NCBI RefSeq assembly: GCF_040436345.1
Contig: NC_133230.1
Span: forward strand, 9,992,197 to 10,056,196
DNA length: 64,000 nucleotides
Direction of reading: 5' to 3'
Source of the DNA: Pagrus major
Taxonomy: Eukaryota; Chordata; Actinopteri; Spariformes; Sparidae
The position numbers were made by a program, and so were the translations under genes. This document shows, piece after piece, positions 1 through 64,000 of this stretch; position 1 is the stretch's first letter; every line of letters starts with the position of its first letter. Under the pieces are notes generated by a model, which saw nothing but the letters and a program-made list of their open reading frames with translations, had not been told where the DNA came from and did no database searches.

Positions 1-779
1 GTTTTCTTATGAATTTCTATTTTTCTGTATCTTTATCATCATGGTTAATGAGTAAAATTAGACCGTTATTGATGTTTGGTTCATTCATGAGGGTGATTTA
101 TAACTAATTCACTTTTAAAAGATACCAGCATGAATGCAAGTCTTACCATCAAGTGTCCCTCACTTGAACTCAAAGACAGGTTTAGTCAGACTCAACCTCT
201 GAATCAAAGCTATTTTGATCTGTTTTTTGTTGTTAATCATCATAGTTATGTGAAAAAGGAAGGAAGTGAGGGAGACAAAACAAACTCTTCAGTCAGCTCT
301 GTGGTCGGGTCCGTTTTAAGAGAAGGACTTTGCCGAACTAACTGTATTATTCACTGTCAACACTTTACTGTATGTGAGGGGTGTTGGTGAGGACTGGATC
401 GTTTGGGACGGCGGTCTGGACTATTTTTGTCCTTTATAAAGGGTCAGATTACATAAGTCGTGTGGTACTGCAGTCAAGCCCGCCTCCACTCCGAAAACCC
501 CGGTCAAACTAGCCCCCAGTAATTTGTGGTGCCTGTTTATACTACATATTACGGTAATGCAGTCCAAGAACAGAATTCAAAATAAAAGCACAGACCTATG
601 AACGCAATTTCACATTCATTCATTCAGTCATTCTGTTCATTAATTGTTGAATTCATTGAACGATTATTGATTATTCACGTAAATCATTTTTACCAGCCTC
701 ATTCTGATCACATTGAAGCCTTAGCAGACGGAGGCCATGGCAGTTAATCAGTGTGAATAATTAGTCCAACGTAAAAATG
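1..779. other. Intergenic, no gene seen
   Basis: I see no exon-like reading frame with splice borders and no recognisable repeat family here. The 86-codon open frame at 130-390 has no family resemblance and no splice context and is treated as chance. Composition is AT-rich. Confidence 0.5.
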
Positions 780-1740
780 AACACAATATCAGGAGCTTCT
801 GATGAGGAATTTAAAAATAAAAGCCAATTTAATGGTCAAATATTTTCAATATTTCCATGTGAATTCAGCTTGACATTGAAAAGAAACTACTGGACTTTCA
901 AAATTAAAGCCCTCTGAAATTTGAAGTATCTGAAATATTTTCCCCAAATTCAGATTGACATTAAAAGGAAACTCCCTGTTTCTGACTAATTTCAGTTCAG
1001 ACTGATAGTACTCCACGTCAGAGACTCACTCATTTAATATCAGGAAGTTCTGATGTGGATTTTCAAAATTAAAGCCCTCTAAAATGTCAAATATTTATAA
1101 TATTTCTCTCTTAATTCAGATTGTAATTGTAACAGGTAATTTCCTCCCAATATCAATCTGAATTAAGAGAAAAATATTATAAATATTTAACATTTTAGAG
1201 GGCTTTAATTTTGAAATTCCACATCAGAACTTCCTGATATTATATGAGTAAGTCTCTGGGGTGGACCACTACCAGTCTGAATTAAAATTAGTCTGTGGAA
1301 ACAGGGAGTTTCCTTTTAATATCCATCTGAATATACATGTAAATATTGACAATATCTGACATTTAAGAGGGCTTTTATTCTGAAATTCCACATCAGATTG
1401 ACCTGATTTTTTATGGGTGTCATCCTGAGGTCGAGTACTATCAGTCTGAAGTGGAACAGTCCAGTAATAATGGGTAGTTTTTTAAAAAAAAACAAAAAAA
1501 ACAATTAATCCTACTGTACATAGAGTACAGTCAAATTTAAAACTTCAGAGGGCTTTTATTCTGAAATGCCACATCAGATTGACCTGATTTTTCCTGGGTG
1601 TCATCCTGAGGTCGAGTACTATCAGTCTGAAGTGGAACAGTCCAGTAATAACAGGTAGTTTTGTTTTTTTAAAACTTTAACCCTAATGTAAAGGAAATAT
1701 GAACGTGTAACGGGCTTTTATTTTGAAAGGCTACATCAGA
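780..1740. repeat. Diverged repeat array with a large inverted repeat upstream of class I A
   Basis: A unit of about 180 bp recurs. Positions 1371-1490 and 1552-1671 are near copies (both carry CACATCAGATTGACCTGAT and a GTCGAGTACTATCAGTCTGA segment), and a third partial unit starts near 1707. Older units lie at about 790-1040. Positions 1039-1135 and 1148-1243 form a near-perfect inverted repeat, so one unit is flipped. The last unit runs directly into the putative promoter of class I A. Family unknown. Confidence 0.7.
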
Positions 1741-1795
1741 TTGACGTGAGTATTTGTGACGTCCTGGGCGGTGGAAACCTTTGAAAACGAGTCTT
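1738..1795 (+). promoter_or_regulatory. Putative class I A promoter motifs (CRE/X2-like and ISRE-like)
   Basis: TGACGTGAG (1742-1750) and TGACGTC (1757-1763) resemble the CRE-type X2 box of class I SXY modules. GGAAACCTTTGAAAACGAG (1773-1791) has two GAAA half-sites like an interferon-stimulated element, but with wider spacing than the consensus. The motifs lie about 170-230 bp before the start codon. Function is inferred from resemblance and position only. Confidence 0.35.
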
Positions 1796-1968
1796 TTCTC
1801 GGTATTAGCGTAATGTGCAGTATATGCGCGCACCGCAAAACAACGTGTGGGCTGCCTCTAGTTGTGGGCTTGAGGACGGAAACACTCTCTCCTCCCTCCG
1901 CGAGGACAAACAACAGTAAACAGCTGATCCAGCTCGGTCCTTCACTCACTCGTCTGCATCAAATCAAG

Positions 1969-4900
1969 ATGAGAACGTTAATGTTGTTGCTTCTCTTCTG
2001 TCACGTTTCATCACCAGGTTAGATCACATTTTAAATCTTTAAACTCTTTAAACTTCACAGTCCACTCGACTCTTTGCTCCGACTTGAGTTTCACTTCCAG
2101 TGGAGTAGGCAGGAAACTATTTTGGGTGGGTCTGTGCAGAATGATGTGGGCCATCTTTATCCAGAACAAAAAAGGACTTGTAAGAACTTAGAAGTATCAA
2201 AAAGGACAAAGAGAGAGCATTTAACTTATTATTTAACTTATTACATCCTATTTAATTTAGGATATCATTCTGATGTGTTTGAGTTCAGCATTATTTCACA
2301 CACTTGTTGCTTTTCCCAAACTAGTTGTGGGCACAGATCCATCAAGCTTTCTCTCTCTGGTCGCAGCTGCTGATTTCATTTTTCTGCATCAGCTGTTCTG
2401 TTAGTTTCATAACTTGTTCAAAATCACACTCTGAATTGTCTCTAAACCGAGCATGGCTCTCTTTTAGTCCCTCAACTAGGTCAATCCACTCAGAAACTGA
2501 TAATGTTGGGCTTTGTAAACCCCGTGTGTCAAAATGGTTCAACTTAAATAATCCCCCAAATGTGACGAGTAAAAATCTAAACAGTTTTGTTTGTATTTGT
2601 TGGAGCAGGGACTGAGCCTCAACCTTTGTTTGACCTCTGCTTTCAACACACTCTGCGAACATTTCAACATTACATCATGTGACGTCAGATTTGTAGCTCC
2701 AGTGTGTGTCCATGTAGGGAGATGTGTGGTGATGATGAGTGTGTATTCATACTGAATGGAGGCTGTTTGTCCTGCACATTTTAAACTTTTGCATGTTGCT
2801 CCCGCGCAGCAAACACACACTTAGTTTCACTTTTACTCGCCTGTGTTTAGACTCAGAGTGAGATACATGATGAGACATGTTTATTCACAGTAGTGATTTG
2901 AGCTGACGGTTAACGCAAATTAAATGTACAAGCAACATACAACAATAATAGAAATGACTTTCGTTTGTCTGACGACCCACCATGACTCCTACAGAGCAAC
3001 ACAAGAAACTAGGAGGTGTGGGCCATCACACTTCTTTACGATGAGGCAGTTATAGAAGATGATCAGTTTTTTTGCCCTTTTCCACGATCAGAACAACTCA
3101 TGAACAGTAGAGGACTGAAAAACAACAGTCATTGAGAAACTTTACTGAAAGTCATTGCACAATAGCAAACATACAGTATGAAAGGACAAACCACAGTTCA
3201 TTTTATAACTTTCAAACTCAGTGTGTGTCTTCTAACAGTAAACTCACTTCACTACACCAACAAATGTTGGTGGTGGACACTGGTTTGTGACCTCTGTGTG
3301 TCTCTCAATGATGGTAGGGCTGATGTGAGCTTAAAATAATGCCACGATATTTGTAGTCTGTTTTACTACACAATATACATATCTTTATAATAATGTCCTC
3401 AACAGCACATTAATGCGAGGACTGGATAACTAAATGAAGTATCACAATATTCAAGTATTAGAACAAGTAGAACAGTCTGGTAAGTTCAGAAAATGACATC
3501 AAGTAATGTCGCCTTTAAAACCAGGAAAAGACAACACTTATATCATGATATAACAATATCCACAAGCTAAGATGACATATAGTCTCTTATCATAGTAACG
3601 GTGTAATATCAATATGTTGCAGCCATAAAGGATGCTCACGTTCATATTAGAAGGGGGAACCCGATAGTTAAAAGTACTTTGAGTGTAACTTCTCTTTAAA
3701 GTCTGTCCAAACACCAAAATGCTTCTCAGTAGTTGGTGGGCCGTACTGAACCCTGTAATGATAGAATAGGTAATAGATAAGTTAGATAAGAAGATTCATG
3801 CTGTAGATGGCAGGCCATAACCTTAAGTGTTACCATGACATCATATTTCTGATGAGTGTGATGATGATGTGTGTATTTATACTGAATGTATGAACCTCTT
3901 CTGTCCTGCAGTGAAACACTCCCTGAGGTATATCAACACTGCAACTTCTGGACTCTCAGACCTCCCAGAGTTTTTTTCAACTGCAATGGTTGATGGAAAT
4001 CTGGTGGCTTACTGCGACAACAGCAAAAAGATAATCGAATTAAAACACGACTGGGTGAAAAAAGTATTGGAAAATGATCCGGCACAGTTGGAGGACTACA
4101 ATTGGGGATGTTTTAAGTGGTTGCCATTTTTTTTCAATGACACAATCAATATTTTGAAACAGCGCTTCAACCAAAGTGGAGGTACAGTATGTACAATGTT
4201 ATATTTCACCTTTTACTTCATGAACTGTTCTTTATAATTATAAAAATAATTTAGTAAGATTTGTATCAGAAATATTTGGAATTGATGTTATCAGCCTCCC
4301 TGGGCTGAAAGAAAGTTTTCATCATGCACAGTGAAAAAGACTGAATACTTTACTGACTAATACTGCTTCAGGGGATGACTGGACCACAGAACATCTGATT
4401 GGTGTGCACATTGAAACACGAGGATCCAAGAACCTTTAAATCATTTATTGAGTTGGGAATGCTCCATCAGATGGATGGATGAATGACAGGATGGATGATT
4501 TCTGTACAACAGCAAATATAGATCAATATATATGAATACATGCCAAAACTAAGTAAGACAAAAAGTGCATGAGAACAAAGGTAGCTTACATTATTAATGC
4601 ATCCATGAAGGATGAGTCTTCTGTAATACACAATAACAATACACAATGATTGTGAATCTAAATATACACCATGAGCCATATTTACAGGGTTAAGCTTCTC
4701 ACAGGAGAGGAAGTAGGAATCAAACAACTCCAGATAATACACCACGGTCTGGTGGGAAGGCAGATACACATTATAAATACTGGCTGCATTTAAACATCAC
4801 TTAAAAGATATAAACAATACATCATCTGGATGCATGTACACATAACTTAAAGGATACAACAACAACGTATCAGGAACATGTTGGCAGAATAAGTTCAAAC

Positions 4901-7900
4901 AAACTAACATGTGGCAGCATGGTCTCACACAAAGAAACATACAGGACACACCCAGCATATATGTCCTCCCCTTACTAAACTCCTTCCCTGCACACAGGTA
5001 GGTGAATCTCTTCACCAGTCAAAGCCTCACACAACTGACGCTCGACTTGACATTTTTTTAACTCACAGACTATAACTATTATACTACACAACTAGAGAAA
5101 ACTGTTTTTGTGTTAGTCCTCTCTATAATAGTTTGGACTCAAACCAGGGACGCTGCATCACTGTTCATTGTTGGCATCTTAAACCTTAAAGTGATGAGGT
5201 GAGGTGTTTCTCTCTCTGTCTCTGTCTCAGGTGTCCACATTTTACAGAGGATGAATGGCTGTGAGTGGGATGATGAGACCGGAGAGGTTGTTGGTTATTA
5301 TCAGTATGCTTATGATGGAGAAGACTTCCTATCAGTCGACCTGAAGACAGAGACATGGATCGCTCCAAAACCACAGGCTTTCAACACCAAACTGAGATGG
5401 GATGCTGACAAAGCCGAAATTAATAAAATTCAGAATTTCCTCACAGTGATTTACCCTGAGTGGCTGAAGAAGTTTGTGGCCTCTGGGAGGAGCTCTCTGC
5501 TGAGAACAGGTAGAATCACATGACCTGATGTAGTTTAATGGACACAATCATGTTCATACAGTCTGCTCAGACTGAACTGCTGTTGTGTTATCACTGCAGT
5601 CAGTCTGACATTACATTGTTTTCTCTGTTTATTTTCTGTAGCTGTAAGATTTGATGTTGTCCTAACCAATCAGTAGACACTGACATTTTGGCTGTTCTGA
5701 AATTTCTTTCCATCAATGCTTAGACTGTGATAGCCAGTGTACACTTAGCATGAGTTTGAGGGCACACCTCTTTAAACAGATAGCTGGTTGAGGCGGCAGA
5801 TCATGGACTGTGATTCCGGTCAGAGAATCAAGGCACTTTGACAGAGAGATCTGATTTCACTCCTTTAATGAGGTTGTTGGAATCTACGTAACGTACAACG
5901 AATGTATGTGTGTAGGTGTGTGTGTGTGTGTGTGTGATAGATAACCAGCTTCTTCCAGCTTCCGGATCTCAGCGCAGTAAGACTCAGCTTGTGTGGGGTT
6001 CCTAGCTAGCTTCCGCTCTGTGCTACGAAGCCTGGGGAGTACTGCTTCCACAGGAGCATGGAGAGCCATGTCGGTCCTACGGCGCAGAAGAGGCATGGCA
6101 TAGCGTGAGATGCCACCTACTGTTACTCTAGTGGTGGCTGTCTGAAGCAGAGTAAGAGCTTGCTGGTCCTCCTTTGAGCGAGTGGCAGCCTTCTCACTGT
6201 AGGGCGAGGTGTCAATCTGCCAGAGGCGCTCCACGTTCCTGAGAAGCTCACTGGAAGCTGAGGCGGTGGCGACATGCAGGCATTGCTGGACCCCAGGTGA
6301 AAGATGGACAGTATCAACTGGCCCTTGAAGCGACCAGCCCAGCTTAGTACAGATGGCAACAGGTCCACCTGGTGGTCCTGCATGCACCGGTTGGACTGTG
6401 GTAATCAGGTGAGGCATGTCAGACCCGATAAGGAGCAAAGGTTGGGCACGGTTCACCGGTGGTAAGGGAAGCTCTCTGAGGTGTTTGTATTTCTGCTGCA
6501 GCATGGCAACTGGATAAGTGTGTTTGGTGAGAGCCAGTCCTTCTGCGGTGAAGGCGTTGGATATCTTGTGCTTCTCGGATGGCCGTAGTGGTGATGATAC
6601 CTCCAGGGAGACTGATGCACCATTGAGTTGCTTAACGCTTTGGTGCACAGTCTGCAGGGGTAGAGTCTCTGGATGGCAGACGAGGTTGAGCTGTTGCACC
6701 ACTTGAGGAAGGACAATGCTCCTCTCTGAGTCGTCATCGAGTACGGCAAAAGTCTCCATCCTTCGGTTGCCGTTATGGAGGAGGACCTTGACCACTTTAA
6801 GCATTACCCTTTGACGTCACCATATGGACAGTAAGGTTTAAGCTTGGATTTGGCCCTTGCCTGTGTAAGCTCTGGCCTGGTTGTCCCTTCCCTGTTTACC
6901 TTCTCAGTGGTATTGAAGCACCCAGTCAGCTTCTCTTTGGGTTGGACAATTCGCTGATCTTTCCTAGCCGGTCGGGGGGTCTCAGTCTGATACAGAGCTG
7001 CTGCTCGACTCGAGATGCGCTTTGCTTGAGACTTTGTTTGGAGCCAGGTAGCCAAGTCCTGAAGGGTGTAGGTCCTGTCGGTGCCAGTCTGCAGAATACC
7101 ATATCACAGGCAATGCTCAACAAAGCCATCGCGGTAGGTGGGAGGCATCTTACTTAGCAAGCAGTCCAAATGGGAGCCGCAGTGGAGCTCATATCCATTT
7201 TGTCCCTCAAGGGTCTTTAACATGCCTACCAAGGACTGGACGGACAAGGCGAATGAGTCGAAGGCGTTGGCGTCACCCATCTTAAGAGCAGGAGCATAGA
7301 GTATGGCACCTAGCTCGCTCTGGACCAGCTGTCGTGGCTGCCCGTACTTATCTTGTAGAGCCTGCAGTGCACTCGTATATGGTGTCGGGTCATGCATGTA
7401 TGCCTTGGCAAGCTGCAGTGCGCTTGGGAGCTTGATGTGTCCAATCAACACTTGATACTTATATTGCTCGCTAAGGTGAAGGTTGCTTCCCAGCACATTG
7501 TCTAGCGCAAGCTTGAGTAAAGCAAAGTCACTCTCCCGGCCACTCTCGAACACTGGTAGGGAAGGTCGAGGGATTCCAAGGGCTGTCGCAAGGAGTAACT
7601 CAGCTCCGGTTAGTGGTGCATAACCAGGGTAGGGAGCGTAGAAAACTGGAGCAGTCTGTTGCCCGTGGTGAGTCGAGAGGAGTGGTGGAGCTCTCTGGCT
7701 GGCATGCTGAGCAGTGTTAAGTGGCTCCATGGCTGGTCGGCTGTGGCTGTAAGCGGCTTGGTGCGCTGCTGAAGACTGGGACTCTACTGGATTGACTGGT
7801 GCTGGGCCACGAGGAACTTGTGACTTGAGAGATGATGCCACCTGAGCTGTCGTATGGGCTAAAGGTGCTGAGGTGATGACATGCACCGAGGGTGTGTCAC

Positions 7901-10504
7901 CGGTTGTATCACAGGAACAGGTGCTAACGCTGGGGCAGGTTGTAGTCTCACAGATCTAGATGCCATGGGTACTGGACCCTGGAGCTGTGCCGTCGGGTTT
8001 GCCAGGGGAGCTGGAATCGCTGGGGTGGCAGTAGGTTGCAGCATTGGCTGTGGTCCAGCAGGAGGTGCCATAGAGACTGGAATGACTCGTTGCCCCACTT
8101 GTGGGGGAGGAATACGCGGGCGCACTACTGGTGCGGGCATTGGATGTAACTGGGTTGACAGCTGGTAGGTAGATGACAGCATGTCAGCCTGTACTGGCGG
8201 TGGTAAGTCCAGGAAAAGGTTTGACTTGCAGGTGAGATGCAGGCGTCCTGCTATCAGAAAGCATCGACGAACGAAGCTTGGCGATCTCAAGGTCCTGTTC
8301 AGCTCTCGTTAAGCGCCGCTGTCTTTCTAGGCGCTTAGTGAGTGCTTCTCGGGCTTTGAGTGCCTCTTCTTGGAGCCGCTGTGCTTCTTTCGCTTGATCA
8401 TCCAGCAGTTTACACTCCAAGTCAGCTTGAGTCTCGTGCGTAATCGAACGGCGGATATCTTCCAGTTCCAACTGCTTTATTCTCTCTTCCATGATTGCAG
8501 CTTGTGCAGTTGAGAGACCCTGAGTGAGATACATACCAACAGAGTAATATGTGCGCCTACTAGATCTGCTATGAATGTACGAACTGCTGCTGGATGTCCT
8601 GCTCGGGTTGCTGCTATGGTGGCTGTAGGAGCGGGAAACAGTAGCATGTGGAGCTGGGTGCACGGATGGCTGGAATCCAACTTGGTAGTCCTCCAAGTAA
8701 GCAGGTAAGCGGTGGTCTCTCCGCGGATGGCTCCGGTGCTTGGAGGTGTCTGATGCTGCATTGTCCATGATCTTCTTATTTGGTTGCACTCAATCCGGCT
8801 CGAGGACCAATGTTTAAGGGCACACCTCTTTAAACAGATAGCTGGTTGAGGCGGCAGATCATGGACTGTGATTCCGGTCAGAGAATCAAGGCACTTTGAC
8901 AGAGAGATCTGATTTCACTCCTTTAATGAGGTTGTTGGAATCTACGTAACGTACAACGAATGTATGTGTGTAGGTGTGTGTGTGTGTGTGTGTGTGGTCT
9001 GAAAATAAAGAAAGAAAAAATCTGTATTACAATAATGCTTTACATGTTATTTAGCAGTTAAATCAAATACACATCTAAATAAGCTGCTATATGAACATAA
9101 TATTAACAGAGGCAAAGCAAGCTAAACAACAAGGGAACTTTAAATACTGACTTTTAACCACAGTAAACAATTCAACCTTTCCCATGTAAAATAACAAAAA
9201 CTGCAACAGTCCTCAAATTATCAATAATTACAAGCAGAAACAACTTACATCTCCTCAAGAACGCACACGTCATTAGCAAAACACAGAACGTCCATGCAGC
9301 CTCACACCTCTGCTCACTGACTGGTCTGCTGTTTTCCAGTGTGACTGGGTGTGTCCTGACTCGTCAGTTGTCCTGTCAGTTGTATCAGTAGAGGGTGCTG
9401 TCAGACCTTGACCTATAGGGCTTTCTTACAGCATGAGTTAAGTAAGTTTGCTCGGTCTCAGTGTTTCAAACTAGAAATAGTTTCACTGAACTCTCTCCAG
9501 AGCTTCCCTCAGTGTCTCTCCTCCAGAAGACTCCCTCCTCTCCAGTCAGCTGCCACGCTACAGGTTTCTACCCTGACAGAGCCTCACTCGTCTGGAGGAA
9601 AGATGGAGAGGAGCTTCATGAGGAGGTGGACCACGGAGAGATCCTCCCCAACCTCGATGGAACCTTCCAGATGCGTGTTGACCTGAACCTTTCATCAGTC
9701 ACACCTGAAGACTGGACGAGGTACGACTGTGTGTTTCAGTTCTCTGATGTGAAGAAGGAAATCATCACCAAACTGGAGAAAGATCGGATCAGGACCAACT
9801 GGGGTAAGAGTGAGATCAGAGGGTGCTGAAGGGGAGTGCATGGGAATTCATCTTGGAAAAAAACAGTAATAATAAACTAATTAATTGTTTTAATTTGCTC
9901 TAACCTGCTTCTTCTGCACCAGTCTTAATTTATTGTATTCAACAGTGAAGCCCAGTGACATGATCGTCCTCGTCACTGCTGCAGTGGTTGTTCTTGCTCT
10001 CATTCTCATCGGTGCTGCTGGATTCATCGTTTACAAAAAGAAGAAAGGTGAGAGAGAAAAAGGAAAGATTTCAGTCTTTGAGTTGATTTTTTTTTATTCA
10101 GGTTGCAAAATTAAAACCAGCATCAGAGAAAGTAAATACAGTCAGCACTAAACAGACTGAGTATAAACAGATACTCAGTCTGAGTGAGTAGAAGAGAGGA
10201 ATAAAGTGACTAAAGATAATCTGGCATTTACAACTGTGACTGAAATGATTTGTCTTTTGTTTTGATTTCAGCCATTCGCCCCCCATCTTGTAAGTAAAAC
10301 TTACTTTGGTTCTATTTCAGCTGATCTGACTCACACTTCATGTTTTAGATTAACAAATGTTTCACATTATTGTGCAGATGAACCTTTTCAACACTGTTTC
10401 CTGTATTTATTGTTTCTAAAAGTTCAATATGGGATGTTTGTTTCTGACCTGCAGCTCCTGACAACAGCGCAGAGTTCTCTGAGCAGCTGAATCCAGAGAC
10501 CTGA
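1969..10504 (+). CDS. MHC class I heavy chain, U lineage (class I A), 7 exons, about 356 aa
   Basis: Surface glycoprotein heavy chain, expected to pair with beta-2-microglobulin and display peptide or another ligand. Exons: leader 1969-2017; alpha-1 3912-4181; alpha-2 5231-5509; alpha-3 9501-9803; transmembrane 9946-10047; cytoplasmic 10272-10289 and 10455-10504 (stop TGA 10502-10504). All junctions are GT-AG and phase 1, and the sum is 357 codons. The leader has a Leu-rich core. Alpha-1 starts VKHSLRY (Tyr7 kept) and ends with the N-glycosylation site NQSGG. Alpha-2 has the fish signature [10 protein letters not shown] and keeps Cys101, but Cys164 is Tyr, Tyr159 is Phe and Tyr171 is Phe. Alpha-3 is a normal Ig C1 domain with cysteines in SCHATGFYP and RYDCVF. 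A hydrophobic helix is followed by YKKKK. Intron 4 is about 4 kb because it holds an antisense BEL/Pao element. Open and apparently functional, probably non-classical. Confidence 0.9.
2087..2098 (-). promoter_or_regulatory. ETS-IRF composite-like element in intron 1 of class I A
   Basis: The minus strand reads GGAAGTGAAACT, a match to the ETS-IRF composite/ISRE form (GGAA-NN-GAAA), 70 bp after the leader exon. A second ISRE-like site, AGTTTCACTTTT, lies at 2823-2834. Class I genes are normally interferon-inducible, so the position is sensible, but a 12-base match can be chance. Confidence 0.3.
2849..2972 (-). repeat. Stray copy of the class I C 3' end inside intron 1 of class I A
   Basis: This stretch matches 21730-21842, the 3' end of class I C including its minus-strand AATAAA. 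The common core runs from the GACTCAGAGTGAGATACATG region to GAAATGACTT with few differences. In A it sits in an intron in the opposite sense to the host gene. It is a relic of inversion or unequal exchange within the cluster. Confidence 0.65.
5747..5756 (+). repeat. Target-site duplication, left flank of BEL/Pao element
   Basis: AGCATGAGTT here is repeated at 9430-9439 right after the element. Class I B has the uninterrupted site (one AGCATGAGTT followed by AAGTAAG at about 18939-18955). This fixes the outer borders of the insertion. Confidence 0.75.
5757..5936 (-). repeat. Truncated 3' LTR of the BEL/Pao element
   Basis: Nearly identical to 8815-8995, starting at the AGGGCACACCTCTTTAAACA segment and ending in the TG microsatellite. 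Beyond 5936 it joins element coding sequence instead of the rest of the LTR, so about 430 bp of LTR is missing here. Confidence 0.85.
5884..6804 (-). pseudogene. BEL/Pao pol fragment: aspartic protease and N-terminal RT region
   Basis: A 306-codon open frame resembling the Pao-type retropepsin (DUF1758) and the start of the Pao reverse transcriptase. The active-site region reads [14 protein letters not shown], where the expected Asp-Ser/Thr/Gly triad context is recognisable but altered (DDS). Downstream are GSDMPHLI and [10 protein letters not shown], typical of the protease-RT spacer. The last part ([10 protein letters not shown] to LEEAGYL) is the RT N-terminus. The frame then runs into the LTR microsatellite as a run of His-Thr residues and stops. 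There is no catalytic RT core. Confidence 0.8.
7104..8789 (-). pseudogene. BEL/Pao gag-like region (coiled coil plus DUF1759), frame-shifted
   Basis: Three overlapping minus frames: 8789-8184 starts 16 bases after the primer-binding site and has a Ser/Arg-rich N-terminus and a charged coiled coil (about residues 90-170); 8290-7859 is Pro/Ala/Gln-rich; 7886-7104 holds a DUF1759-like capsid segment (from [11 protein letters not shown] to [10 protein letters not shown]). Frame changes near 8200 and 7870, and again near 7100 where the zinc-knuckle region would be expected, show decay or programmed shifts. The order matches BEL/Pao gag. Confidence 0.75.
8791..8809 (-). other. Primer-binding site of the BEL/Pao element
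   Basis: On the minus strand TGGTCCTCGAGCCGGATTG follows the LTR end after a few bases. It starts with TGG, as a sequence complementary to a tRNA CCA end should. I did not assign the tRNA. Confidence 0.65.
8815..9430 (-). repeat. Full-length 5' LTR of the BEL/Pao element
   Basis: About 615 bp from the inner border (shared with the truncated LTR) to the target duplication. On the minus strand it begins TGTAAGAAAGCCC and ends ...GTGTGCCCTTA. It contains a TG microsatellite at about 8970-8996. Confidence 0.75.
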
Positions 10505-12241
10505 ATGACAAACACACTCAGCGACTCTCCTGGTGACGCTTTATTTAGCTTTGCAGAACTAAAAGACAGTAAAAGATGGCTTCTTGCACTATAAGTACAG
10601 TTGTATAAAAAGGACTGATTGAAGAGGTGGGACTGTTCTATGTTCTATGACTCTGATTTGTTGTTTTATTTATTATCGTTTTTGTCCTCTAATGATGTAC
10701 AGCTGAGGTGATGCCAGATGATGCAGGTCTAATTATCATTAAGGAAGAGAGAGTTAGCAAAGCGCTACACCTCACCATGTGAAGAGACAGTAATGTAAGA
10801 TAGTTTGGTTTTGGGGCTTCTAAGACCTGTTTGTTGGTGTGCTGTCAGTTGTCTGTGTGGAGTAAATGGAAGTACTGAACCGTTTCTTTGTTCTTTCTGT
10901 TACAAATAGTTTGTTTTTAAGGAGTTGTTAATGAACAATTTAAGCTAAAAAGAGATGTTTCATTTGACCCGTATGAAATGATCAGACAGGCTACATCGGG
11001 CCTCTTCAACAACTTTTTCAGAAGGGCTGGATTTGAAAAAAAAATGAAGTGTCAAGGGGCCGGACTTTTTCGTTCCCTGTGTCTGAATTTGTGTTAAAAC
11101 ATGCACTTTTTTTTAAAAACTTTTTTCTCCACTTTGTTGTTATCTATGGTAAGACTAGTTGAACCAGACGGCAGTGGTGGTGTTTGGACTGCTCAGCGGG
11201 CCGTGGGATTCTCGTGAAGTTGCCAGTTGAACCAGTTTGGCCAGACAATGTAGTTTAGACTGAGCAGTTCCAGTGTAGATATAAGGCCGGGTCTTACTGC
11301 AGAGTTTCTGCTGTTTGTTGTTTGTTTGTTTGTTTGTTTGTTTGGCTGAGTGAAGGATTTAAAGGCAGCTTACAGATGTTTAGGTCAGGGTTAGAGAATA
11401 TTGTCTCCTGTTAGAGGGCTCAGTAGATTTGTAGTGGACCAGTCTGATACCCACTGCAGTTCAGTGACGGGTCGAAACGTCATTTAACATGAATACTGTG
11501 CAACCAACTGTTGGTACATTTTACTGTGTACTGATTGTTGATGAATTTTCATTAATCTTATAAACCCAGGTGAAGAAGCAGATTCAGGAGACATGAAGCC
11601 TTACGTTGAAGTGTTTGATGAAGCTCACTAGTTCGTCTTTACAGGTCGACTTTAGTTACAAACTATTGTAACTCTAACTTTACAACTTGTACATTGATGA
11701 GTTTATAGAAAACGTGTATAGTAATTGTGTAGTAAGACACTTAGTGGTGGTGACGTTTAAGTCAGGACTGTGATGTCGTCTGTTTATAGTCTAACATTAG
11801 CTTTTTACTAATAGAGATTTAATTTAATCACAAAAGTTGTGTTCATCTGTGAAGATTATTTTGACGAACAAAACATGTAAGAATCATAAACTTGTGTTTG
11901 ACACAGATAATATTTTTGCTGATATTCCAAAATTCAATTCAAAAATCTCATAGACTTCTTGTGGAGGGAACCAGGTCGATGCTAACTTCAGGGTTAGCCT
12001 CCAAAAACATGTTATTGCAGCACCACTCTATAGATGGAGAATATGGAGTTTGGTCTATCATGGAGCCAGTGCGTCTCTCGTATGAGCGGTGAGCAGAGTG
12101 GGAGATGTATATCCACAAATTTACAACTATGAACTTATGAGACTAAACATGTAAATTCCTTTACATTGATGAACATGAATGAATGTTAAACCCAAATGTG
12201 TTGTTCTTTCTTTTTGTGCTGATGTTTGTCTTTTCAATAAA
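10505..12241 (+). other. 3' UTR of class I A with polyadenylation signal
   Basis: There is no coding potential in the stretch after the stop codon. A (TTTG)n tract sits at about 11318-11344. AATAAA at 12236-12241 is conserved at the equivalent place in class I B (21404-21409) and is the likely polyadenylation signal, though earlier signals cannot be excluded. Confidence 0.6.
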
Positions 12242-12285
12242 ATCCTCACATTTTAAAAAGTTTGGTCCACATGCTCATTTGTGAC

Positions 12286-12540
12286 GACACTTCAAGAGGT
12301 ACCCTGAGAGAAAATGATTAAATGTTACTATATAATACTGTTTATATGGGTTTATTACATTTATTTCAGCTGGTAAAGTGTCCTGATGTGGGGCTTTAAA
12401 TGTATTGCTGCTGTTAATATTTGTATGGTTAATGTGGCGAATAACTCCAGAATGTCCTATGTTTTGAAAGGCCTTTGAACGCCTCAGGTCTCTGTTACTC
12501 GGGTTCTCATTTGTTTGGGCAGCTGTCAATCATTTTCTCT
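12286..12540. other. Intergenic, start matches sequence downstream of class I C
   Basis: About 12294-12340 matches 21848-21894 (GGTACCCTGAGAGAAAATGA and onward). This is another patch shared within the cluster, indicating a rearrangement breakpoint at about 12290. No gene seen. Confidence 0.5.
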
Positions 12541-13031
12541 GTTATTGGGGATTAACCTGTCGGATTGTTAGAGGGGCGGGACTAGAGGGAAAGCGAGGGA
12601 AACGAGGAGAGAAAGAGCTGCGGAGAGAAGCGGAAAGACGTTAAGTCAGAGCAAACTGTCAGATAACTTCATGGAAAAGTGTTATTTACCGTCATCAAGC
12701 GGAAGTTTATGCGAGTGTTTGCTTGTTTTGTTAAGAGTGTAACCGAGCGTGTTGTAGAAGTGACGGCTCGTTACTGGCGCAAGCTGAAGACCGCGATGGG
12801 ACTGTTGCTAGCTGTTAGCATCGCTAGCTGTTAGCATCGCTAGCTGCTAATCAGGAGACGCCGCGGACGAGGTTGGACGTTGGACGTTGCCGCGGCTGCT
12901 GCAGGACGGAGGAGTCGGTGACGGACCGAGCCTCGGGACAGGACCGAGCCTCTGGACGGGTCTGTGGTCACGTCGCTGCCTCTGGGAAGAGGTTTTGGAG
13001 GAAATTGCTGGATCGCTTCTCCGTGGTTCGG
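12541..13031 (+). promoter_or_regulatory. CpG-rich island with orphan first exon
   Basis: GC- and CpG-rich against AT-rich surroundings. It has an inverted CCAAT (ATTGG, about 12544), a GC box GGGGCGGG (12573-12580) and an ETS-type GCGGAAGT (12699-12706). Two tandem copies of GCTAGCTGTTAGCATC lie at about 12810-12850. It ends at a consensus splice donor, G|GTGAGTAT, after 13031. The only ATG in the exon (12796) is closed after 12 codons, so the exon would be non-coding. I found no downstream exon that I can join to it. It may be the promoter of an unrecognised transcript or a remnant of a lost gene. Confidence 0.5.
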
Positions 13032-13159
13032 GTGAGTATCCTGACCTGCGGTTTCAAGGTGGATTTCTATATGAGCTCCAGCTGCCGCCATCACTGGTAC
13101 CGACTGAAACACTACACAAACCCCGGGCTGTTACTATGTAGAAGGTTCCTCATGTGACT

Positions 13160-14300
13160 GTATTTCTTGGTTATGAGGTGATTCAAAACAATTAACATAA
13201 CATAACTTAACATTAAAACTGTTTATTATTGCTAAATCCCTAAATTTTAGTAGCTCTCATCAATTCACTCCCATGCAGTCTGATACATAAAGGGGGTATT
13301 CATGAAAATCATAAAACAGAGTTGAGTGAGAGGGCTACAATAGAAAATGTCTTTATACAGTATAGACATTTACTTCTTTATATGATTAAATGTGTTGCAA
13401 CAAAAGGGACAAAAACACATTTTAAAAAGATAATCATCTCAGGTGTGTTTACTCCTCTGAGACCGCTCCTCTTTATGAAACGGTTCTCTAAACACAATTC
13501 TTTAAAAAGAAAGTAAATAATATTACATCAATTCAAACAAAGGCAGTGAGTCGCTGTAGGTGTATGATGCTATAAGACCAGAGCTGTGTTAAAATATGTT
13601 CAGATGAGTTTAAGTGAAGTCCGTCTGTGTTAGAATATAAGTTGATATATCCAATGTAAAGTTTGTCTGGACTTGAAAGTGAAAAAGCCTGTTTTTACAG
13701 TTTGACACTGGTCCAGTGTTAAAGTCCTCCTCAGCCACTGAAACAGATTTACATTGTGTTTTGATACTGTACCTGTCAAAGACAAAGCCGGGCCAGTCCA
13801 AACCGGCACTGATGCTTCTCTGTTTCGCTGTTAGGCTGTTTGATATTATGAAACTCTGTCAACATAAAGTGAAAAATGGGACTGTTCACTGTGGAGTGAG
13901 GCAGATTTTGAATGCATACAGGTAACAAAATGTCAGGTAATATAAGAAAAAATAAGACAAACCATTATTACTTTTACATTTTAAAGAAAAGCTTTTCTAC
14001 CAGCCAGTTTCCATTCTGAACTCACTCAGTTAATTCAGTTGATCTCATGCTACAACTGAAGGGTGGCGTAATAAAGACAAAGTTCAGACACACGTACATT
14101 AATGTGTTAAGTTGTCCTTCATGAAGTTGAACTGACATCAAATAATGTTTAACACCTCTATCTATATCTACATCTATATACACCTCTATATCTGAAACTA
14201 CATTATTTGAGTACAAGAACTTCAATTTATTTTGAGTTTACAAAGACCAAAGACCACAGGAAAACCTTCTGCAGAAGTTTTACCCCTGTCTAAACCTCTC
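13160..14300. other. Intergenic, no gene seen
   Basis: AT-rich, with only short chance open frames and no splice context. No repeat family recognised apart from a short TCTATATCTA tract at about 14158-14190. Confidence 0.5.
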
Positions 14301-14455
14301 ATCCCCACTGGGGGGAGCTAAAGACACAGTGAGGGAAGGAAGGAGGCGTGTTATCCAAATAGAAAACACTTCCTCCCTTTAGTCGCACCGTGAAGACTCA
14401 ACTCCACTGACTGAACTCAGCTGTTAAGTGGATGAAACTTACTTCTCATCAGAAC

Positions 14456-16082
14456 ATGAAGATCTTCATTCTTTTGCTTCTCTCGAGCCACTTTGCATCT
14501 TCAGGTAAGATAACTTTCCTTGAATTACTTCCTGAAAGCAGTTTATGAAACACAGAACAGTTCAGCAGTAAACTAGTGACCTGAAGATGGAGGCTGCCAT
14601 CTTTATATTTCAGATCAACGAGTCTGCCCAGCTCAGGGTTCAGATAATATGAAAATGAATTAGGATGTGCCTCTATAGCTCCTAAATAACTTTGATTTGT
14701 GTTTAACTTTGGAACAAGCACAGATCCAAGTCTATTGTCAGGAACATACTGTAGTCCTAAAGCCTGTATTACTGTGCTGTGTTACTGGAGGCTGTATGTT
14801 GTAAGTGTGGGGTAAAACATAGGAGACAGATGACTTCAGACATCATACCAGCATTTTACTACAGTTTTAATATCTGAATATGTCACAGACATGAAAACAC
14901 TCTCTTTCTTTTACTTTCACTTTATCTCCGTCACTCCCTCTCCTTCCCCCTCCGGCTATCTCGCTCTTTCAGCAGGGTAAAAACAAATTACGTCATCATA
15001 TGTTTCTATAATTATCAAAGTCAAACTCCATGTTAACAGACAGAGCAGGCAGGAGCAACGCAGCTGCCACACAGTACACAGGCATCCAGTGTGTCCAGCC
15101 TGTTAGGTGGTTCAGGTAGATGTGGACTGACATTGTTGTTACACAGAGTTCTTTGTTTTTTATGGAGTGCAGGAAGAAGAAAAGCTTCTTTATGATGAGG
15201 CAGTTCAAGATAATTAATTTTATTGCCCTGTCACAGGATCAGAACAACTGTCATGAACAGTAGAGGACTGAAAAACAACAGTCATTGGGAAACTTTAGTG
15301 GAAGTCATGGCACAGTAGCAAACATACAGTATGAAAGGACAAACCACAGTTAATTTTATAACTTTCAGACTCAGTGTGTCTCTTCTAACAGTAAACTCAC
15401 TTCACCAACAAATGTTGGTGGTGGACACTGGTTTGTGACCTCTGTGCGTCTCTCAAGGATGGTAGGGCTGATATGAGCTTAAAATAATGCCACGATATTT
15501 GAAGACTGTTTTACTACACTACTACTACTAATATATATATCTTGATATTTAAAAAAATGTCCTCAAAAGCACATTAATGCGAGGACTGGACAACAAAATT
15601 AAGTATCACAGTATATTTAACTAAATACCTTGATATCAATATTGCAACAATATTAACACAATGAGATTTCTGATCAATAATCATCAGTAATGTGGATATA
15701 ATGATGACGTGGGTTAGGGGTGGGCGATATGACGATATTAAATCGTGAACGATTACAACGTGAAGACGATCTGCCAAAGTGCAGAGATCATAGGGATCGT
15801 CTAGGGCACATTCTATAAATTGCAGTTCTATGCTGATGCACCGACGCACCAAACGTTTTACGTCGTCAACCTGACCGACCAATCATAGTGAATGACGGGC
15901 AGTGACACGCTTTCTTACCTGCCTCCTTGTTTTTGTGTGTAGCAGTAGCCGCATGGAGAGCGATGGCTGAAAGCCAAACGGAGGAGTTGGTCGCTTTTTA
16001 AAACAAAACAAAAACAGCATTTCACCATCTCTCATCTCTGCCAGTTAGCCCCTCCACCTGCTGCCTCTCTCGGGTGCGCGCG

Positions 16083-16127
<45 letters not shown>

Positions 16128-19100
16128 GCGCATGGATAGGTCGCGCTTGGCCGCTAATAAACGGTAAATGCGCTAATTGTACAGTGTTCAAATTACCACC
16201 ACCCCCCCACCCCCCCATCGGATAGTCCGACCACTGACGGACCCTTTTCAATAAGCTATTTAGGGTTTTGATGTACTTAAATCCTGTTAAAATGACTGTG
16301 TTGAATAAAACAAACAGTAATGTATTCATTGATATTTTACTTTCATGTTTATTGAAAGCTACCTTTTATGTTGCAAGAGTACACTTTATCAGAGTGTTGT
16401 TTACCTTTTAGTATGTTTACGTTGTTTGCACATGTTGGCAAAACTGCAACTATTTAAATTAAAATCTGTTCAAAAGGTTCTTTGGCCTAAATTGTCTGTT
16501 TTTCTTTTTTTGATTTAAGATCGTGATAAAATCGAAATCGTGATTTTATTTTTTAAAAATCGTGATATATTTTTGCCATATCGCCCACCCCTAACATGGG
16601 TGAAGACAAGTATTAGAACAAGTAGAACAGTCTGGTAAGTTCAGAAAATGACATCAAGTAATGTCGCCTTTAAAACCAGGAAAAGACAACACTTATATCA
16701 TGATATAACAATATCCACAAACAAGATGACATATAGTCTCTTATCATAGTAACGGTGTAATATCAATATGTTGCAGCCATAAAGGATGCTCACGTTCATA
16801 TTAGAAGGGGAACCCGATAGTTAAAAGTACTTTGAGTGCAACTTCTCTTTAAAGTCTGTCCAAACACCAAAATGCTTCTCAGTAGTTGGTGGGCCGTACT
16901 GAACCCTGTAATGATAGAATAGGTAATAGATAAGTTAGATAAGAAGATTCATGCTGTAGATGGCAGGCCATAACCTTAAGTGTTACCATGACATCATATT
17001 TATGATGAGTGTGATGATGATGTGTGTATTTATACTGAATGTATGAACCTCTTCTGTCCTGCAGTGAAACACTCCCTGAACTATATCTTCACTGCATCTT
17101 CTGGACTCCCAGACTTCCCCGAGTTTGTTGCAGAAGCAGTGGTTGATGAAAATCTGTTGGTTTACTGTGACAACAGCAAAAAGATAATCGAATTACAACA
17201 TGACTGGATGAAAAAAGTATTGGAAAATGATCCTCACCAGTTGGAGCAGTACAAAGGATCGTGTTTTAAGTGGGACCCACCTTATTTCAAAGCCACAATC
17301 AATATTTTGAAACAGCGCTTTAACCAAAGTGGAGGTACAGTATGTACGATGTTATATTTCACCTTTTACTTCATGAACTGTTCTTTATAATTATAAAAAT
17401 AATTTAGTAAGATTTGTATCAGAAATATTTTGAATTGATGTTATCAGCCTCCCTGGGCTGAAAGAAAGTTTTCATCATGCACAGTGAAAAAGACTGAATA
17501 CTTTACTGACTAATACTGCTTCAGGGGATGACTGGACCACAGAACATCTGACTGGTGTGCACATTGAAACACGAGGATCCAAGAACCTTTAAATCATTTA
17601 CTGAGTTGGGAATGCTCCATCAGATGGATGGATGAATGACAGGATGGATGATTTCTGTACAACAGCAAATATAGATCAATATATATGAATACATGCCAAA
17701 ACTAAGTAACACAAAAAGTGCATGAGAACAAAGGTAGCTTACATTATTAATGCATCCATGAAGGACGAGTCTTCTGTAATCCTTCACTGTGATTCTGTTA
17801 TTCAAAACAAAAAGTAAATACACAACAACAATACACAATGATTGTAAATCTAAATATACGCTGTGAGCCATATTTACAGGGTTAAGCTTCTCACAGGAGA
17901 GGAAGTAGGAATCAAACAACTCCAGATAATACACCACGGTCTGGTGGGAAGGCAGATACACATTATAAATACTGGCTGCATTTAAACATCACTTAAAAGA
18001 TATAAACAATACGTCATCTGGATGCATGTACACATAACTTAAAGGATACAACAACAACGTATCAGGAACATGTTGGCAGAATAAGTTCAAACAAACTAAC
18101 ATGTGGCAGCATGGTCTCACACAGAGAAACATACAGGACACACCCAGCATATATGTCCTCCCCTTACTAAACTCCTTCCCTGCACACAGGTAGGTGAATC
18201 TCTTCACCCAGTCAAAGCCTCACACAACTGATGCTCGACTTGACTTTTTTTAACTCACAGACTATAACTATTATACTACACAACTAGCGAAAACTGTGTT
18301 TGTGTTAGTCCTCTCTACAATAGTTTGGACTCAAACCAGGGACGCTGCATCACTGTTCATTGTTGGCATCTTAAACCTTAAAGTGATGAGGTGAGGTGTT
18401 TCTCTCTCTGTCTCTGTCTCAGGTGTCCACATTTTACAGAGGATGACTGGCTGTGAGTGGGATGATGAGACTGGAGAGGTTGTTGGTTTTAATCAGTATG
18501 GTTATGATGGAGAAGACTTCATATCAATCGACCTGAAGACAGAGACATGGATCGCTCCAAAACCACAGGCTGTCATCACCAAACTGAAATGGGATGCTGA
18601 CAAAGCTAGAATGAAGTACAATCAGAATTTCCTCACAGTGATTTTCCCTGAGTGGTTGAAGAAGTTTTTGGACTATGGGAGGAGCTCTCTGCTAAGAACA
18701 GGTAGAATCACATGACCTGATGTAGTTTAATGGACACGATCATGTTCATACAGTCTGCTCAGACTGAACTGCTGTTGTGTTATCACTGCAGTCAGTCTGA
18801 CATTACATTGTTTTCTCTGTTAGTTTTCTGTAGCTCTAAGATTCAATGTTGTCCTAACCAATCAGTACACACTGACATTTTGGCTGTTCTGAAATTTCTT
18901 TCCATCGATGCTCAGACTGTGATAGCCAGTGTACACGTAGCATGAGTTAAGTAAGTTTGCTCAGTCTCAGTGTTTCAAACGAGAAATGGTTTCATTGAAC
19001 TCTCTCCAGAGCTTCCCTCAGTGTCTCTCCTCCAGAAGACTCCCTCCTCTCCAGTCAGCTGCCACGCTACAGGTTTCTACCCTCACAGAGCCTCACTCTT

Positions 19101-19968
19101 CTGGAGGAAAGATGGAGAGGAGGTGGACCACGGAGAGATCCTCCCCAACCACGATGGAACCTTCCAGATGAGTGTTGACCTGAACCTTTCATCAGTCACA
19201 CCTGAAGACTGGACGAGGTACGACTGTGTGTTTCAGCTCTCTGGTGTGAAGGAGGACATCATCACCAAACTGGAGAAAGATCGGATCAGGACCAACTGGG
19301 GTAAGAGTGAGATCAGAGGGTGCTGAAGGGGAGTGCATGGGAATTGATCTTGGAAGAAAACAAAAACAGTAAAAATAAACTATTATTGTATTCAACAGTG
19401 AAGCCCAGTGACATGACCGTCCCCGTCACTGCTGCAGTGGTTGTTCTTGCTCTCATTCTCACCGGTGCTGCTGGATTCATCGTTTACAAAAAGAAGAAAG
19501 GTGAGAGAGAATAAGGAAAGATTTCACTACTTTGATTTCAGTCTTTGAGTTGACTTTTTTATTTAGGATGCAAAATTAAAACCAGCATCAGAGAAAGTAA
19601 ATACAGTCAGCACTAAACAGACTGAGTATAAACAGATACTCAGTTTGAGTGAGTAGAAGAGAGGAATAAAGTGACTAAAGATAATCTGGCATTTACAACT
19701 GTGACTGAAATGATTTGTCTTTTGTTTTGATTTCAGCCATTAGCCCTCCATCTTGTAAGTAAAACTTACTTTGGTTCTATTTCAGCTGATCTGACTTACA
19801 CTTCATGTTTTAGATTAAAAAAGTTTCACATTATTGTGCAGATGAACCTTTTCAACACTGTTTCCTGTATTTATTGTTTCTAAAAGTTCAATATGGGATG
19901 TTTGTTTCTGACCTGCAGCTCCTGACAACAGCGCAGAGTTCTCTGAGCAGCTGAATCCAGAGACCTGA
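14456..19968 (+). CDS. MHC class I heavy chain, U lineage (class I B), 7 exons, about 352 aa
   Basis: Tandem duplicate of class I A with the same role expected. Exons: leader 14456-14504; alpha-1 17065-17334; alpha-2 18423-18701; alpha-3 19010-19300; transmembrane 19399-19500; tail 19737-19754 and 19919-19968 (stop TGA). All phase 1, total 353 codons. The leader [16 protein letters not shown] differs from that of A. Alpha-1 has Tyr7, an NQSGG glycosylation site and the same Cys35/Cys67 as the other two genes. Alpha-2 keeps Cys101 (GCEWDD), Thr143 and Trp147, but Cys164 is Phe, Tyr159 is Phe and Tyr171 is Phe. Alpha-3 lacks four residues next to GEE relative to A (12-base in-frame deletion), in a loop before the VDHGEILPN strand. 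Helix and tail are nearly the same as in A. Open and apparently functional, probably non-classical. Confidence 0.9.
15715..16593. mobile_element. hAT-like non-autonomous element (MITE) in intron 1 of class I B
   Basis: Terminal inverted repeats: the left end TAGGGGTGGGCGATATG is mirrored at the right end (CATATCGCCCACCCCTA). It is flanked by 8-bp direct repeats, ACGTGGGT (15707-15714) and ACATGGGT (16594-16601), one mismatch, as for hAT transposons. The interior is 0.85 kb without a transposase frame and includes an AC microsatellite. Absent from class I A, so it is younger than the duplication or was lost there with a local deletion. Confidence 0.8.
16086..16125. repeat. (CA)n microsatellite
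   Basis: About 20 CA units inside the hAT-like element, preceded by an alternating GCGCGCGCACGC tract. The stretch has Z-DNA-prone alternation. Confidence 0.9.
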
Positions 19969-20022
19969 ATGACAAACACACTCAGTGACTCTCCTGGTGT
20001 CACTTTATTTAGCTTTGCAGAA

Positions 20023-21264
20023 GCTTTGTTTGCTCTCAGCAATGGCGGTACCAGCCGGACAGCTGATGTAGTAGAGCGAAGTGCTGGCGCTGGGGCGTGT
20101 GATCTGACCAGCGTTTGGAGGTAGATGGGTGCAGTTTCGTTGACGGACTTGAAGGCCAGTACCATTGTCTTGAATCGGATGCGGGCTGCAACAGGAAGCC
20201 AGTGGAGGTCACGGAGGAGGGGGGTCACATGGGAGAATTTGGGTAGATTGAAAACAAGGCATGCTGCAGCGTTCTGGATATGTTGCAGCGGTTTAGTCGC
20301 AGAGGCTGGGAGTCCAGCCAAGAGTGAGTTGCAGTAGTCCAGGCGGGAGATGACCAGCGCTTGGACCAGGAGTTGCGTTGCGTCCTTTGTGAGGAAAGAC
20401 CGGATCCTGCAGATGTTGTAGAGGGCAAATCTGCATGATCGGGCCACAGCAGTGATGTTGGGGTGCAGGATAGTCTGTTGTCGAGGATTACACCCCGGTT
20501 CCTCTCAGTCGATGAAGGCGATACTGTGATGTCCTCGACAGTGACTGACAGATCCTTGCGAGGGCAGTCTTTCCCGGGGATGAAGAGGAGTTCAGTTTTA
20601 TGAAGGTTGAGCTTGAGGTGGTGCGCAGTTGTCCAAACGGAGATGTCTGCCAGACATTCCGAGATGCACTTTGCAACGTGGGTGTCGGAGGATAGGGGAA
20701 AAGAGAGGAACAGTTGGGTGTCGTCTGCATAACAGTGGTAAGAGAATCCATGTGATGTGATTGCAGAGCCTAGTGATCTAGTGTACCGTGAAAACAGAAG
20801 TGGTCCTAGTACTGAGCCTTGAGGGACATGCCAAGTTCTGCCACAGTGGAGAGGAGCATTTGGTGGTTGACTGTGTCAAATGCAGAAGATAAGTCAAAGA
20901 GAATGAGGACAGATGAGTGGGACGAGGCTCTGGCGGCATGGAGGGACTCGGTCACTGTGAGGAGGGCTGTCTCAGTGGAGTGAGCAGTTCTGAAGCCTGA
21001 CTGATTGGGGTCAAGGAGGTCGTTTTGTGAAATATAGGAGGACAGTTGGTTGTAGACTGTGCATTCCAGGGTTTTAGAGAGGACTGAAAGAAGAGATACA
21101 GGTCTGTAGTTTGGGATGTCAGCTGAGTCTAGGGTGGGTTTCTTTAAGAGTGGCTTAACTGTAGCTGTCTTGAAAGGAGCTGGAATAAATCCTGAAGTGA
21201 GGGAGGAGTTGATCAGGGTGGTGAGGAATGGCAAGATGTCGTGTGAGATGTTTTGGAGAAGAGA
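20023..21264 (-). mobile_element. L2-like non-LTR retrotransposon fragment in the 3' UTR of class I B
   Basis: Antisense to the host gene. 21234-20806 encodes reverse transcriptase palm sequence ([44 protein letters not shown]). The catalytic YADD is encoded at about 20723-20734. 20447-20040 encodes the C-terminal region ([31 protein letters not shown]). About 35 codons are missing between AELGM and [12 protein letters not shown], shifting the frame. Both ends are truncated: no 5' ORF and no 3' tail repeat. It lies between points equivalent to about 10560 and 12092 of copy 1, whose 1.53 kb is absent here. Confidence 0.85.
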
Positions 21265-21403
21265 GGAGGGAGATGTATGTCCACAAATTTACAACTATGA
21301 ACTTATGAGACTAAACATGTAAATTCCTTTACATTGATGAACATGAATGAATGTTAAACTCATATGTATTGTTCTTTCTTTTTGTGCTGATGTTTGTCTC
21401 TTC

Positions 21404-21409
21404 AATAAA
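21404..21409 (+). other. Polyadenylation signal of class I B
   Basis: AATAAA followed by ATCCTCACATTT, conserved with 12236-12241 downstream of class I A. If it is used, the antisense LINE fragment lies within the 3' UTR. Confidence 0.55.
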
Positions 21410-21455
21410 ATCCTCACATTTTAAAAAGTTTGGTCCACATGCTCATTTGTGACGA

Positions 21456-21742
21456 CACTTCAATATATTACCTGAACATTCAGTATTCTCAGAGGATTTG
21501 AATGAGGAGATTGATATCAATGTTAACTCTGAGCAGAGTTAGCTCCCAGACAAGGCTAGCGTAGCTTAGCATGGACACTGAAGTTAGAGATTAAACAGAG
21601 AGCCAGTATCTCTGTTAAAGGAGCCTTCTGACAACTAAAAAGCTGACTGACTGATGTCCTGTAACGCTTCACCTCTGAGGAGGTCATAAGATACGTTTAG
21701 AAAGAAAGAGAAACAAACTGAGACTGAGAGACTCAGAGTGAG
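21456..21742. other. Spacer between convergent class I B and class I C ends
   Basis: About 290 bp with no gene. It separates the plus-strand polyadenylation signal of B from the minus-strand signal of C. Confidence 0.5.
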
Positions 21743-21759
21743 ATACATGTTGAAACATG

Positions 21760-21765
21760 TTTATT
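21760..21765 (-). other. Probable polyadenylation signal of class I C
   Basis: TTTATT on the plus strand reads AATAAA on the minus strand, about 670 bp after the tentative stop codon of class I C. The surrounding stretch recurs in intron 1 of class I A. Confidence 0.45.
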
Positions 21766-22434
21766 CACAGTAGTGATTTGAGCTGACGGTTAACACAGAT
21801 GAAATGTACAAGCAACATACAACAATAATAGAAATGACTTAAATACAGAGGTACCCTGAGAGAAAATGATTAAATGTTGCTATATAATACTCTAAATAAT
21901 CAATATCACCTGTTTCTGCGTGATTGCTGACTGTGTGGTGCTCATCCTTCACTAACATCTACATCGTAATTGCACTATAATTCTATAGAAAGAGTCTCTT
22001 CATAGAAAATGTCTATATACACATTAAAATACTGATGGTTACAGGTAGAAATACCAGCTCTGTCAGTAATAAAAGTATACAAACCATGCACACGTCACAA
22101 ATAAACACAGGAAACAAAAAGTAGACTGTCCCTCCTTCTCCCACTTCCCACATAATAACAGTGCTTTGAATTGTGCCACAGTTGTTTCCTCTTAAAGACA
22201 GCTGAGGTGTTTCAACATGGCAGACTCTCATGACTGCTGTCCAGTGTGCTGATCCCGGAGCTGTCCGGGGTACCTGCCGTCAACATGGTGGGTCGTTTAA
22301 CCTCTCACACAGACTGAGCATGTGTTCCAGATCAGATGACGACCTCTGTCAGTCCCACATCAACTGTTCGTATTTGTATTAAACTGCTTGACCTCATTCG
22401 ACTGGGCACAAGTGTTGCACCCTGTTCAGCAACA

Positions 22435-22529
22435 TCAGTACACTCCACGTTTTTCTCTCAGAGTCTGGAAAATGTTGTCATTTTTACTGCCTGTCTTAAC
22501 AGGGTTAGATCGGACCAGAAAGCTGAACT
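22435..22529 (-). other. Tentative last exon of class I C (cytoplasmic tail)
   Basis: An acceptor CTCCTCACTCAG on the minus strand and matching phase give 31 residues then TGA, including [11 protein letters not shown] and TLREKRGVY. There is no family match to support it. An alternative short tail from intron read-through at 22736 cannot be excluded. Confidence 0.35.
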
Positions 22530-24692
22530 CTGAGTGAGGAGTCGGCAAAATCACATCTTTTCATATCAGTCATTAGTTATTAGTTGCTTGTCCAAAATAG
22601 TTACTGTTAAGTCAGTACCCTGAAATACAGATGAGAGAAAACAATGTAAAAAAATTATTAACATTTCAGAATTTATAAAACGAGAGAAAAGACTATCCGG
22701 TTGGGATTAGGAGGAGTAAAAGTATCTTTGTTCCTCACCATAATTGTTTCTTCTCCAGATGAAGCATGCCGCAATGCAAAGCAACAGGAGGATCAGCAGT
22801 GCTACAATGACTCCAATAATCACATGGAGTCTTATGGGAGGATCTGGAACCAAAACAGAACATTCACACTTTGAGTCCTTTCACATTGGTGCAATTTATC
22901 GAGCCATGCTGTTGGTTCTGGGAGAGTTTTCATGACCTTTTGGATAATCCTTATCAGTAACAACACCTTACCTTCTCATTTATTCACCGGCAGAAATCTG
23001 TCAAGTGACAGTCATCATCACAGCTTGCTTGTTGTCATCACAAATCATGTCATCACAGCAAACAGAGTACTTATAAACGGCAACATGTTGGTGTCAGCTG
23101 CTCCACACTCTTCTTCCTTGTTCTTGATGCATGGGCTTACTAAATTACCATTTCACTGTAGTGCATTGTACATGTGAAAAGCCATCAAATTCTGCCTTCT
23201 GTCTTCTAAATGTGGCTGCAGTTGCACAAGGTTTTAAAAATGTATGTCAGGTTTTTCAAAATGTCACAGTCATTCATACTGTAGACGAATAGTTCAACGT
23301 ATCACAAATGATGTTTCAGGAAGTGCAGCAGCAGCAGCAGCAGCAGCAGCTCATGGGGTAAGATGCAAACCACAAACCACAACGTCTCCAGTCTGAGTGT
23401 GACAGGGACGTTTGCTGCATCTCTTTCTCACTTCCTGTCATCTCAATGTCTCTTATTTAAAAACTGCACAAAATGCCCCCTGCAAAAAGAAATTCTCCTG
23501 ATGTCATGAGACATAGCATAGGATTTGTTTTCCACCAAATTTCAAAATGCAATATTTGAGATACCCTTCTATGTAACACACAACATATCCTTGACCTTGA
23601 TCTCACTCTTACCCCAGTTGGTCCTGATCCGATCTTTCTCCAGTTTGGTGATGATGTCCTCCTTCACACCAGCGACCAGAAACACACAGTCGTACCTCGT
23701 CCAGTCTTCAGGTGTGACTGATGAAAGGTTCAGGTCAACACTCATCTGGAAGGTTCCATCGTGGTTGGGGAGGATCTCTCCGTGGTCCACCTCCTCATGA
23801 AGCTCCTCTCCATCTTTCCTCCAGACGAGCGCGGCTCTGTCAGGGTAGAAACCTGTAGCGTGGCAGCTGACTGGAGAGGAGGGAGTCTTCTGGAGGAGAG
23901 ACACTGAGGGAAGCTCTGCAGAGTAAAGAGAAGGGGAAGGGTTATATGTATATGTGCTATATGTATCAATATAAGAATAGACAAGATTACAGGAGAGACA
24001 AGATGAAGATATATCAATTTTATACATCATGACGGTCAATGCTGCAACAACAGATTGTGCGAAAAAATCCAGGTACAGAAATAAGGACAGGACAATGAGC
24101 CCTGACACACAGCAAAAACTGCTCAGGAACAGCTTCCCAATCTGACCCCACCCCCAAAATTACAGGACCCAAAGGATCCACTAAAAACGTCCTGGTGTCA
24201 GACACCCAGTGGTGCCAGACCCCAGAGTTCATACGACCAGGCCTTGACAGGTCAGAGCTGTTTTGGTAGAAGATGAAGCAGGTGGTTTAAATGCTGCGGC
24301 TGATCGGTGTTTGTCTATACCATCATTTTCATTGGAACGTTATTGTGCATTAGAAACAGCACATGAATGCTACGTCCACTGACAACAGCACATCAGGTCA
24401 GGTGATTCTACCTGTTCTCTGCAGAAAGCTCCTCCCATAGTGCACGTACTTCTTCAGCCACTCAGGGCATATGTGGATGTAGTAGTTTTTGTTGTGTTCT
24501 AATCTAGCTTTCTCAGCATCCCATCTCAGCTTGGTGATGACAGCCTGTGGTTTTGGAGCGATCCATGTCAGTGTCTTCAGGTCCAATACTATGAAGTCTT
24601 CTCCATCATAACCATACTGGTTAAAACCAATAACCTCTCCGGTCTCATCATCCCAATCACAGCCGTTCATCCTCTGTAAAATGTGGACACCT

Positions 24693-24723
<31 letters not shown>

Positions 24724-25597
24724 CAGGTAAAGGAACAGAGGAACAGATATTGAAAGCTGCATCTCACATTAGTGAAAAGTTAACATATATTACCTCCAGT
24801 TTGGTTTAAGCGTCGCTTCAAGCTGTCAATGTTGGCTCTGAAGACCTGCCGATTACCAAAACACTTTGAAGCATACCACTCCTGGTGCTGTGGCTCGTCT
24901 TTGATTAATTTTCTCATCCAGCCCTGTTTAGGTTCTGCCGTCTTGATGTTGCTGTCACAGTAACCCACTTGAACTTCATTAACCATCGCAGCACCCACAA
25001 ACTCTGGGAAGTTTGGCACTCCAGAAGTTGCAGTGAGGAAATATTTCAGGGAGTGTTTCACTGTCGGACAAAGAATTTTGTTTTTTCAATCACAGGGGTC
25101 TTATAAAAGAAAAGCTACATATATGTAAATCCTGCTGCAGTGTGAAGTTGAGTCAGATCATGGTGAGAATAAAAGGTTTCCAAGAGGGAAGTGCAACTCT
25201 GACCTGAGAGACAGAAAAGTGTTGTCAGCACAGATACAGAAATAAATAAAGAAAAATCCTATTTACTGATGAATCCAAGTTTGAGATTTCTGTCAGTAAC
25301 AGAAAGGTGTATGCGAGGAGATGAACAGAGAGATAATGATACCACAGTGTTTCAAACCCACAGTGAAACATGGTGGTGGGAATATTAAAGTCTGAGGCTG
25401 CTCCACCTGCTGGTTTGATCTTTGTGGAGAAACATTCACACTGCAGCAGGATAATGAACCCAAACACATCTCGAAGACCAAGGAGTCCAACATTTACAGC
25501 ATTGTGAGTCATGAGGAAATAACAGTGAGAGTTAGGATGTGATCTCACCTGCAGGAGCAGCCTGGCATAAAATGAGCAATAATAATAAATTCCTCAT
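22435..25597 (-). CDS. MHC class I heavy chain, U lineage (class I C), inverted, about 365 aa
   Basis: Minus-strand class I gene. Exons in coding order: leader 25597-25549; alpha-1 25060-24794; alpha-2 24690-24412; alpha-3 23915-23613; transmembrane 22843-22739; tentative last exon 22529-22435 with stop. The sum is 366 codons. Leader [16 protein letters not shown]. Alpha-1 starts VKHSLKYF (Tyr7), ends NQTGG, and is one codon shorter than in A and B. Alpha-2 keeps the classical set: Cys101 (GCDWDD), Thr143, Trp147, Tyr159, Cys164 ([10 protein letters not shown]), Trp167 and Tyr171. Position 146 is Arg instead of Lys. Alpha-3 is nearly the same as in A and B. The transmembrane segment ([15 protein letters not shown]) and the Arg-Arg tail are unrelated to theirs. 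The best candidate in the window for a classical peptide presenter. The last exon is uncertain; the rest is firm. Confidence 0.85.
23324..23350. repeat. (CAG)n microsatellite
   Basis: About nine GCA/CAG units in the alpha-3 to transmembrane intron of class I C. Confidence 0.9.
24694..24722. repeat. (GA)n microsatellite forming the alpha-2 splice-acceptor tract of class I C
   Basis: On the coding strand it is an almost pure CT run ending in CAG directly before the alpha-2 exon (starts at 24690), so the polypyrimidine tract is a microsatellite. Genes A and B have a shorter, impure CT/TCTG version. Confidence 0.85.
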
Positions 25598-25937
25598 CTT
25601 GTTTTGACAGGCAGGACTCCAGCTGAGGACTCAGAGACAGCTGATGTCACATCTGCCTTTGTTAGGCTGCTGGACCTGCGGGCTGGAGGGCGTGTCCATC
25701 AGAAGCCTGAGGAAGGATATATGAGCAATGTAATCTAATAATTTATATTTTTTGATTATATTGTTTAATTGTTTTGTTTCATTTGTATCTTTTGCGTGTT
25801 TTTTAATACTATGTATGATGTGCCTTGTTGTTTGTGATTATATTGTTCAATAAAGCAATAAAATAAACTAAAAAAACTGCTACCACCACAACTGCTAATA
25901 CTACTACTACCAGTACTACTATAATAATAACAATAAG

Positions 25938-26010
25938 ATAAGATAAGACTTTATTACTCCCTCAGCACGAAATTCACATGTTACAACCGCTTAGGAGTGA
26001 CTGAGTTATA
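25938..26010 (-). mobile_element. LINE 3' end fragment, minus strand
   Basis: On the minus strand it reads AGTAATAAAGTCTTATCTTATCTT, the typical 3' tail of fish non-LTR elements, preceded by a CGTGCTGAGGGAG segment. The extent to the right is unclear, possibly to about 26490. Confidence 0.5.
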
Positions 26011-26570
26011 GATAAAAAAAAAACATGTAAAACAGAAAAAGCAAGACAAAAATAGAATAGCATAAAAATGAAGTGAAAAAGTAATAATATTAATAATTAT
26101 AATGGCTAAGCCTTAAACTTAAAGCCACTGAGGGGCTAATAACAAACAGTAATATGGCTAATGACTTAGCTGACGCGCTCGTTGCAACATAACACCTCTC
26201 CGTAGTGTTTGGAAATAACACAGTCCAACTTCGTCCTCTGGAGTTTTGTGTTGGTGTATTGCTCACCACATGCAAGAATCCATTTGTGTCCATTTGTTTC
26301 CATAAACATTTACGTCCACAGCGTAGCGTTGCGTTCCACAGCGGTCAAAAACTATAAGTGCTCCTCCGACTAGCAACACACACCTGTTACCTGTCGAAAG
26401 GTTCCTACCTAAACAGGATACAATGTGACCCAAAAAACAACAGTGACACCTAGTGGACAATTTGTGTCCAATACACACCATACATGAAAATGGCTCTTAC
26501 AATAATAGTAATAAAACTATACACACTATTTGCCTTTTAGTAACATATATGACCAAGGAGATCTGACCAC

Positions 26571-26648
26571 TACTACTACTACTACTACCAATAATTATAA
26601 TAATTATAATAATAACAATAATAATAATAATAACAATAATAATAATGC
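26571..26648. repeat. (ACT)n and (AAT)n simple repeats
   Basis: An ACT-repeat tract then imperfect AAT/AATAAC units. The 133-codon minus frame covering it consists of Ile/Ser runs and is not a gene. Confidence 0.85.
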
Positions 26649-26674
26649 TCTGGATGATATGTAATGGTATGCAA

Positions 26675-27277
26675 CCTTTCCATCCCTTCAGGACCTGCAC
26701 AGCTCCAGGGCTCTGAGGCGTGTAGGGAGGATTGTGGCCGACCCCTCCCATCCCGGTCACAGACTTTTTGACACTCTCCCCTCTGGCAGGAGGCTGCAGT
26801 CCATCAGGACCAAAACCTCCCGCCACATGAACAGTTTCTTCCCCTCTGCAGTTGGGATCTTTAACAAGTCTGACACTGACACTCTTGCACTCTGGCACCC
26901 AAACCCACCACCGCCCTTGAATCTTTGCATTACTATAATGCAGAATTGGTACATCTTTTATTTTTTATATCATTTACATTTTATCTTCCGTCTTTATTTA
27001 TCAGTCATCCCACACTTTTTGTCTCTGTTTGTTTGTTTATATTGTATATATTATAGTCACTGATTGTTTATTGTTTATTGTCTTCTTTGGCACTAATGAG
27101 AGACATGTGATTACATATCTCTTTCACTTTGCTGTCACTTATGGTTCTGTCTGTCTCGTTTTCATGTTGTCTATTTATTGTTTATTGTTTATTATATGGC
27201 ACACGCACCTAACAAAACAAATTCCTTGTATGTGAAAACCTACTTGGCAATAAACCTCTTTCTGATTCTGATTCTAG
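26675..27277 (+). mobile_element. LINE 3' end fragment, plus strand
   Basis: Encodes the C-terminal tail common in fish non-LTR elements (RRVGRIVADPSHPGHRLFD, LPSGRRLQSIRTKTSRHMNS). The 3' UTR ends with AATAAACCTCTTTCTGATTC and short TGATTC tail repeats, typical of L2-type priming. 5'-truncated with only the last about 70 codons present. Confidence 0.75.
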
Positions 27278-27539
27278 TAAAAAAAACTTTAAATTTGAAC
27301 ATTTTTACATAAACTGTTCAAATTTAACAGAAATAAGGTTCCAATCCGGGTGATGACCATCTGTCTAATACATTTATAGAAAATATAATTGACTTTGCAG
27401 CTTCAGTTGTGTCCTCATATATACCTGTACCCAGGTGACTGTTACCTGTTTGTTTGCAGCCTCAGTCTCCATGTGACAGTCAGACATCCTCCTCCTCCAG
27501 GATGCTCCTGCCTCTCAGCTGATGAGTCAAGGCACCAGC

Positions 27540-27913
27540 GTCATCTCGCGATACTTTCTATTAAGACCTCATCATCCCTCCCGTGTCTCCTTTACCTCTC
27601 AACAAATCACACAATCACCAGCATTTATACGCGGGAGAGTTTTTGGAAATACTCTACAACACGTCCGCACACCATTATAGTCATCCCGTGAAAAATCAGA
27701 CGCATCTTTACGTGTGAGGAGAGGAGACGAGGAAGCGCAGAAGGAGGTGATGGGACGCGCTCCCGCGAGATTTCGTTGAGTTTACTTGAGCCAATGCCAC
27801 GTCTTACCAGCAGCATCAACGTAGACTGAAATATCAGCAGTTTAGCCAAAATATTACGCCAGGACTGAGAGTTATCCAGCGGCCCGACAGCCAGTGACAT
27901 CTGACACAACCCG
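27540..27913 (+). promoter_or_regulatory. slc39a7: slc39a7 promoter and non-coding first exon
   Basis: CpG-rich and TATA-less. It includes TCTCGCGATA (about 27544-27553), close to the TCTCGCGAGA motif of housekeeping promoters. A consensus donor, CCG|GTAAGAG, follows 27913 and would join to the acceptor before 29142, ten bases upstream of the ATG. The transcription start is not defined by sequence alone. Confidence 0.55.
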
Positions 27914-28711
27914 GTAAGAGTTGGTAGTTTGTTTTCCAGTGTGTTATCGCTGTGAGTTGTGTTGTTGCTCCTGCTGCAGCAACACGTTAGCGGTTAGCTA
28001 GCTAGTTAGCTAACCGGCTAGCGGGCTTTCTTCACTCTTCACCGGCGGCGCAGTTAGTGGTCGCTGCTCGGTGCCTGCTGCTTTTACTGTTTGCTGTAAG
28101 ATTAAAGTTAACACTTTACAGAGATGGCGACGTAATCCGCTTTACGTCCGCATGTGTGAAGCCGCCAGCAAATAAACACACAATCACACAACAGAGCTGA
28201 ATGAAAACATATGGATGACTGAAGTTGGCTAACAGGGAGCGTTTTAAGGCAACTGAGCTAACAACGAGTGTGTCGCTTCACTTTGTCTCCAAACAAACTG
28301 GGGTCGTTGACTGCTGCTAATGTCGGCAGTGTTACAACAGCTGCACATCAGCGGAATGCAGCCAGTGGATACGACTAGCATAGCATAATGCTAATGCAGC
28401 ACAGCAGCTGCTCTGATCAGAAACAATTCAGTGCAATGTGAATATCTGATCTGATGGAGACAGGTTGGCTCCACACACAGGTGGGGAAACACCTGAGTCT
28501 CACTGCAGATTAGCACAACAAACATTCATTCATTCATTCATTCACTGATAAGCTGCTTAGACAAGGTGAGGCACCAAGCAATGAAAAATCCATCTAAGCT
28601 GTATGACATTTGTTTTCTCTTTAGCTGTGGCCACAGTTTCCCAGCAATTACATCAGAAATGGTTTGTGCATCCTGGATTAAAAAAAAACAAAACAGGAAG
28701 AAACATTTCTT

Positions 28712-28995
28712 AAAGGTGCAATATGTAAGAATTTTAGTTGAGAAGATTCAAAAATAACAAAACTTTTTTGAAATCAAGACGTCTCTGTATTGTGTTGCTC
28801 TTTCTAGCCTGCATGATTCAAGTAACGTTATAATAAAGTTAATGTTTTACACATTCTCATAATAACTTCTACAGTGTCACGTGCACATTGCAGTGACTTG
28901 TGGCTCGAGGGTTCGTTGTTCTGGTCATATGGTGCCCCCTATTCTCTTTTGTGTACCAGTTCAACAACATGCCAATTCTTACATGTTGCACCTTT
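28712..28995. mobile_element. MITE in slc39a7 intron 1
   Basis: Ends are inverted: AAAGGTGCAATATGTAAGAATT on the left and AATTCTTACATGTTGCACCTTT on the right (18-20 of 22 paired). About 284 bp, no coding capacity. The target duplication is not clear in the T/A-rich flanks. Confidence 0.7.
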
Positions 28996-29151
28996 TTAAA
29001 GGGATTTCTACGTACTATTCCTTCACTATAGAGCGTCCCTCTGTATGAAATCACACTCAGCTGTGGTGAGTATTGTTTAATCATCAGACAGCCTGCAAGT
29101 TTTCATTTACTTTATGTCTTCTTCACTTTTCTCTTCGTCAGAGGCGATAAT

Positions 29152-32100
29152 ATGGGTTGTGTACATCTGCTGGCACTGACGGCGGTCACATATGCAGTAC
29201 TCCTGTTAGCCTTCCACTCAACTGACGCTCATAGCCATTCCCATGACGACCATGGACAAGGCCACGGCCACCATCACCACGGCCACCATCACCACGGCCA
29301 CTCCCACGGAGAAGACGATAACTCTCAGGTGAAGATGTTCCACGGAGCGAGCAAGTGGAGCGCCGAGGCCAACCTCCCTGTGGAAGAGGAGGAGCATCAC
29401 GGCCACGCACACGCTCATGATCACGGCCACGCACACGCTCATGATCACGGCCACGCACACGCTCATGATCACGGTCACGCACATTCTCATGATCACGGCC
29501 ACGCACACGCTCATGATCACGGACACGCACATTCTCATGATCACGGACACGCTCATGGGGAGGATTTTATTCGGGTGCACAAGGAGGAGAGTGGACATGG
29601 AGAAGAGAGGGTGAAGAGGGAGGCAGAGAAGAGGGACGTGATGGAGCTCTGGATGCAGGTAAGGTCTGATTGAACTGTGTCCATGAATAAGTAAACTAGA
29701 CTTTGGGTATTATTGGGTGTTAGTATTTTACCTGGGGTGTTACTCAGGCATGTCTGTCTGGTGAGACTTCAAGATGTTACAGCCAAGAAAGAGACTTTCA
29801 CACTTGGGTTTCTTCAGGGATTAAAGAACTGAGATATAACCCGTTAGGTAGTCATCTTAAAAGGTGCTAGTAGGTGGATCTCGCTACTTCCAGCTTCATG
29901 TTTAACAGGCGAATATAAGAGTGGTATTGATCTTCTCGTCTCACTCACAGCCTTGATACAGTACAATGTAATTGAGTGTAATTCAGCTCAAATGTATTGT
30001 TTTATTAACTCTCATCATCAGAAGTAAATCAGCCTTTTTCCACAGTAGTAAAACCGACAGACAGTGACGTGTCTCCAGTCTGATGACGATCTTTAAAGAA
30101 AAATAAACTTCCCTCCATCCCATGTCTCTCCAGGCCATTGGAGCGACGCTGCTGATCAGTGCGGCTCCTTTCCTCATCCTGTTTCTGATCCCGGTTCAGT
30201 CCAACAGCGACCAGCACCAGAACCTGCTCAAGGTGCTGCTCAGCTTCGCCTCAGGCGGACTGCTGGGTGACGCCTTCCTCCACCTCATCCCGCACGCTTT
30301 GGGTAGGTCTTCAATCCGTAGTAGTCTGGTTTTTCACTTTCTCTATCTGGTTGTTTTTTTCTCTCTCTGTTTAAGTTCATAAGTTACCTCCTCCATCTGA
30401 AATGTAGGCTAACTTTGTGTTTCATGTGTGTTTCATGTTTTTGTGTCGTATGTTTCCTGCACAGAGCCTCACTCTCACCACGGAGAAGATCACGGACACT
30501 CGCATGAAAGCGAAGAGTCACATGACCACGGTCACTCCCACGGTACGCAGTCACTGCCTTTACTCTTGTTATTGACAGCAGGTTCATCCTAAAAGTGCAA
30601 AAATCAACCAAACAAATCTAGAAAAGCAATTTTATCCATCAAACTCTGTTCACGTATCCTCTGTCTGCACAGGAGCCGCTCACGGTCACATGATGTCAGT
30701 GGGTATGTGGGTTCTCGGTGGACTCATCGCCTTCCTGGTTGTAGAAAAATTTGTGCGTCTGCTGAAGGGAGGGCACGGCCACGGACACTCACACGGACAC
30801 TCACACGGTACGCTGCTGAAAACTCATCTTCTGTTTTCATTATAAAAATGCCACAAGAATATTTATCTACAACAGCAATATTTCTTCACAACTGAAAATG
30901 TAATTTTAGCCAGTATGTTGACCACAGTGGCCTCTGTAATCTCAGTTACTGATCTGATCTGAGGCTAATTTGACCTTTTCAGATGCTCCCAAAGAAAAGG
31001 ACAGTGATGGAGAAGAAGAAGAAAAGGAAAAGAAGAAAGAGAAGAAAGGAAGCAAAGATGAGAAGGTGCCAAAGAAGGAGGAGAAGAGCGCAGGTGAACA
31101 ATGCATTTATTTTTATAGACGTGCTGCGATCGGAAGCAAAATAGATCAACTCCACCGCTCGTCTGCTTTGATTGGCTGTAGCTCGTACCAGGGGAATAGA
31201 TGCCACTAAACCCTACAGACTGGACCTTTGAGTGAAAGTAGCAATACTGTAGAAATCTGTGTAGAAATCTGTTCAGTCAAAGTCCTGCTGTGTGGACAGT
31301 ATTATTTAACACAAGCATCTGGTTGATCAATCCTTCATAAACCTGTCGGGGCAGAATCTTGTAATTGTGCTGCTTCCTGTGAGATGTGTTGTTCCTTTAA
31401 ATTCACATATATGTGCTGCTGGCATCATGGAAATCTTTCTGATTAGAGCTGCAAAGATAAATGTCCAAAATTTGCCCTGCTGTAGACCTGACCCAGTGTG
31501 CTACAGCCTCACCTGTGTGTTTATACACTCTTAACTAACGCCTGTTATGCTCCATTTTCAGACATCAAGGTGTCCGGTTACTTGAACCTGGCAGCTGACT
31601 TCACACATAATTTTACTGACGGCCTGGCGATAGGAGCGTCGTTCCTGGTCAGTCCAGCGGTCGGCGCCGTCACCACCCTCACCATCCTGCTGCATGAGGT
31701 CCCACACGAGATCGGAGACTTTGCCATCCTCGTCCAATCTGGCTGCACCAAGAAAAAGGTAGCTGACTACTCGAGCTGTAGCTGTGACGCATGGATCGAT
31801 ACAACATCCTTTATTTGTTAAGTTGTCTTTACTCTGATGACAGCAGTTTGTTATTAATCATTCATGCGCATCTCACTGTGCTCTAAAATACACAAGGCGT
31901 TCAGAGCAGCGTTTCTTAATGATTCTGAGTAATACTTAGACAAGCAGCTCTCATCAGCATTTAAGTCTTGCAGCATACAGACAGCTCTTGTTTTTGCTTG
32001 TTGTTACTGTCTATTACAACTGATTTCTGGGACAAACAGGACAGGATCCTGGATTTGGGACAGCCGCTCGTAGTTTGGGACTATACTGCATTTATCCAGG

Positions 32101-32698
32101 ACGTCTTGTCACCTGTTCACCATTCACATCACAGCTTTATTTCAGCATGACGCCCCCTGGTGTCTTATGCAATCAGCAAGAAAGAGCTATGACCTAACAC
32201 CAAAGACACAGAGAATGGACTTGCATTTATACAGCTCACTCAAAGCACCTTACAAAACTCCCCACGTTCACCCACTCACACACACACATTCATACAGCGA
32301 TGGCAGAGGAAGAATGTTGGGCTTCAGTATCGACCCGCTTCACCTCCTGAGCCACAGACGGACAAAATGTTTCTGAATGAATGAATGTCTGGGGGAAGTG
32401 TTGACGTTACGACTGTAGTAATCCTCGTCCTCTTTCCCATCAGGCCATGTGTCTACAGCTGCTGACAGCCCTGGGAGCTCTGGCTGGCACCGCTTGCTCC
32501 CTATTGGCCGAGGGCGTGGGTGCTGCGGCGACCGCCTGGATCCTGCCGTTCACCGCCGGCGGGTTCGTTTACATCGCCACGGTGACTGTGCTCCCAGAAC
32601 TGCTGGCGGGCCGCTCCAGCTTTGGCCAGTCTCTGATGGAGATTCTGGCGATGCTGTTTGGAGTCGGCATGATGGTGCTGATCGCCGAGTACGAGTGA
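29152..32698 (+). CDS. slc39a7: Zinc transporter ZIP7 (SLC39A7), 7 coding exons, about 483 aa
   Basis: LIV-1 subfamily ZIP transporter that releases zinc from ER/Golgi to the cytosol. Coding exons: 29152-29658; 30134-30302; 30465-30542; 30673-30807; 30983-31093; 31562-31758; 32444-32698. GT-AG borders, 484 codons with stop TGA. Signal-like N-terminus (residues 1-26), then a long His-rich luminal region including seven 24-base units encoding GHAHAHDH-type repeats. TM region [17 protein letters not shown] and the [16 protein letters not shown] helix follow. His-rich loops HGHSH occur in exons 4 and 5, and exon 6 is a Lys/Glu-rich cytosolic loop. The metal-site motifs HNFTDG (349-354) and [10 protein letters not shown] (378-387) are intact. 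The gene ends in TM helices and a short EYE tail. Known as a class I region neighbour in fish. Human ZIP7 is gated by CK2 phosphorylation; the matching serine here was not assigned. Confidence 0.95.
29401..29568 (+). repeat. slc39a7: 24-bp coding tandem repeat in slc39a7
   Basis: About seven copies of GGCCACGCACACGCTCATGA plus TCAC, with a few C/T or C/A changes (GGTCAC, GGACAC, CATTCT). It encodes an alternating His-Ala/Ser-Asp-Gly array, so length changes would stay in frame. Confidence 0.9.
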
Positions 32699-33375
32699 GA
32701 CGCAGCAGAGCGGACGGAAGCTCCTTGCAGAGTTAGACAGAGAGGGAAAAGGTTGAAAAAGGTTGAAAAAAATGGCGGTTTTAAGTAGAGTTCAAGTGGA
32801 TTATTATCTGTCAGGGGTGTGTTTTCTTCTTTTTTTATTAATTGTGTTTCAGGACAGACACCACCCACTGATGGCGAACGGATGATTTTTGTTATGTGTT
32901 TCTTTTTTTTAAACGGTTCATAGTCACATCCCTGACTCGTGTCACTGTTCCTTTTTCGGCTTCGTAAAAACTGTTCAGCCGGAGAGACTGAGAGCTGGAA
33001 GGAAACAGCGAGGTGGTAAAGTTTTTAATGTTGTTGTTCACCGAGGGCCTCGATCACAACACGGCCCCGACAATTCTCTTCTCCACTTTCACTACATGGA
33101 TCATTCAGCTACAGGTTGTGCTGCAGCTTACACTGACGGCCGGTCCCCTCCAAAAGTGACTTAAAGTAGATTAATCTTCGAGCCATAACTGCAGATTTTC
33201 TGAAGGCTGATTCTTGAAGCTACATTTCAGAGCTGGGTCATTGAAAGAGCAGAGGACGAGATGGTCTGGCTCAGTTTCTCTGTACAGTGAGCTGCTCGGT
33301 TGGACTGTATGTGTTTTAATGTCCGTTTCCTTTGGAGATATTGAATGTTAATATTTTTACATTCCACAAAATAAA
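32699..33375 (+). other. slc39a7: slc39a7 3' UTR and polyadenylation signal
   Basis: Non-coding after the stop codon. AATAAA at 33370-33375 is the likely polyadenylation signal. Confidence 0.65.
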
Positions 33376-33399
33376 AGAAAATGTTGTTGCTTCTACAGA

Positions 33400-36300
33400 T
33401 GTGCTCAATTGTTTACTTTTGAATCATTAAAATCTCTGACTGGAAAAGTTTAACCCTTCACAATCTGCTTTTTTTTCCTGCTGAGAAATGAAAAGAAAAA
33501 TCATGAATTTCAGAATATTCTCTAATTAAAGACGCATACTAATAAGTCTGTAAATGGCTGAATGGTCTGTTTAAACATGGATGAAATTTAAGTTGAAACC
33601 AACTTGCATGATTGTTTTTTTAATATGCTATTAACAAATTTGACCACAAGAGGGAGCAATTACTCTGTCAGCTGGTGTTTTCCTGTGACCCGTCCTGTGA
33701 CTGATTTATTGAACAACCGACACAGAAGTAGGAAAACGATTCACGCTCTAGTTGGAAAGTGTAAACTTTGAAATGGGGACCGTGCAGCACACTTGAGATG
33801 TGAATCTAGCATCAGGTCATTTATTGTCTCCAGGTGGAAATGTTTCCTGCTGCAGTTGACCTAAGACATTAACACCTGCAGACACAGTAATAAATTACAT
33901 ACTGCAAAAATAAATACATATGTAAAATAATGCTGTGTGAGGCATTGGTTAAGATCATCAAACATAATGCATTAAACGTTGTGCAACGGTGCCTTCCTGC
34001 TTGTGAACAGGATGAGCCTGTTTCTGCAGCGGCGGCCGGAGGCGTCATGTTTTCAGATCATCCTCCGTCCTATTCTTGTGCTTCAGGACACCGGGATGCA
34101 ATTTCTTCCTCTTTGGCTCAAACATCCACTTGCGCTCGAAGATGAACTGTTTAGATTTTGCAGGTCAAAGGTCACTTGTGGAACACATTTTTGGCCATAA
34201 CATAATTATGGCAATATTTTACACAAATGTCTAATCGGATTAAATGAAGGTCAAAGGTCAACTTCACTGTGACAATATAATGTTCTGCAAAACACGTTCA
34301 GGCCATTATTCAACGCCACAGCTCAGGAATAGCAACATGACTCGTGGAGTCTTGTTGAGACATGCTACAGATATGTGAAAGTGGTTGTGTTTACATTAGC
34401 TGGCTCTGAAATCTAATAAGTGACTGGAAAAAAGAGGCAAAGGTGTTTTTTGAGGAAGGTTTGTGGACTCAGGTGGACCCTGAGGATGAGGAAGGTTTTC
34501 ATGGCGTTTTTTTAATACTGCAGGAGAGTCGGATATAAAAGGATCGGTTGCAAACTTAATTTTGTTTGTGATCTTCCTTTAAATTAAAGCAGCTCTTCAT
34601 CACAAAGAATTCCCCTCTCAGAAATAATTTATTTTAGAGCTCTGAGGATGTGAAGCTGTCCAGTACCACAAACACAATAAGCTAAATGTTGACCAAATTT
34701 TGTGCAGCAGATCTCCATATATATTCCCACGTAATTATCTAGTGTCCACTTAGATTTGTCCCCTTGTCACATGAACCTTCTCAGGCGGTTTCATTTTAAG
34801 GATTTTTAGAGGTTTAAATAAGTAAGCTGGTTTAGGATGCTAACTTCAGTAGATATCCCTGCAACATTATGCAAAGTTATCAAAAAATGTATCCACCTCT
34901 TTACAGATGCTTCTTTCAGGATGTAATCTTATGGGGGAAAAGTCTTTTTGGGCCCCCGGCACATCACGGGTGTTACTCTGCCTGCCTTTGATGTGATTTA
35001 TTTCTTTGCATGTGCAGAGAAGACGCACTGTGGTTAGTCACTCCACCACCTGCGTGCCTTCAACGCATTAAGATACGATCAGACACCAGAGCGTGAAACA
35101 GTGTGTGGTGTTGATGGTATTTGATGTGTAACAGATAAAAGGTGAAGCTTCTCTGTGGAGATCCCTGCTCCCTCTGACTTTTTGATAGATGCCCCAAAAA
35201 TCCAAAACAATAATTAAAAGTGACAGGGTGTATATGTGTGTAGGTGTATTCGTTCTGTGATGATTAATACATAAACATTCATGCAATGCGACACTCCTCT
35301 GGTCACTCCTACTATAAAATGATGTGTGCGTGATATAAGCAACACCCATGACGTGTTTCTCTTGAAAGCAGTCCAGCAGCTAAGCATACTGCACATCTTA
35401 ACCTAAGTAAAGCCATTTCACTTCCTTTAAGTTCCTTTTTCTAAAAAAACCATCTGCACTTTTACTTTCTTGAGCTGCAACATGTCGTGTTTTTACTTCA
35501 TGCTTCATGTTTATTCTGTTAATATTTGGTATTATGGTAATTAATGTCGTTATTGTGGTTAAAATGAATAAATACAAAGATGGGAAATCCACGTGAATAT
35601 GCATCATATTCCACAAATGATTTCATCAGTTAGGTGGAAATTTTGTGTTAATCTGACAGAAATGTTCCCATCAGACACAGTTGCAGTAATGTGTCACGTT
35701 TATTATGTGTGTGGTGTAACTTTCATGTTACTGTGTACTGAATTCAAATTCAGTTAGTTAAGTGCAAACAGTTTCCTATTTATCTTTTTTTGTTAAGAGA
35801 TATTTTTGGGGGCTTTATTTGATGGGACAGCTGAGGGGTTGATGGGAGATGGGGGATGACGTGCAGGATGATGTGCATGATACTTGATTGTGTTTAATAA
35901 ACGTAAGGATAAAATTCAGCAACCAGATAATTTAATGCCTCATAACATCTATATTTACTGTTAATATGAAATTAAATGCTCCACAATTGAAAAAGTGATT
36001 GAAACAGATGAAGTTTATTTTGGACCAACAGACGAACACAGCATGATCAGGGAAACACAAACGCAGGAACAAGGAAACTGTGCAGATGACTCAAGAATGA
36101 CTGATCAAAAGACTGGACTTAAATACAAACTTAACTAATGAGGGGATTAAGTACACGTGGAGTGAAGCGGAGAAACACATGATGTGAGTTTAATGAGTGG
36201 GAAAACACCACAAACAGGGAAGGAGCTGACAGGCTGGAAAAAGACTGGGAAGAGAGGAGAGGGAGCAGCTAATGAAGGAGGTGAAGTGCAGGTGGAGGTG

Positions 36301-37600
36301 GAGGGAAAATCAGGCCGGTGAAGAAAACAGAAGGGAAAACAGAACTCTGAACAAAAGACGCCAAGACGCTGGCAATCCATCTGAAATGTAGTGAAACATG
36401 TAAAAAGTGACATGAAAGGAAATGACTCAAGTAAAAGTGTCTGATAGTTGTTAGGGCGCCCTTTGCACGCTGACGCACATACCTTCAGCAGGACATGCTG
36501 TTGTTACAGTCAACGAGCTGTGACAACTGTTGGTGTTGACAACAATTTAAATGATGATGTGCTGTGTAATTAGAGTGGCAGCTTCATGTGGCACGCAGGA
36601 ATGTGCAGATGGAGCCACAACCGCAACAGGAAAGACCTCTAATAACTAAACAACACAATAAGGACTGCAGCTAAAGAGCACACAAGCAAATGAAAAAAAA
36701 ACATCTTCAAGATATGACAAGATCACAAGTAGTGCAAATAAATAAAGACAAGCAAAGGACTGCAAACACTCCCCTCCAGTTGGAGTTTGCAGGCTTTTGG
36801 ATTAGAGGTGAAACTGAAACAGGTCCAGTTGCCTACGATACAGCACCTAGAACTCATTGATGCTGTTAACTGTTTAAAATAAAAAAGGCTGCAGATCGTT
36901 TATCTTAATTTCCAAGTGTTGTTTCATGCTGTAATTCAGCAGATCAAGGACACAATAAACTGGAGCAAAGGACAGAAAATAGTGCCCTCTTTTCTATTCA
37001 TCCAATCGACAATAGATTTGGGGAGGGAACCGATTCTGGGTCGAATCAGACACCCAAGAATCAGAATGAAATTGTGCCATTGCTGAAGATTCACACCCAT
37101 ACTTTGGTTTGTGTCAAACTATGATCAAACATAGCTAGTTATGTGCTCAGCGTTTCACTTGATGTTGCACAAAAATAAATCAGAATCCCGACAAAAGGTC
37201 CTGGTGTCAGATGGAACTGTGGAGCAGGCTTTATGGTTCTGCCCCCCGGTGACTGGCACATGGTTCTCCAACTCAATTGGTTAAAAATGGCTGCCGAGTA
37301 TGCATGAAAGGTTTAAAGTTGAGGAAATGTAACGTGTTTAACAGAAGCTTTGCATGGACATGAATAATCAGGACTCAAGCAACAGTGACACAAACTGTTT
37401 CCCTTCCTTGTGACTCTGTTGTGGTTATTTAGTGAGAAGTAGTGAGGTGTGACTTGGGAAAAAAGAAAGCTTTAACACTTCCCTGTATGACACTTTCACG
37501 ATCAACCACCGAGTAATTAAATGAACAATAAAGACAGAGCAATAATTAAATGTCACAGGGACGATTGCTGAAACTTTCCAGTCTGATACAATAATACTTT
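33400..37600. other. Gene-poor intergenic DNA with one old repeat
   Basis: No supported exon. About 34150-34380 resembles a dispersed fish repeat (AAGGTCAAAGGTCAACTTCA and GGCCATTATTCAACGCCA segments). Other open frames (for example 36147-36413 minus) are Pro/Ser/Phe-rich chance frames of a G/A-rich strand. Confidence 0.45.
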
Positions 37601-37609
37601 AATGTGATA

Positions 37610-37800
37610 ATCACCTCCGCCGAGGAGGTTTTGTGTTCACATCGTGTTCGTTTGTTGGTTTGTCAGCAGGATTTCACAAAAAGTACTGAACGGATTTCCA
37701 CGAAACTTGGAGGGAGGACGTGTCTCAGCCCAGAATAGACCCAGTTAACTTTAGGTGTGGATCCAGATAAAGGGACGGATCCAGGATATACAAAACTGAT
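37610..37800 (+). repeat. Dispersed fish repeat, copy 1
   Basis: Begins CCTCCGCCGAGGAGGTT, followed by GTTTGTTGGTTTGTCAGCAG, GAACGGATTTCCACGAAACT and a GGACGGATCCAGGA end. The same order of segments recurs at 60255-60400. Probably a LINE- or SINE-derived 3' end. Confidence 0.65.
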
Positions 37801-38014
37801 AACTCAGTGTATGTGTTTCTGAATGTGGAGGTGTGCAGCAGCAGCAGGGTTCAAACTGCGGTGGATACGGAGGGTAGAAAGCAGAATATTACAAATACAG
37901 ATGAGTACAAAGTCCCCGAGCACAACGCCACCGCCCGCTCATAAATATTTCAGGAGACACAACGCGAAAATTCTTTAAATTTTTTTTACAGCCTCGTTTG
38001 TCCATGAACTGTCA

Positions 38015-38487
38015 CCTGATACTTTAGCAACAAGTAAAATCATCTGTTTGTCTTGGAGGGTCCAGACAGAGCAGCCAGAGGACATTAGAGGGAAAACCAG
38101 AAAACACTGTCTCCATAAGATGTGATCCAGTTTCACACAAATCACTGAATAAAATGATAAGTTTCTCTTTTTACTGCGCTCCAGTGGCAACGCACATGAC
38201 TTTGAGTTTTACAGGAAGAAATCATTACTGATTTTGTTATAAAAACACAAAGAAATCGATTTTTTAAAGACATTTTTGGGTATATATTGTTAAACAGGTG
38301 CACAATGTGACCGTGGATGTGACCTAAAGATGTTTAACGTTAAACATTTTTACCACGGTCACATTCCTGTAAAAGTGACCTGCTTATGGAGACAGTTTTT
38401 TCTGGTTTTCCCTCTAATGTCCTCTGGCTGCTCTGCCTGAACCCTTGGGGGTAAACAGATGGCTTTACTTGTTGCTAAAGTAGCTGC
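38015..38487. repeat. Large inverted repeat (possible MITE)
   Basis: The left arm, about 38020-38118, pairs with the right arm, about 38386-38484. Shared elements are GCAACAAGTAAA against TTTACTTGTTGC, and CAGAGGACATTAGAGGGAAA against TTTCCCTCTAATGTCCTCTG. A smaller hairpin (GTGACCGTGG/CCACGGTCAC) lies inside at about 38307-38362. The termini are not sharp. Confidence 0.7.
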
Positions 38488-38499
38488 TAGCAGCAGAGG

Positions 38500-40660
38500 C
38501 AACACTGGCTTGTTTTCACTGACGTCATGTCGGTAAGTTAACTTGTTGTGGTGCCAAAATCTAACCAGACACAGAGCATTTATTGTTACCATGACAGTGA
38601 AGGTCACCTGGACATTAAACAAACATTAAATGAGGTGCAAAACTTAAAGAATGTGTAACCTGACATTTGAAATGTTCTTAAAAGTGCTGTGCTATTGATA
38701 CGCCACCGCACGAGACCCTGTCATCGTTCATATTCTACCTATATGATTGTCTAAGTGCTGTTTCTAATAACCAGGAGTATACTTCTAATGGTGAACACTA
38801 CAAATCAATTCACTTTTTGTAATCTAACTTTTCATTTTGGCCAAAAACAGACACATTTAAAACGATATTCGAACCAGAATATGGCTACATGTGTAGGGAT
38901 ATAGAGACGCCCGGTGAACCACAGCGTGTTCAGGAGGGTACATCGTGTTTACACATTACTGGGTTTTTTCCCAGTTTCTTTGCCTCTGTATCTTTGTATG
39001 CTACACACATGTTCAGACACACACACACTCAGAGATAAAGTTAGTTCCTGGCAGTCAATCACGTCAGGAAGCACCTGTCAGTCTGTCAGATGCTATAAAA
39101 CTTCAGTCTTAGAAAATTTTTGGGTGTGGAACGAGGGTTATGTATGCTACTTGGAAAGTGCACTGTGCTGAATGCAGCTTCACTGCTGATGCTAAACGTA
39201 GCGGGTTAACTTACAGCAACATGGCAGCAGTAGTTACATCAATGCTATTTCTGTTTTTACACTGAACAACTTCCTTCCAAGTCGATGCTATCGCAGTGAT
39301 CATTCAGCAGATAGGCAGGCTCACAGGTGTGTCCTCTGCTCTCTCTGTCCCAAAACCAAATTGCTAATAAAAAAGAAAGCACATAATAACCGTGTGTGTA
39401 CGTACGTCTGTGCATCAAACCCGTCGTCCGTAATTCATGGAAGCATTTATGGACAGTTGTGATCCACGGATTGGGCCGTGCCAGGTCGGTCGTAAACCGA
39501 ACACATTTTTTATTGTATTTCCGTCACTAAGTCGAGTCGCTCGCTTACTAACTCATGTTTTGTCACAGGACGTCTGCAGTGTTTTGGTTTATTCTGCCTG
39601 CAGTAATGAGACGTTACATTCATATATGATGTATTATATAATATATATAAGATTTTCATTACACGATTATTGTGGCCAAATCAATTCACGGTAATGATAT
39701 TATTCTATAGAAAATCTTTGTTTATTTTTATTTTTTGTCTCTTTTTTGGCGAATAAATTTCAAAATACGAGCGTCGGAGGTGAAGAGAGTCTGTCACCAT
39801 ATCTTTGAAAAAAGTGTACAGAAAAAACAGTTCGACTCAATTTCTATTGAAAAGGCGGCCGGATGACGTCAGAAACAGAAGATGCGAACAACAAAAATCT
39901 TCATTGGATTATGATAAACAGTATACTGTATATATATGTACATATGTACAAACGGTGGAGATTTTGTCTTCAGCATCAGGGCGGGGAACGACATCGACAA
40001 AGAAAACCAGACAATGAAGGAAATTAATTCCTATATGATGCTAGATCTGAAGTATGAGGAGGTGGCCTGATCAGATTTTCCCTTCCTGCTAATTCCCCCT
40101 CAACTTCCTTGTGCAGGTTGTATTACATTTTTTCTAATCTGCTGAAATACCTTCGATCAAGGCGTTACGGTAGCCAGAAGTCATGCATGTGGCCTCTGAC
40201 GAATGCTAAAAATAAGCTCACACAAGAGGCAAATCATAAAGAAAATGGTCAAAGTCGAAGCAGCAGAGGCCAAAATTTAGATTTCAGTCCCTACGAGGAC
40301 GGTTTAATCTCCACAAACACCGACAGTTTGTCACGCAGCTTTTCTGTTGAAGATTTTAGAGACATCTCAGTGCTTCAACAACATATGATGACATTTTATA
40401 CCACAGTGTGCCCAAAGCAAATCCAGCTCCGTAAAGAAATGTTCACTTTTTTATCCTAGAAATGTTTCCAAATCCTGCTGGAGAGCCTGAAACCTGGAGA
40501 GTGAAGCCTGTTTATCGCAGCCTTAAGCTTTAAACTACGACGCTCTACCTGCCCTACTTGACAAATCAGAGGTCATGAGTCTCCGGCCGTTTACGTCCCA
40601 CCAGCCAGCTGCACAGTAAACTTAGCTCACTTTAGCTTTACGCGTTACACGTACAATCTA
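38500..40660. other. Intergenic, no gene seen
   Basis: Several open frames of 60-116 codons (for example 40109-40459) have no family resemblance and no convincing splice context. Confidence 0.45.
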
Positions 40661-40797
40661 GAAGAACAAGCATTTCTACAATCTGATCATTCTTGTCCTG
40701 CAAAAAGTTATCCATGCTTTTATTTTCTCAACTTACACTGGCTGCCTGTTTTATTTCGGACTGATTTTAAAATGTAACTTAACACTTTTAAAGCTTT

Positions 40798-40893
40798 AAA
40801 GGTGCTATTTGCAAGAATATGTTGATTTTTTTGAGTTTTTGACTGGTTGGGAATGAGACTCAAAAATCAACTTTTCTTACAAATAGCACCTTT
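40798..40893. mobile_element. Short palindromic MITE nested in a LINE
   Basis: AAAGGTGCTATTTG on the left mirrors CAAATAGCACCTTT on the right, and inner arms TTGATTTTT/AAAAATCAA also pair. Removing it rejoins the LINE frame (FKAL|AGLAP), with a TA-like target duplication. Confidence 0.75.
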
Positions 40894-41105
40894 AGCTGGT
40901 CTCGCCCCAACGTATATTAAAGATTTACTGACCCCCTGTGCAGTGAGACCCCCCACAGACTCTACCTATTGAAACCTGGCAGGTGACATCATCAGCAACT
41001 TTTAAATCTCCTCTTCAAACCTTCTCGTAAGGCATTTACGACTCCTCAAAACTTTTTGGGTTTTATCATTTGCTCGTAACCTTGTTTAGAAAAGTGCTTT
41101 ATTGA

Positions 41106-41125
41106 TAAAGTTATTATTATTATCG

Positions 41126-41181
<56 letters not shown>
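41106..41181. repeat. (ATT)n microsatellite
   Basis: About 25 near-perfect ATT units at the 3' tail of the LINE fragment. Confidence 0.9.
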
Positions 41182-41183
<2 letters not shown>

Positions 41184-41189
41184 CATCCC

Positions 41190-44100
41190 TCTAGTGTCAG
41201 TTTTGCACGTGAAGGTCTCTGCCACATTTGTTTACACTTTCAAAATAAAGCGTGCAGATAAACAGTTTGTTTAACTTTGTCAAACAGTCGTGGTTTGGTT
41301 AGGTTTAGGAAAAGCTCATACTAACTAACTTAAGTGACGTCACTCTTGTTACGTTCACTTACTGTACTTAAACCCAAAAACCAATTACTCTTGGTCACAA
41401 ACGTGACAGGAAATACTCTGTTTGGAAGGAAAGTCCCGTCGCTGTTTATCTAACTGCACTAGAGCGGCGCCTTGAGAAGTGACGGGCTGCTGACCCGGCT
41501 TCTGTATTTGATGCGCTGGGAGTGACAGCAGGTTCAATCATTAGTCATCATAAGATTGTTATCAACACAGTTGAGTGTTGATAACGATCAACAAGTATTT
41601 GGCTGAACCAAGTGTCATCTGAGGGAAATAGGTCACTGGGTAGCTGACTGATGTTTATAAAAAAAAAACTCTCTTTCTCGTGTGATCAAAAACATCGATA
41701 CACAATTTAAAGGTAAATCAATCTGGGGCACTTTGAGAGCTGAATCAAGAGACTATATCGACGCTCCTGTGGACAAGGACCATCAGTGTTGAGTTCAGTG
41801 TTGGCAGTCACGACACTTCAGCCAGTCCACCATTTTAGTTTGAGGAATGAGAAAAGTTAAAGGATTTGTGAAATTTGTGTGGCACCCGAATAAACATCGG
41901 ATACGCGTTTGACTCATGGAGGCAGCTTCAACTTGAATTGGGACTGGAAGCAGATGCTGACATGGCTCATTTCCAACATTTATAAACCAACATTTGTCTC
42001 ATTGGGTATTATTAGTGATGACCGGAGGCAGTTTGTGGATGAAAGAGAAGTCCAGCTGATACAACAGCAGCAGTAACACAATCTCACAAGGTTTTATTGT
42101 TGTGGCTTTGTTGATGTTGGATCTCAGTGACACAGTGACACAGATTACATATGAAATATTCACCCGCTGCTGCTGCCAGGAGGAAGTAGGGAAAAAAAAA
42201 GATAATAAACAAACTCGCCTCGTAATCCACAAGTGATGTAAACAGACTGTAACTAATCTTCAGCGACAAATAAAACACAGCTTCTTCATCCTTCATTGAA
42301 CTTTCATTATCACCTCCATTCAAACCTGCTGGGCGTGTTTATGGTTTATTTTTAGTTTTGTAAAATAAACCATTAAGATAATTATTTTACAAAACTAAAA
42401 GGGAAACGAACATAGAGACAAAGTATAGAGCCTAATTAAAAAGACACAGTCTTGCTTTTTAACAAGCTGCTGCATCGTGAACGTAACTGTTCTCGTACTC
42501 GCCCACCATGTTTGTTACTGGAGGATTCAACTTGAGACCACTTCGAGCGAGATGTAACTCTTACTCTGTTTTACTCTATGATGGAATTGGTCTCAGTGAA
42601 CCGGTGGATCGATGAAACTGCTATGCTAGCTCAGTCTGATGACTTCCGGCCAAAACACGCCATCGATACCGTCCGTAATGGCTCAGACTCTTTGGCCCAT
42701 TTTGGTAACGTCACTGAGATGGAATCTGTATATTCTTCTCTGGTAATTCTCCAAATAACGCCCACAGAGATCTGTGTCTGAGCCTCTGGCGGCCTGAAGA
42801 TAGGTTGTGCCAGGTGTGCCACTTTTTAGGGGAATTTCTTTCTCTTACTGATAAAGGAAACTGGCAACATGAAATCAACCTTAATTCCCAGCAGATGAGA
42901 ATTTATCCGATCAGCACCGACCTGCCTGCATCACAGAGGATTACTCCTTTCCAGTGAGTTTCTTATTCCTCCGTTCACGTGTCAGTGCCATTTTATAATC
43001 TGATTATCTGCGTCAAATTAACCTCGAGTGCAAGAACCCAAAGACGTTTGTACAGTGTACAGCGTACTGCACGGTCGGTGTTGGAAACAAACACCAAACA
43101 ACTGTCGGGTTCGATTGAGAAGTTTCCATCTCATCTAATTAAGTCCTATTTATAAATGCTATAATTACAGTACGCAGGACTCTGTGTGCTACAAAAGACC
43201 TGATCTTCTTGTGCTGTAGCCACACCAGCACAATTTTTGACAAAGACTAATCTGCAAAAGAGATTTTTAGTAATTTTTACATGATGGAAGTCAAAACTAT
43301 ATGTTTTGTTGTGCACTACAAAGATATCCTGGTCTGGATTTAATTCCTTGTAACATGAAGCCGATGTGCAGGTGAAAATGTAACGTCCAGTTTTAAATGA
43401 ATCTCCAGAAAATCTGCAAAAGAAAATCTGATGTTTGCATCTGCCTCAATTCTTTGTCTCTCCAGATGTTTATGACACACGCTTCATATACGTCATCATT
43501 TGTTTCCTCACGTCTGTTTCTGTTACACGTGGTCGCATTTATTCTAGTTTCAAGCATTTCCACTGTTTTTCTTAATGCGCAAATTGAAAATGTAAAACTA
43601 GAAACCAGATTTTGATGAAATTAGTTACGGACATTCATGCTCCCCAGAGGGTGATCCCTAATGAATCTGTTGCCCCGCTCCTCGTTTTTCATCATGCTCC
43701 ACTGAAAGCTCAAAATGTCCTCTTGACCAACACGTGTGGCACGACAAAAACTAACCCGGACTCTTGTTAAATTTGCTGTGGATATTCATGCTCCCCAGAG
43801 GAGGATTCCTTACATTTTGGGAGCTTTTTAACTTTCTTCTAGTGCCGCCATCAGGACAAACGTCCACCTCTGGACAATCTAATGCCATGTGACTGTGCCC
43901 TGGGTACGAAGTCATGCTCCTCAAAATATTGGGAGACTTCATCAGAACAAATTTTATGTTCTGAGTCACAGCAGGTACATTATGTTCATACTGATGACTG
44001 GTCCGGTAATAAAACTATTCTCAGGTCTATAATTAGTGAAATACCGTCCAGCCTTAATCACTTACTTTGGCATATTATGTAACAGCACTCCCATTATTAC

Positions 44101-44240
44101 TCATCCATTGACTCTGGACTCTCTCCTCCCGTCACTCTTTCGTCTTTTTCCTGGCTTTCCATTGGTTGGAATGAAAGTATTTGTTTTTCATTACATTGGG
44201 AAGTAATGAAAAACAAATCCGTAAATTCCTTTAATATTTA
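41190..44240. other. Intergenic with small hairpins and a dispersed repeat
   Basis: No gene seen. A hairpin at 42352-42398 (AGTTTTGTAAAATA/TATTTTACAAAACT) and one at 44178-44219 (ATTTGTTTTTCATTAC/GTAATGAAAAACAAAT). Two diverged copies of a repeat marked by CATTCATGCTCCCCAGAGG lie at 43632 and 43785. Confidence 0.5.
43625..43890 (+). repeat. Dispersed fish repeat, two tandem partial copies
   Basis: ATTCATGCTCCCCAGAGG followed by GATCCCTAATGA in the first copy and by GGATTCCTTACATTTTGG, then TCTAGTGCCGCCATCAGGAC, in the second. Recognised as a common fish dispersed repeat by its pattern. Family not assigned. Confidence 0.55.
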
Positions 44241-44244
44241 TTTT

Positions 44245-44590
44245 TCTGACACACAAATATCTGTCCTTTCTCGTCCTCACATTTTCAAAGCAGGTTAGTA
44301 AATTTAGTTTTAATGCATTTGAGGGGAATTATCAATTATTTTTATTTTGCCTCATTGCACGCCACCTTCTCAGCACCACAAGAGCACACCACGCATGCCA
44401 GATGCAGTGAGACGAAAGGAAGTAAAAGACGTAAGAAGACAGAAACCCTCTGCCTGGATTTTTTTATTTTTTCACTTTGTTGCTGCTCGGGAGGTTTTGT
44501 GAAAATGTGGCTACTACTTTTACCAGAGTCTGTTTTTACACAAGTATCCGAACTTCTACTGGAGGAAACAATGTGAGGACTTTTTGTCAC
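44245..44590. repeat. Dispersed repeat family R1, copy 1
   Basis: Shares with 50500-50850 and 58745-59130 the ordered segments TTTTCAAA-CAGG, GAGGGGAATTAT, TTGCACGCCACCTTC and the AGATGAAAC/GACGAAA and TTTCACTTTGTTGCTGCTCGG parts. Non-coding. It sits just upstream of the chitin synthase gene. Confidence 0.65.
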
Positions 44591-44864
44591 CTCTGGTGCA
44601 AAAACACTTACTAAGACCTGAAGTTGCATCATGTGTCTTCTCCCCCAACACACAGCAGATACAGAAACAACACGTGTAATACTTATATTTGATAAGTGTC
44701 AGAGGTGATGTTTAAATTCCTTGGTTGAAACTATATTTTTGTATTGCTTGTTAAAACAGTTGCACTGTAAATTTTAACTGAATGACATTCATGTGCTGGA
44801 GCATTCACCTGTTTTGAGCAGTGTGGGTGGGGACGAGTGAGTGAAGGTGTGAGTCACGCAGGTG

Positions 44865-44915
44865 TGCTTTAAAAACTGGTGTTGAGCCAGAAGGCATCCA
44901 GTAGCAGCAACAACC
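44865..44915 (+). promoter_or_regulatory. chs1: Probable chs1 core promoter and 5' UTR
   Basis: A TATA-like TTTAAAAA at about 44869-44876 lies 40 bases before the ATG at 44916, whose context ACAACCATGG fits the Kozak rule. If the TATA is real the 5' UTR would be very short. A non-coding upstream exon cannot be excluded. Confidence 0.4.
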
Positions 44916-47900
44916 ATGGAGGAGAGGAGAGACCTGCCCAAGTAAGTAGACTCAAAACATATTTTCATTTTTCAGTCATAGAAGTTAATTTACAGCTTGT
45001 GTCAAAAACTGTTGATCTAATTCAAAACAAAAATATTTTTTATATTTGTCATTTTCATTTTGTCATTTGATATTTTTCTGCAGTTGCAAGTAAACAAGGT
45101 TAATAATAACTTCTGCACCTGTGGATGAAGTTGAAATTATACTTCATAACTGTGGAGAATCTTTAACATTATATCTGATTATAACTGCATTATAAAGCGT
45201 TTAAATGAAAACATATTTTAGTTTAGACACTGCTGCTGACAAATGATTACCTGAACAGATTAATTAATAACCAACTGATCAAATCACTTCTCTGGACTAT
45301 AATTTCTACTTGAGTTATTAAAAAAACACGTCCTGTTGTTTCTGTAAAATATGTTTTTACTGTTGCGGATGTTTGTTCCAGCTGTTTTAAACCAGACACT
45401 GCAGGAGGAATTTCTCATAAAAATATCTTTAAAAAATATGTTTGTAAGCTCCTACAGTTTAACTTCTGAGAACATGTTTGAAATGAAATGAACATACAGT
45501 CGCCTGTGCGTAATGGTCCCCGCGTCAGGACACTTTGCTTCATATCATCCTCAAAGCCAGTACGTCTCATCCATCTGAAACTGATCTTTATAAAAGTACC
45601 AACAGATTATCAGTCTGATGTTGCTGTAAATGATTCTCCACCCTTATTCTTATAATACTTATAATTAATCCAGTATTAATAACCTTATCAGACTGTTCTA
45701 CTGGTCCTAATACTCGTCTTCACCCACTCAGCCATTAAAGCCGCATTAGTAATCCCTCTAACAATGATGGCTAAAATATTTCAGCATTATTTTAAGGCCG
45801 TATTGTCCAGCCTGAAAACATATGTATGTATATATATGTACTACTCAGAATTAGTGAGGGATATTTTAGTGTTTCACTTGATTGTTTATTTTTTGACATA
45901 TCTTAATTTTTATTCTGTGTTTTGTGAAATAATGCGACTCATTTCATTTGACTTTTATTGCATATCCATGCACATGCATATATGCACCCATATCCCAACA
46001 TCCCTAACTCGTTTTGAGTAGTGTATAGATATATTAACACTTCATTTAGTTTAATTTTTAAATTGATATATTAACGCTTTAACATCAGTATTTCTCTCTT
46101 AAATGTAGAGTTATAATTGGTTAAGTTCAGGATGTGCATTTGGGACAAACTGCCGCATCACCCAGTAAATGGTCAACTAATTACAGCATGTTTATAAGAA
46201 GAGGCTTTCCACAGTTGTTTTTGCAGTTAAAAGTCAGATTTACTCAGACAGATGTTGCGAATCCAAAGTCAGTGTCAGTGCTTGAAAAAACAGGAACTTG
46301 AATAGGAAACAAACAGTCTACTGTGGGCAGTAGTTGACGCAGACCAAATGCAGTTTTACTAGAAAAAACAGGGTTAAATTAATAACAAAACATTAAAAAA
46401 ACAACAAATTATTAATCCTGACTTTAACTTCTTCCAGTTCAAATTCAAAACCAAATGCAACATTTATAAACCACAGTGACTGACTCACTATAGCTCACAT
46501 TTTGCATGACTGCAGGACTTAAAATAAACCTTTTCTCTTCTCTATTCTATTGAAAAACAATTGATTGAAGTTTTATTACATTAATAGAAAAGTTTTTGGT
46601 TTTTTTTACTTTTATGGTTTGAAAAAATATACAAACAGTTCTCACCTCACATTACAGTGACATATACTGAATGTCAAGAGCAAAATGACTTCAGAACAGT
46701 AAACATTTTGCACTTACTTTTTTTTCTACTTGCTACTTTGTCTTTGTGCTGCTGCAATATTTGCTTAAACAAGAGCATCATCACACTGCAATACAGAAGG
46801 TGACGGTATGCACCTTTACAGTTGGTTTGGATTCCAGCAATAAACACACAGAAGAAGAAGTTCAGCCTGTAATACATGTTCGTCACGTCAAGTCATTAAA
46901 TCATCCATCTCAGCCTCTCTGACCCTCAGAGACAAAACTGTCACATCATTTCTCATCACCTGTCAATGTATTTATGAAGGAGGCCGTGGGACACCTGTCG
47001 GGAGGTCCCGATCATTGAAGATGAACAGACGCCGTGGAAGATGATCAAACTTCTAAAGATCATCACTCTGTGTGTCGTCGCTATGATTGTGTTTGGATTG
47101 GCTCTCTGCAGCAAGGTTTGCTATTTCCTTTAATATATATATATTTACACTACATTAGTACTATGAGTAAGGCTACAGCTAGAAGTATTAGAGAACCGAC
47201 CCTGGAAAATGTGTGATTTCTTTGCAAAGTGTCTGCTTCATAGACAGAAATGGGTCACTTTCTTTGTTGAGGAAATTCTTGCATCCAGATATATCATGGT
47301 TCATACCTGTTATCACTCCTAGAATATAATTTGCTTTGGTGTAATTACTCAACACAGGAGGTCTACATGAAGTTACATGACATACAGTCACTTTTCACTT
47401 TTTTTACTCTGTTCCAGACGTCTTTCCTCCTCCTCATCACCTTGTCCAACGAAGGCACAAAGACAATCCCAGATGAGCAGAAACCCGTCGTTCTGCTGTG
47501 TATCGGCTGCTCTCTCATCGCTTCCAGCATCCTTATTTTTCTCAAAAGCATCTGGAAGGCATGTTACAAAACATCAAAGCTGCCAGGAACAACAACAACT
47601 GCCCTGGTAAGACGAGAGCCAACATTTCTCAGTTTGTCTCATCTTTGACTGTCTGGTTGAATTTTCTTCCTACTTCTCCTCCAGGTTCTGTTCTTTGAGT
47701 TCCTGGTGTCTCTTGGTGCGGCGATTCTCACCATCGTTGCAATGCCGCACTTGGACATCGTGACCAACGTGACGATACTGAACAGCGTAGCCGTCCTCTC
47801 TGCGCTCCTCCAGGTGGTCGCTCAGTGCACCGCCAAAGAAAGGAATCGCTTCCTGCTGCCATCCATCGCCGCCTTCATCCTCCTTGTGCTGGGTTATGTC

Positions 47901-50900
47901 CTGGTCCTCGTCTTATACATTATGAAAGATCCTTTTGATACCAAGATGGCCATTTGGGTGGGTCTGGCTGTTGGTGGGTCCTTCTTTGTGTCCTTCAACT
48001 GGTGGGAGAGCTACTTCAGACTGATTGGCAAGAACAGCAGCTCCGTTTTCCTCAAGAACCTGTGCAGAGACATGACAAAGTGCCAGAACATCCTGAACAT
48101 CCTCTCCAGCCTGCTCAGGATCGCTGTGACCGCCTGTGTCCTCGGAGCCTACGTCCCTCTTGGCCAAATGGACTGGGACATAGTGAAGTCCATCCCAACG
48201 CGCGAGACAAGAATTATTGCCATCATCATCGGGGTCCAGCTCATCTCCTCTGCTCTCTGCCACTGGTTTGCATTGGCAGCCTGTAAGATGCACGCACTGA
48301 GACGATGCTTCATCCTGCCTTTGTACCTGGCCTCTCTGGCCGTCATGGTTCTGCTCGTCGTCCCCGTTATCGTTTACTATCAGGACTACAGAACGAGCCT
48401 GAACGGCACCGAAAGCATCAGCTTCACAGGCTACTGCGATGTAGTTGTGGATGGAAGAAACCACAGCTTGAACGGCAGTGTGTTCCCACATCTGGTTCTG
48501 GATGTGACACACACTCTGTGCTTCCTGGACATGTCCAAGATAACTGACATTGGCCTACTGACAGGTAATTAAGCACCAAAACTCTAAACATGCTCCACAC
48601 TATTACTACTGTTACCAGTTCACCTTTCTTAGTTATTTTTTTTATTTAGGATACTCGTTTCAGTAAAGTATCCGTTACAGATAACTTAATTTGTTCAAGT
48701 ATCAGAATGAGCCAAGTAAAATGTCTCAATATTCGTACTCCTGAAGCTCAATTTTGAAGCGTTTCTGTAAATAGTTTTCTAATAGATAATAATTATAACA
48801 ACTTTTGATCAACCCGTATCAGTTTCAGGCTTAAATTAACAACCACCAGTTAGTCCCGCCCATTTTTTGGTGTAAGTACCACTTTTGGTTCAAATCCGTA
48901 GTAGGTTGAACAGTTAATCTTGCACCTTGCAGTATCCAGAGTTACAGTCATCACTGAACATGTTTATTAATCTTCCCTCAGGTTCGGCGGTGTCCTGGTG
49001 GCTCGGCCTTGTGTTGGCCACCCTCCATCTGTGGTACCTCAATGTGTATCGTATCCAGAGAACCCAAGACCTGTTTGTCAGGAGGCTGTACGAAGGAGCC
49101 TTCATCGAGCAGTCTCTGCTACTCAACACCCGCTTCGACATCCAGACCAAACGCAAGATGAAGAAGTAAGTGTCGTGTGTCCTCGAAAGAAGCATTTAAA
49201 GCCTCAGACTTAAATTTTAAGGCTGTTAGAGTGACACTTTCTCTTCTCCAAACAAAACTGTTTCAACAAAGTTTCTCAAATTTGCAAAATCTTGTCATGT
49301 CAAGTGGTACACAAGATGACAAGGTGATGGTGTATCTGTGCGCGACCATGTGGCACGAGACCTACGATGAGATGTTGAACATCATCATCTCGATATTCAG
49401 GTGAGTTGCATGGAATCTTTTATAATATTTCATTCCTCTAACTCTCTGTTCACTTCAACGCATCACCAACCAAAAGAATTTAAGCTTTTCAATGCTACCT
49501 GTAGTGGAAAATTTTAAATATATATTCTGCCATGTGGTCAGTTAAAAGCCGTTTACCACCAGTGTGATGCAAAAATGTGGCAATACAGAAAATTGGCACA
49601 CAATATATTATCCGGGGTGCTGTATTCCATTTCCGTCCCCATCGCCCCAGTTTGCGAAAAAACATTAATAGACTTCACGATCAGATTTGGTCATTTACGT
49701 TTTGTTAATGAGGCCCAATAAATTCACCCTGCACCCAAAAACCCTTTGCGTGACCAACATATAACTACATTAGCTACATTACCATCTTCATCGTATCCCA
49801 GCTGCTGGACCATCTCAAGACAGTTATTGTCCTTGACATGGTTGTTGAGGTAGTCGGTGCGGTGTCTGTAATACAGTTTTGGATGCTGCAAGACCAAATA
49901 GATAAGGTTTTCTGCCATTTTGACCTGGACATCAGCTGAATCAAAGGATTTCATTGGTCAAACATGTGTTTCCGTGGGTGGTAATCCACTGACGTCAAGG
50001 TCCATCTAAATATTTTTCCCCCATATGAATGTTCGGCAGCGGCGTGCATATGTTGGTAAAATCCCAAACATTTTGTGAGTGCAAATTTTCCGGGCAAAAA
50101 TCTTAAAGAGAGCTTGGTGTGAAAAGGCTTTAAATGTGTTGCTGTCATTTCATTTTCCCAGAGATTGTGTCCATGACCCAGACGGTTTTCACAATGTACT
50201 CTTAACTACCACAAAATGTTCTGTATCCCAGTGAATCTTTATGTTTCTCTGAACACTGCAGATTGGACAAGTACAGACCAAAGATAGACCCAAAGTTCAA
50301 CGATTTCGCCTTCGAAGCCCACATCTTCTTCGATGACGCATTCGAAGATGTTGAGGGAAGTCAGGGGCGTCACCTCAACAAGTATGCAGAGAACCTGGTG
50401 GAAGTCTTCACAGAAGTTTATGGGTAAGTTTACAGAAGGTCAACAGTTACAGGGCAGTCGCAAAAAAATCAGATTTCGTTACCTAACCTTAATTTTCCTC
50501 CCTACATTTGACCACAAATATCTGTACTTTCTACTCCTTATATTGTCAAAACAGGCGCGTCACTTTAGTTTGAATGCGTTTGAGGGGAATTATGGATTAT
50601 TTCTATTTTGCGTCATTGCACACCACCTTCCCAACATCACAAGACTGATTTCAACCAGATGTAGCAAGACGAAACACGATAAAAGATGTAACAGGAAGGA
50701 AACAGACAGAGAAAGAGACTGGAATGGGTAAAAAAGGTGTATTAGTGTCTCCTGTAGCCCTCTGCCTAGATATTTGACGTCCCGGGAATGAAACTCAACA
50801 ATCAACTATCTTTGTGGTGCGTTCAGCTCCAACAAATCCTACTGATTCTACCTTTAAGCTTGATATTCTTATTATATTATATTAATATGACGTGCCCTTC

Positions 50901-53900
50901 AGTTAGTTAGTTCTGACCGGACAGTAACACTTGACACAGCAGAGAAAAAACTGTTTTTAAGAAAGTAAAAATTACAATAAAAAGTGTTCTCTCAATTTCT
51001 GTCATCAGCATTTTCAAAAACATCGATGAGAAGTTCTTCAAAAAGCAGCAGCAAATCCCAGATCAGACGGTAGTGAGGACACCTTACGGAGGTCGTCTTG
51101 TGATCACCATGCCTCACGGGAACAATATCGTGGTTCACTTCAAGGACAAAGAGCTCATCCGCCACAAGAAGAGATGGTCTCAGGTAGGAAAATAATGACT
51201 TTTAGAGTTCACTTCATGTTTAGAAATCTGTTTTTTTTTCCTGTTTCAAACTCAACAACCCTTGATCATGAGAAATACTAGCTTTATCTAATTGTTATTT
51301 TTTGTTTTCCAGATCATGTACCTTTACTATCTTCTTGGCTGGAAACTCATGACCAAATATTACCAACGCTGGCAGAACAAAGAAGACGAGCAGCAGCTGA
51401 AAGAAGAGGTCCAGGTGGGTTAAGATTAACATACGACACTAACCCTAACCCAACAATGAAAATTCAGTCATTATCTACTCACACATCACACACAAAACAT
51501 TTGTGGAGCTTCACAGCAAAAAGGCGTGGCAGCGTTACCCTTAGCACTCTGTCTGAAGTAGTAGGTGCACAAGCTCGACTGCTGCTGAGTGTAAATAACA
51601 TCTTTTCGAGCTGTGTGGAGCCATTTTATGTTTTTCTTTGTGCTAATTTTTCCTTCAGTTGTTTAGAAGAATCCTGAAACACTGTTTTGCAAACTTTACC
51701 TGATTTTCCAACGACATGGGTGTGAGCAGATAATGACTGAATTTTTGTTCAGTCATTATCTTATCATTATTGGGTGAACTATTCCTTTAATGTTAAACAA
51801 AGAAATCTGTGCCTGTTCCTTCAGAGAGAGAAGCACAACACCTACCTGCTGGCTTTAGACGGAGACACAGACTTCCAGCCGGCCGCTGTGATGTTGCTCA
51901 TCGATCGTCTGAAAATGTACCCTCGTGTCGGGGCAGCGTGTGGCAGGATTCACCCCACTGGATCAGGTGGGTGTAGTGTCTGAGTGTTTCTTATACCTCC
52001 TGAGCTCTGAGTGACAGGACAGGATGGGACAGGATCAAATGCTTTCTTTAAGTATATTTGGGAAGGAGACAATGTAGAGATCTCATGTTCAGGATAACAA
52101 CACATTAGTTCTGTAGTGTGCTTCAGAGAATAGCTAAAGGAAGAGGCCCACACCAAGGACTGAGGAATTCAGAGGTTCAGTGTATACATTTCCATCTAAG
52201 GATAGGAAGAGGTTCAGGGTTGATTTAATGTACACATTTCCATTTAAGTATACAGAGACTAACATCAACATAGTAACGCACACACCTCCATGTACACGTA
52301 GGTAAACAATTAGAGAAACAGGCAGGCCTGAGCGAATAGACTTTAAAAACACACACACACCAGAGAACGGGGGTGATTTTGGTTGATCTCCTAAGACTGA
52401 GGGTCTGAGAGGAGTTCTGATAGAGCAGAAGGCAAAGTATTTTGGGCATCACTTTGCCAAGATTTGAGAATACCAGGGAGTGGCCACACTCTGGTTCGGA
52501 CGCTGGCTTGAAATCTGTTTCAATAAAGAATGCTCTGTCTAATACACCCAGCCTTGCCTCCGAAGAATCTCTTATCAACATACTACACGCCGACACCTTT
52601 CGAGGACGACAGCCCATACACCTCATGGGCACATTGCACAAGCTGAAAAACCAACATTGACCAGCATTAGGTCGATGTTTAGGTTTACAATACCTCTATG
52701 TGTGCTCGACAGGTCCTGCAGTGTGGTTCCAGAAGTTTGAGTACGCTGTCAGCCACTGGCTGCAGAAGACAGCGGAGCACGTGTTCGGCTGCGTGCTGTG
52801 CAGCCCCGGCTGCTTCAGTCTGTTCAGAGCAGAGGCGCTGATGGACGACAACGTTATGAAGAGGTACTCCACCAAGTCCACGGAGGCGAGCCAATACATC
52901 CAGTACGACCAAGGTAACAGATGCTGTTTGATAGGACCTCCTGTTTCTCTAAAAAAGAAGGGAGGGTCATTACGTTTGCAAATCTTGTGTGGAAGTCAAT
53001 GGCAGAAAAACAAAGTAAAACCCAACCTATACATGTGGTATGGCTTCTGACGAAGGAAATGCCGCTTCTGAAGTCACTTCAGAGAGTAAGTTACCCACTG
53101 ATTCTGACAGGGCTGATAATATTGTGACTGGTCCAACTGCTAATGTGTTGTTAAAAAAATCAGTGGTTAACCTACTCTCTGGAGTGTGTTGTTTCATTTT
53201 CTGGAGCCGTACGATGTGGATATGTTGGGTTTTAGTCCTCTTTTAAAATGAATATGGCTGTTAAACTCCAGTCAGCAGTCAACGTCACAGAACATAAACA
53301 TTAGAAAAGGGAGGTCAGCTCTTGTGGGTATTTCCTGTGTGCTTGCACCGGCATCCTTTTCCTTGCAGATGTACACATCCAGAAACAGCTGAACACATGC
53401 TCAGTATTTGTGATCAAAAGTCAGATTCAATGACAAAGATGGTACTTGGCGGTATGCAAAATCTGATCTCCTTCTTTATTTAGTTCCTTGTTTCTCACCC
53501 AGTCTTGGTGATAGCTTTCACAATCAGTCTCTCCATCTTCCCTTCTCTGCAGGTGAGGACCGCTGGCTGTGCACTCTGCTGCTGAAACAGGGATGGAGAG
53601 TGGAGTACAACGCAGCATCTGATGCTTACACCAACGCACCCGAGGACTTCAAGGAACTCTACAACCAGGTGAGTGTTGTAGCTGATCAGAACCTTTCCCA
53701 CAAAGATTTGACAAACTGATATATTCACTCATCGGATATCAGACTGCCATGCCGATCCAGATTCCATTGTCTATTTATATGAATCATAAATAAGTACATT
53801 TTAGAGATATAATATGCAACATTTCTGCATTCCCATGCCTACAAATGACTCAAGCCAATGTTTCTGACAATGTTCCAACCCGTAACATTTCTTGTAAATT

Positions 53901-56900
53901 ACTCAAGGTATCAGTGTGTTTCATTTGGTCGCCTTTTATTATAACTGCCAGCAAACAACCTCTTCAGAATCGGAATCAGATCAGAAGTGAAGAAAAGCGA
54001 ATCGCTAATATTTTCTTCCAAAATTCAGAATCTGCGTATCAGTGGCATTTATGAATGTGGATCTCATTGCTTACAAGTTGTCAGATTCACAACAGCTGTG
54101 CTAAAGATTATTTCACATCTTCAGCGTCGGCGATGGGGACCGTCCACAATGGCCAACGTGGTGGATCTGCTAGGCTCAGCAAGCATAATTTCCAAGAGGA
54201 ACCCGTCCATGTCCAAACCCTACATGTTCTACCTGCTGTTTAACATCACCTCGGGCATTCTGGCACCTGCCACCATCTGCCTTCTGATTGCAGGTTGGTG
54301 TTTTGTGTTTGAGGGATGTACAACCTATGGTGAACTTTTGAGATCAACTGGACATCAACCAGACATGATCGTCTTACCATTGTTTCATTTGTATGTATAT
54401 AAATGCAAAAATAAAAAAGGGAAGAAGAACATTGACTCTGTGTGCCTCCTCTATTGTGCTCTCCAGGTAGTTTGACCTTCATCTTCGATATTGAAGGCAA
54501 CATTGCCCTGGTCCTGGCTGTGATTCCTCCTGCCATCTACCTGGGTCTTTCTTTCAAACTCAAGGCAGACACTCAGATCCAAATTGCAGCTGTCATGAGT
54601 ATCATATATGCATTCCTTATGTTGGTGGTGACAATGTCCATTATCGGTAAGTTATATTCAAACAAGCATAACTTAATGCAGACCTAGAAGCTTAAAGTTG
54701 CTTTAATTTCTAAAAACTCTCCATATTTTCATCTTTCTTCAGGTTCGATGGTGAAGGACAAAACTATCCTGGCACCCAGCAGCCTTTTCGTCGTCATCAT
54801 GGCCCTCATTTACATCGTAACTGCATTATTGCATCCTCAGGAAATCCAGCTGGTGTTCCATGGCTTTCTCTACATCATCTGCATCCCCAGCGCCTACCTC
54901 TTGCTCACCATCTACTCCATGGTGAACATGAACAACGTGTCCTGGGGCACCCGGGAGACGAAACCTGCCGCCGGAGCTGCCAAGCCTAAAGCCACCACCC
55001 CACAAACAACCGCCCAGAAAGGTAGACACCAGTTGAATATAATTATTGCTAATGATTGTTTGTGACGACTTAACTAAATCTGATCTACACCCTCGCAGCC
55101 AAAAGCACCTTCCACCGGCTCTTTTCATGGGTCAAGTGTTGCAAGAAATCCAGCCGCGGATCTGGAGAAGGACAGCTCATTGTCAGCCAAGAGGACACGA
55201 ACCCAAAGTCCGCACAGCCTGAACTCCTGCCCCAAAACACTATTGTGGAGGACGTAAGGATCCAGGAGGAAGCACAGAGGTGAGATCTGAAGGTGGAACA
55301 GTCACTGAATACAAAGTGTCGGTAATACAAAGTGTGAGATGATACTAAAAATGTATCTGATTGTGTTACAGGCAAGTGGAGCCTGTCTTCAACCACCGTG
55401 CCCAATGTAAGTCCAAACAATTGGGCAAAAAAATGTAACACACTTGCTAATGTGATGCTATCTACTAATGCCCTCCTGTCTTTCTCCTTTTCCCAGGTTG
55501 GGTCACACAACTAAAGAATGCGTCCAATGACATGCAGCTCCAGGAAGATTCACTCGACAAGGTGTGTATGTCTGTAATTATCAGGTTGGTGTGATTATCG
55601 GCCGATCAATATAGCAGGACCAGAGACATTGCCTTTTTTACTCTATGCAGTCATCTTCATTTTCAAAACCTGCCTACCCACAATGCAATGTAGCCACTAA
55701 ATGACATCACTGGAGGCGATGTATCAGATCACAAGCAGCGTCCTCTGGAACCACGAAAGGCTTTATACTACTTTTTTTTCAAGTACGCAGTAGTACTCCC
55801 CAAGTCGATCGAGTCACCCTTTGATATGACATTGAAGCATTTGAAGGAAGCAGTATAGCCGCTAACTGCTGCTCACTGTACTCTTTGCTGTACACAGCAT
55901 CTGAGACTGACTGATGACAGTATGAAGACAGGGGGAAAAAGTACAGAGGTGATTTACAGATAGGGGAAATGAGTGAGAGAGAGAGTTGGGCATCAGCTGC
56001 GGATAAAAAAATGACTGATCCAGAATATTTTCACATCACATTTTATTTGACCCAACCAGAAGTGACTGTGGGCAGACAAACCAAGACTTTTCTGGCTGAT
56101 TTTATTTTGTTCATGTCGAGTTTCAATGAAGTGTGTTTTACAATTCAACTCATCTTGCTTCAGTAAAAGACAGAAATGTGAATTCAGATGGTTGTTTTTT
56201 TTCTATTAAGGAAGGAAAATAGGTGTAAAAATATCTCGTTTCCTGACATTTAATGAGTTTATATTGTTTACTTATTGGACTAGTGAACTCAACGCTAACA
56301 GTTAGCACGCTAACTTCAGTATAAATAGTACAGAGACATCTTTGACATAATGTTTTAAACTCAAATATACATATTGCCCCTTTAAACAGCTTCAACATAT
56401 AGTACATTTACAACATAATTAATAGAAAGGGTGTCTGTGTTCCTCTGTAGACGGAGGAGGACTTCTGGAAAGAACTTCAGGACAAGTACCTGCAGCCTCT
56501 GGTCGACGACAAAGAGAAACAAAAGAAGATGGCCAATGACTTGAAGGAGCTGAGGAACAAGGTGTGTGTGTGTGGAGCTGAACTATGGCTAATCTAACAG
56601 GAAACAACGGCACAGTTCATTTTATTAATCTCGTCTTTCTCATCACACGCAGATAAACTTCGCTTTCTTCATCATGAATGCGATGTGGCTGGTGGCAACA
56701 TTCACCCTCCAGCTCCTCCAGGCCACCGTCTCCATCTCGATCCCCTTGTTAAACTTCGAACTCGAGGACACTGGACAAGACGTACAGATCGATCCCATCG
56801 GCTTCATGTTCATTCTGGGGTTTGCTTTATCGGTGCTGCTTCAGTTCTTTGGCATGCTGTACCACAGGTGACCACTCACATCAAATGACTTTTTGATTTC

Positions 56901-57687
56901 AACGACTGTTCACGTATCTGTCAGCCTTTCTAAAATGATCTAACTCTCTTGTTCTGTCTTCATCTAGAATCATAACTCTGATACATTACGTTGCCTTCCT
57001 GGACACACAGCCCAAAGAGCAAAAACCTGAAAAAGAAGAATTAAACCAGGCGAGTAAAAAGGTATTTACACTTTACTGCTACATGTTTCTACTATCAGTG
57101 TTGCTTCTTTTATTACACCTACTGTGTCTGCTAGTCCACACATGACTATTTTAACAACTTGCAATGACACAAGAACTACTGATAGTTCATACAAAGTACT
57201 AAATAACACAAAACTTAATTTTCTATACCATTCAGTTTGTTAATGAGGGGATTCAGTGTAACATGTCATAGTCATAACCTCGATCAAACAGCATTCTCCA
57301 CACAAGTTGGATCCACCTCACTCTAATTATTTAACTATGCTTTTGTGTAAGTTGCTAACAGAAAAAACAACTATTTAATTGCCCTACACATACTTTACTT
57401 CCTTTAATTACCGAAACTTGCGGGGGCTGAATTTACTGACATGAGTCAAGATACGCCCTCGTGCCGCTGTGGTTAGACGAGAAGAATCAGTTCAGTCGCC
57501 CTCCAGAAGTGTTCCAGGTGTGGTGGCATTTATGTGCACTGATCATCCTTCAATCTCCTCCCAGGCCGACTCTGCGTCTCAAGCTGACACCAACTCCAGC
57601 TACCAGGAGGAGTCTGAACCTGAAGACAGTGATTATGACGATGATGAGATGTACACAAGAGGATACAATAGAGGGACGAGGGTGTGA
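44916..57687 (+). CDS. chs1: Chitin synthase (GT2 family), 22 exons, about 1297 aa
   Basis: Membrane enzyme that polymerises UDP-N-acetylglucosamine into chitin. Exons: 44916-44941; 46980-47115; 47418-47606; 47685-48564; 48982-49165; 49272-49400; 50262-50423; 51009-51183; 51313-51414; 51825-51966; 52713-52913; 53553-53668; 54125-54293; 54467-54646; 54743-55021; 55099-55279; 55372-55406; 55497-55561; 56451-56561; 56653-56867; 56968-57061; 57565-57687. Phases agree throughout (1298 codons with TGA). The N-terminal 480 residues hold many TM helices. The catalytic region has CATMWHET (about 495), DGDTD (673-677), the GEDRWL box (776-781) and QRRRW (814-818). Next come a TM cluster and SWGTRE (997-1002), as in animal type II chitin synthases, then a charged linker, two more TM helices and an acidic tail. 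All key motifs are present, so probably active. The least certain borders are the acceptors of exons 2 and 6. Confidence 0.93.
49545..50131 (-). mobile_element. PIF/Harbinger-derived fragment with MADF domain in chs1 intron 6
   Basis: The minus frame 49954-49724 encodes a MADF (Myb/SANT-like) segment (AENLIYLVLQHPKLYYR, NCLEMVQQLGYD), as in the DNA-binding partner protein of PIF/Harbinger transposons. The possible ends AAAGCC-TTT (49545) and AAAGGCTTT (50124-50132) are weakly inverted and lie next to TTA/TAA, the usual Harbinger target. No DDE transposase is seen; the element is internally deleted. Confidence 0.6.
50500..50850. repeat. Dispersed repeat family R1, copy 2 (chs1 intron 7)
   Basis: See the copy at 44245-44590 for shared segments. 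Same orientation. Ends in GGGAATGAAACTCAACAATCAAC then an AACAAATCCTACTGATTCTA segment, which is also present in the third copy. Confidence 0.65.
51453..51790. mobile_element. MITE-like element in chs1 intron 9
   Basis: Left AATGAAAATTCAGTCATTATCT pairs with right AGATAATGACTGAATTTTTGTT (51729-51750). A further GTTCAGTCATTATC copy and the common GGGTGAACTATTCCTTTAA end follow at 51748-51790. No coding capacity. Confidence 0.6.
52940..53250. repeat. Dispersed repeat family R2 (chs1 intron 11)
   Basis: GAAGTCAATGGCAGAAAAACA with AAACCCAACCTATAC (about 52995-53035) pairs in reverse with ATATGTTGGGTTTTA (53220-53234). The right part recurs at about 60895-61005 (TTTTCTGGAG, GATATGTTGGGTTTTA, CCCATTGACTTC). 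Confidence 0.55.
53265..53470. repeat. Dispersed repeat family R3, copy 1 (chs1 intron 11)
   Basis: Segments CTCCAGTCAGCAGTCAAC, ACAGAACATAAACATTAGAAAA, GTGTGCTTGCACC and GTATTTGTGATCAAAAGTCAGATT recur at 59350-59945, where the later parts are present twice. Confidence 0.65.
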
Positions 57688-58567
57688 ACACAGACTCTCT
57701 GCCCAACTAACACAATTTAGCACTTTGAAATATCCACTGTATGTGAGATTTTGACCAAAACTGTTTTTTTATTGTGTGTAATATTTATTTTTATGTTTAG
57801 ATGAGTTATTTATATACATCTTGCAGTGAAACAGTTGCAAAATGACAAACTCTGGATGAAATTGTGATGAATTTTGACAGAACAAGAACAACACAGCATC
57901 TTAAAGCAGTAATGTGTTGTGTGTGCAGATGAAGGACCTCGACAACATCAGTCAATTTAACAGTCTATTCCATCTATGAAGGATCTGTATGCTGTAAATA
58001 TTTATTTTTGAGTTTGCTGCGTCTGTGTGTAATGAAACTGCAATGTGAAGAGGAATGAATGAAGCATTAGAAATAATGTGAAGAGAAATTACAGTGTTTG
58101 CACTGATGAAGTTCTTTGAATGTCGAAAAAAAAGTCAGGAATATCTGGTTGGGAGTCGGGAAACTCATCATGTGAATCCTGAAGATCAGAAAAGTCTTAA
58201 ATCAGGGAAATGAAGCATATATTTTGCGGGGGCATCGCTGGTCATCCTTATCAGGTATATTTAAATGCTGTCTCTGTGTGCTGCGCCGTGTTTAAAACAT
58301 TTACATATGCAACTTTTACTTTTTAATGTTTTTCTAGAATTTTCTTTTTTCTCTTTTTTTTTCTTTTTTCCAGTAAATAAGCCCCCGGACTGTAATTAAA
58401 TTACAAGAAAACAAATTCTGGTATATTTGTTGTGCACTTATGTTTTCTGAGGGGTTATAAAGAAGCTGCTGGGGACGGGACGTGCATCAGAGGAGGCACG
58501 TCGGTCACTAAAACTGTAACAAGCATCTGATTCTGTTTGTATTTATTCGTGAGTGAAGGAAAATAAA
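57688..58567 (+). other. chs1: chs1 3' UTR and polyadenylation signal
   Basis: About 0.88 kb without coding potential. AATAAA at 58562-58567 is the likely signal, preceded by GTATTTATTCGTGAGTG. Confidence 0.6.
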
Positions 58568-58744
58568 GTTTACTGAAGTACAAATGTGTTTCCTTGCTGT
58601 TATTTTACCTACTACGGCTTAATGTGTATATGTGATGATGTTGTGATGATGTTTTTAAACCATTTTTAAAAAATGAATATGGCTGTTAAGTCCTGCACAC
58701 AAATACCTCATCACCGTACAGATTTTTCAGGTATCTGTACTTTA

Positions 58745-59130
58745 CTTGAGTATTTATTTTTCTGCCAACTTTTGACTTTTCCTCCTCCCTACATTTGAAC
58801 ACAACTATCTGAACTTTCTCCTCCTTGCATTTTCAAAACAGGCTTAATATTTTATGCATCTGAGAGGAATTGTCGATTATTTTTAGTTTGCGTCATTGCA
58901 CGCCGCCTTCCCAACATCACAAGTGCCTATCATGCACAAGGTGTAGCAAGATGAAACAACATAAAAGATGGAAACAGAGAGACTGGAATGGGGAGAAGCC
59001 CCTTGCTTGGATTTTCTTACGTTTTCACTTTGTTGCTGCTCGGGACGCTTTACCAACCCCAAAAAATGATATCTTTGTTCAGGAACAGCTGGGACAAATC
59101 CTACTGATTCTACCTTTAAGTTTAATAGTC
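58745..59130. repeat. Dispersed repeat family R1, copy 3
   Basis: The most complete copy. It starts near ACTTGAGTATTTATTTTTC and runs through TTTCAAAACAGGC, TTGCGTCATTGCACGCCGCC and TTTCACTTTGTTGCTGCTCGG to CTACTGATTCTACCTTTAA. Confidence 0.65.
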
Positions 59131-59284
59131 TATAATAGATAGACTGTACTTCTCTCTCTTCTTTCCCCCTCTCCTCTCTGTAACGTTATGTTCATGAAGT
59201 TCATAAACTAACCTGTCTCGCGACGGCCTAAACCCAGCTCACGTTCCCTATTAGTGGGTGAACAATCCAACGCTTGGTGAATTC

Positions 59285-59327
<43 letters not shown>

Positions 59328-59344
59328 ATCATGAAGTGAAGTAC

Positions 59345-59945
59345 ATTTCCCCTCCAGCTCCAGTCAGCAGTCAACATCACAGAACATAAACGTTAGAAAA
59401 CAGAGGTCAGCTCTGCGGATCACTGCTGGAGTCAGGTTGATAAATAGGAGTGAAGATAAATCCACTTTTTAGGTTTAATTTGTAGGTTTAATCCATCAGA
59501 AAGCTCCACTACAGACTCCAAAACCACCACGGCTTGACCTTACTTGATCTTTGTTTGATAATCAGGTGTTTTATTCAGTGATGTAAAACCTGTGACTTCT
59601 TGGACTTGGTTATGTAAAACAAGCCTCACTTCCAGAAATAGCTGAGAAGATGTTCCGTATTTGTGATAAAAGGTCAGATTAAATGGTAAGGTGTGGTACT
59701 TGGTAGGATGGACCATCTGATTTTTTACTTGTGGGAATTTCCCCTGTGTGCTTGCACCAGACATCCTTTTCCTTGCAGATTTGCATAACTAGTGTTCATT
59801 TTATAAGCAGATGGACTAATATGCAACAAAGTGAAACCGCTCACCTTAAGGACTTGGTTTCGAAAAATAACTTCCAGAAACGTTTGGAAACATGTTCGGT
59901 ATTTGTGATCAAAAGTCAGATTATGTGACAAGCATGAAAATAAGA
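59345..59945. repeat. Dispersed repeat family R3, copy 2 (partly tandem)
   Basis: Matches 53265-53470. The segment around GTATTTGTGAT-AAAAGTCAGATTA occurs at about 59660 and again at about 59900, and the GTGTGCTTGCACCAGACATCC segment lies between them at 59746. Confidence 0.6.
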
Positions 59946-60254
59946 AACCCAGTCGATGCTTTACATGCTGGGTGTACGTGGCCAAACTGAGCAGTTTGTA
60001 GCACAGCTGGGAAGCTTCTGTTGGTCTGGTTTACCTTCAGTTGGGGGGGATTTAAAATACATTTCAAGTTACAGTATGTTAAAAAAAGCCCATGTAGAAA
60101 AATGACTAAGGTAAGATGTCACGTTTTATTAATGAGGGCATCACAGAGCATATGAGTTTTATTAAAAGGGACTTCTATGCTTTATGTTTTTAACCATAGA
60201 AGTGATTAAATCCAGCAAAAACAGCAAAAAAAAGCATTTTGGGTTTCCGTATCT

Positions 60255-60400
60255 CAACAGTTTATTTCACCGTGTCAGTTTGTTCGTTTGTCAGCGGGAC
60301 TACACTGAACAGATTTCTATGAAACGTGGGCGGAGGATGGGTCTCAGTTTGGAGTAGACCCCATAAACTGATCCGGACAAAGGGACAGATCCAGGAATGT
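60255..60400 (+). repeat. Dispersed fish repeat, copy 2
   Basis: TTTGTTCGTTTGTCAGCGGG, CTGAACAGATTTCTATGAAA and GGGACAGATCCAGGAATGT follow the same order as at 37610-37800. Confidence 0.65.
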
Positions 60401-60889
60401 TTCCTCACTTTCTGTCCCATTGTGAGGTAGGGCTGTTCGTTTGTTTTCTTTTTACATTTTTGTTAACTTAAGCATTTGTAGGTAGCTGTTTCTTATGAGT
60501 GAGTACAGTTTGCTGCAGATCTCAAATAAATCCTGATCAAAATATGTTTAATTTGATATTGGATCAATAAATTCTGAATTAGACACATTGTTTTTTTCCA
60601 CAGCTGATTACAAAAGTTGCTACGTAGTGAGTCATCTCGTCTCTCGCTAACCTTGAGAGTTGCACGTGGGAAGTACCGATCAGGAAGGTGACCAGCACGG
60701 AAACGACTTGCAACAGTTTTATCTTTTATCTTTGACTTTAGTATCTCTGTCCAACTTTTTTTCAGATTGTTGCTTCTGGGAATCTGTGCAGGAAAGGCTC
60801 CTGTTCACAGTGTAATTGCAGTCTCATTAGCAGAAATCAGTTGGAGTTCCCCCGTTTGGTTACGATAGTATCGGCCCTGTCTATTATTT

Positions 60890-61015
60890 GGGGGAAACAA
60901 ATCAGTGGTGAAGTTTTTTAATTTTCTGGAGGCATTTCTTCATCAGAACTCATACGAAGTAGATATGTTGGGTTTTATTGTGTTTCTCCCATTGACTTCA
61001 ATACAACCGACACCA
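60890..61015. repeat. Dispersed repeat family R2, second copy
   Basis: ATCAGTGGTGAAG, TTTTCTGGAGGCATTTC, GATATGTTGGGTTTTA and CCCATTGACTTC in the same order as the right part of 52940-53250. Confidence 0.5.
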
Positions 61016-61029
61016 CAGTTTGGCCCCAA

Positions 61030-64000
61030 AGCAAGATTCAGTCTCCTGTACCTGCTCCCTGGTCCTTGAGTGTGCTCTGTGTTCCTGATTTGTTCCCCGT
61101 GGTTTTCGGGTTCATCCTTAATATTTTCCTTTGTCTGCCTTTTGTTGACAGTTTACGTTGCCTGCCATGTTATTTTTATACTATATATTATTAACATATC
61201 CAGTATTTATACACTACAAATACAATGTTTACATATTATTGTTGTACTTTTGGATTTTTTTAACTTTTGGATGTTGGACTTCAGCTCATTAAAGTTCACC
61301 TTGTACACACCAGACTGGTCGGCTATAACATGAAAACATCTTCAGTCGTCACTCTGCATCTTGTTTTTGACTATTTTCCATGCACAAAGTTAGTGTCAAA
61401 AAGGAAATAAAGAGCTTTAATGAGTTTAAGGCTTCTGTTACTCTCAGGCAGGGGTATTTTGAAGTCACAAACTGGATATTTCCTTAGAAAAACATGTGTT
61501 AAATGTTAATCTTCAGTGATTTTGTTATTGAATTTGAACTTGGACCATGTAAGACTATATGATGTGGAAACCTTTGTGTTTTCCAGCTAATAGGGGCACT
61601 TACAGGTCATCTGCAGGCTTATTTTTGCATAAAACAATTCAGGTGAGAAGAAATAATAAATACTTTGTACTGGTGTTTTCAAACTCCTATAGATCAACTG
61701 CCACCTTTTTAAAAGAGTCTGTACTCCGAACGGTTCGACAAGAGCTTAGTGCAGATTCATCACACCTTCCAAAGAAATGTAGGTTAATAATTAAATCCTC
61801 CACAGGTGTCACCTGAGCACAGTGTCAATCACAGCCTTCAGTACAGAACATCCAACACCTGTTTGCATGATAATTAAAAGGAAAGGAAGAACATTTTCGG
61901 GTGTGTTCCCTTTTTACCTTTGATTGCATTTTTTTTTTTTTAATGATGAATGATACATGTAGGTCACTGTATCACTAGAAGCAGTGTGTATGATCTTTGT
62001 TGACTGTGCAGCAAAATGCACGATAACGATTTTATTGCAAATATCTATGGAAATAATTTTTAAAAATGCTAGTAATCAAATCTATCTTTAACTTTGTTTG
62101 CTGTGTTTTGCCAATAAATTACTCTCAAAATACTCTGATCTTCACTAGTTACACGTGAAAAGGTAACAAAATGTTTTCACTTGCCTCAACCCACTTTTAT
62201 AGACTTGCTTTTATGTGAAGTCACCCTTTAAAACTGATCTTTCTTTTTATTCCTTTTACCACTCTCAGTCTGTTTATCTGTTCCTAATTCCTCTTCTTAT
62301 CATCCTTAATTGATTTTATTCTTTTATTATCTGTTTTTTGTATTACTTTTCCTCTCTTTTCTTTTTCTGTGATCTTGCCTGATTTATCGATTTTATTCCT
62401 TTTACTTGTAACGACTCATATTGTCTTTTTGTGTTTTTACATTTGCCGTTCTGCCTTCTTGTTTTAACTCACCTTAGACTAGACTTCCTTGTGTTTGTCC
62501 TGCTTTTGCTTATTTGTCAAAGCACTTTGTAAACTCTGTCTTTAAAGGTGTGATATAAAAGTGTTTATAATATTATAACAGCTTTTTGTTTGTTTGTTTT
62601 TTAATTTGTGGCCATTTAAGTATTTTTGAATCAGCGACTGAGGAGTCTGAATTTCAATGTACGTCCATTGACATGTAGGTCACATTCAAGTTTATTTAAA
62701 ACATTTAAACAAATAACTTAGTTAGTTACTTAGTTACAGAGAAAATGAGTGAATTAATTGTTAATTCTGTATTTATATTTTTCTTATAATCTCTCGGTGC
62801 TTTTACATTTCTATTCTAGGATGAAACAACTGTAACGTGGCCTATTTCTCATTCTAATGTTATAGTAAACTTTTGAAAGGAAAACTACTGATTGAATAAA
62901 TAAAAACACACACGTACTTCTTTTGTTGCTTTTATAAAAAACATTCTTTTGTTTGCGTTCTTAATCTAATCAGGTCACTGAAATTATCACCTGTAACTCG
63001 TGTAACGTTTATGGAACGACCTCCTTCAACCCACGTGTGAACAATAAAGACGTTAAACATCTTATTAATTATCCTCAGTTAATCACTGCACTAAACTCGG
63101 TATGTGGCATTTCCATCTGCCACCGACACAAAAGAGCCGCTGCACCTTAGAGGAGTGCTTCGGGATTAGTCTGTCACTTCAAGGCATCGCAGTTCTGATT
63201 TGACCCCGTTTGATTTGACCCGGCACCCACAGCCCCACGTTGAAGCAAACACAGTGGTGGTAACTTTTATTTTAATTGTTTGCTTGGATAACTTTTATTT
63301 TATATAATGCTCTGTAATTATTTTCCCTCAGTTAATGTTAGATACTGACATGTGTTGAGTTTACTTTAGTAGCCTGGTTCATCCCCCCCGTGTCTCTCGT
63401 GACGGTTGAGTTCTGTTATGTTGGACTCTTATGGGCCCAGAATTATTCTTCAATGCTTTTGTTATTGATTTTCGCTATTTGTAAATAAAATAAAAACATA
63501 TTCTTCAACACAACACCTGAGTCTCTCTTGCCTTTTAATAAAACATGTCATATAATTAATGGTAAAACATATTGTTACTACTGTAGCAGCAAACTGTATC
63601 ATTTGCATTTAACCACACATATTCTTGTTACCTTGCACTGTTTTATTTCACGTGTTGACCAATAACCTTTTGGTTTATTACACCTGTTAGCACTGTGAAT
63701 TATGACCTGGCCTAACTATGAACTGTTTGACTTACTTTTGCACAGTGACCTCGCTGCTTTATGTGAAAGTGCTTGTGCACAGTAGCACTCTGTGCTCCCC
63801 GGGTGCATGTTGGGTGTTGTGGGTACATCCAAGGCCGTTTGTCCAGCTGGATATTGTTTTGGAAAAATCTCTCTTTCTCATGGGATCTCTGAGCGTGCTA
63901 TAAATGTGCTGCAAACCGCAACTTTGTCTGTGACTCTTGGTCGGTCTCTGCCAGGGTTTGGTTGGTGGACGAGGCCTTTCAGCAGAAATTGGTTAAATCT
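61030..64000. other. Intergenic, no gene seen
   Basis: AT-rich. Open frames (for example 61070-61333, hydrophobic and Phe/Ile-rich; 63718-63903) have no domain resemblance or splice context. AATAAA-like runs occur (about 63485) but belong to no gene I can define. Confidence 0.45.

Follow-up and report, generated by a model that had tools for sequence, protein, structure and literature searches.

Among described systems, the class I genes of the teleost U and P lineages come closest to the genes reported here. As far as the accessible part of PMC4364491 (2015) goes, the U lineage has the domain plan found here, with large polygenic expansions in tilapia, stickleback and cod, and the alpha-2 pair, Cys101-Cys164, is described as conserved in most MHC molecules; no loss is reported in that part, whereas the pair is lost here. 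The same source describes an extra alpha-1 pair, Cys36/Cys67, in P and some U lineage genes, and notes that the two residues are near each other on HLA-A2, so that a bond is possible. P lineage genes, as described there, share with the family here the conserved Cys36 and Cys67, missing peptide anchors and an altered Tyr59 region, but they keep the alpha-2 cysteines, unlike genes A and B below. The bond lost here corresponds to the pb11-pb74 bridge, which the available part of PMC8236899 describes as well conserved in both MHC classes; the other ancestral pair of that work, pa11-pa74, lies at positions that differ from Cys36/Cys67, and it is the whole expanded family that lacks pb11-pb74 here. 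When the same bridge was removed from HLA class I in the laboratory (C101S; Warburton and others, as cited in the part of PMC2900293 available), stability and function were lost. Here, by comparison, an aromatic residue stands in for the partner cysteine, alongside a second cysteine pair.

The window, a stretch of 64,000 nucleotides from Pagrus major, contains three class I genes with complete reading frames of 357, 353 and 337 codons including the stop (A, B and C, respectively) and AG/GT at all internal junctions. Gene A (1969..10504, plus strand) has seven coding exons, at 1969-2017, 3912-4181 (alpha-1), 5231-5509 (alpha-2), 9501-9803 (alpha-3), 9946-10047 (TM), 10272-10289 and 10455-10504. 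Gene B (14456..19968, plus strand) is spliced from 14456-14504, 17065-17334 (alpha-1), 18423-18701 (alpha-2), 19010-19300 (alpha-3), 19399-19500 (TM), 19737-19754 and 19919-19968. Gene C (22612..25597) is inverted, its exons on the minus strand running from high to low: 25597-25549, 25060-24794 (alpha-1), 24690-24412 (alpha-2), 23915-23613 (alpha-3), 22843-22739 (TM) and 22619-22612. Separate exons for alpha-1, alpha-2, alpha-3 and TM correspond to the MHC class I plan. Pfam MHC_I matched the alpha-2 exons above cut-off, while those of alpha-1 in A and B, taken by themselves, remained under it; the C1-set profile matched alpha-3, where the disulfide cysteines are present in all three genes (one of them in RYDCVF). 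The alpha-3 exon of B is four residues shorter than those of A and C, at the presumed place of the CD8-contact loop in the alignment. One of the A introns contains a transposable element.

The alpha-2 disulfide pair is incomplete in A and B, and gene C has both cysteines. Codon 164 is TAC (Tyr) in A, TTC (Phe) in B and TGC (Cys) in C, and HMMER alignments to the chains 5h5z, 7edo and 7cpo place the Tyr of A opposite one cysteine and its GCEW opposite the other. The first-pass annotation, which covered 5231-18701 (first base of the A alpha-2 exon to last base of the B alpha-2 exon), had given these same residues for the three genes, and codons and alignments agree with it. It was also right that Cys101 is kept in A (NGCEWDD) and B (TGCEWDD), but the motif in C is NGCDWDD, not GCEWDD. 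A cysteine shifted to a nearby position is ruled out in A and B since Cys101 is the sole alpha-2 cysteine left in each.

The loss had been presented as a peculiarity of two genes, and this did not hold. In the genome, with counts that are lower bounds from a single assembly, Cys164 was absent from 43 of the 58 readable alpha-2 exons, where it was replaced by Tyr (22), Phe (19) or His (2) and by nothing else; it was present in the other 15, including gene C and four classical-looking genes. These 58 come from 61 alpha-2 exons, three (L062, L064, L065) having been left out because they were truncated or diverged too far. Only the alpha-2 exon was retrieved for 17 of the 61; loci L001-L008 repeat L009-L011 and L013-L016 and were counted once; and two long Pfam matches ending before site 164 (C5:42144961, profile 1-136; C1:19727100, 1-135) stand outside the counts. 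The count of exons lacking Cys164 becomes 37 of 52 when two identical C19 copies are entered once and the five exons at C3:1-45 kb, which may belong to a second haplotype, are set aside. When viral contigs were searched with the alpha-2 alignment, 36 pattern matches and no relative came up.

An alpha-2 tree built without codon 164 put the genes lacking the cysteine into two groups (support 94/94 and 100/100), and a single loss was not rejected (p-AU 0.41). L045 lies within one of the lost groups and has Cys at 164; a history in which the cysteine was never lost there is rejected (p 8e-5), and this Cys would be a return after loss. The suggestion that the site went on changing after the loss applies genome-wide, with at least nine changes among Tyr, Phe and His required by the tree; within the group of A and B, site 164 ranks 12th in variability among 92 alpha-2 sites. 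Four genes of the second group (L041, L055, L061 and L045) have an additional helix cysteine eight residues before 164. In this tree, which holds no named U, S, L, P or H reference, A and B group with the classical-looking genes of their own genome, apart from Z-like genes (100/100). Unlike the P lineage, the family groups in alpha-2 with these genes (L009-L011, C16:10.35-10.38 Mb) and has an alpha-3 nearly identical to theirs; the classical-looking genes differ from A and B in keeping Cys164 and, where read, the peptide anchors, and in being without the alpha-1 pair.

An alpha-1 cysteine pair, absent from the first description, is common to A (3912..4181), B (17065..17334) and C; after Cys67 the A exon is one residue longer than that of C. 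The numbering as Cys36 and Cys67 comes from a hand alignment to HLA-A2. Both cysteines occur in 35 of 35 family alpha-1 exons, which otherwise vary strongly, and in all 30 genes without Cys164 whose alpha-1 is readable, against 4 of 11 such genes that keep it. Since C, L013 and L035 have both pairs, the alpha-1 pair is probably older than the loss and does not force it; as the association stems from one or few events, it is a weak test of compensation. AlphaFold2 models of isolated exons from three window rows had a mean pLDDT of 35.5 (alpha-2) and 49.3 (alpha-1) and gave no structural support for packing or for an alpha-1 bond.

The alpha-1/alpha-2 intron of A (4182..5230) diverges by 1.6% from that of B (17335-18422), against 15.6% and 8.6% for the exons on either side. 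The same is seen across paralogues, whose alpha-1 and alpha-2 exons are mostly 5-19% apart with introns at 1-5%. Twenty genes of the group to which A and B belong give 190 pairs; in 81 of these, one being A with its near-copy L029, introns diverged by less than 6% over more than 300 bases. Pooled over the 81 pairs, which are not independent, dN and dS were 0.145 and 0.118 in alpha-1 and 0.096 and 0.054 in alpha-2, so that dN exceeds the noncoding divergence (0.023) four to six times. Diversity is concentrated at groove sites, defined by HLA groove positions (alpha-1, 1.35 against 0.71 bits elsewhere, p 0.0004; alpha-2, 1.09 against 0.42 bits, p 0.0001). On these comparisons the groove is under diversifying selection. 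Because exon dS is also above intron divergence, recombination and exon exchange must have shaped the pattern in addition to point substitution, and Tyr and Phe at 164 could be partly shuffled rather than mutated.

At the classical peptide anchors (Y7, Y59, R84, T143, K146, W147, Y159, Y171) A reads Y, Q, R, T, R, W, F, F and B reads Y, Q, R, T, K, W, F, F, so neither has the full set of eight. As Tyr7, Arg84, Thr143 and Trp147 are retained, A and B probably still bind a ligand, with a peptide perhaps held differently at its N-terminus. Tyr59 is absent from all 34 family members readable at that site, and Arg84 and Thr143 are also absent from all 10 second-group genes with readable alpha-1. 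These absences, together with the shorter presumed CD8 loop of B, would fit a family that holds no groove ligand and serves as ligand for NK-type receptors, its outer-surface variation driven by receptor or pathogen interactions. We regard this as rather unlikely for A and B, which retain Arg84, Thr143 and Trp147 and whose group has its diversity at groove sites. That the family consists of decaying pseudogenes, with a neutral loss of Cys164, is highly improbable. The partial anchor set and the transposable element in A could be taken that way, as could L030, which fails at the alpha-2 donor; yet in a simple script test all three ectodomain exons were open with AG/GT sites in 27 of the 30 lost genes with readable alpha-1 (besides L030, the exceptions are two genes without alpha-3 in the stretch examined). 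With frames mostly intact, exon divergence above that of introns and variation at groove sites, the genes do not look like decaying genes, and the restriction to aromatic residues in 43 of 43 cases is more in line with selection for a packed ring than with free drift.

Two further readings concern the cysteine left behind. The first-pass annotation had raised disulfide-linked dimers; a functional free Cys101, by which A and B would dimerise through disulfides or take a redox-sensitive form, would agree with its retention in 38 of the 43 lost genes. In the accessible part of PMC9359109, HLA-B27 heavy-chain dimers involve cysteines of alpha-2, chiefly C164 and perhaps also C101. We think this unlikely, and dimers through Cys101 are the less likely outcome: homology places the residue beneath the alpha-2 helix, where it would be buried, and five of the 43 lost genes have Val (3), Leu (1) or Tyr (1) in its place, against none of the 15 others (Fisher p 0.31, not significant), which is unsuited to an essential dimer cysteine. 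The odd number of groove-domain cysteines in A and B (three) might suggest a rewired bond between Cys101 and either Cys36 or Cys67. This is very doubtful, since L037 and L048 retain Cys36 and Cys67 although position 101 is Tyr or Val, and gene C has the alpha-1 pair beside a normal Cys101 and Cys164; the alpha-1 pair is thus independent of a lone Cys101.

The reading we prefer, with modest confidence, is that A and B belong to a nonclassical class I family of U type, large and expanded within its lineage, whose alpha-2 bridge has been replaced by a packed aromatic residue, leaving the alpha-1 pair as the remaining helix-to-floor staple. Cys164 is missing from two related paralogue groups, and the site is held to Tyr, Phe and rarely His. 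A Cys36-Cys67 bridge would pin the alpha-1 helix to the groove floor at the same pocket end that Cys101-Cys164 secures from the alpha-2 side. With this staple present, the ring at 164 could pack over Cys101, which would remain a buried reduced thiol or drift to Val, Leu or Tyr, and the N-terminal peptide pocket, with Tyr59 gone, is remodelled. The mouse RAE-1 platform is not known to have an alpha-2 bridge; the available parts of PMC9013968 and PMC3972465 neither confirm nor deny its absence. In the parts of the literature accessible, searches turned up no fish class I family described as having lost Cys164, and nothing usable on HLA alleles of low expression in which the alpha-2 bridge is broken.

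Tentatively, the fixed disulfide may have crossed the pocket for the peptide N-terminus, from the alpha-2 to the alpha-1 side, in the large, fast-diversifying class I repertoire of this teleost, with an aromatic plug and a ligand loading that differs from that of the classical-looking genes. If true, loading would bypass the ERp57 and tapasin step, in which Cys101-Cys164 is oxidised and reduced, and the family would therefore take different ligands, or be loaded elsewhere, compared with the classical-looking genes, which lie some 0.35 Mb from A and B. A diversifying family of about forty genes without the alpha-2 bridge offers natural material on the role of this bridge in folding, in ERp57/tapasin loading and in groove shape, and a single site occupied by Tyr, Phe, His or, once, a returned Cys in otherwise similar genes provides a ready comparison set.

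Within its first 26 kb, the window carries three class I genes, all complete: A (1969-10504, plus strand), B (14456-19968, plus strand) and C (25597-22612, minus strand). Each yields a single open frame on splicing, with AG/GT at all internal junctions. Their exons matched Pfam MHC_I and C1-set, the alpha-1 exons of A and B alone scoring below the cut-off. By sequence, the solved chain nearest to the alpha-2 exon of A was class I antigen 5h5z, presumably a grass carp chain. Further downstream, open frames at 31492-32698 matched the ZIP zinc transporter family and would be SLC39A7-like, judging from a His-rich neighbour frame at 29032, for which a Pfam scan gave no match. Chitin synthase frames (47661-53050) also lie near the transporter and the class I genes of this vertebrate; the frame at 52661-53050 gave the chitin synthase match, the one at 47661 was below cut-off.

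Alignment to C and to solved class I chains confirmed the first-pass annotation, which had stated that A and B retain Cys101 of the alpha-2 disulfide and have lost its partner Cys164: the codon at this site is TAC (Tyr) in A, TTC (Phe) in B and TGC (Cys) in C, and Cys101 is present in all three genes. Alpha-2 of A and B has no cysteine besides Cys101. The groove cysteines of the mature A chain are residues 35, 67 and 101, equivalent by hand alignment to HLA 36, 67 and 101, and the extra alpha-1 pair is common to A, B and C. One teleost study describes a C36/C67 pair in the P lineage and in part of the U lineage genes, with the two residues near enough for a bond from the sheet to the alpha-1 helix (PMC4364491).

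The loss extends far beyond the window. A Pfam MHC_I search of the same genome (786 Mb, 25 contigs; the window is C16:9992197-10056196) gave 75 exon matches, 61 of them alpha-2 by position. All 61 were read and aligned, and dropping one incomplete (L062) and two very divergent exons (L064, L065) left 58. Cys164 is absent in 43 of these, replaced by Tyr (22), Phe (19) or His (2) and by no other residue; a single cluster at C3:3.15-3.48 Mb accounts for 27 of the 43. The 15 exons with Cys164 are those of gene C, L013, L035 and L045, three genes at C3:0.29-0.31 Mb, and four classical-looking genes at C16:10.35-10.38 Mb and four Z-like genes at C3:1.05-1.12 Mb, both labels being based on anchors and distance without a named reference. 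If five exons at C3:1-45 kb and one of two identical copies on C19 are left out, the loss is found in 37/52.

The stretch C3:1-45 kb, which holds these five exons (L021, L029, L033, L046, L053), is collinear with C16:9.966-10.01 Mb in inverted order and may be a second haplotype, perhaps misplaced. Identity is 99.3% over 6.5 kb between L046 and L047, 98.5% over 6.5 kb between L029 and A, and 99.2% over 3.4 kb between L021 and L019 with a weaker match beyond; L033 is 93.5-96.7% identical to parts of A and B. This B-like copy encodes Tyr instead of Phe at 164, and its flanks are a mixture of A-like and B-like sequence. The intron of A between alpha-2 and alpha-3 contains a transposable element (5754-8994), most of which is included in the match to L029. 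Its 183 bp terminal repeats (5754-5936 and 8812-8994) are 99.5% alike, and one of three scanned open pieces matched DUF1759 above cut-off, a domain usual in BEL/Pao elements.

Cys36 and Cys67 were present in 30/30 lost genes with readable alpha-1, but in only 4/11 genes that kept Cys164 (gene C, L013, L035 and L045). Both cysteines occur in 35/35 alpha-1 exons of the family, although this exon is otherwise very variable. The pair was probably present before Cys164 was lost. In a tree of alpha-2 DNA with codon 164 removed, the lost genes split into two groups: A and B are in one of 23 rows (94/94), and L045 is in the other, of 21 rows (100/100); C and L013 adjoin these groups with weak support. 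Loss or presence of Cys164 requires at least three changes on this tree and four on a quick protein tree; a single loss was not rejected (44 rows constrained together, p-AU 0.41). L045 (alpha-2 at C3:3471291) carries Cys164 nested within a lost group. A tree constrained to place it outside the lost set was rejected (p 8e-5), and thus L045 either regained the cysteine or acquired it through conversion.

Among the lost genes, changes between Tyr, Phe and His number at least nine (DNA tree) or ten (protein tree), and with Cys rows included well supported branches force at least four Tyr-label and at least four Phe-label changes. Under random single-base amino-acid change, Tyr becomes Phe in about 1/6 of cases and Phe becomes Tyr less often; staying within the pair would then have p ~1e-4 for 7/9 and ~8e-4 for 4/4, illustrative counts that presuppose mutation rather than conversion among variants already present.

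A and B differ at 42/270 bases in the alpha-1 exon and 24/279 in the alpha-2 exon, compared with 35/1757 in the surrounding noncoding DNA (Fisher 1e-18 and 2e-7, respectively). Among 20 genes of their group, 81 of 190 pairs have intron divergence below 6% (0.9-5.4%), with alpha-1 divergence mostly 8-19% and alpha-2 mostly 5-12%; exceptions are A with its near-copy L029, L038/L034 and alpha-1 of L014/L037. Pooled over these non-independent pairs, dN and dS are 0.145 and 0.118 in alpha-1 and 0.096 and 0.054 in alpha-2, with noncoding divergence of 0.023. For A and B alone, dN and dS did not differ significantly (p 1.0 alpha-1, 0.79 alpha-2), and synonymous divergence exceeded noncoding divergence (p 2e-5 and 0.03). 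Selection on amino acids alone is not enough, since it would leave dS unraised; because dS is raised too, recombination seems to have made the introns uniform while the exons kept their differences. Diversity in this group is concentrated at groove-lining sites (alpha-1, 21 genes: 1.35 versus 0.71 bits at others, p 0.0004; alpha-2, 22 genes: 1.09 versus 0.42 bits, p 0.0001), and site 164, which varies but among aromatics only, ranks 12th of 92 in diversity. The alpha-3 exons of A, B and C (9501-9803, 19010-19300, 23613-23915) are almost identical (dS 0 to 0.016), and A and C differ at 50/88 residues of alpha-1; near-identical alpha-3 beside divergent alpha-1 argues for domain-wise homogenisation. 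Six genes of the group with A and B (L014, L030, L034, L037, L038, L039) have truncated alpha-1 pieces resembling the second lost group upstream of the full exon, a sign of exon exchange. In B alpha-3, four residues are missing from the presumed CD8-contact loop, a gap seen in no other U-type alpha-3 exon of those aligned, and the transmembrane exon and very short tail (WRRNNYGY) of C (22612-22843) differ from those of A and B.

In the literature, the 101-164 bridge (pb11-pb74) is described as a well conserved feature of class I and class II (PMC8236899), the four alpha-2/alpha-3 cysteines as common to nearly all class I molecules (PMC2846915) and the alpha-2 bridge as generally present in MHC-like folds (PMC9013968). 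Likewise, an HLA C101S mutant is cited as losing stability and function (PMC2900293), and HLA-B27 dimers as involving alpha-2 cysteines, C164 above all (PMC9359109). We found no published report of a fish family without Cys164, additional files of teleost surveys lying outside the scope of this search; isolated sequences with the same loss may well lie unremarked in databases.

A and B retain Tyr7, Arg84, Thr143 and Trp147. Tyr59, the residue that anchors the peptide N-terminus, is missing from 34/34 family genes with readable alpha-1 and alpha-2. By homology, the 101-164 bridge and the invariant 36-67 pair would flank the Tyr59 end of the pocket from opposite sides. On the most likely reading, the alpha-1 pair would form a replacement staple from helix to floor, the ring at 164 would occupy the gap left by the missing bond, and Cys101 would remain buried and reduced. 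This proposal builds on the observed loss, the replacement by aromatics only, the pattern of diversification, and an alpha-1 pair that is invariant and probably older than the loss. Compared with the other class I genes of its own genome, the family is very probably U-type class I. It would work like class I but lacks the alpha-2 bridge.
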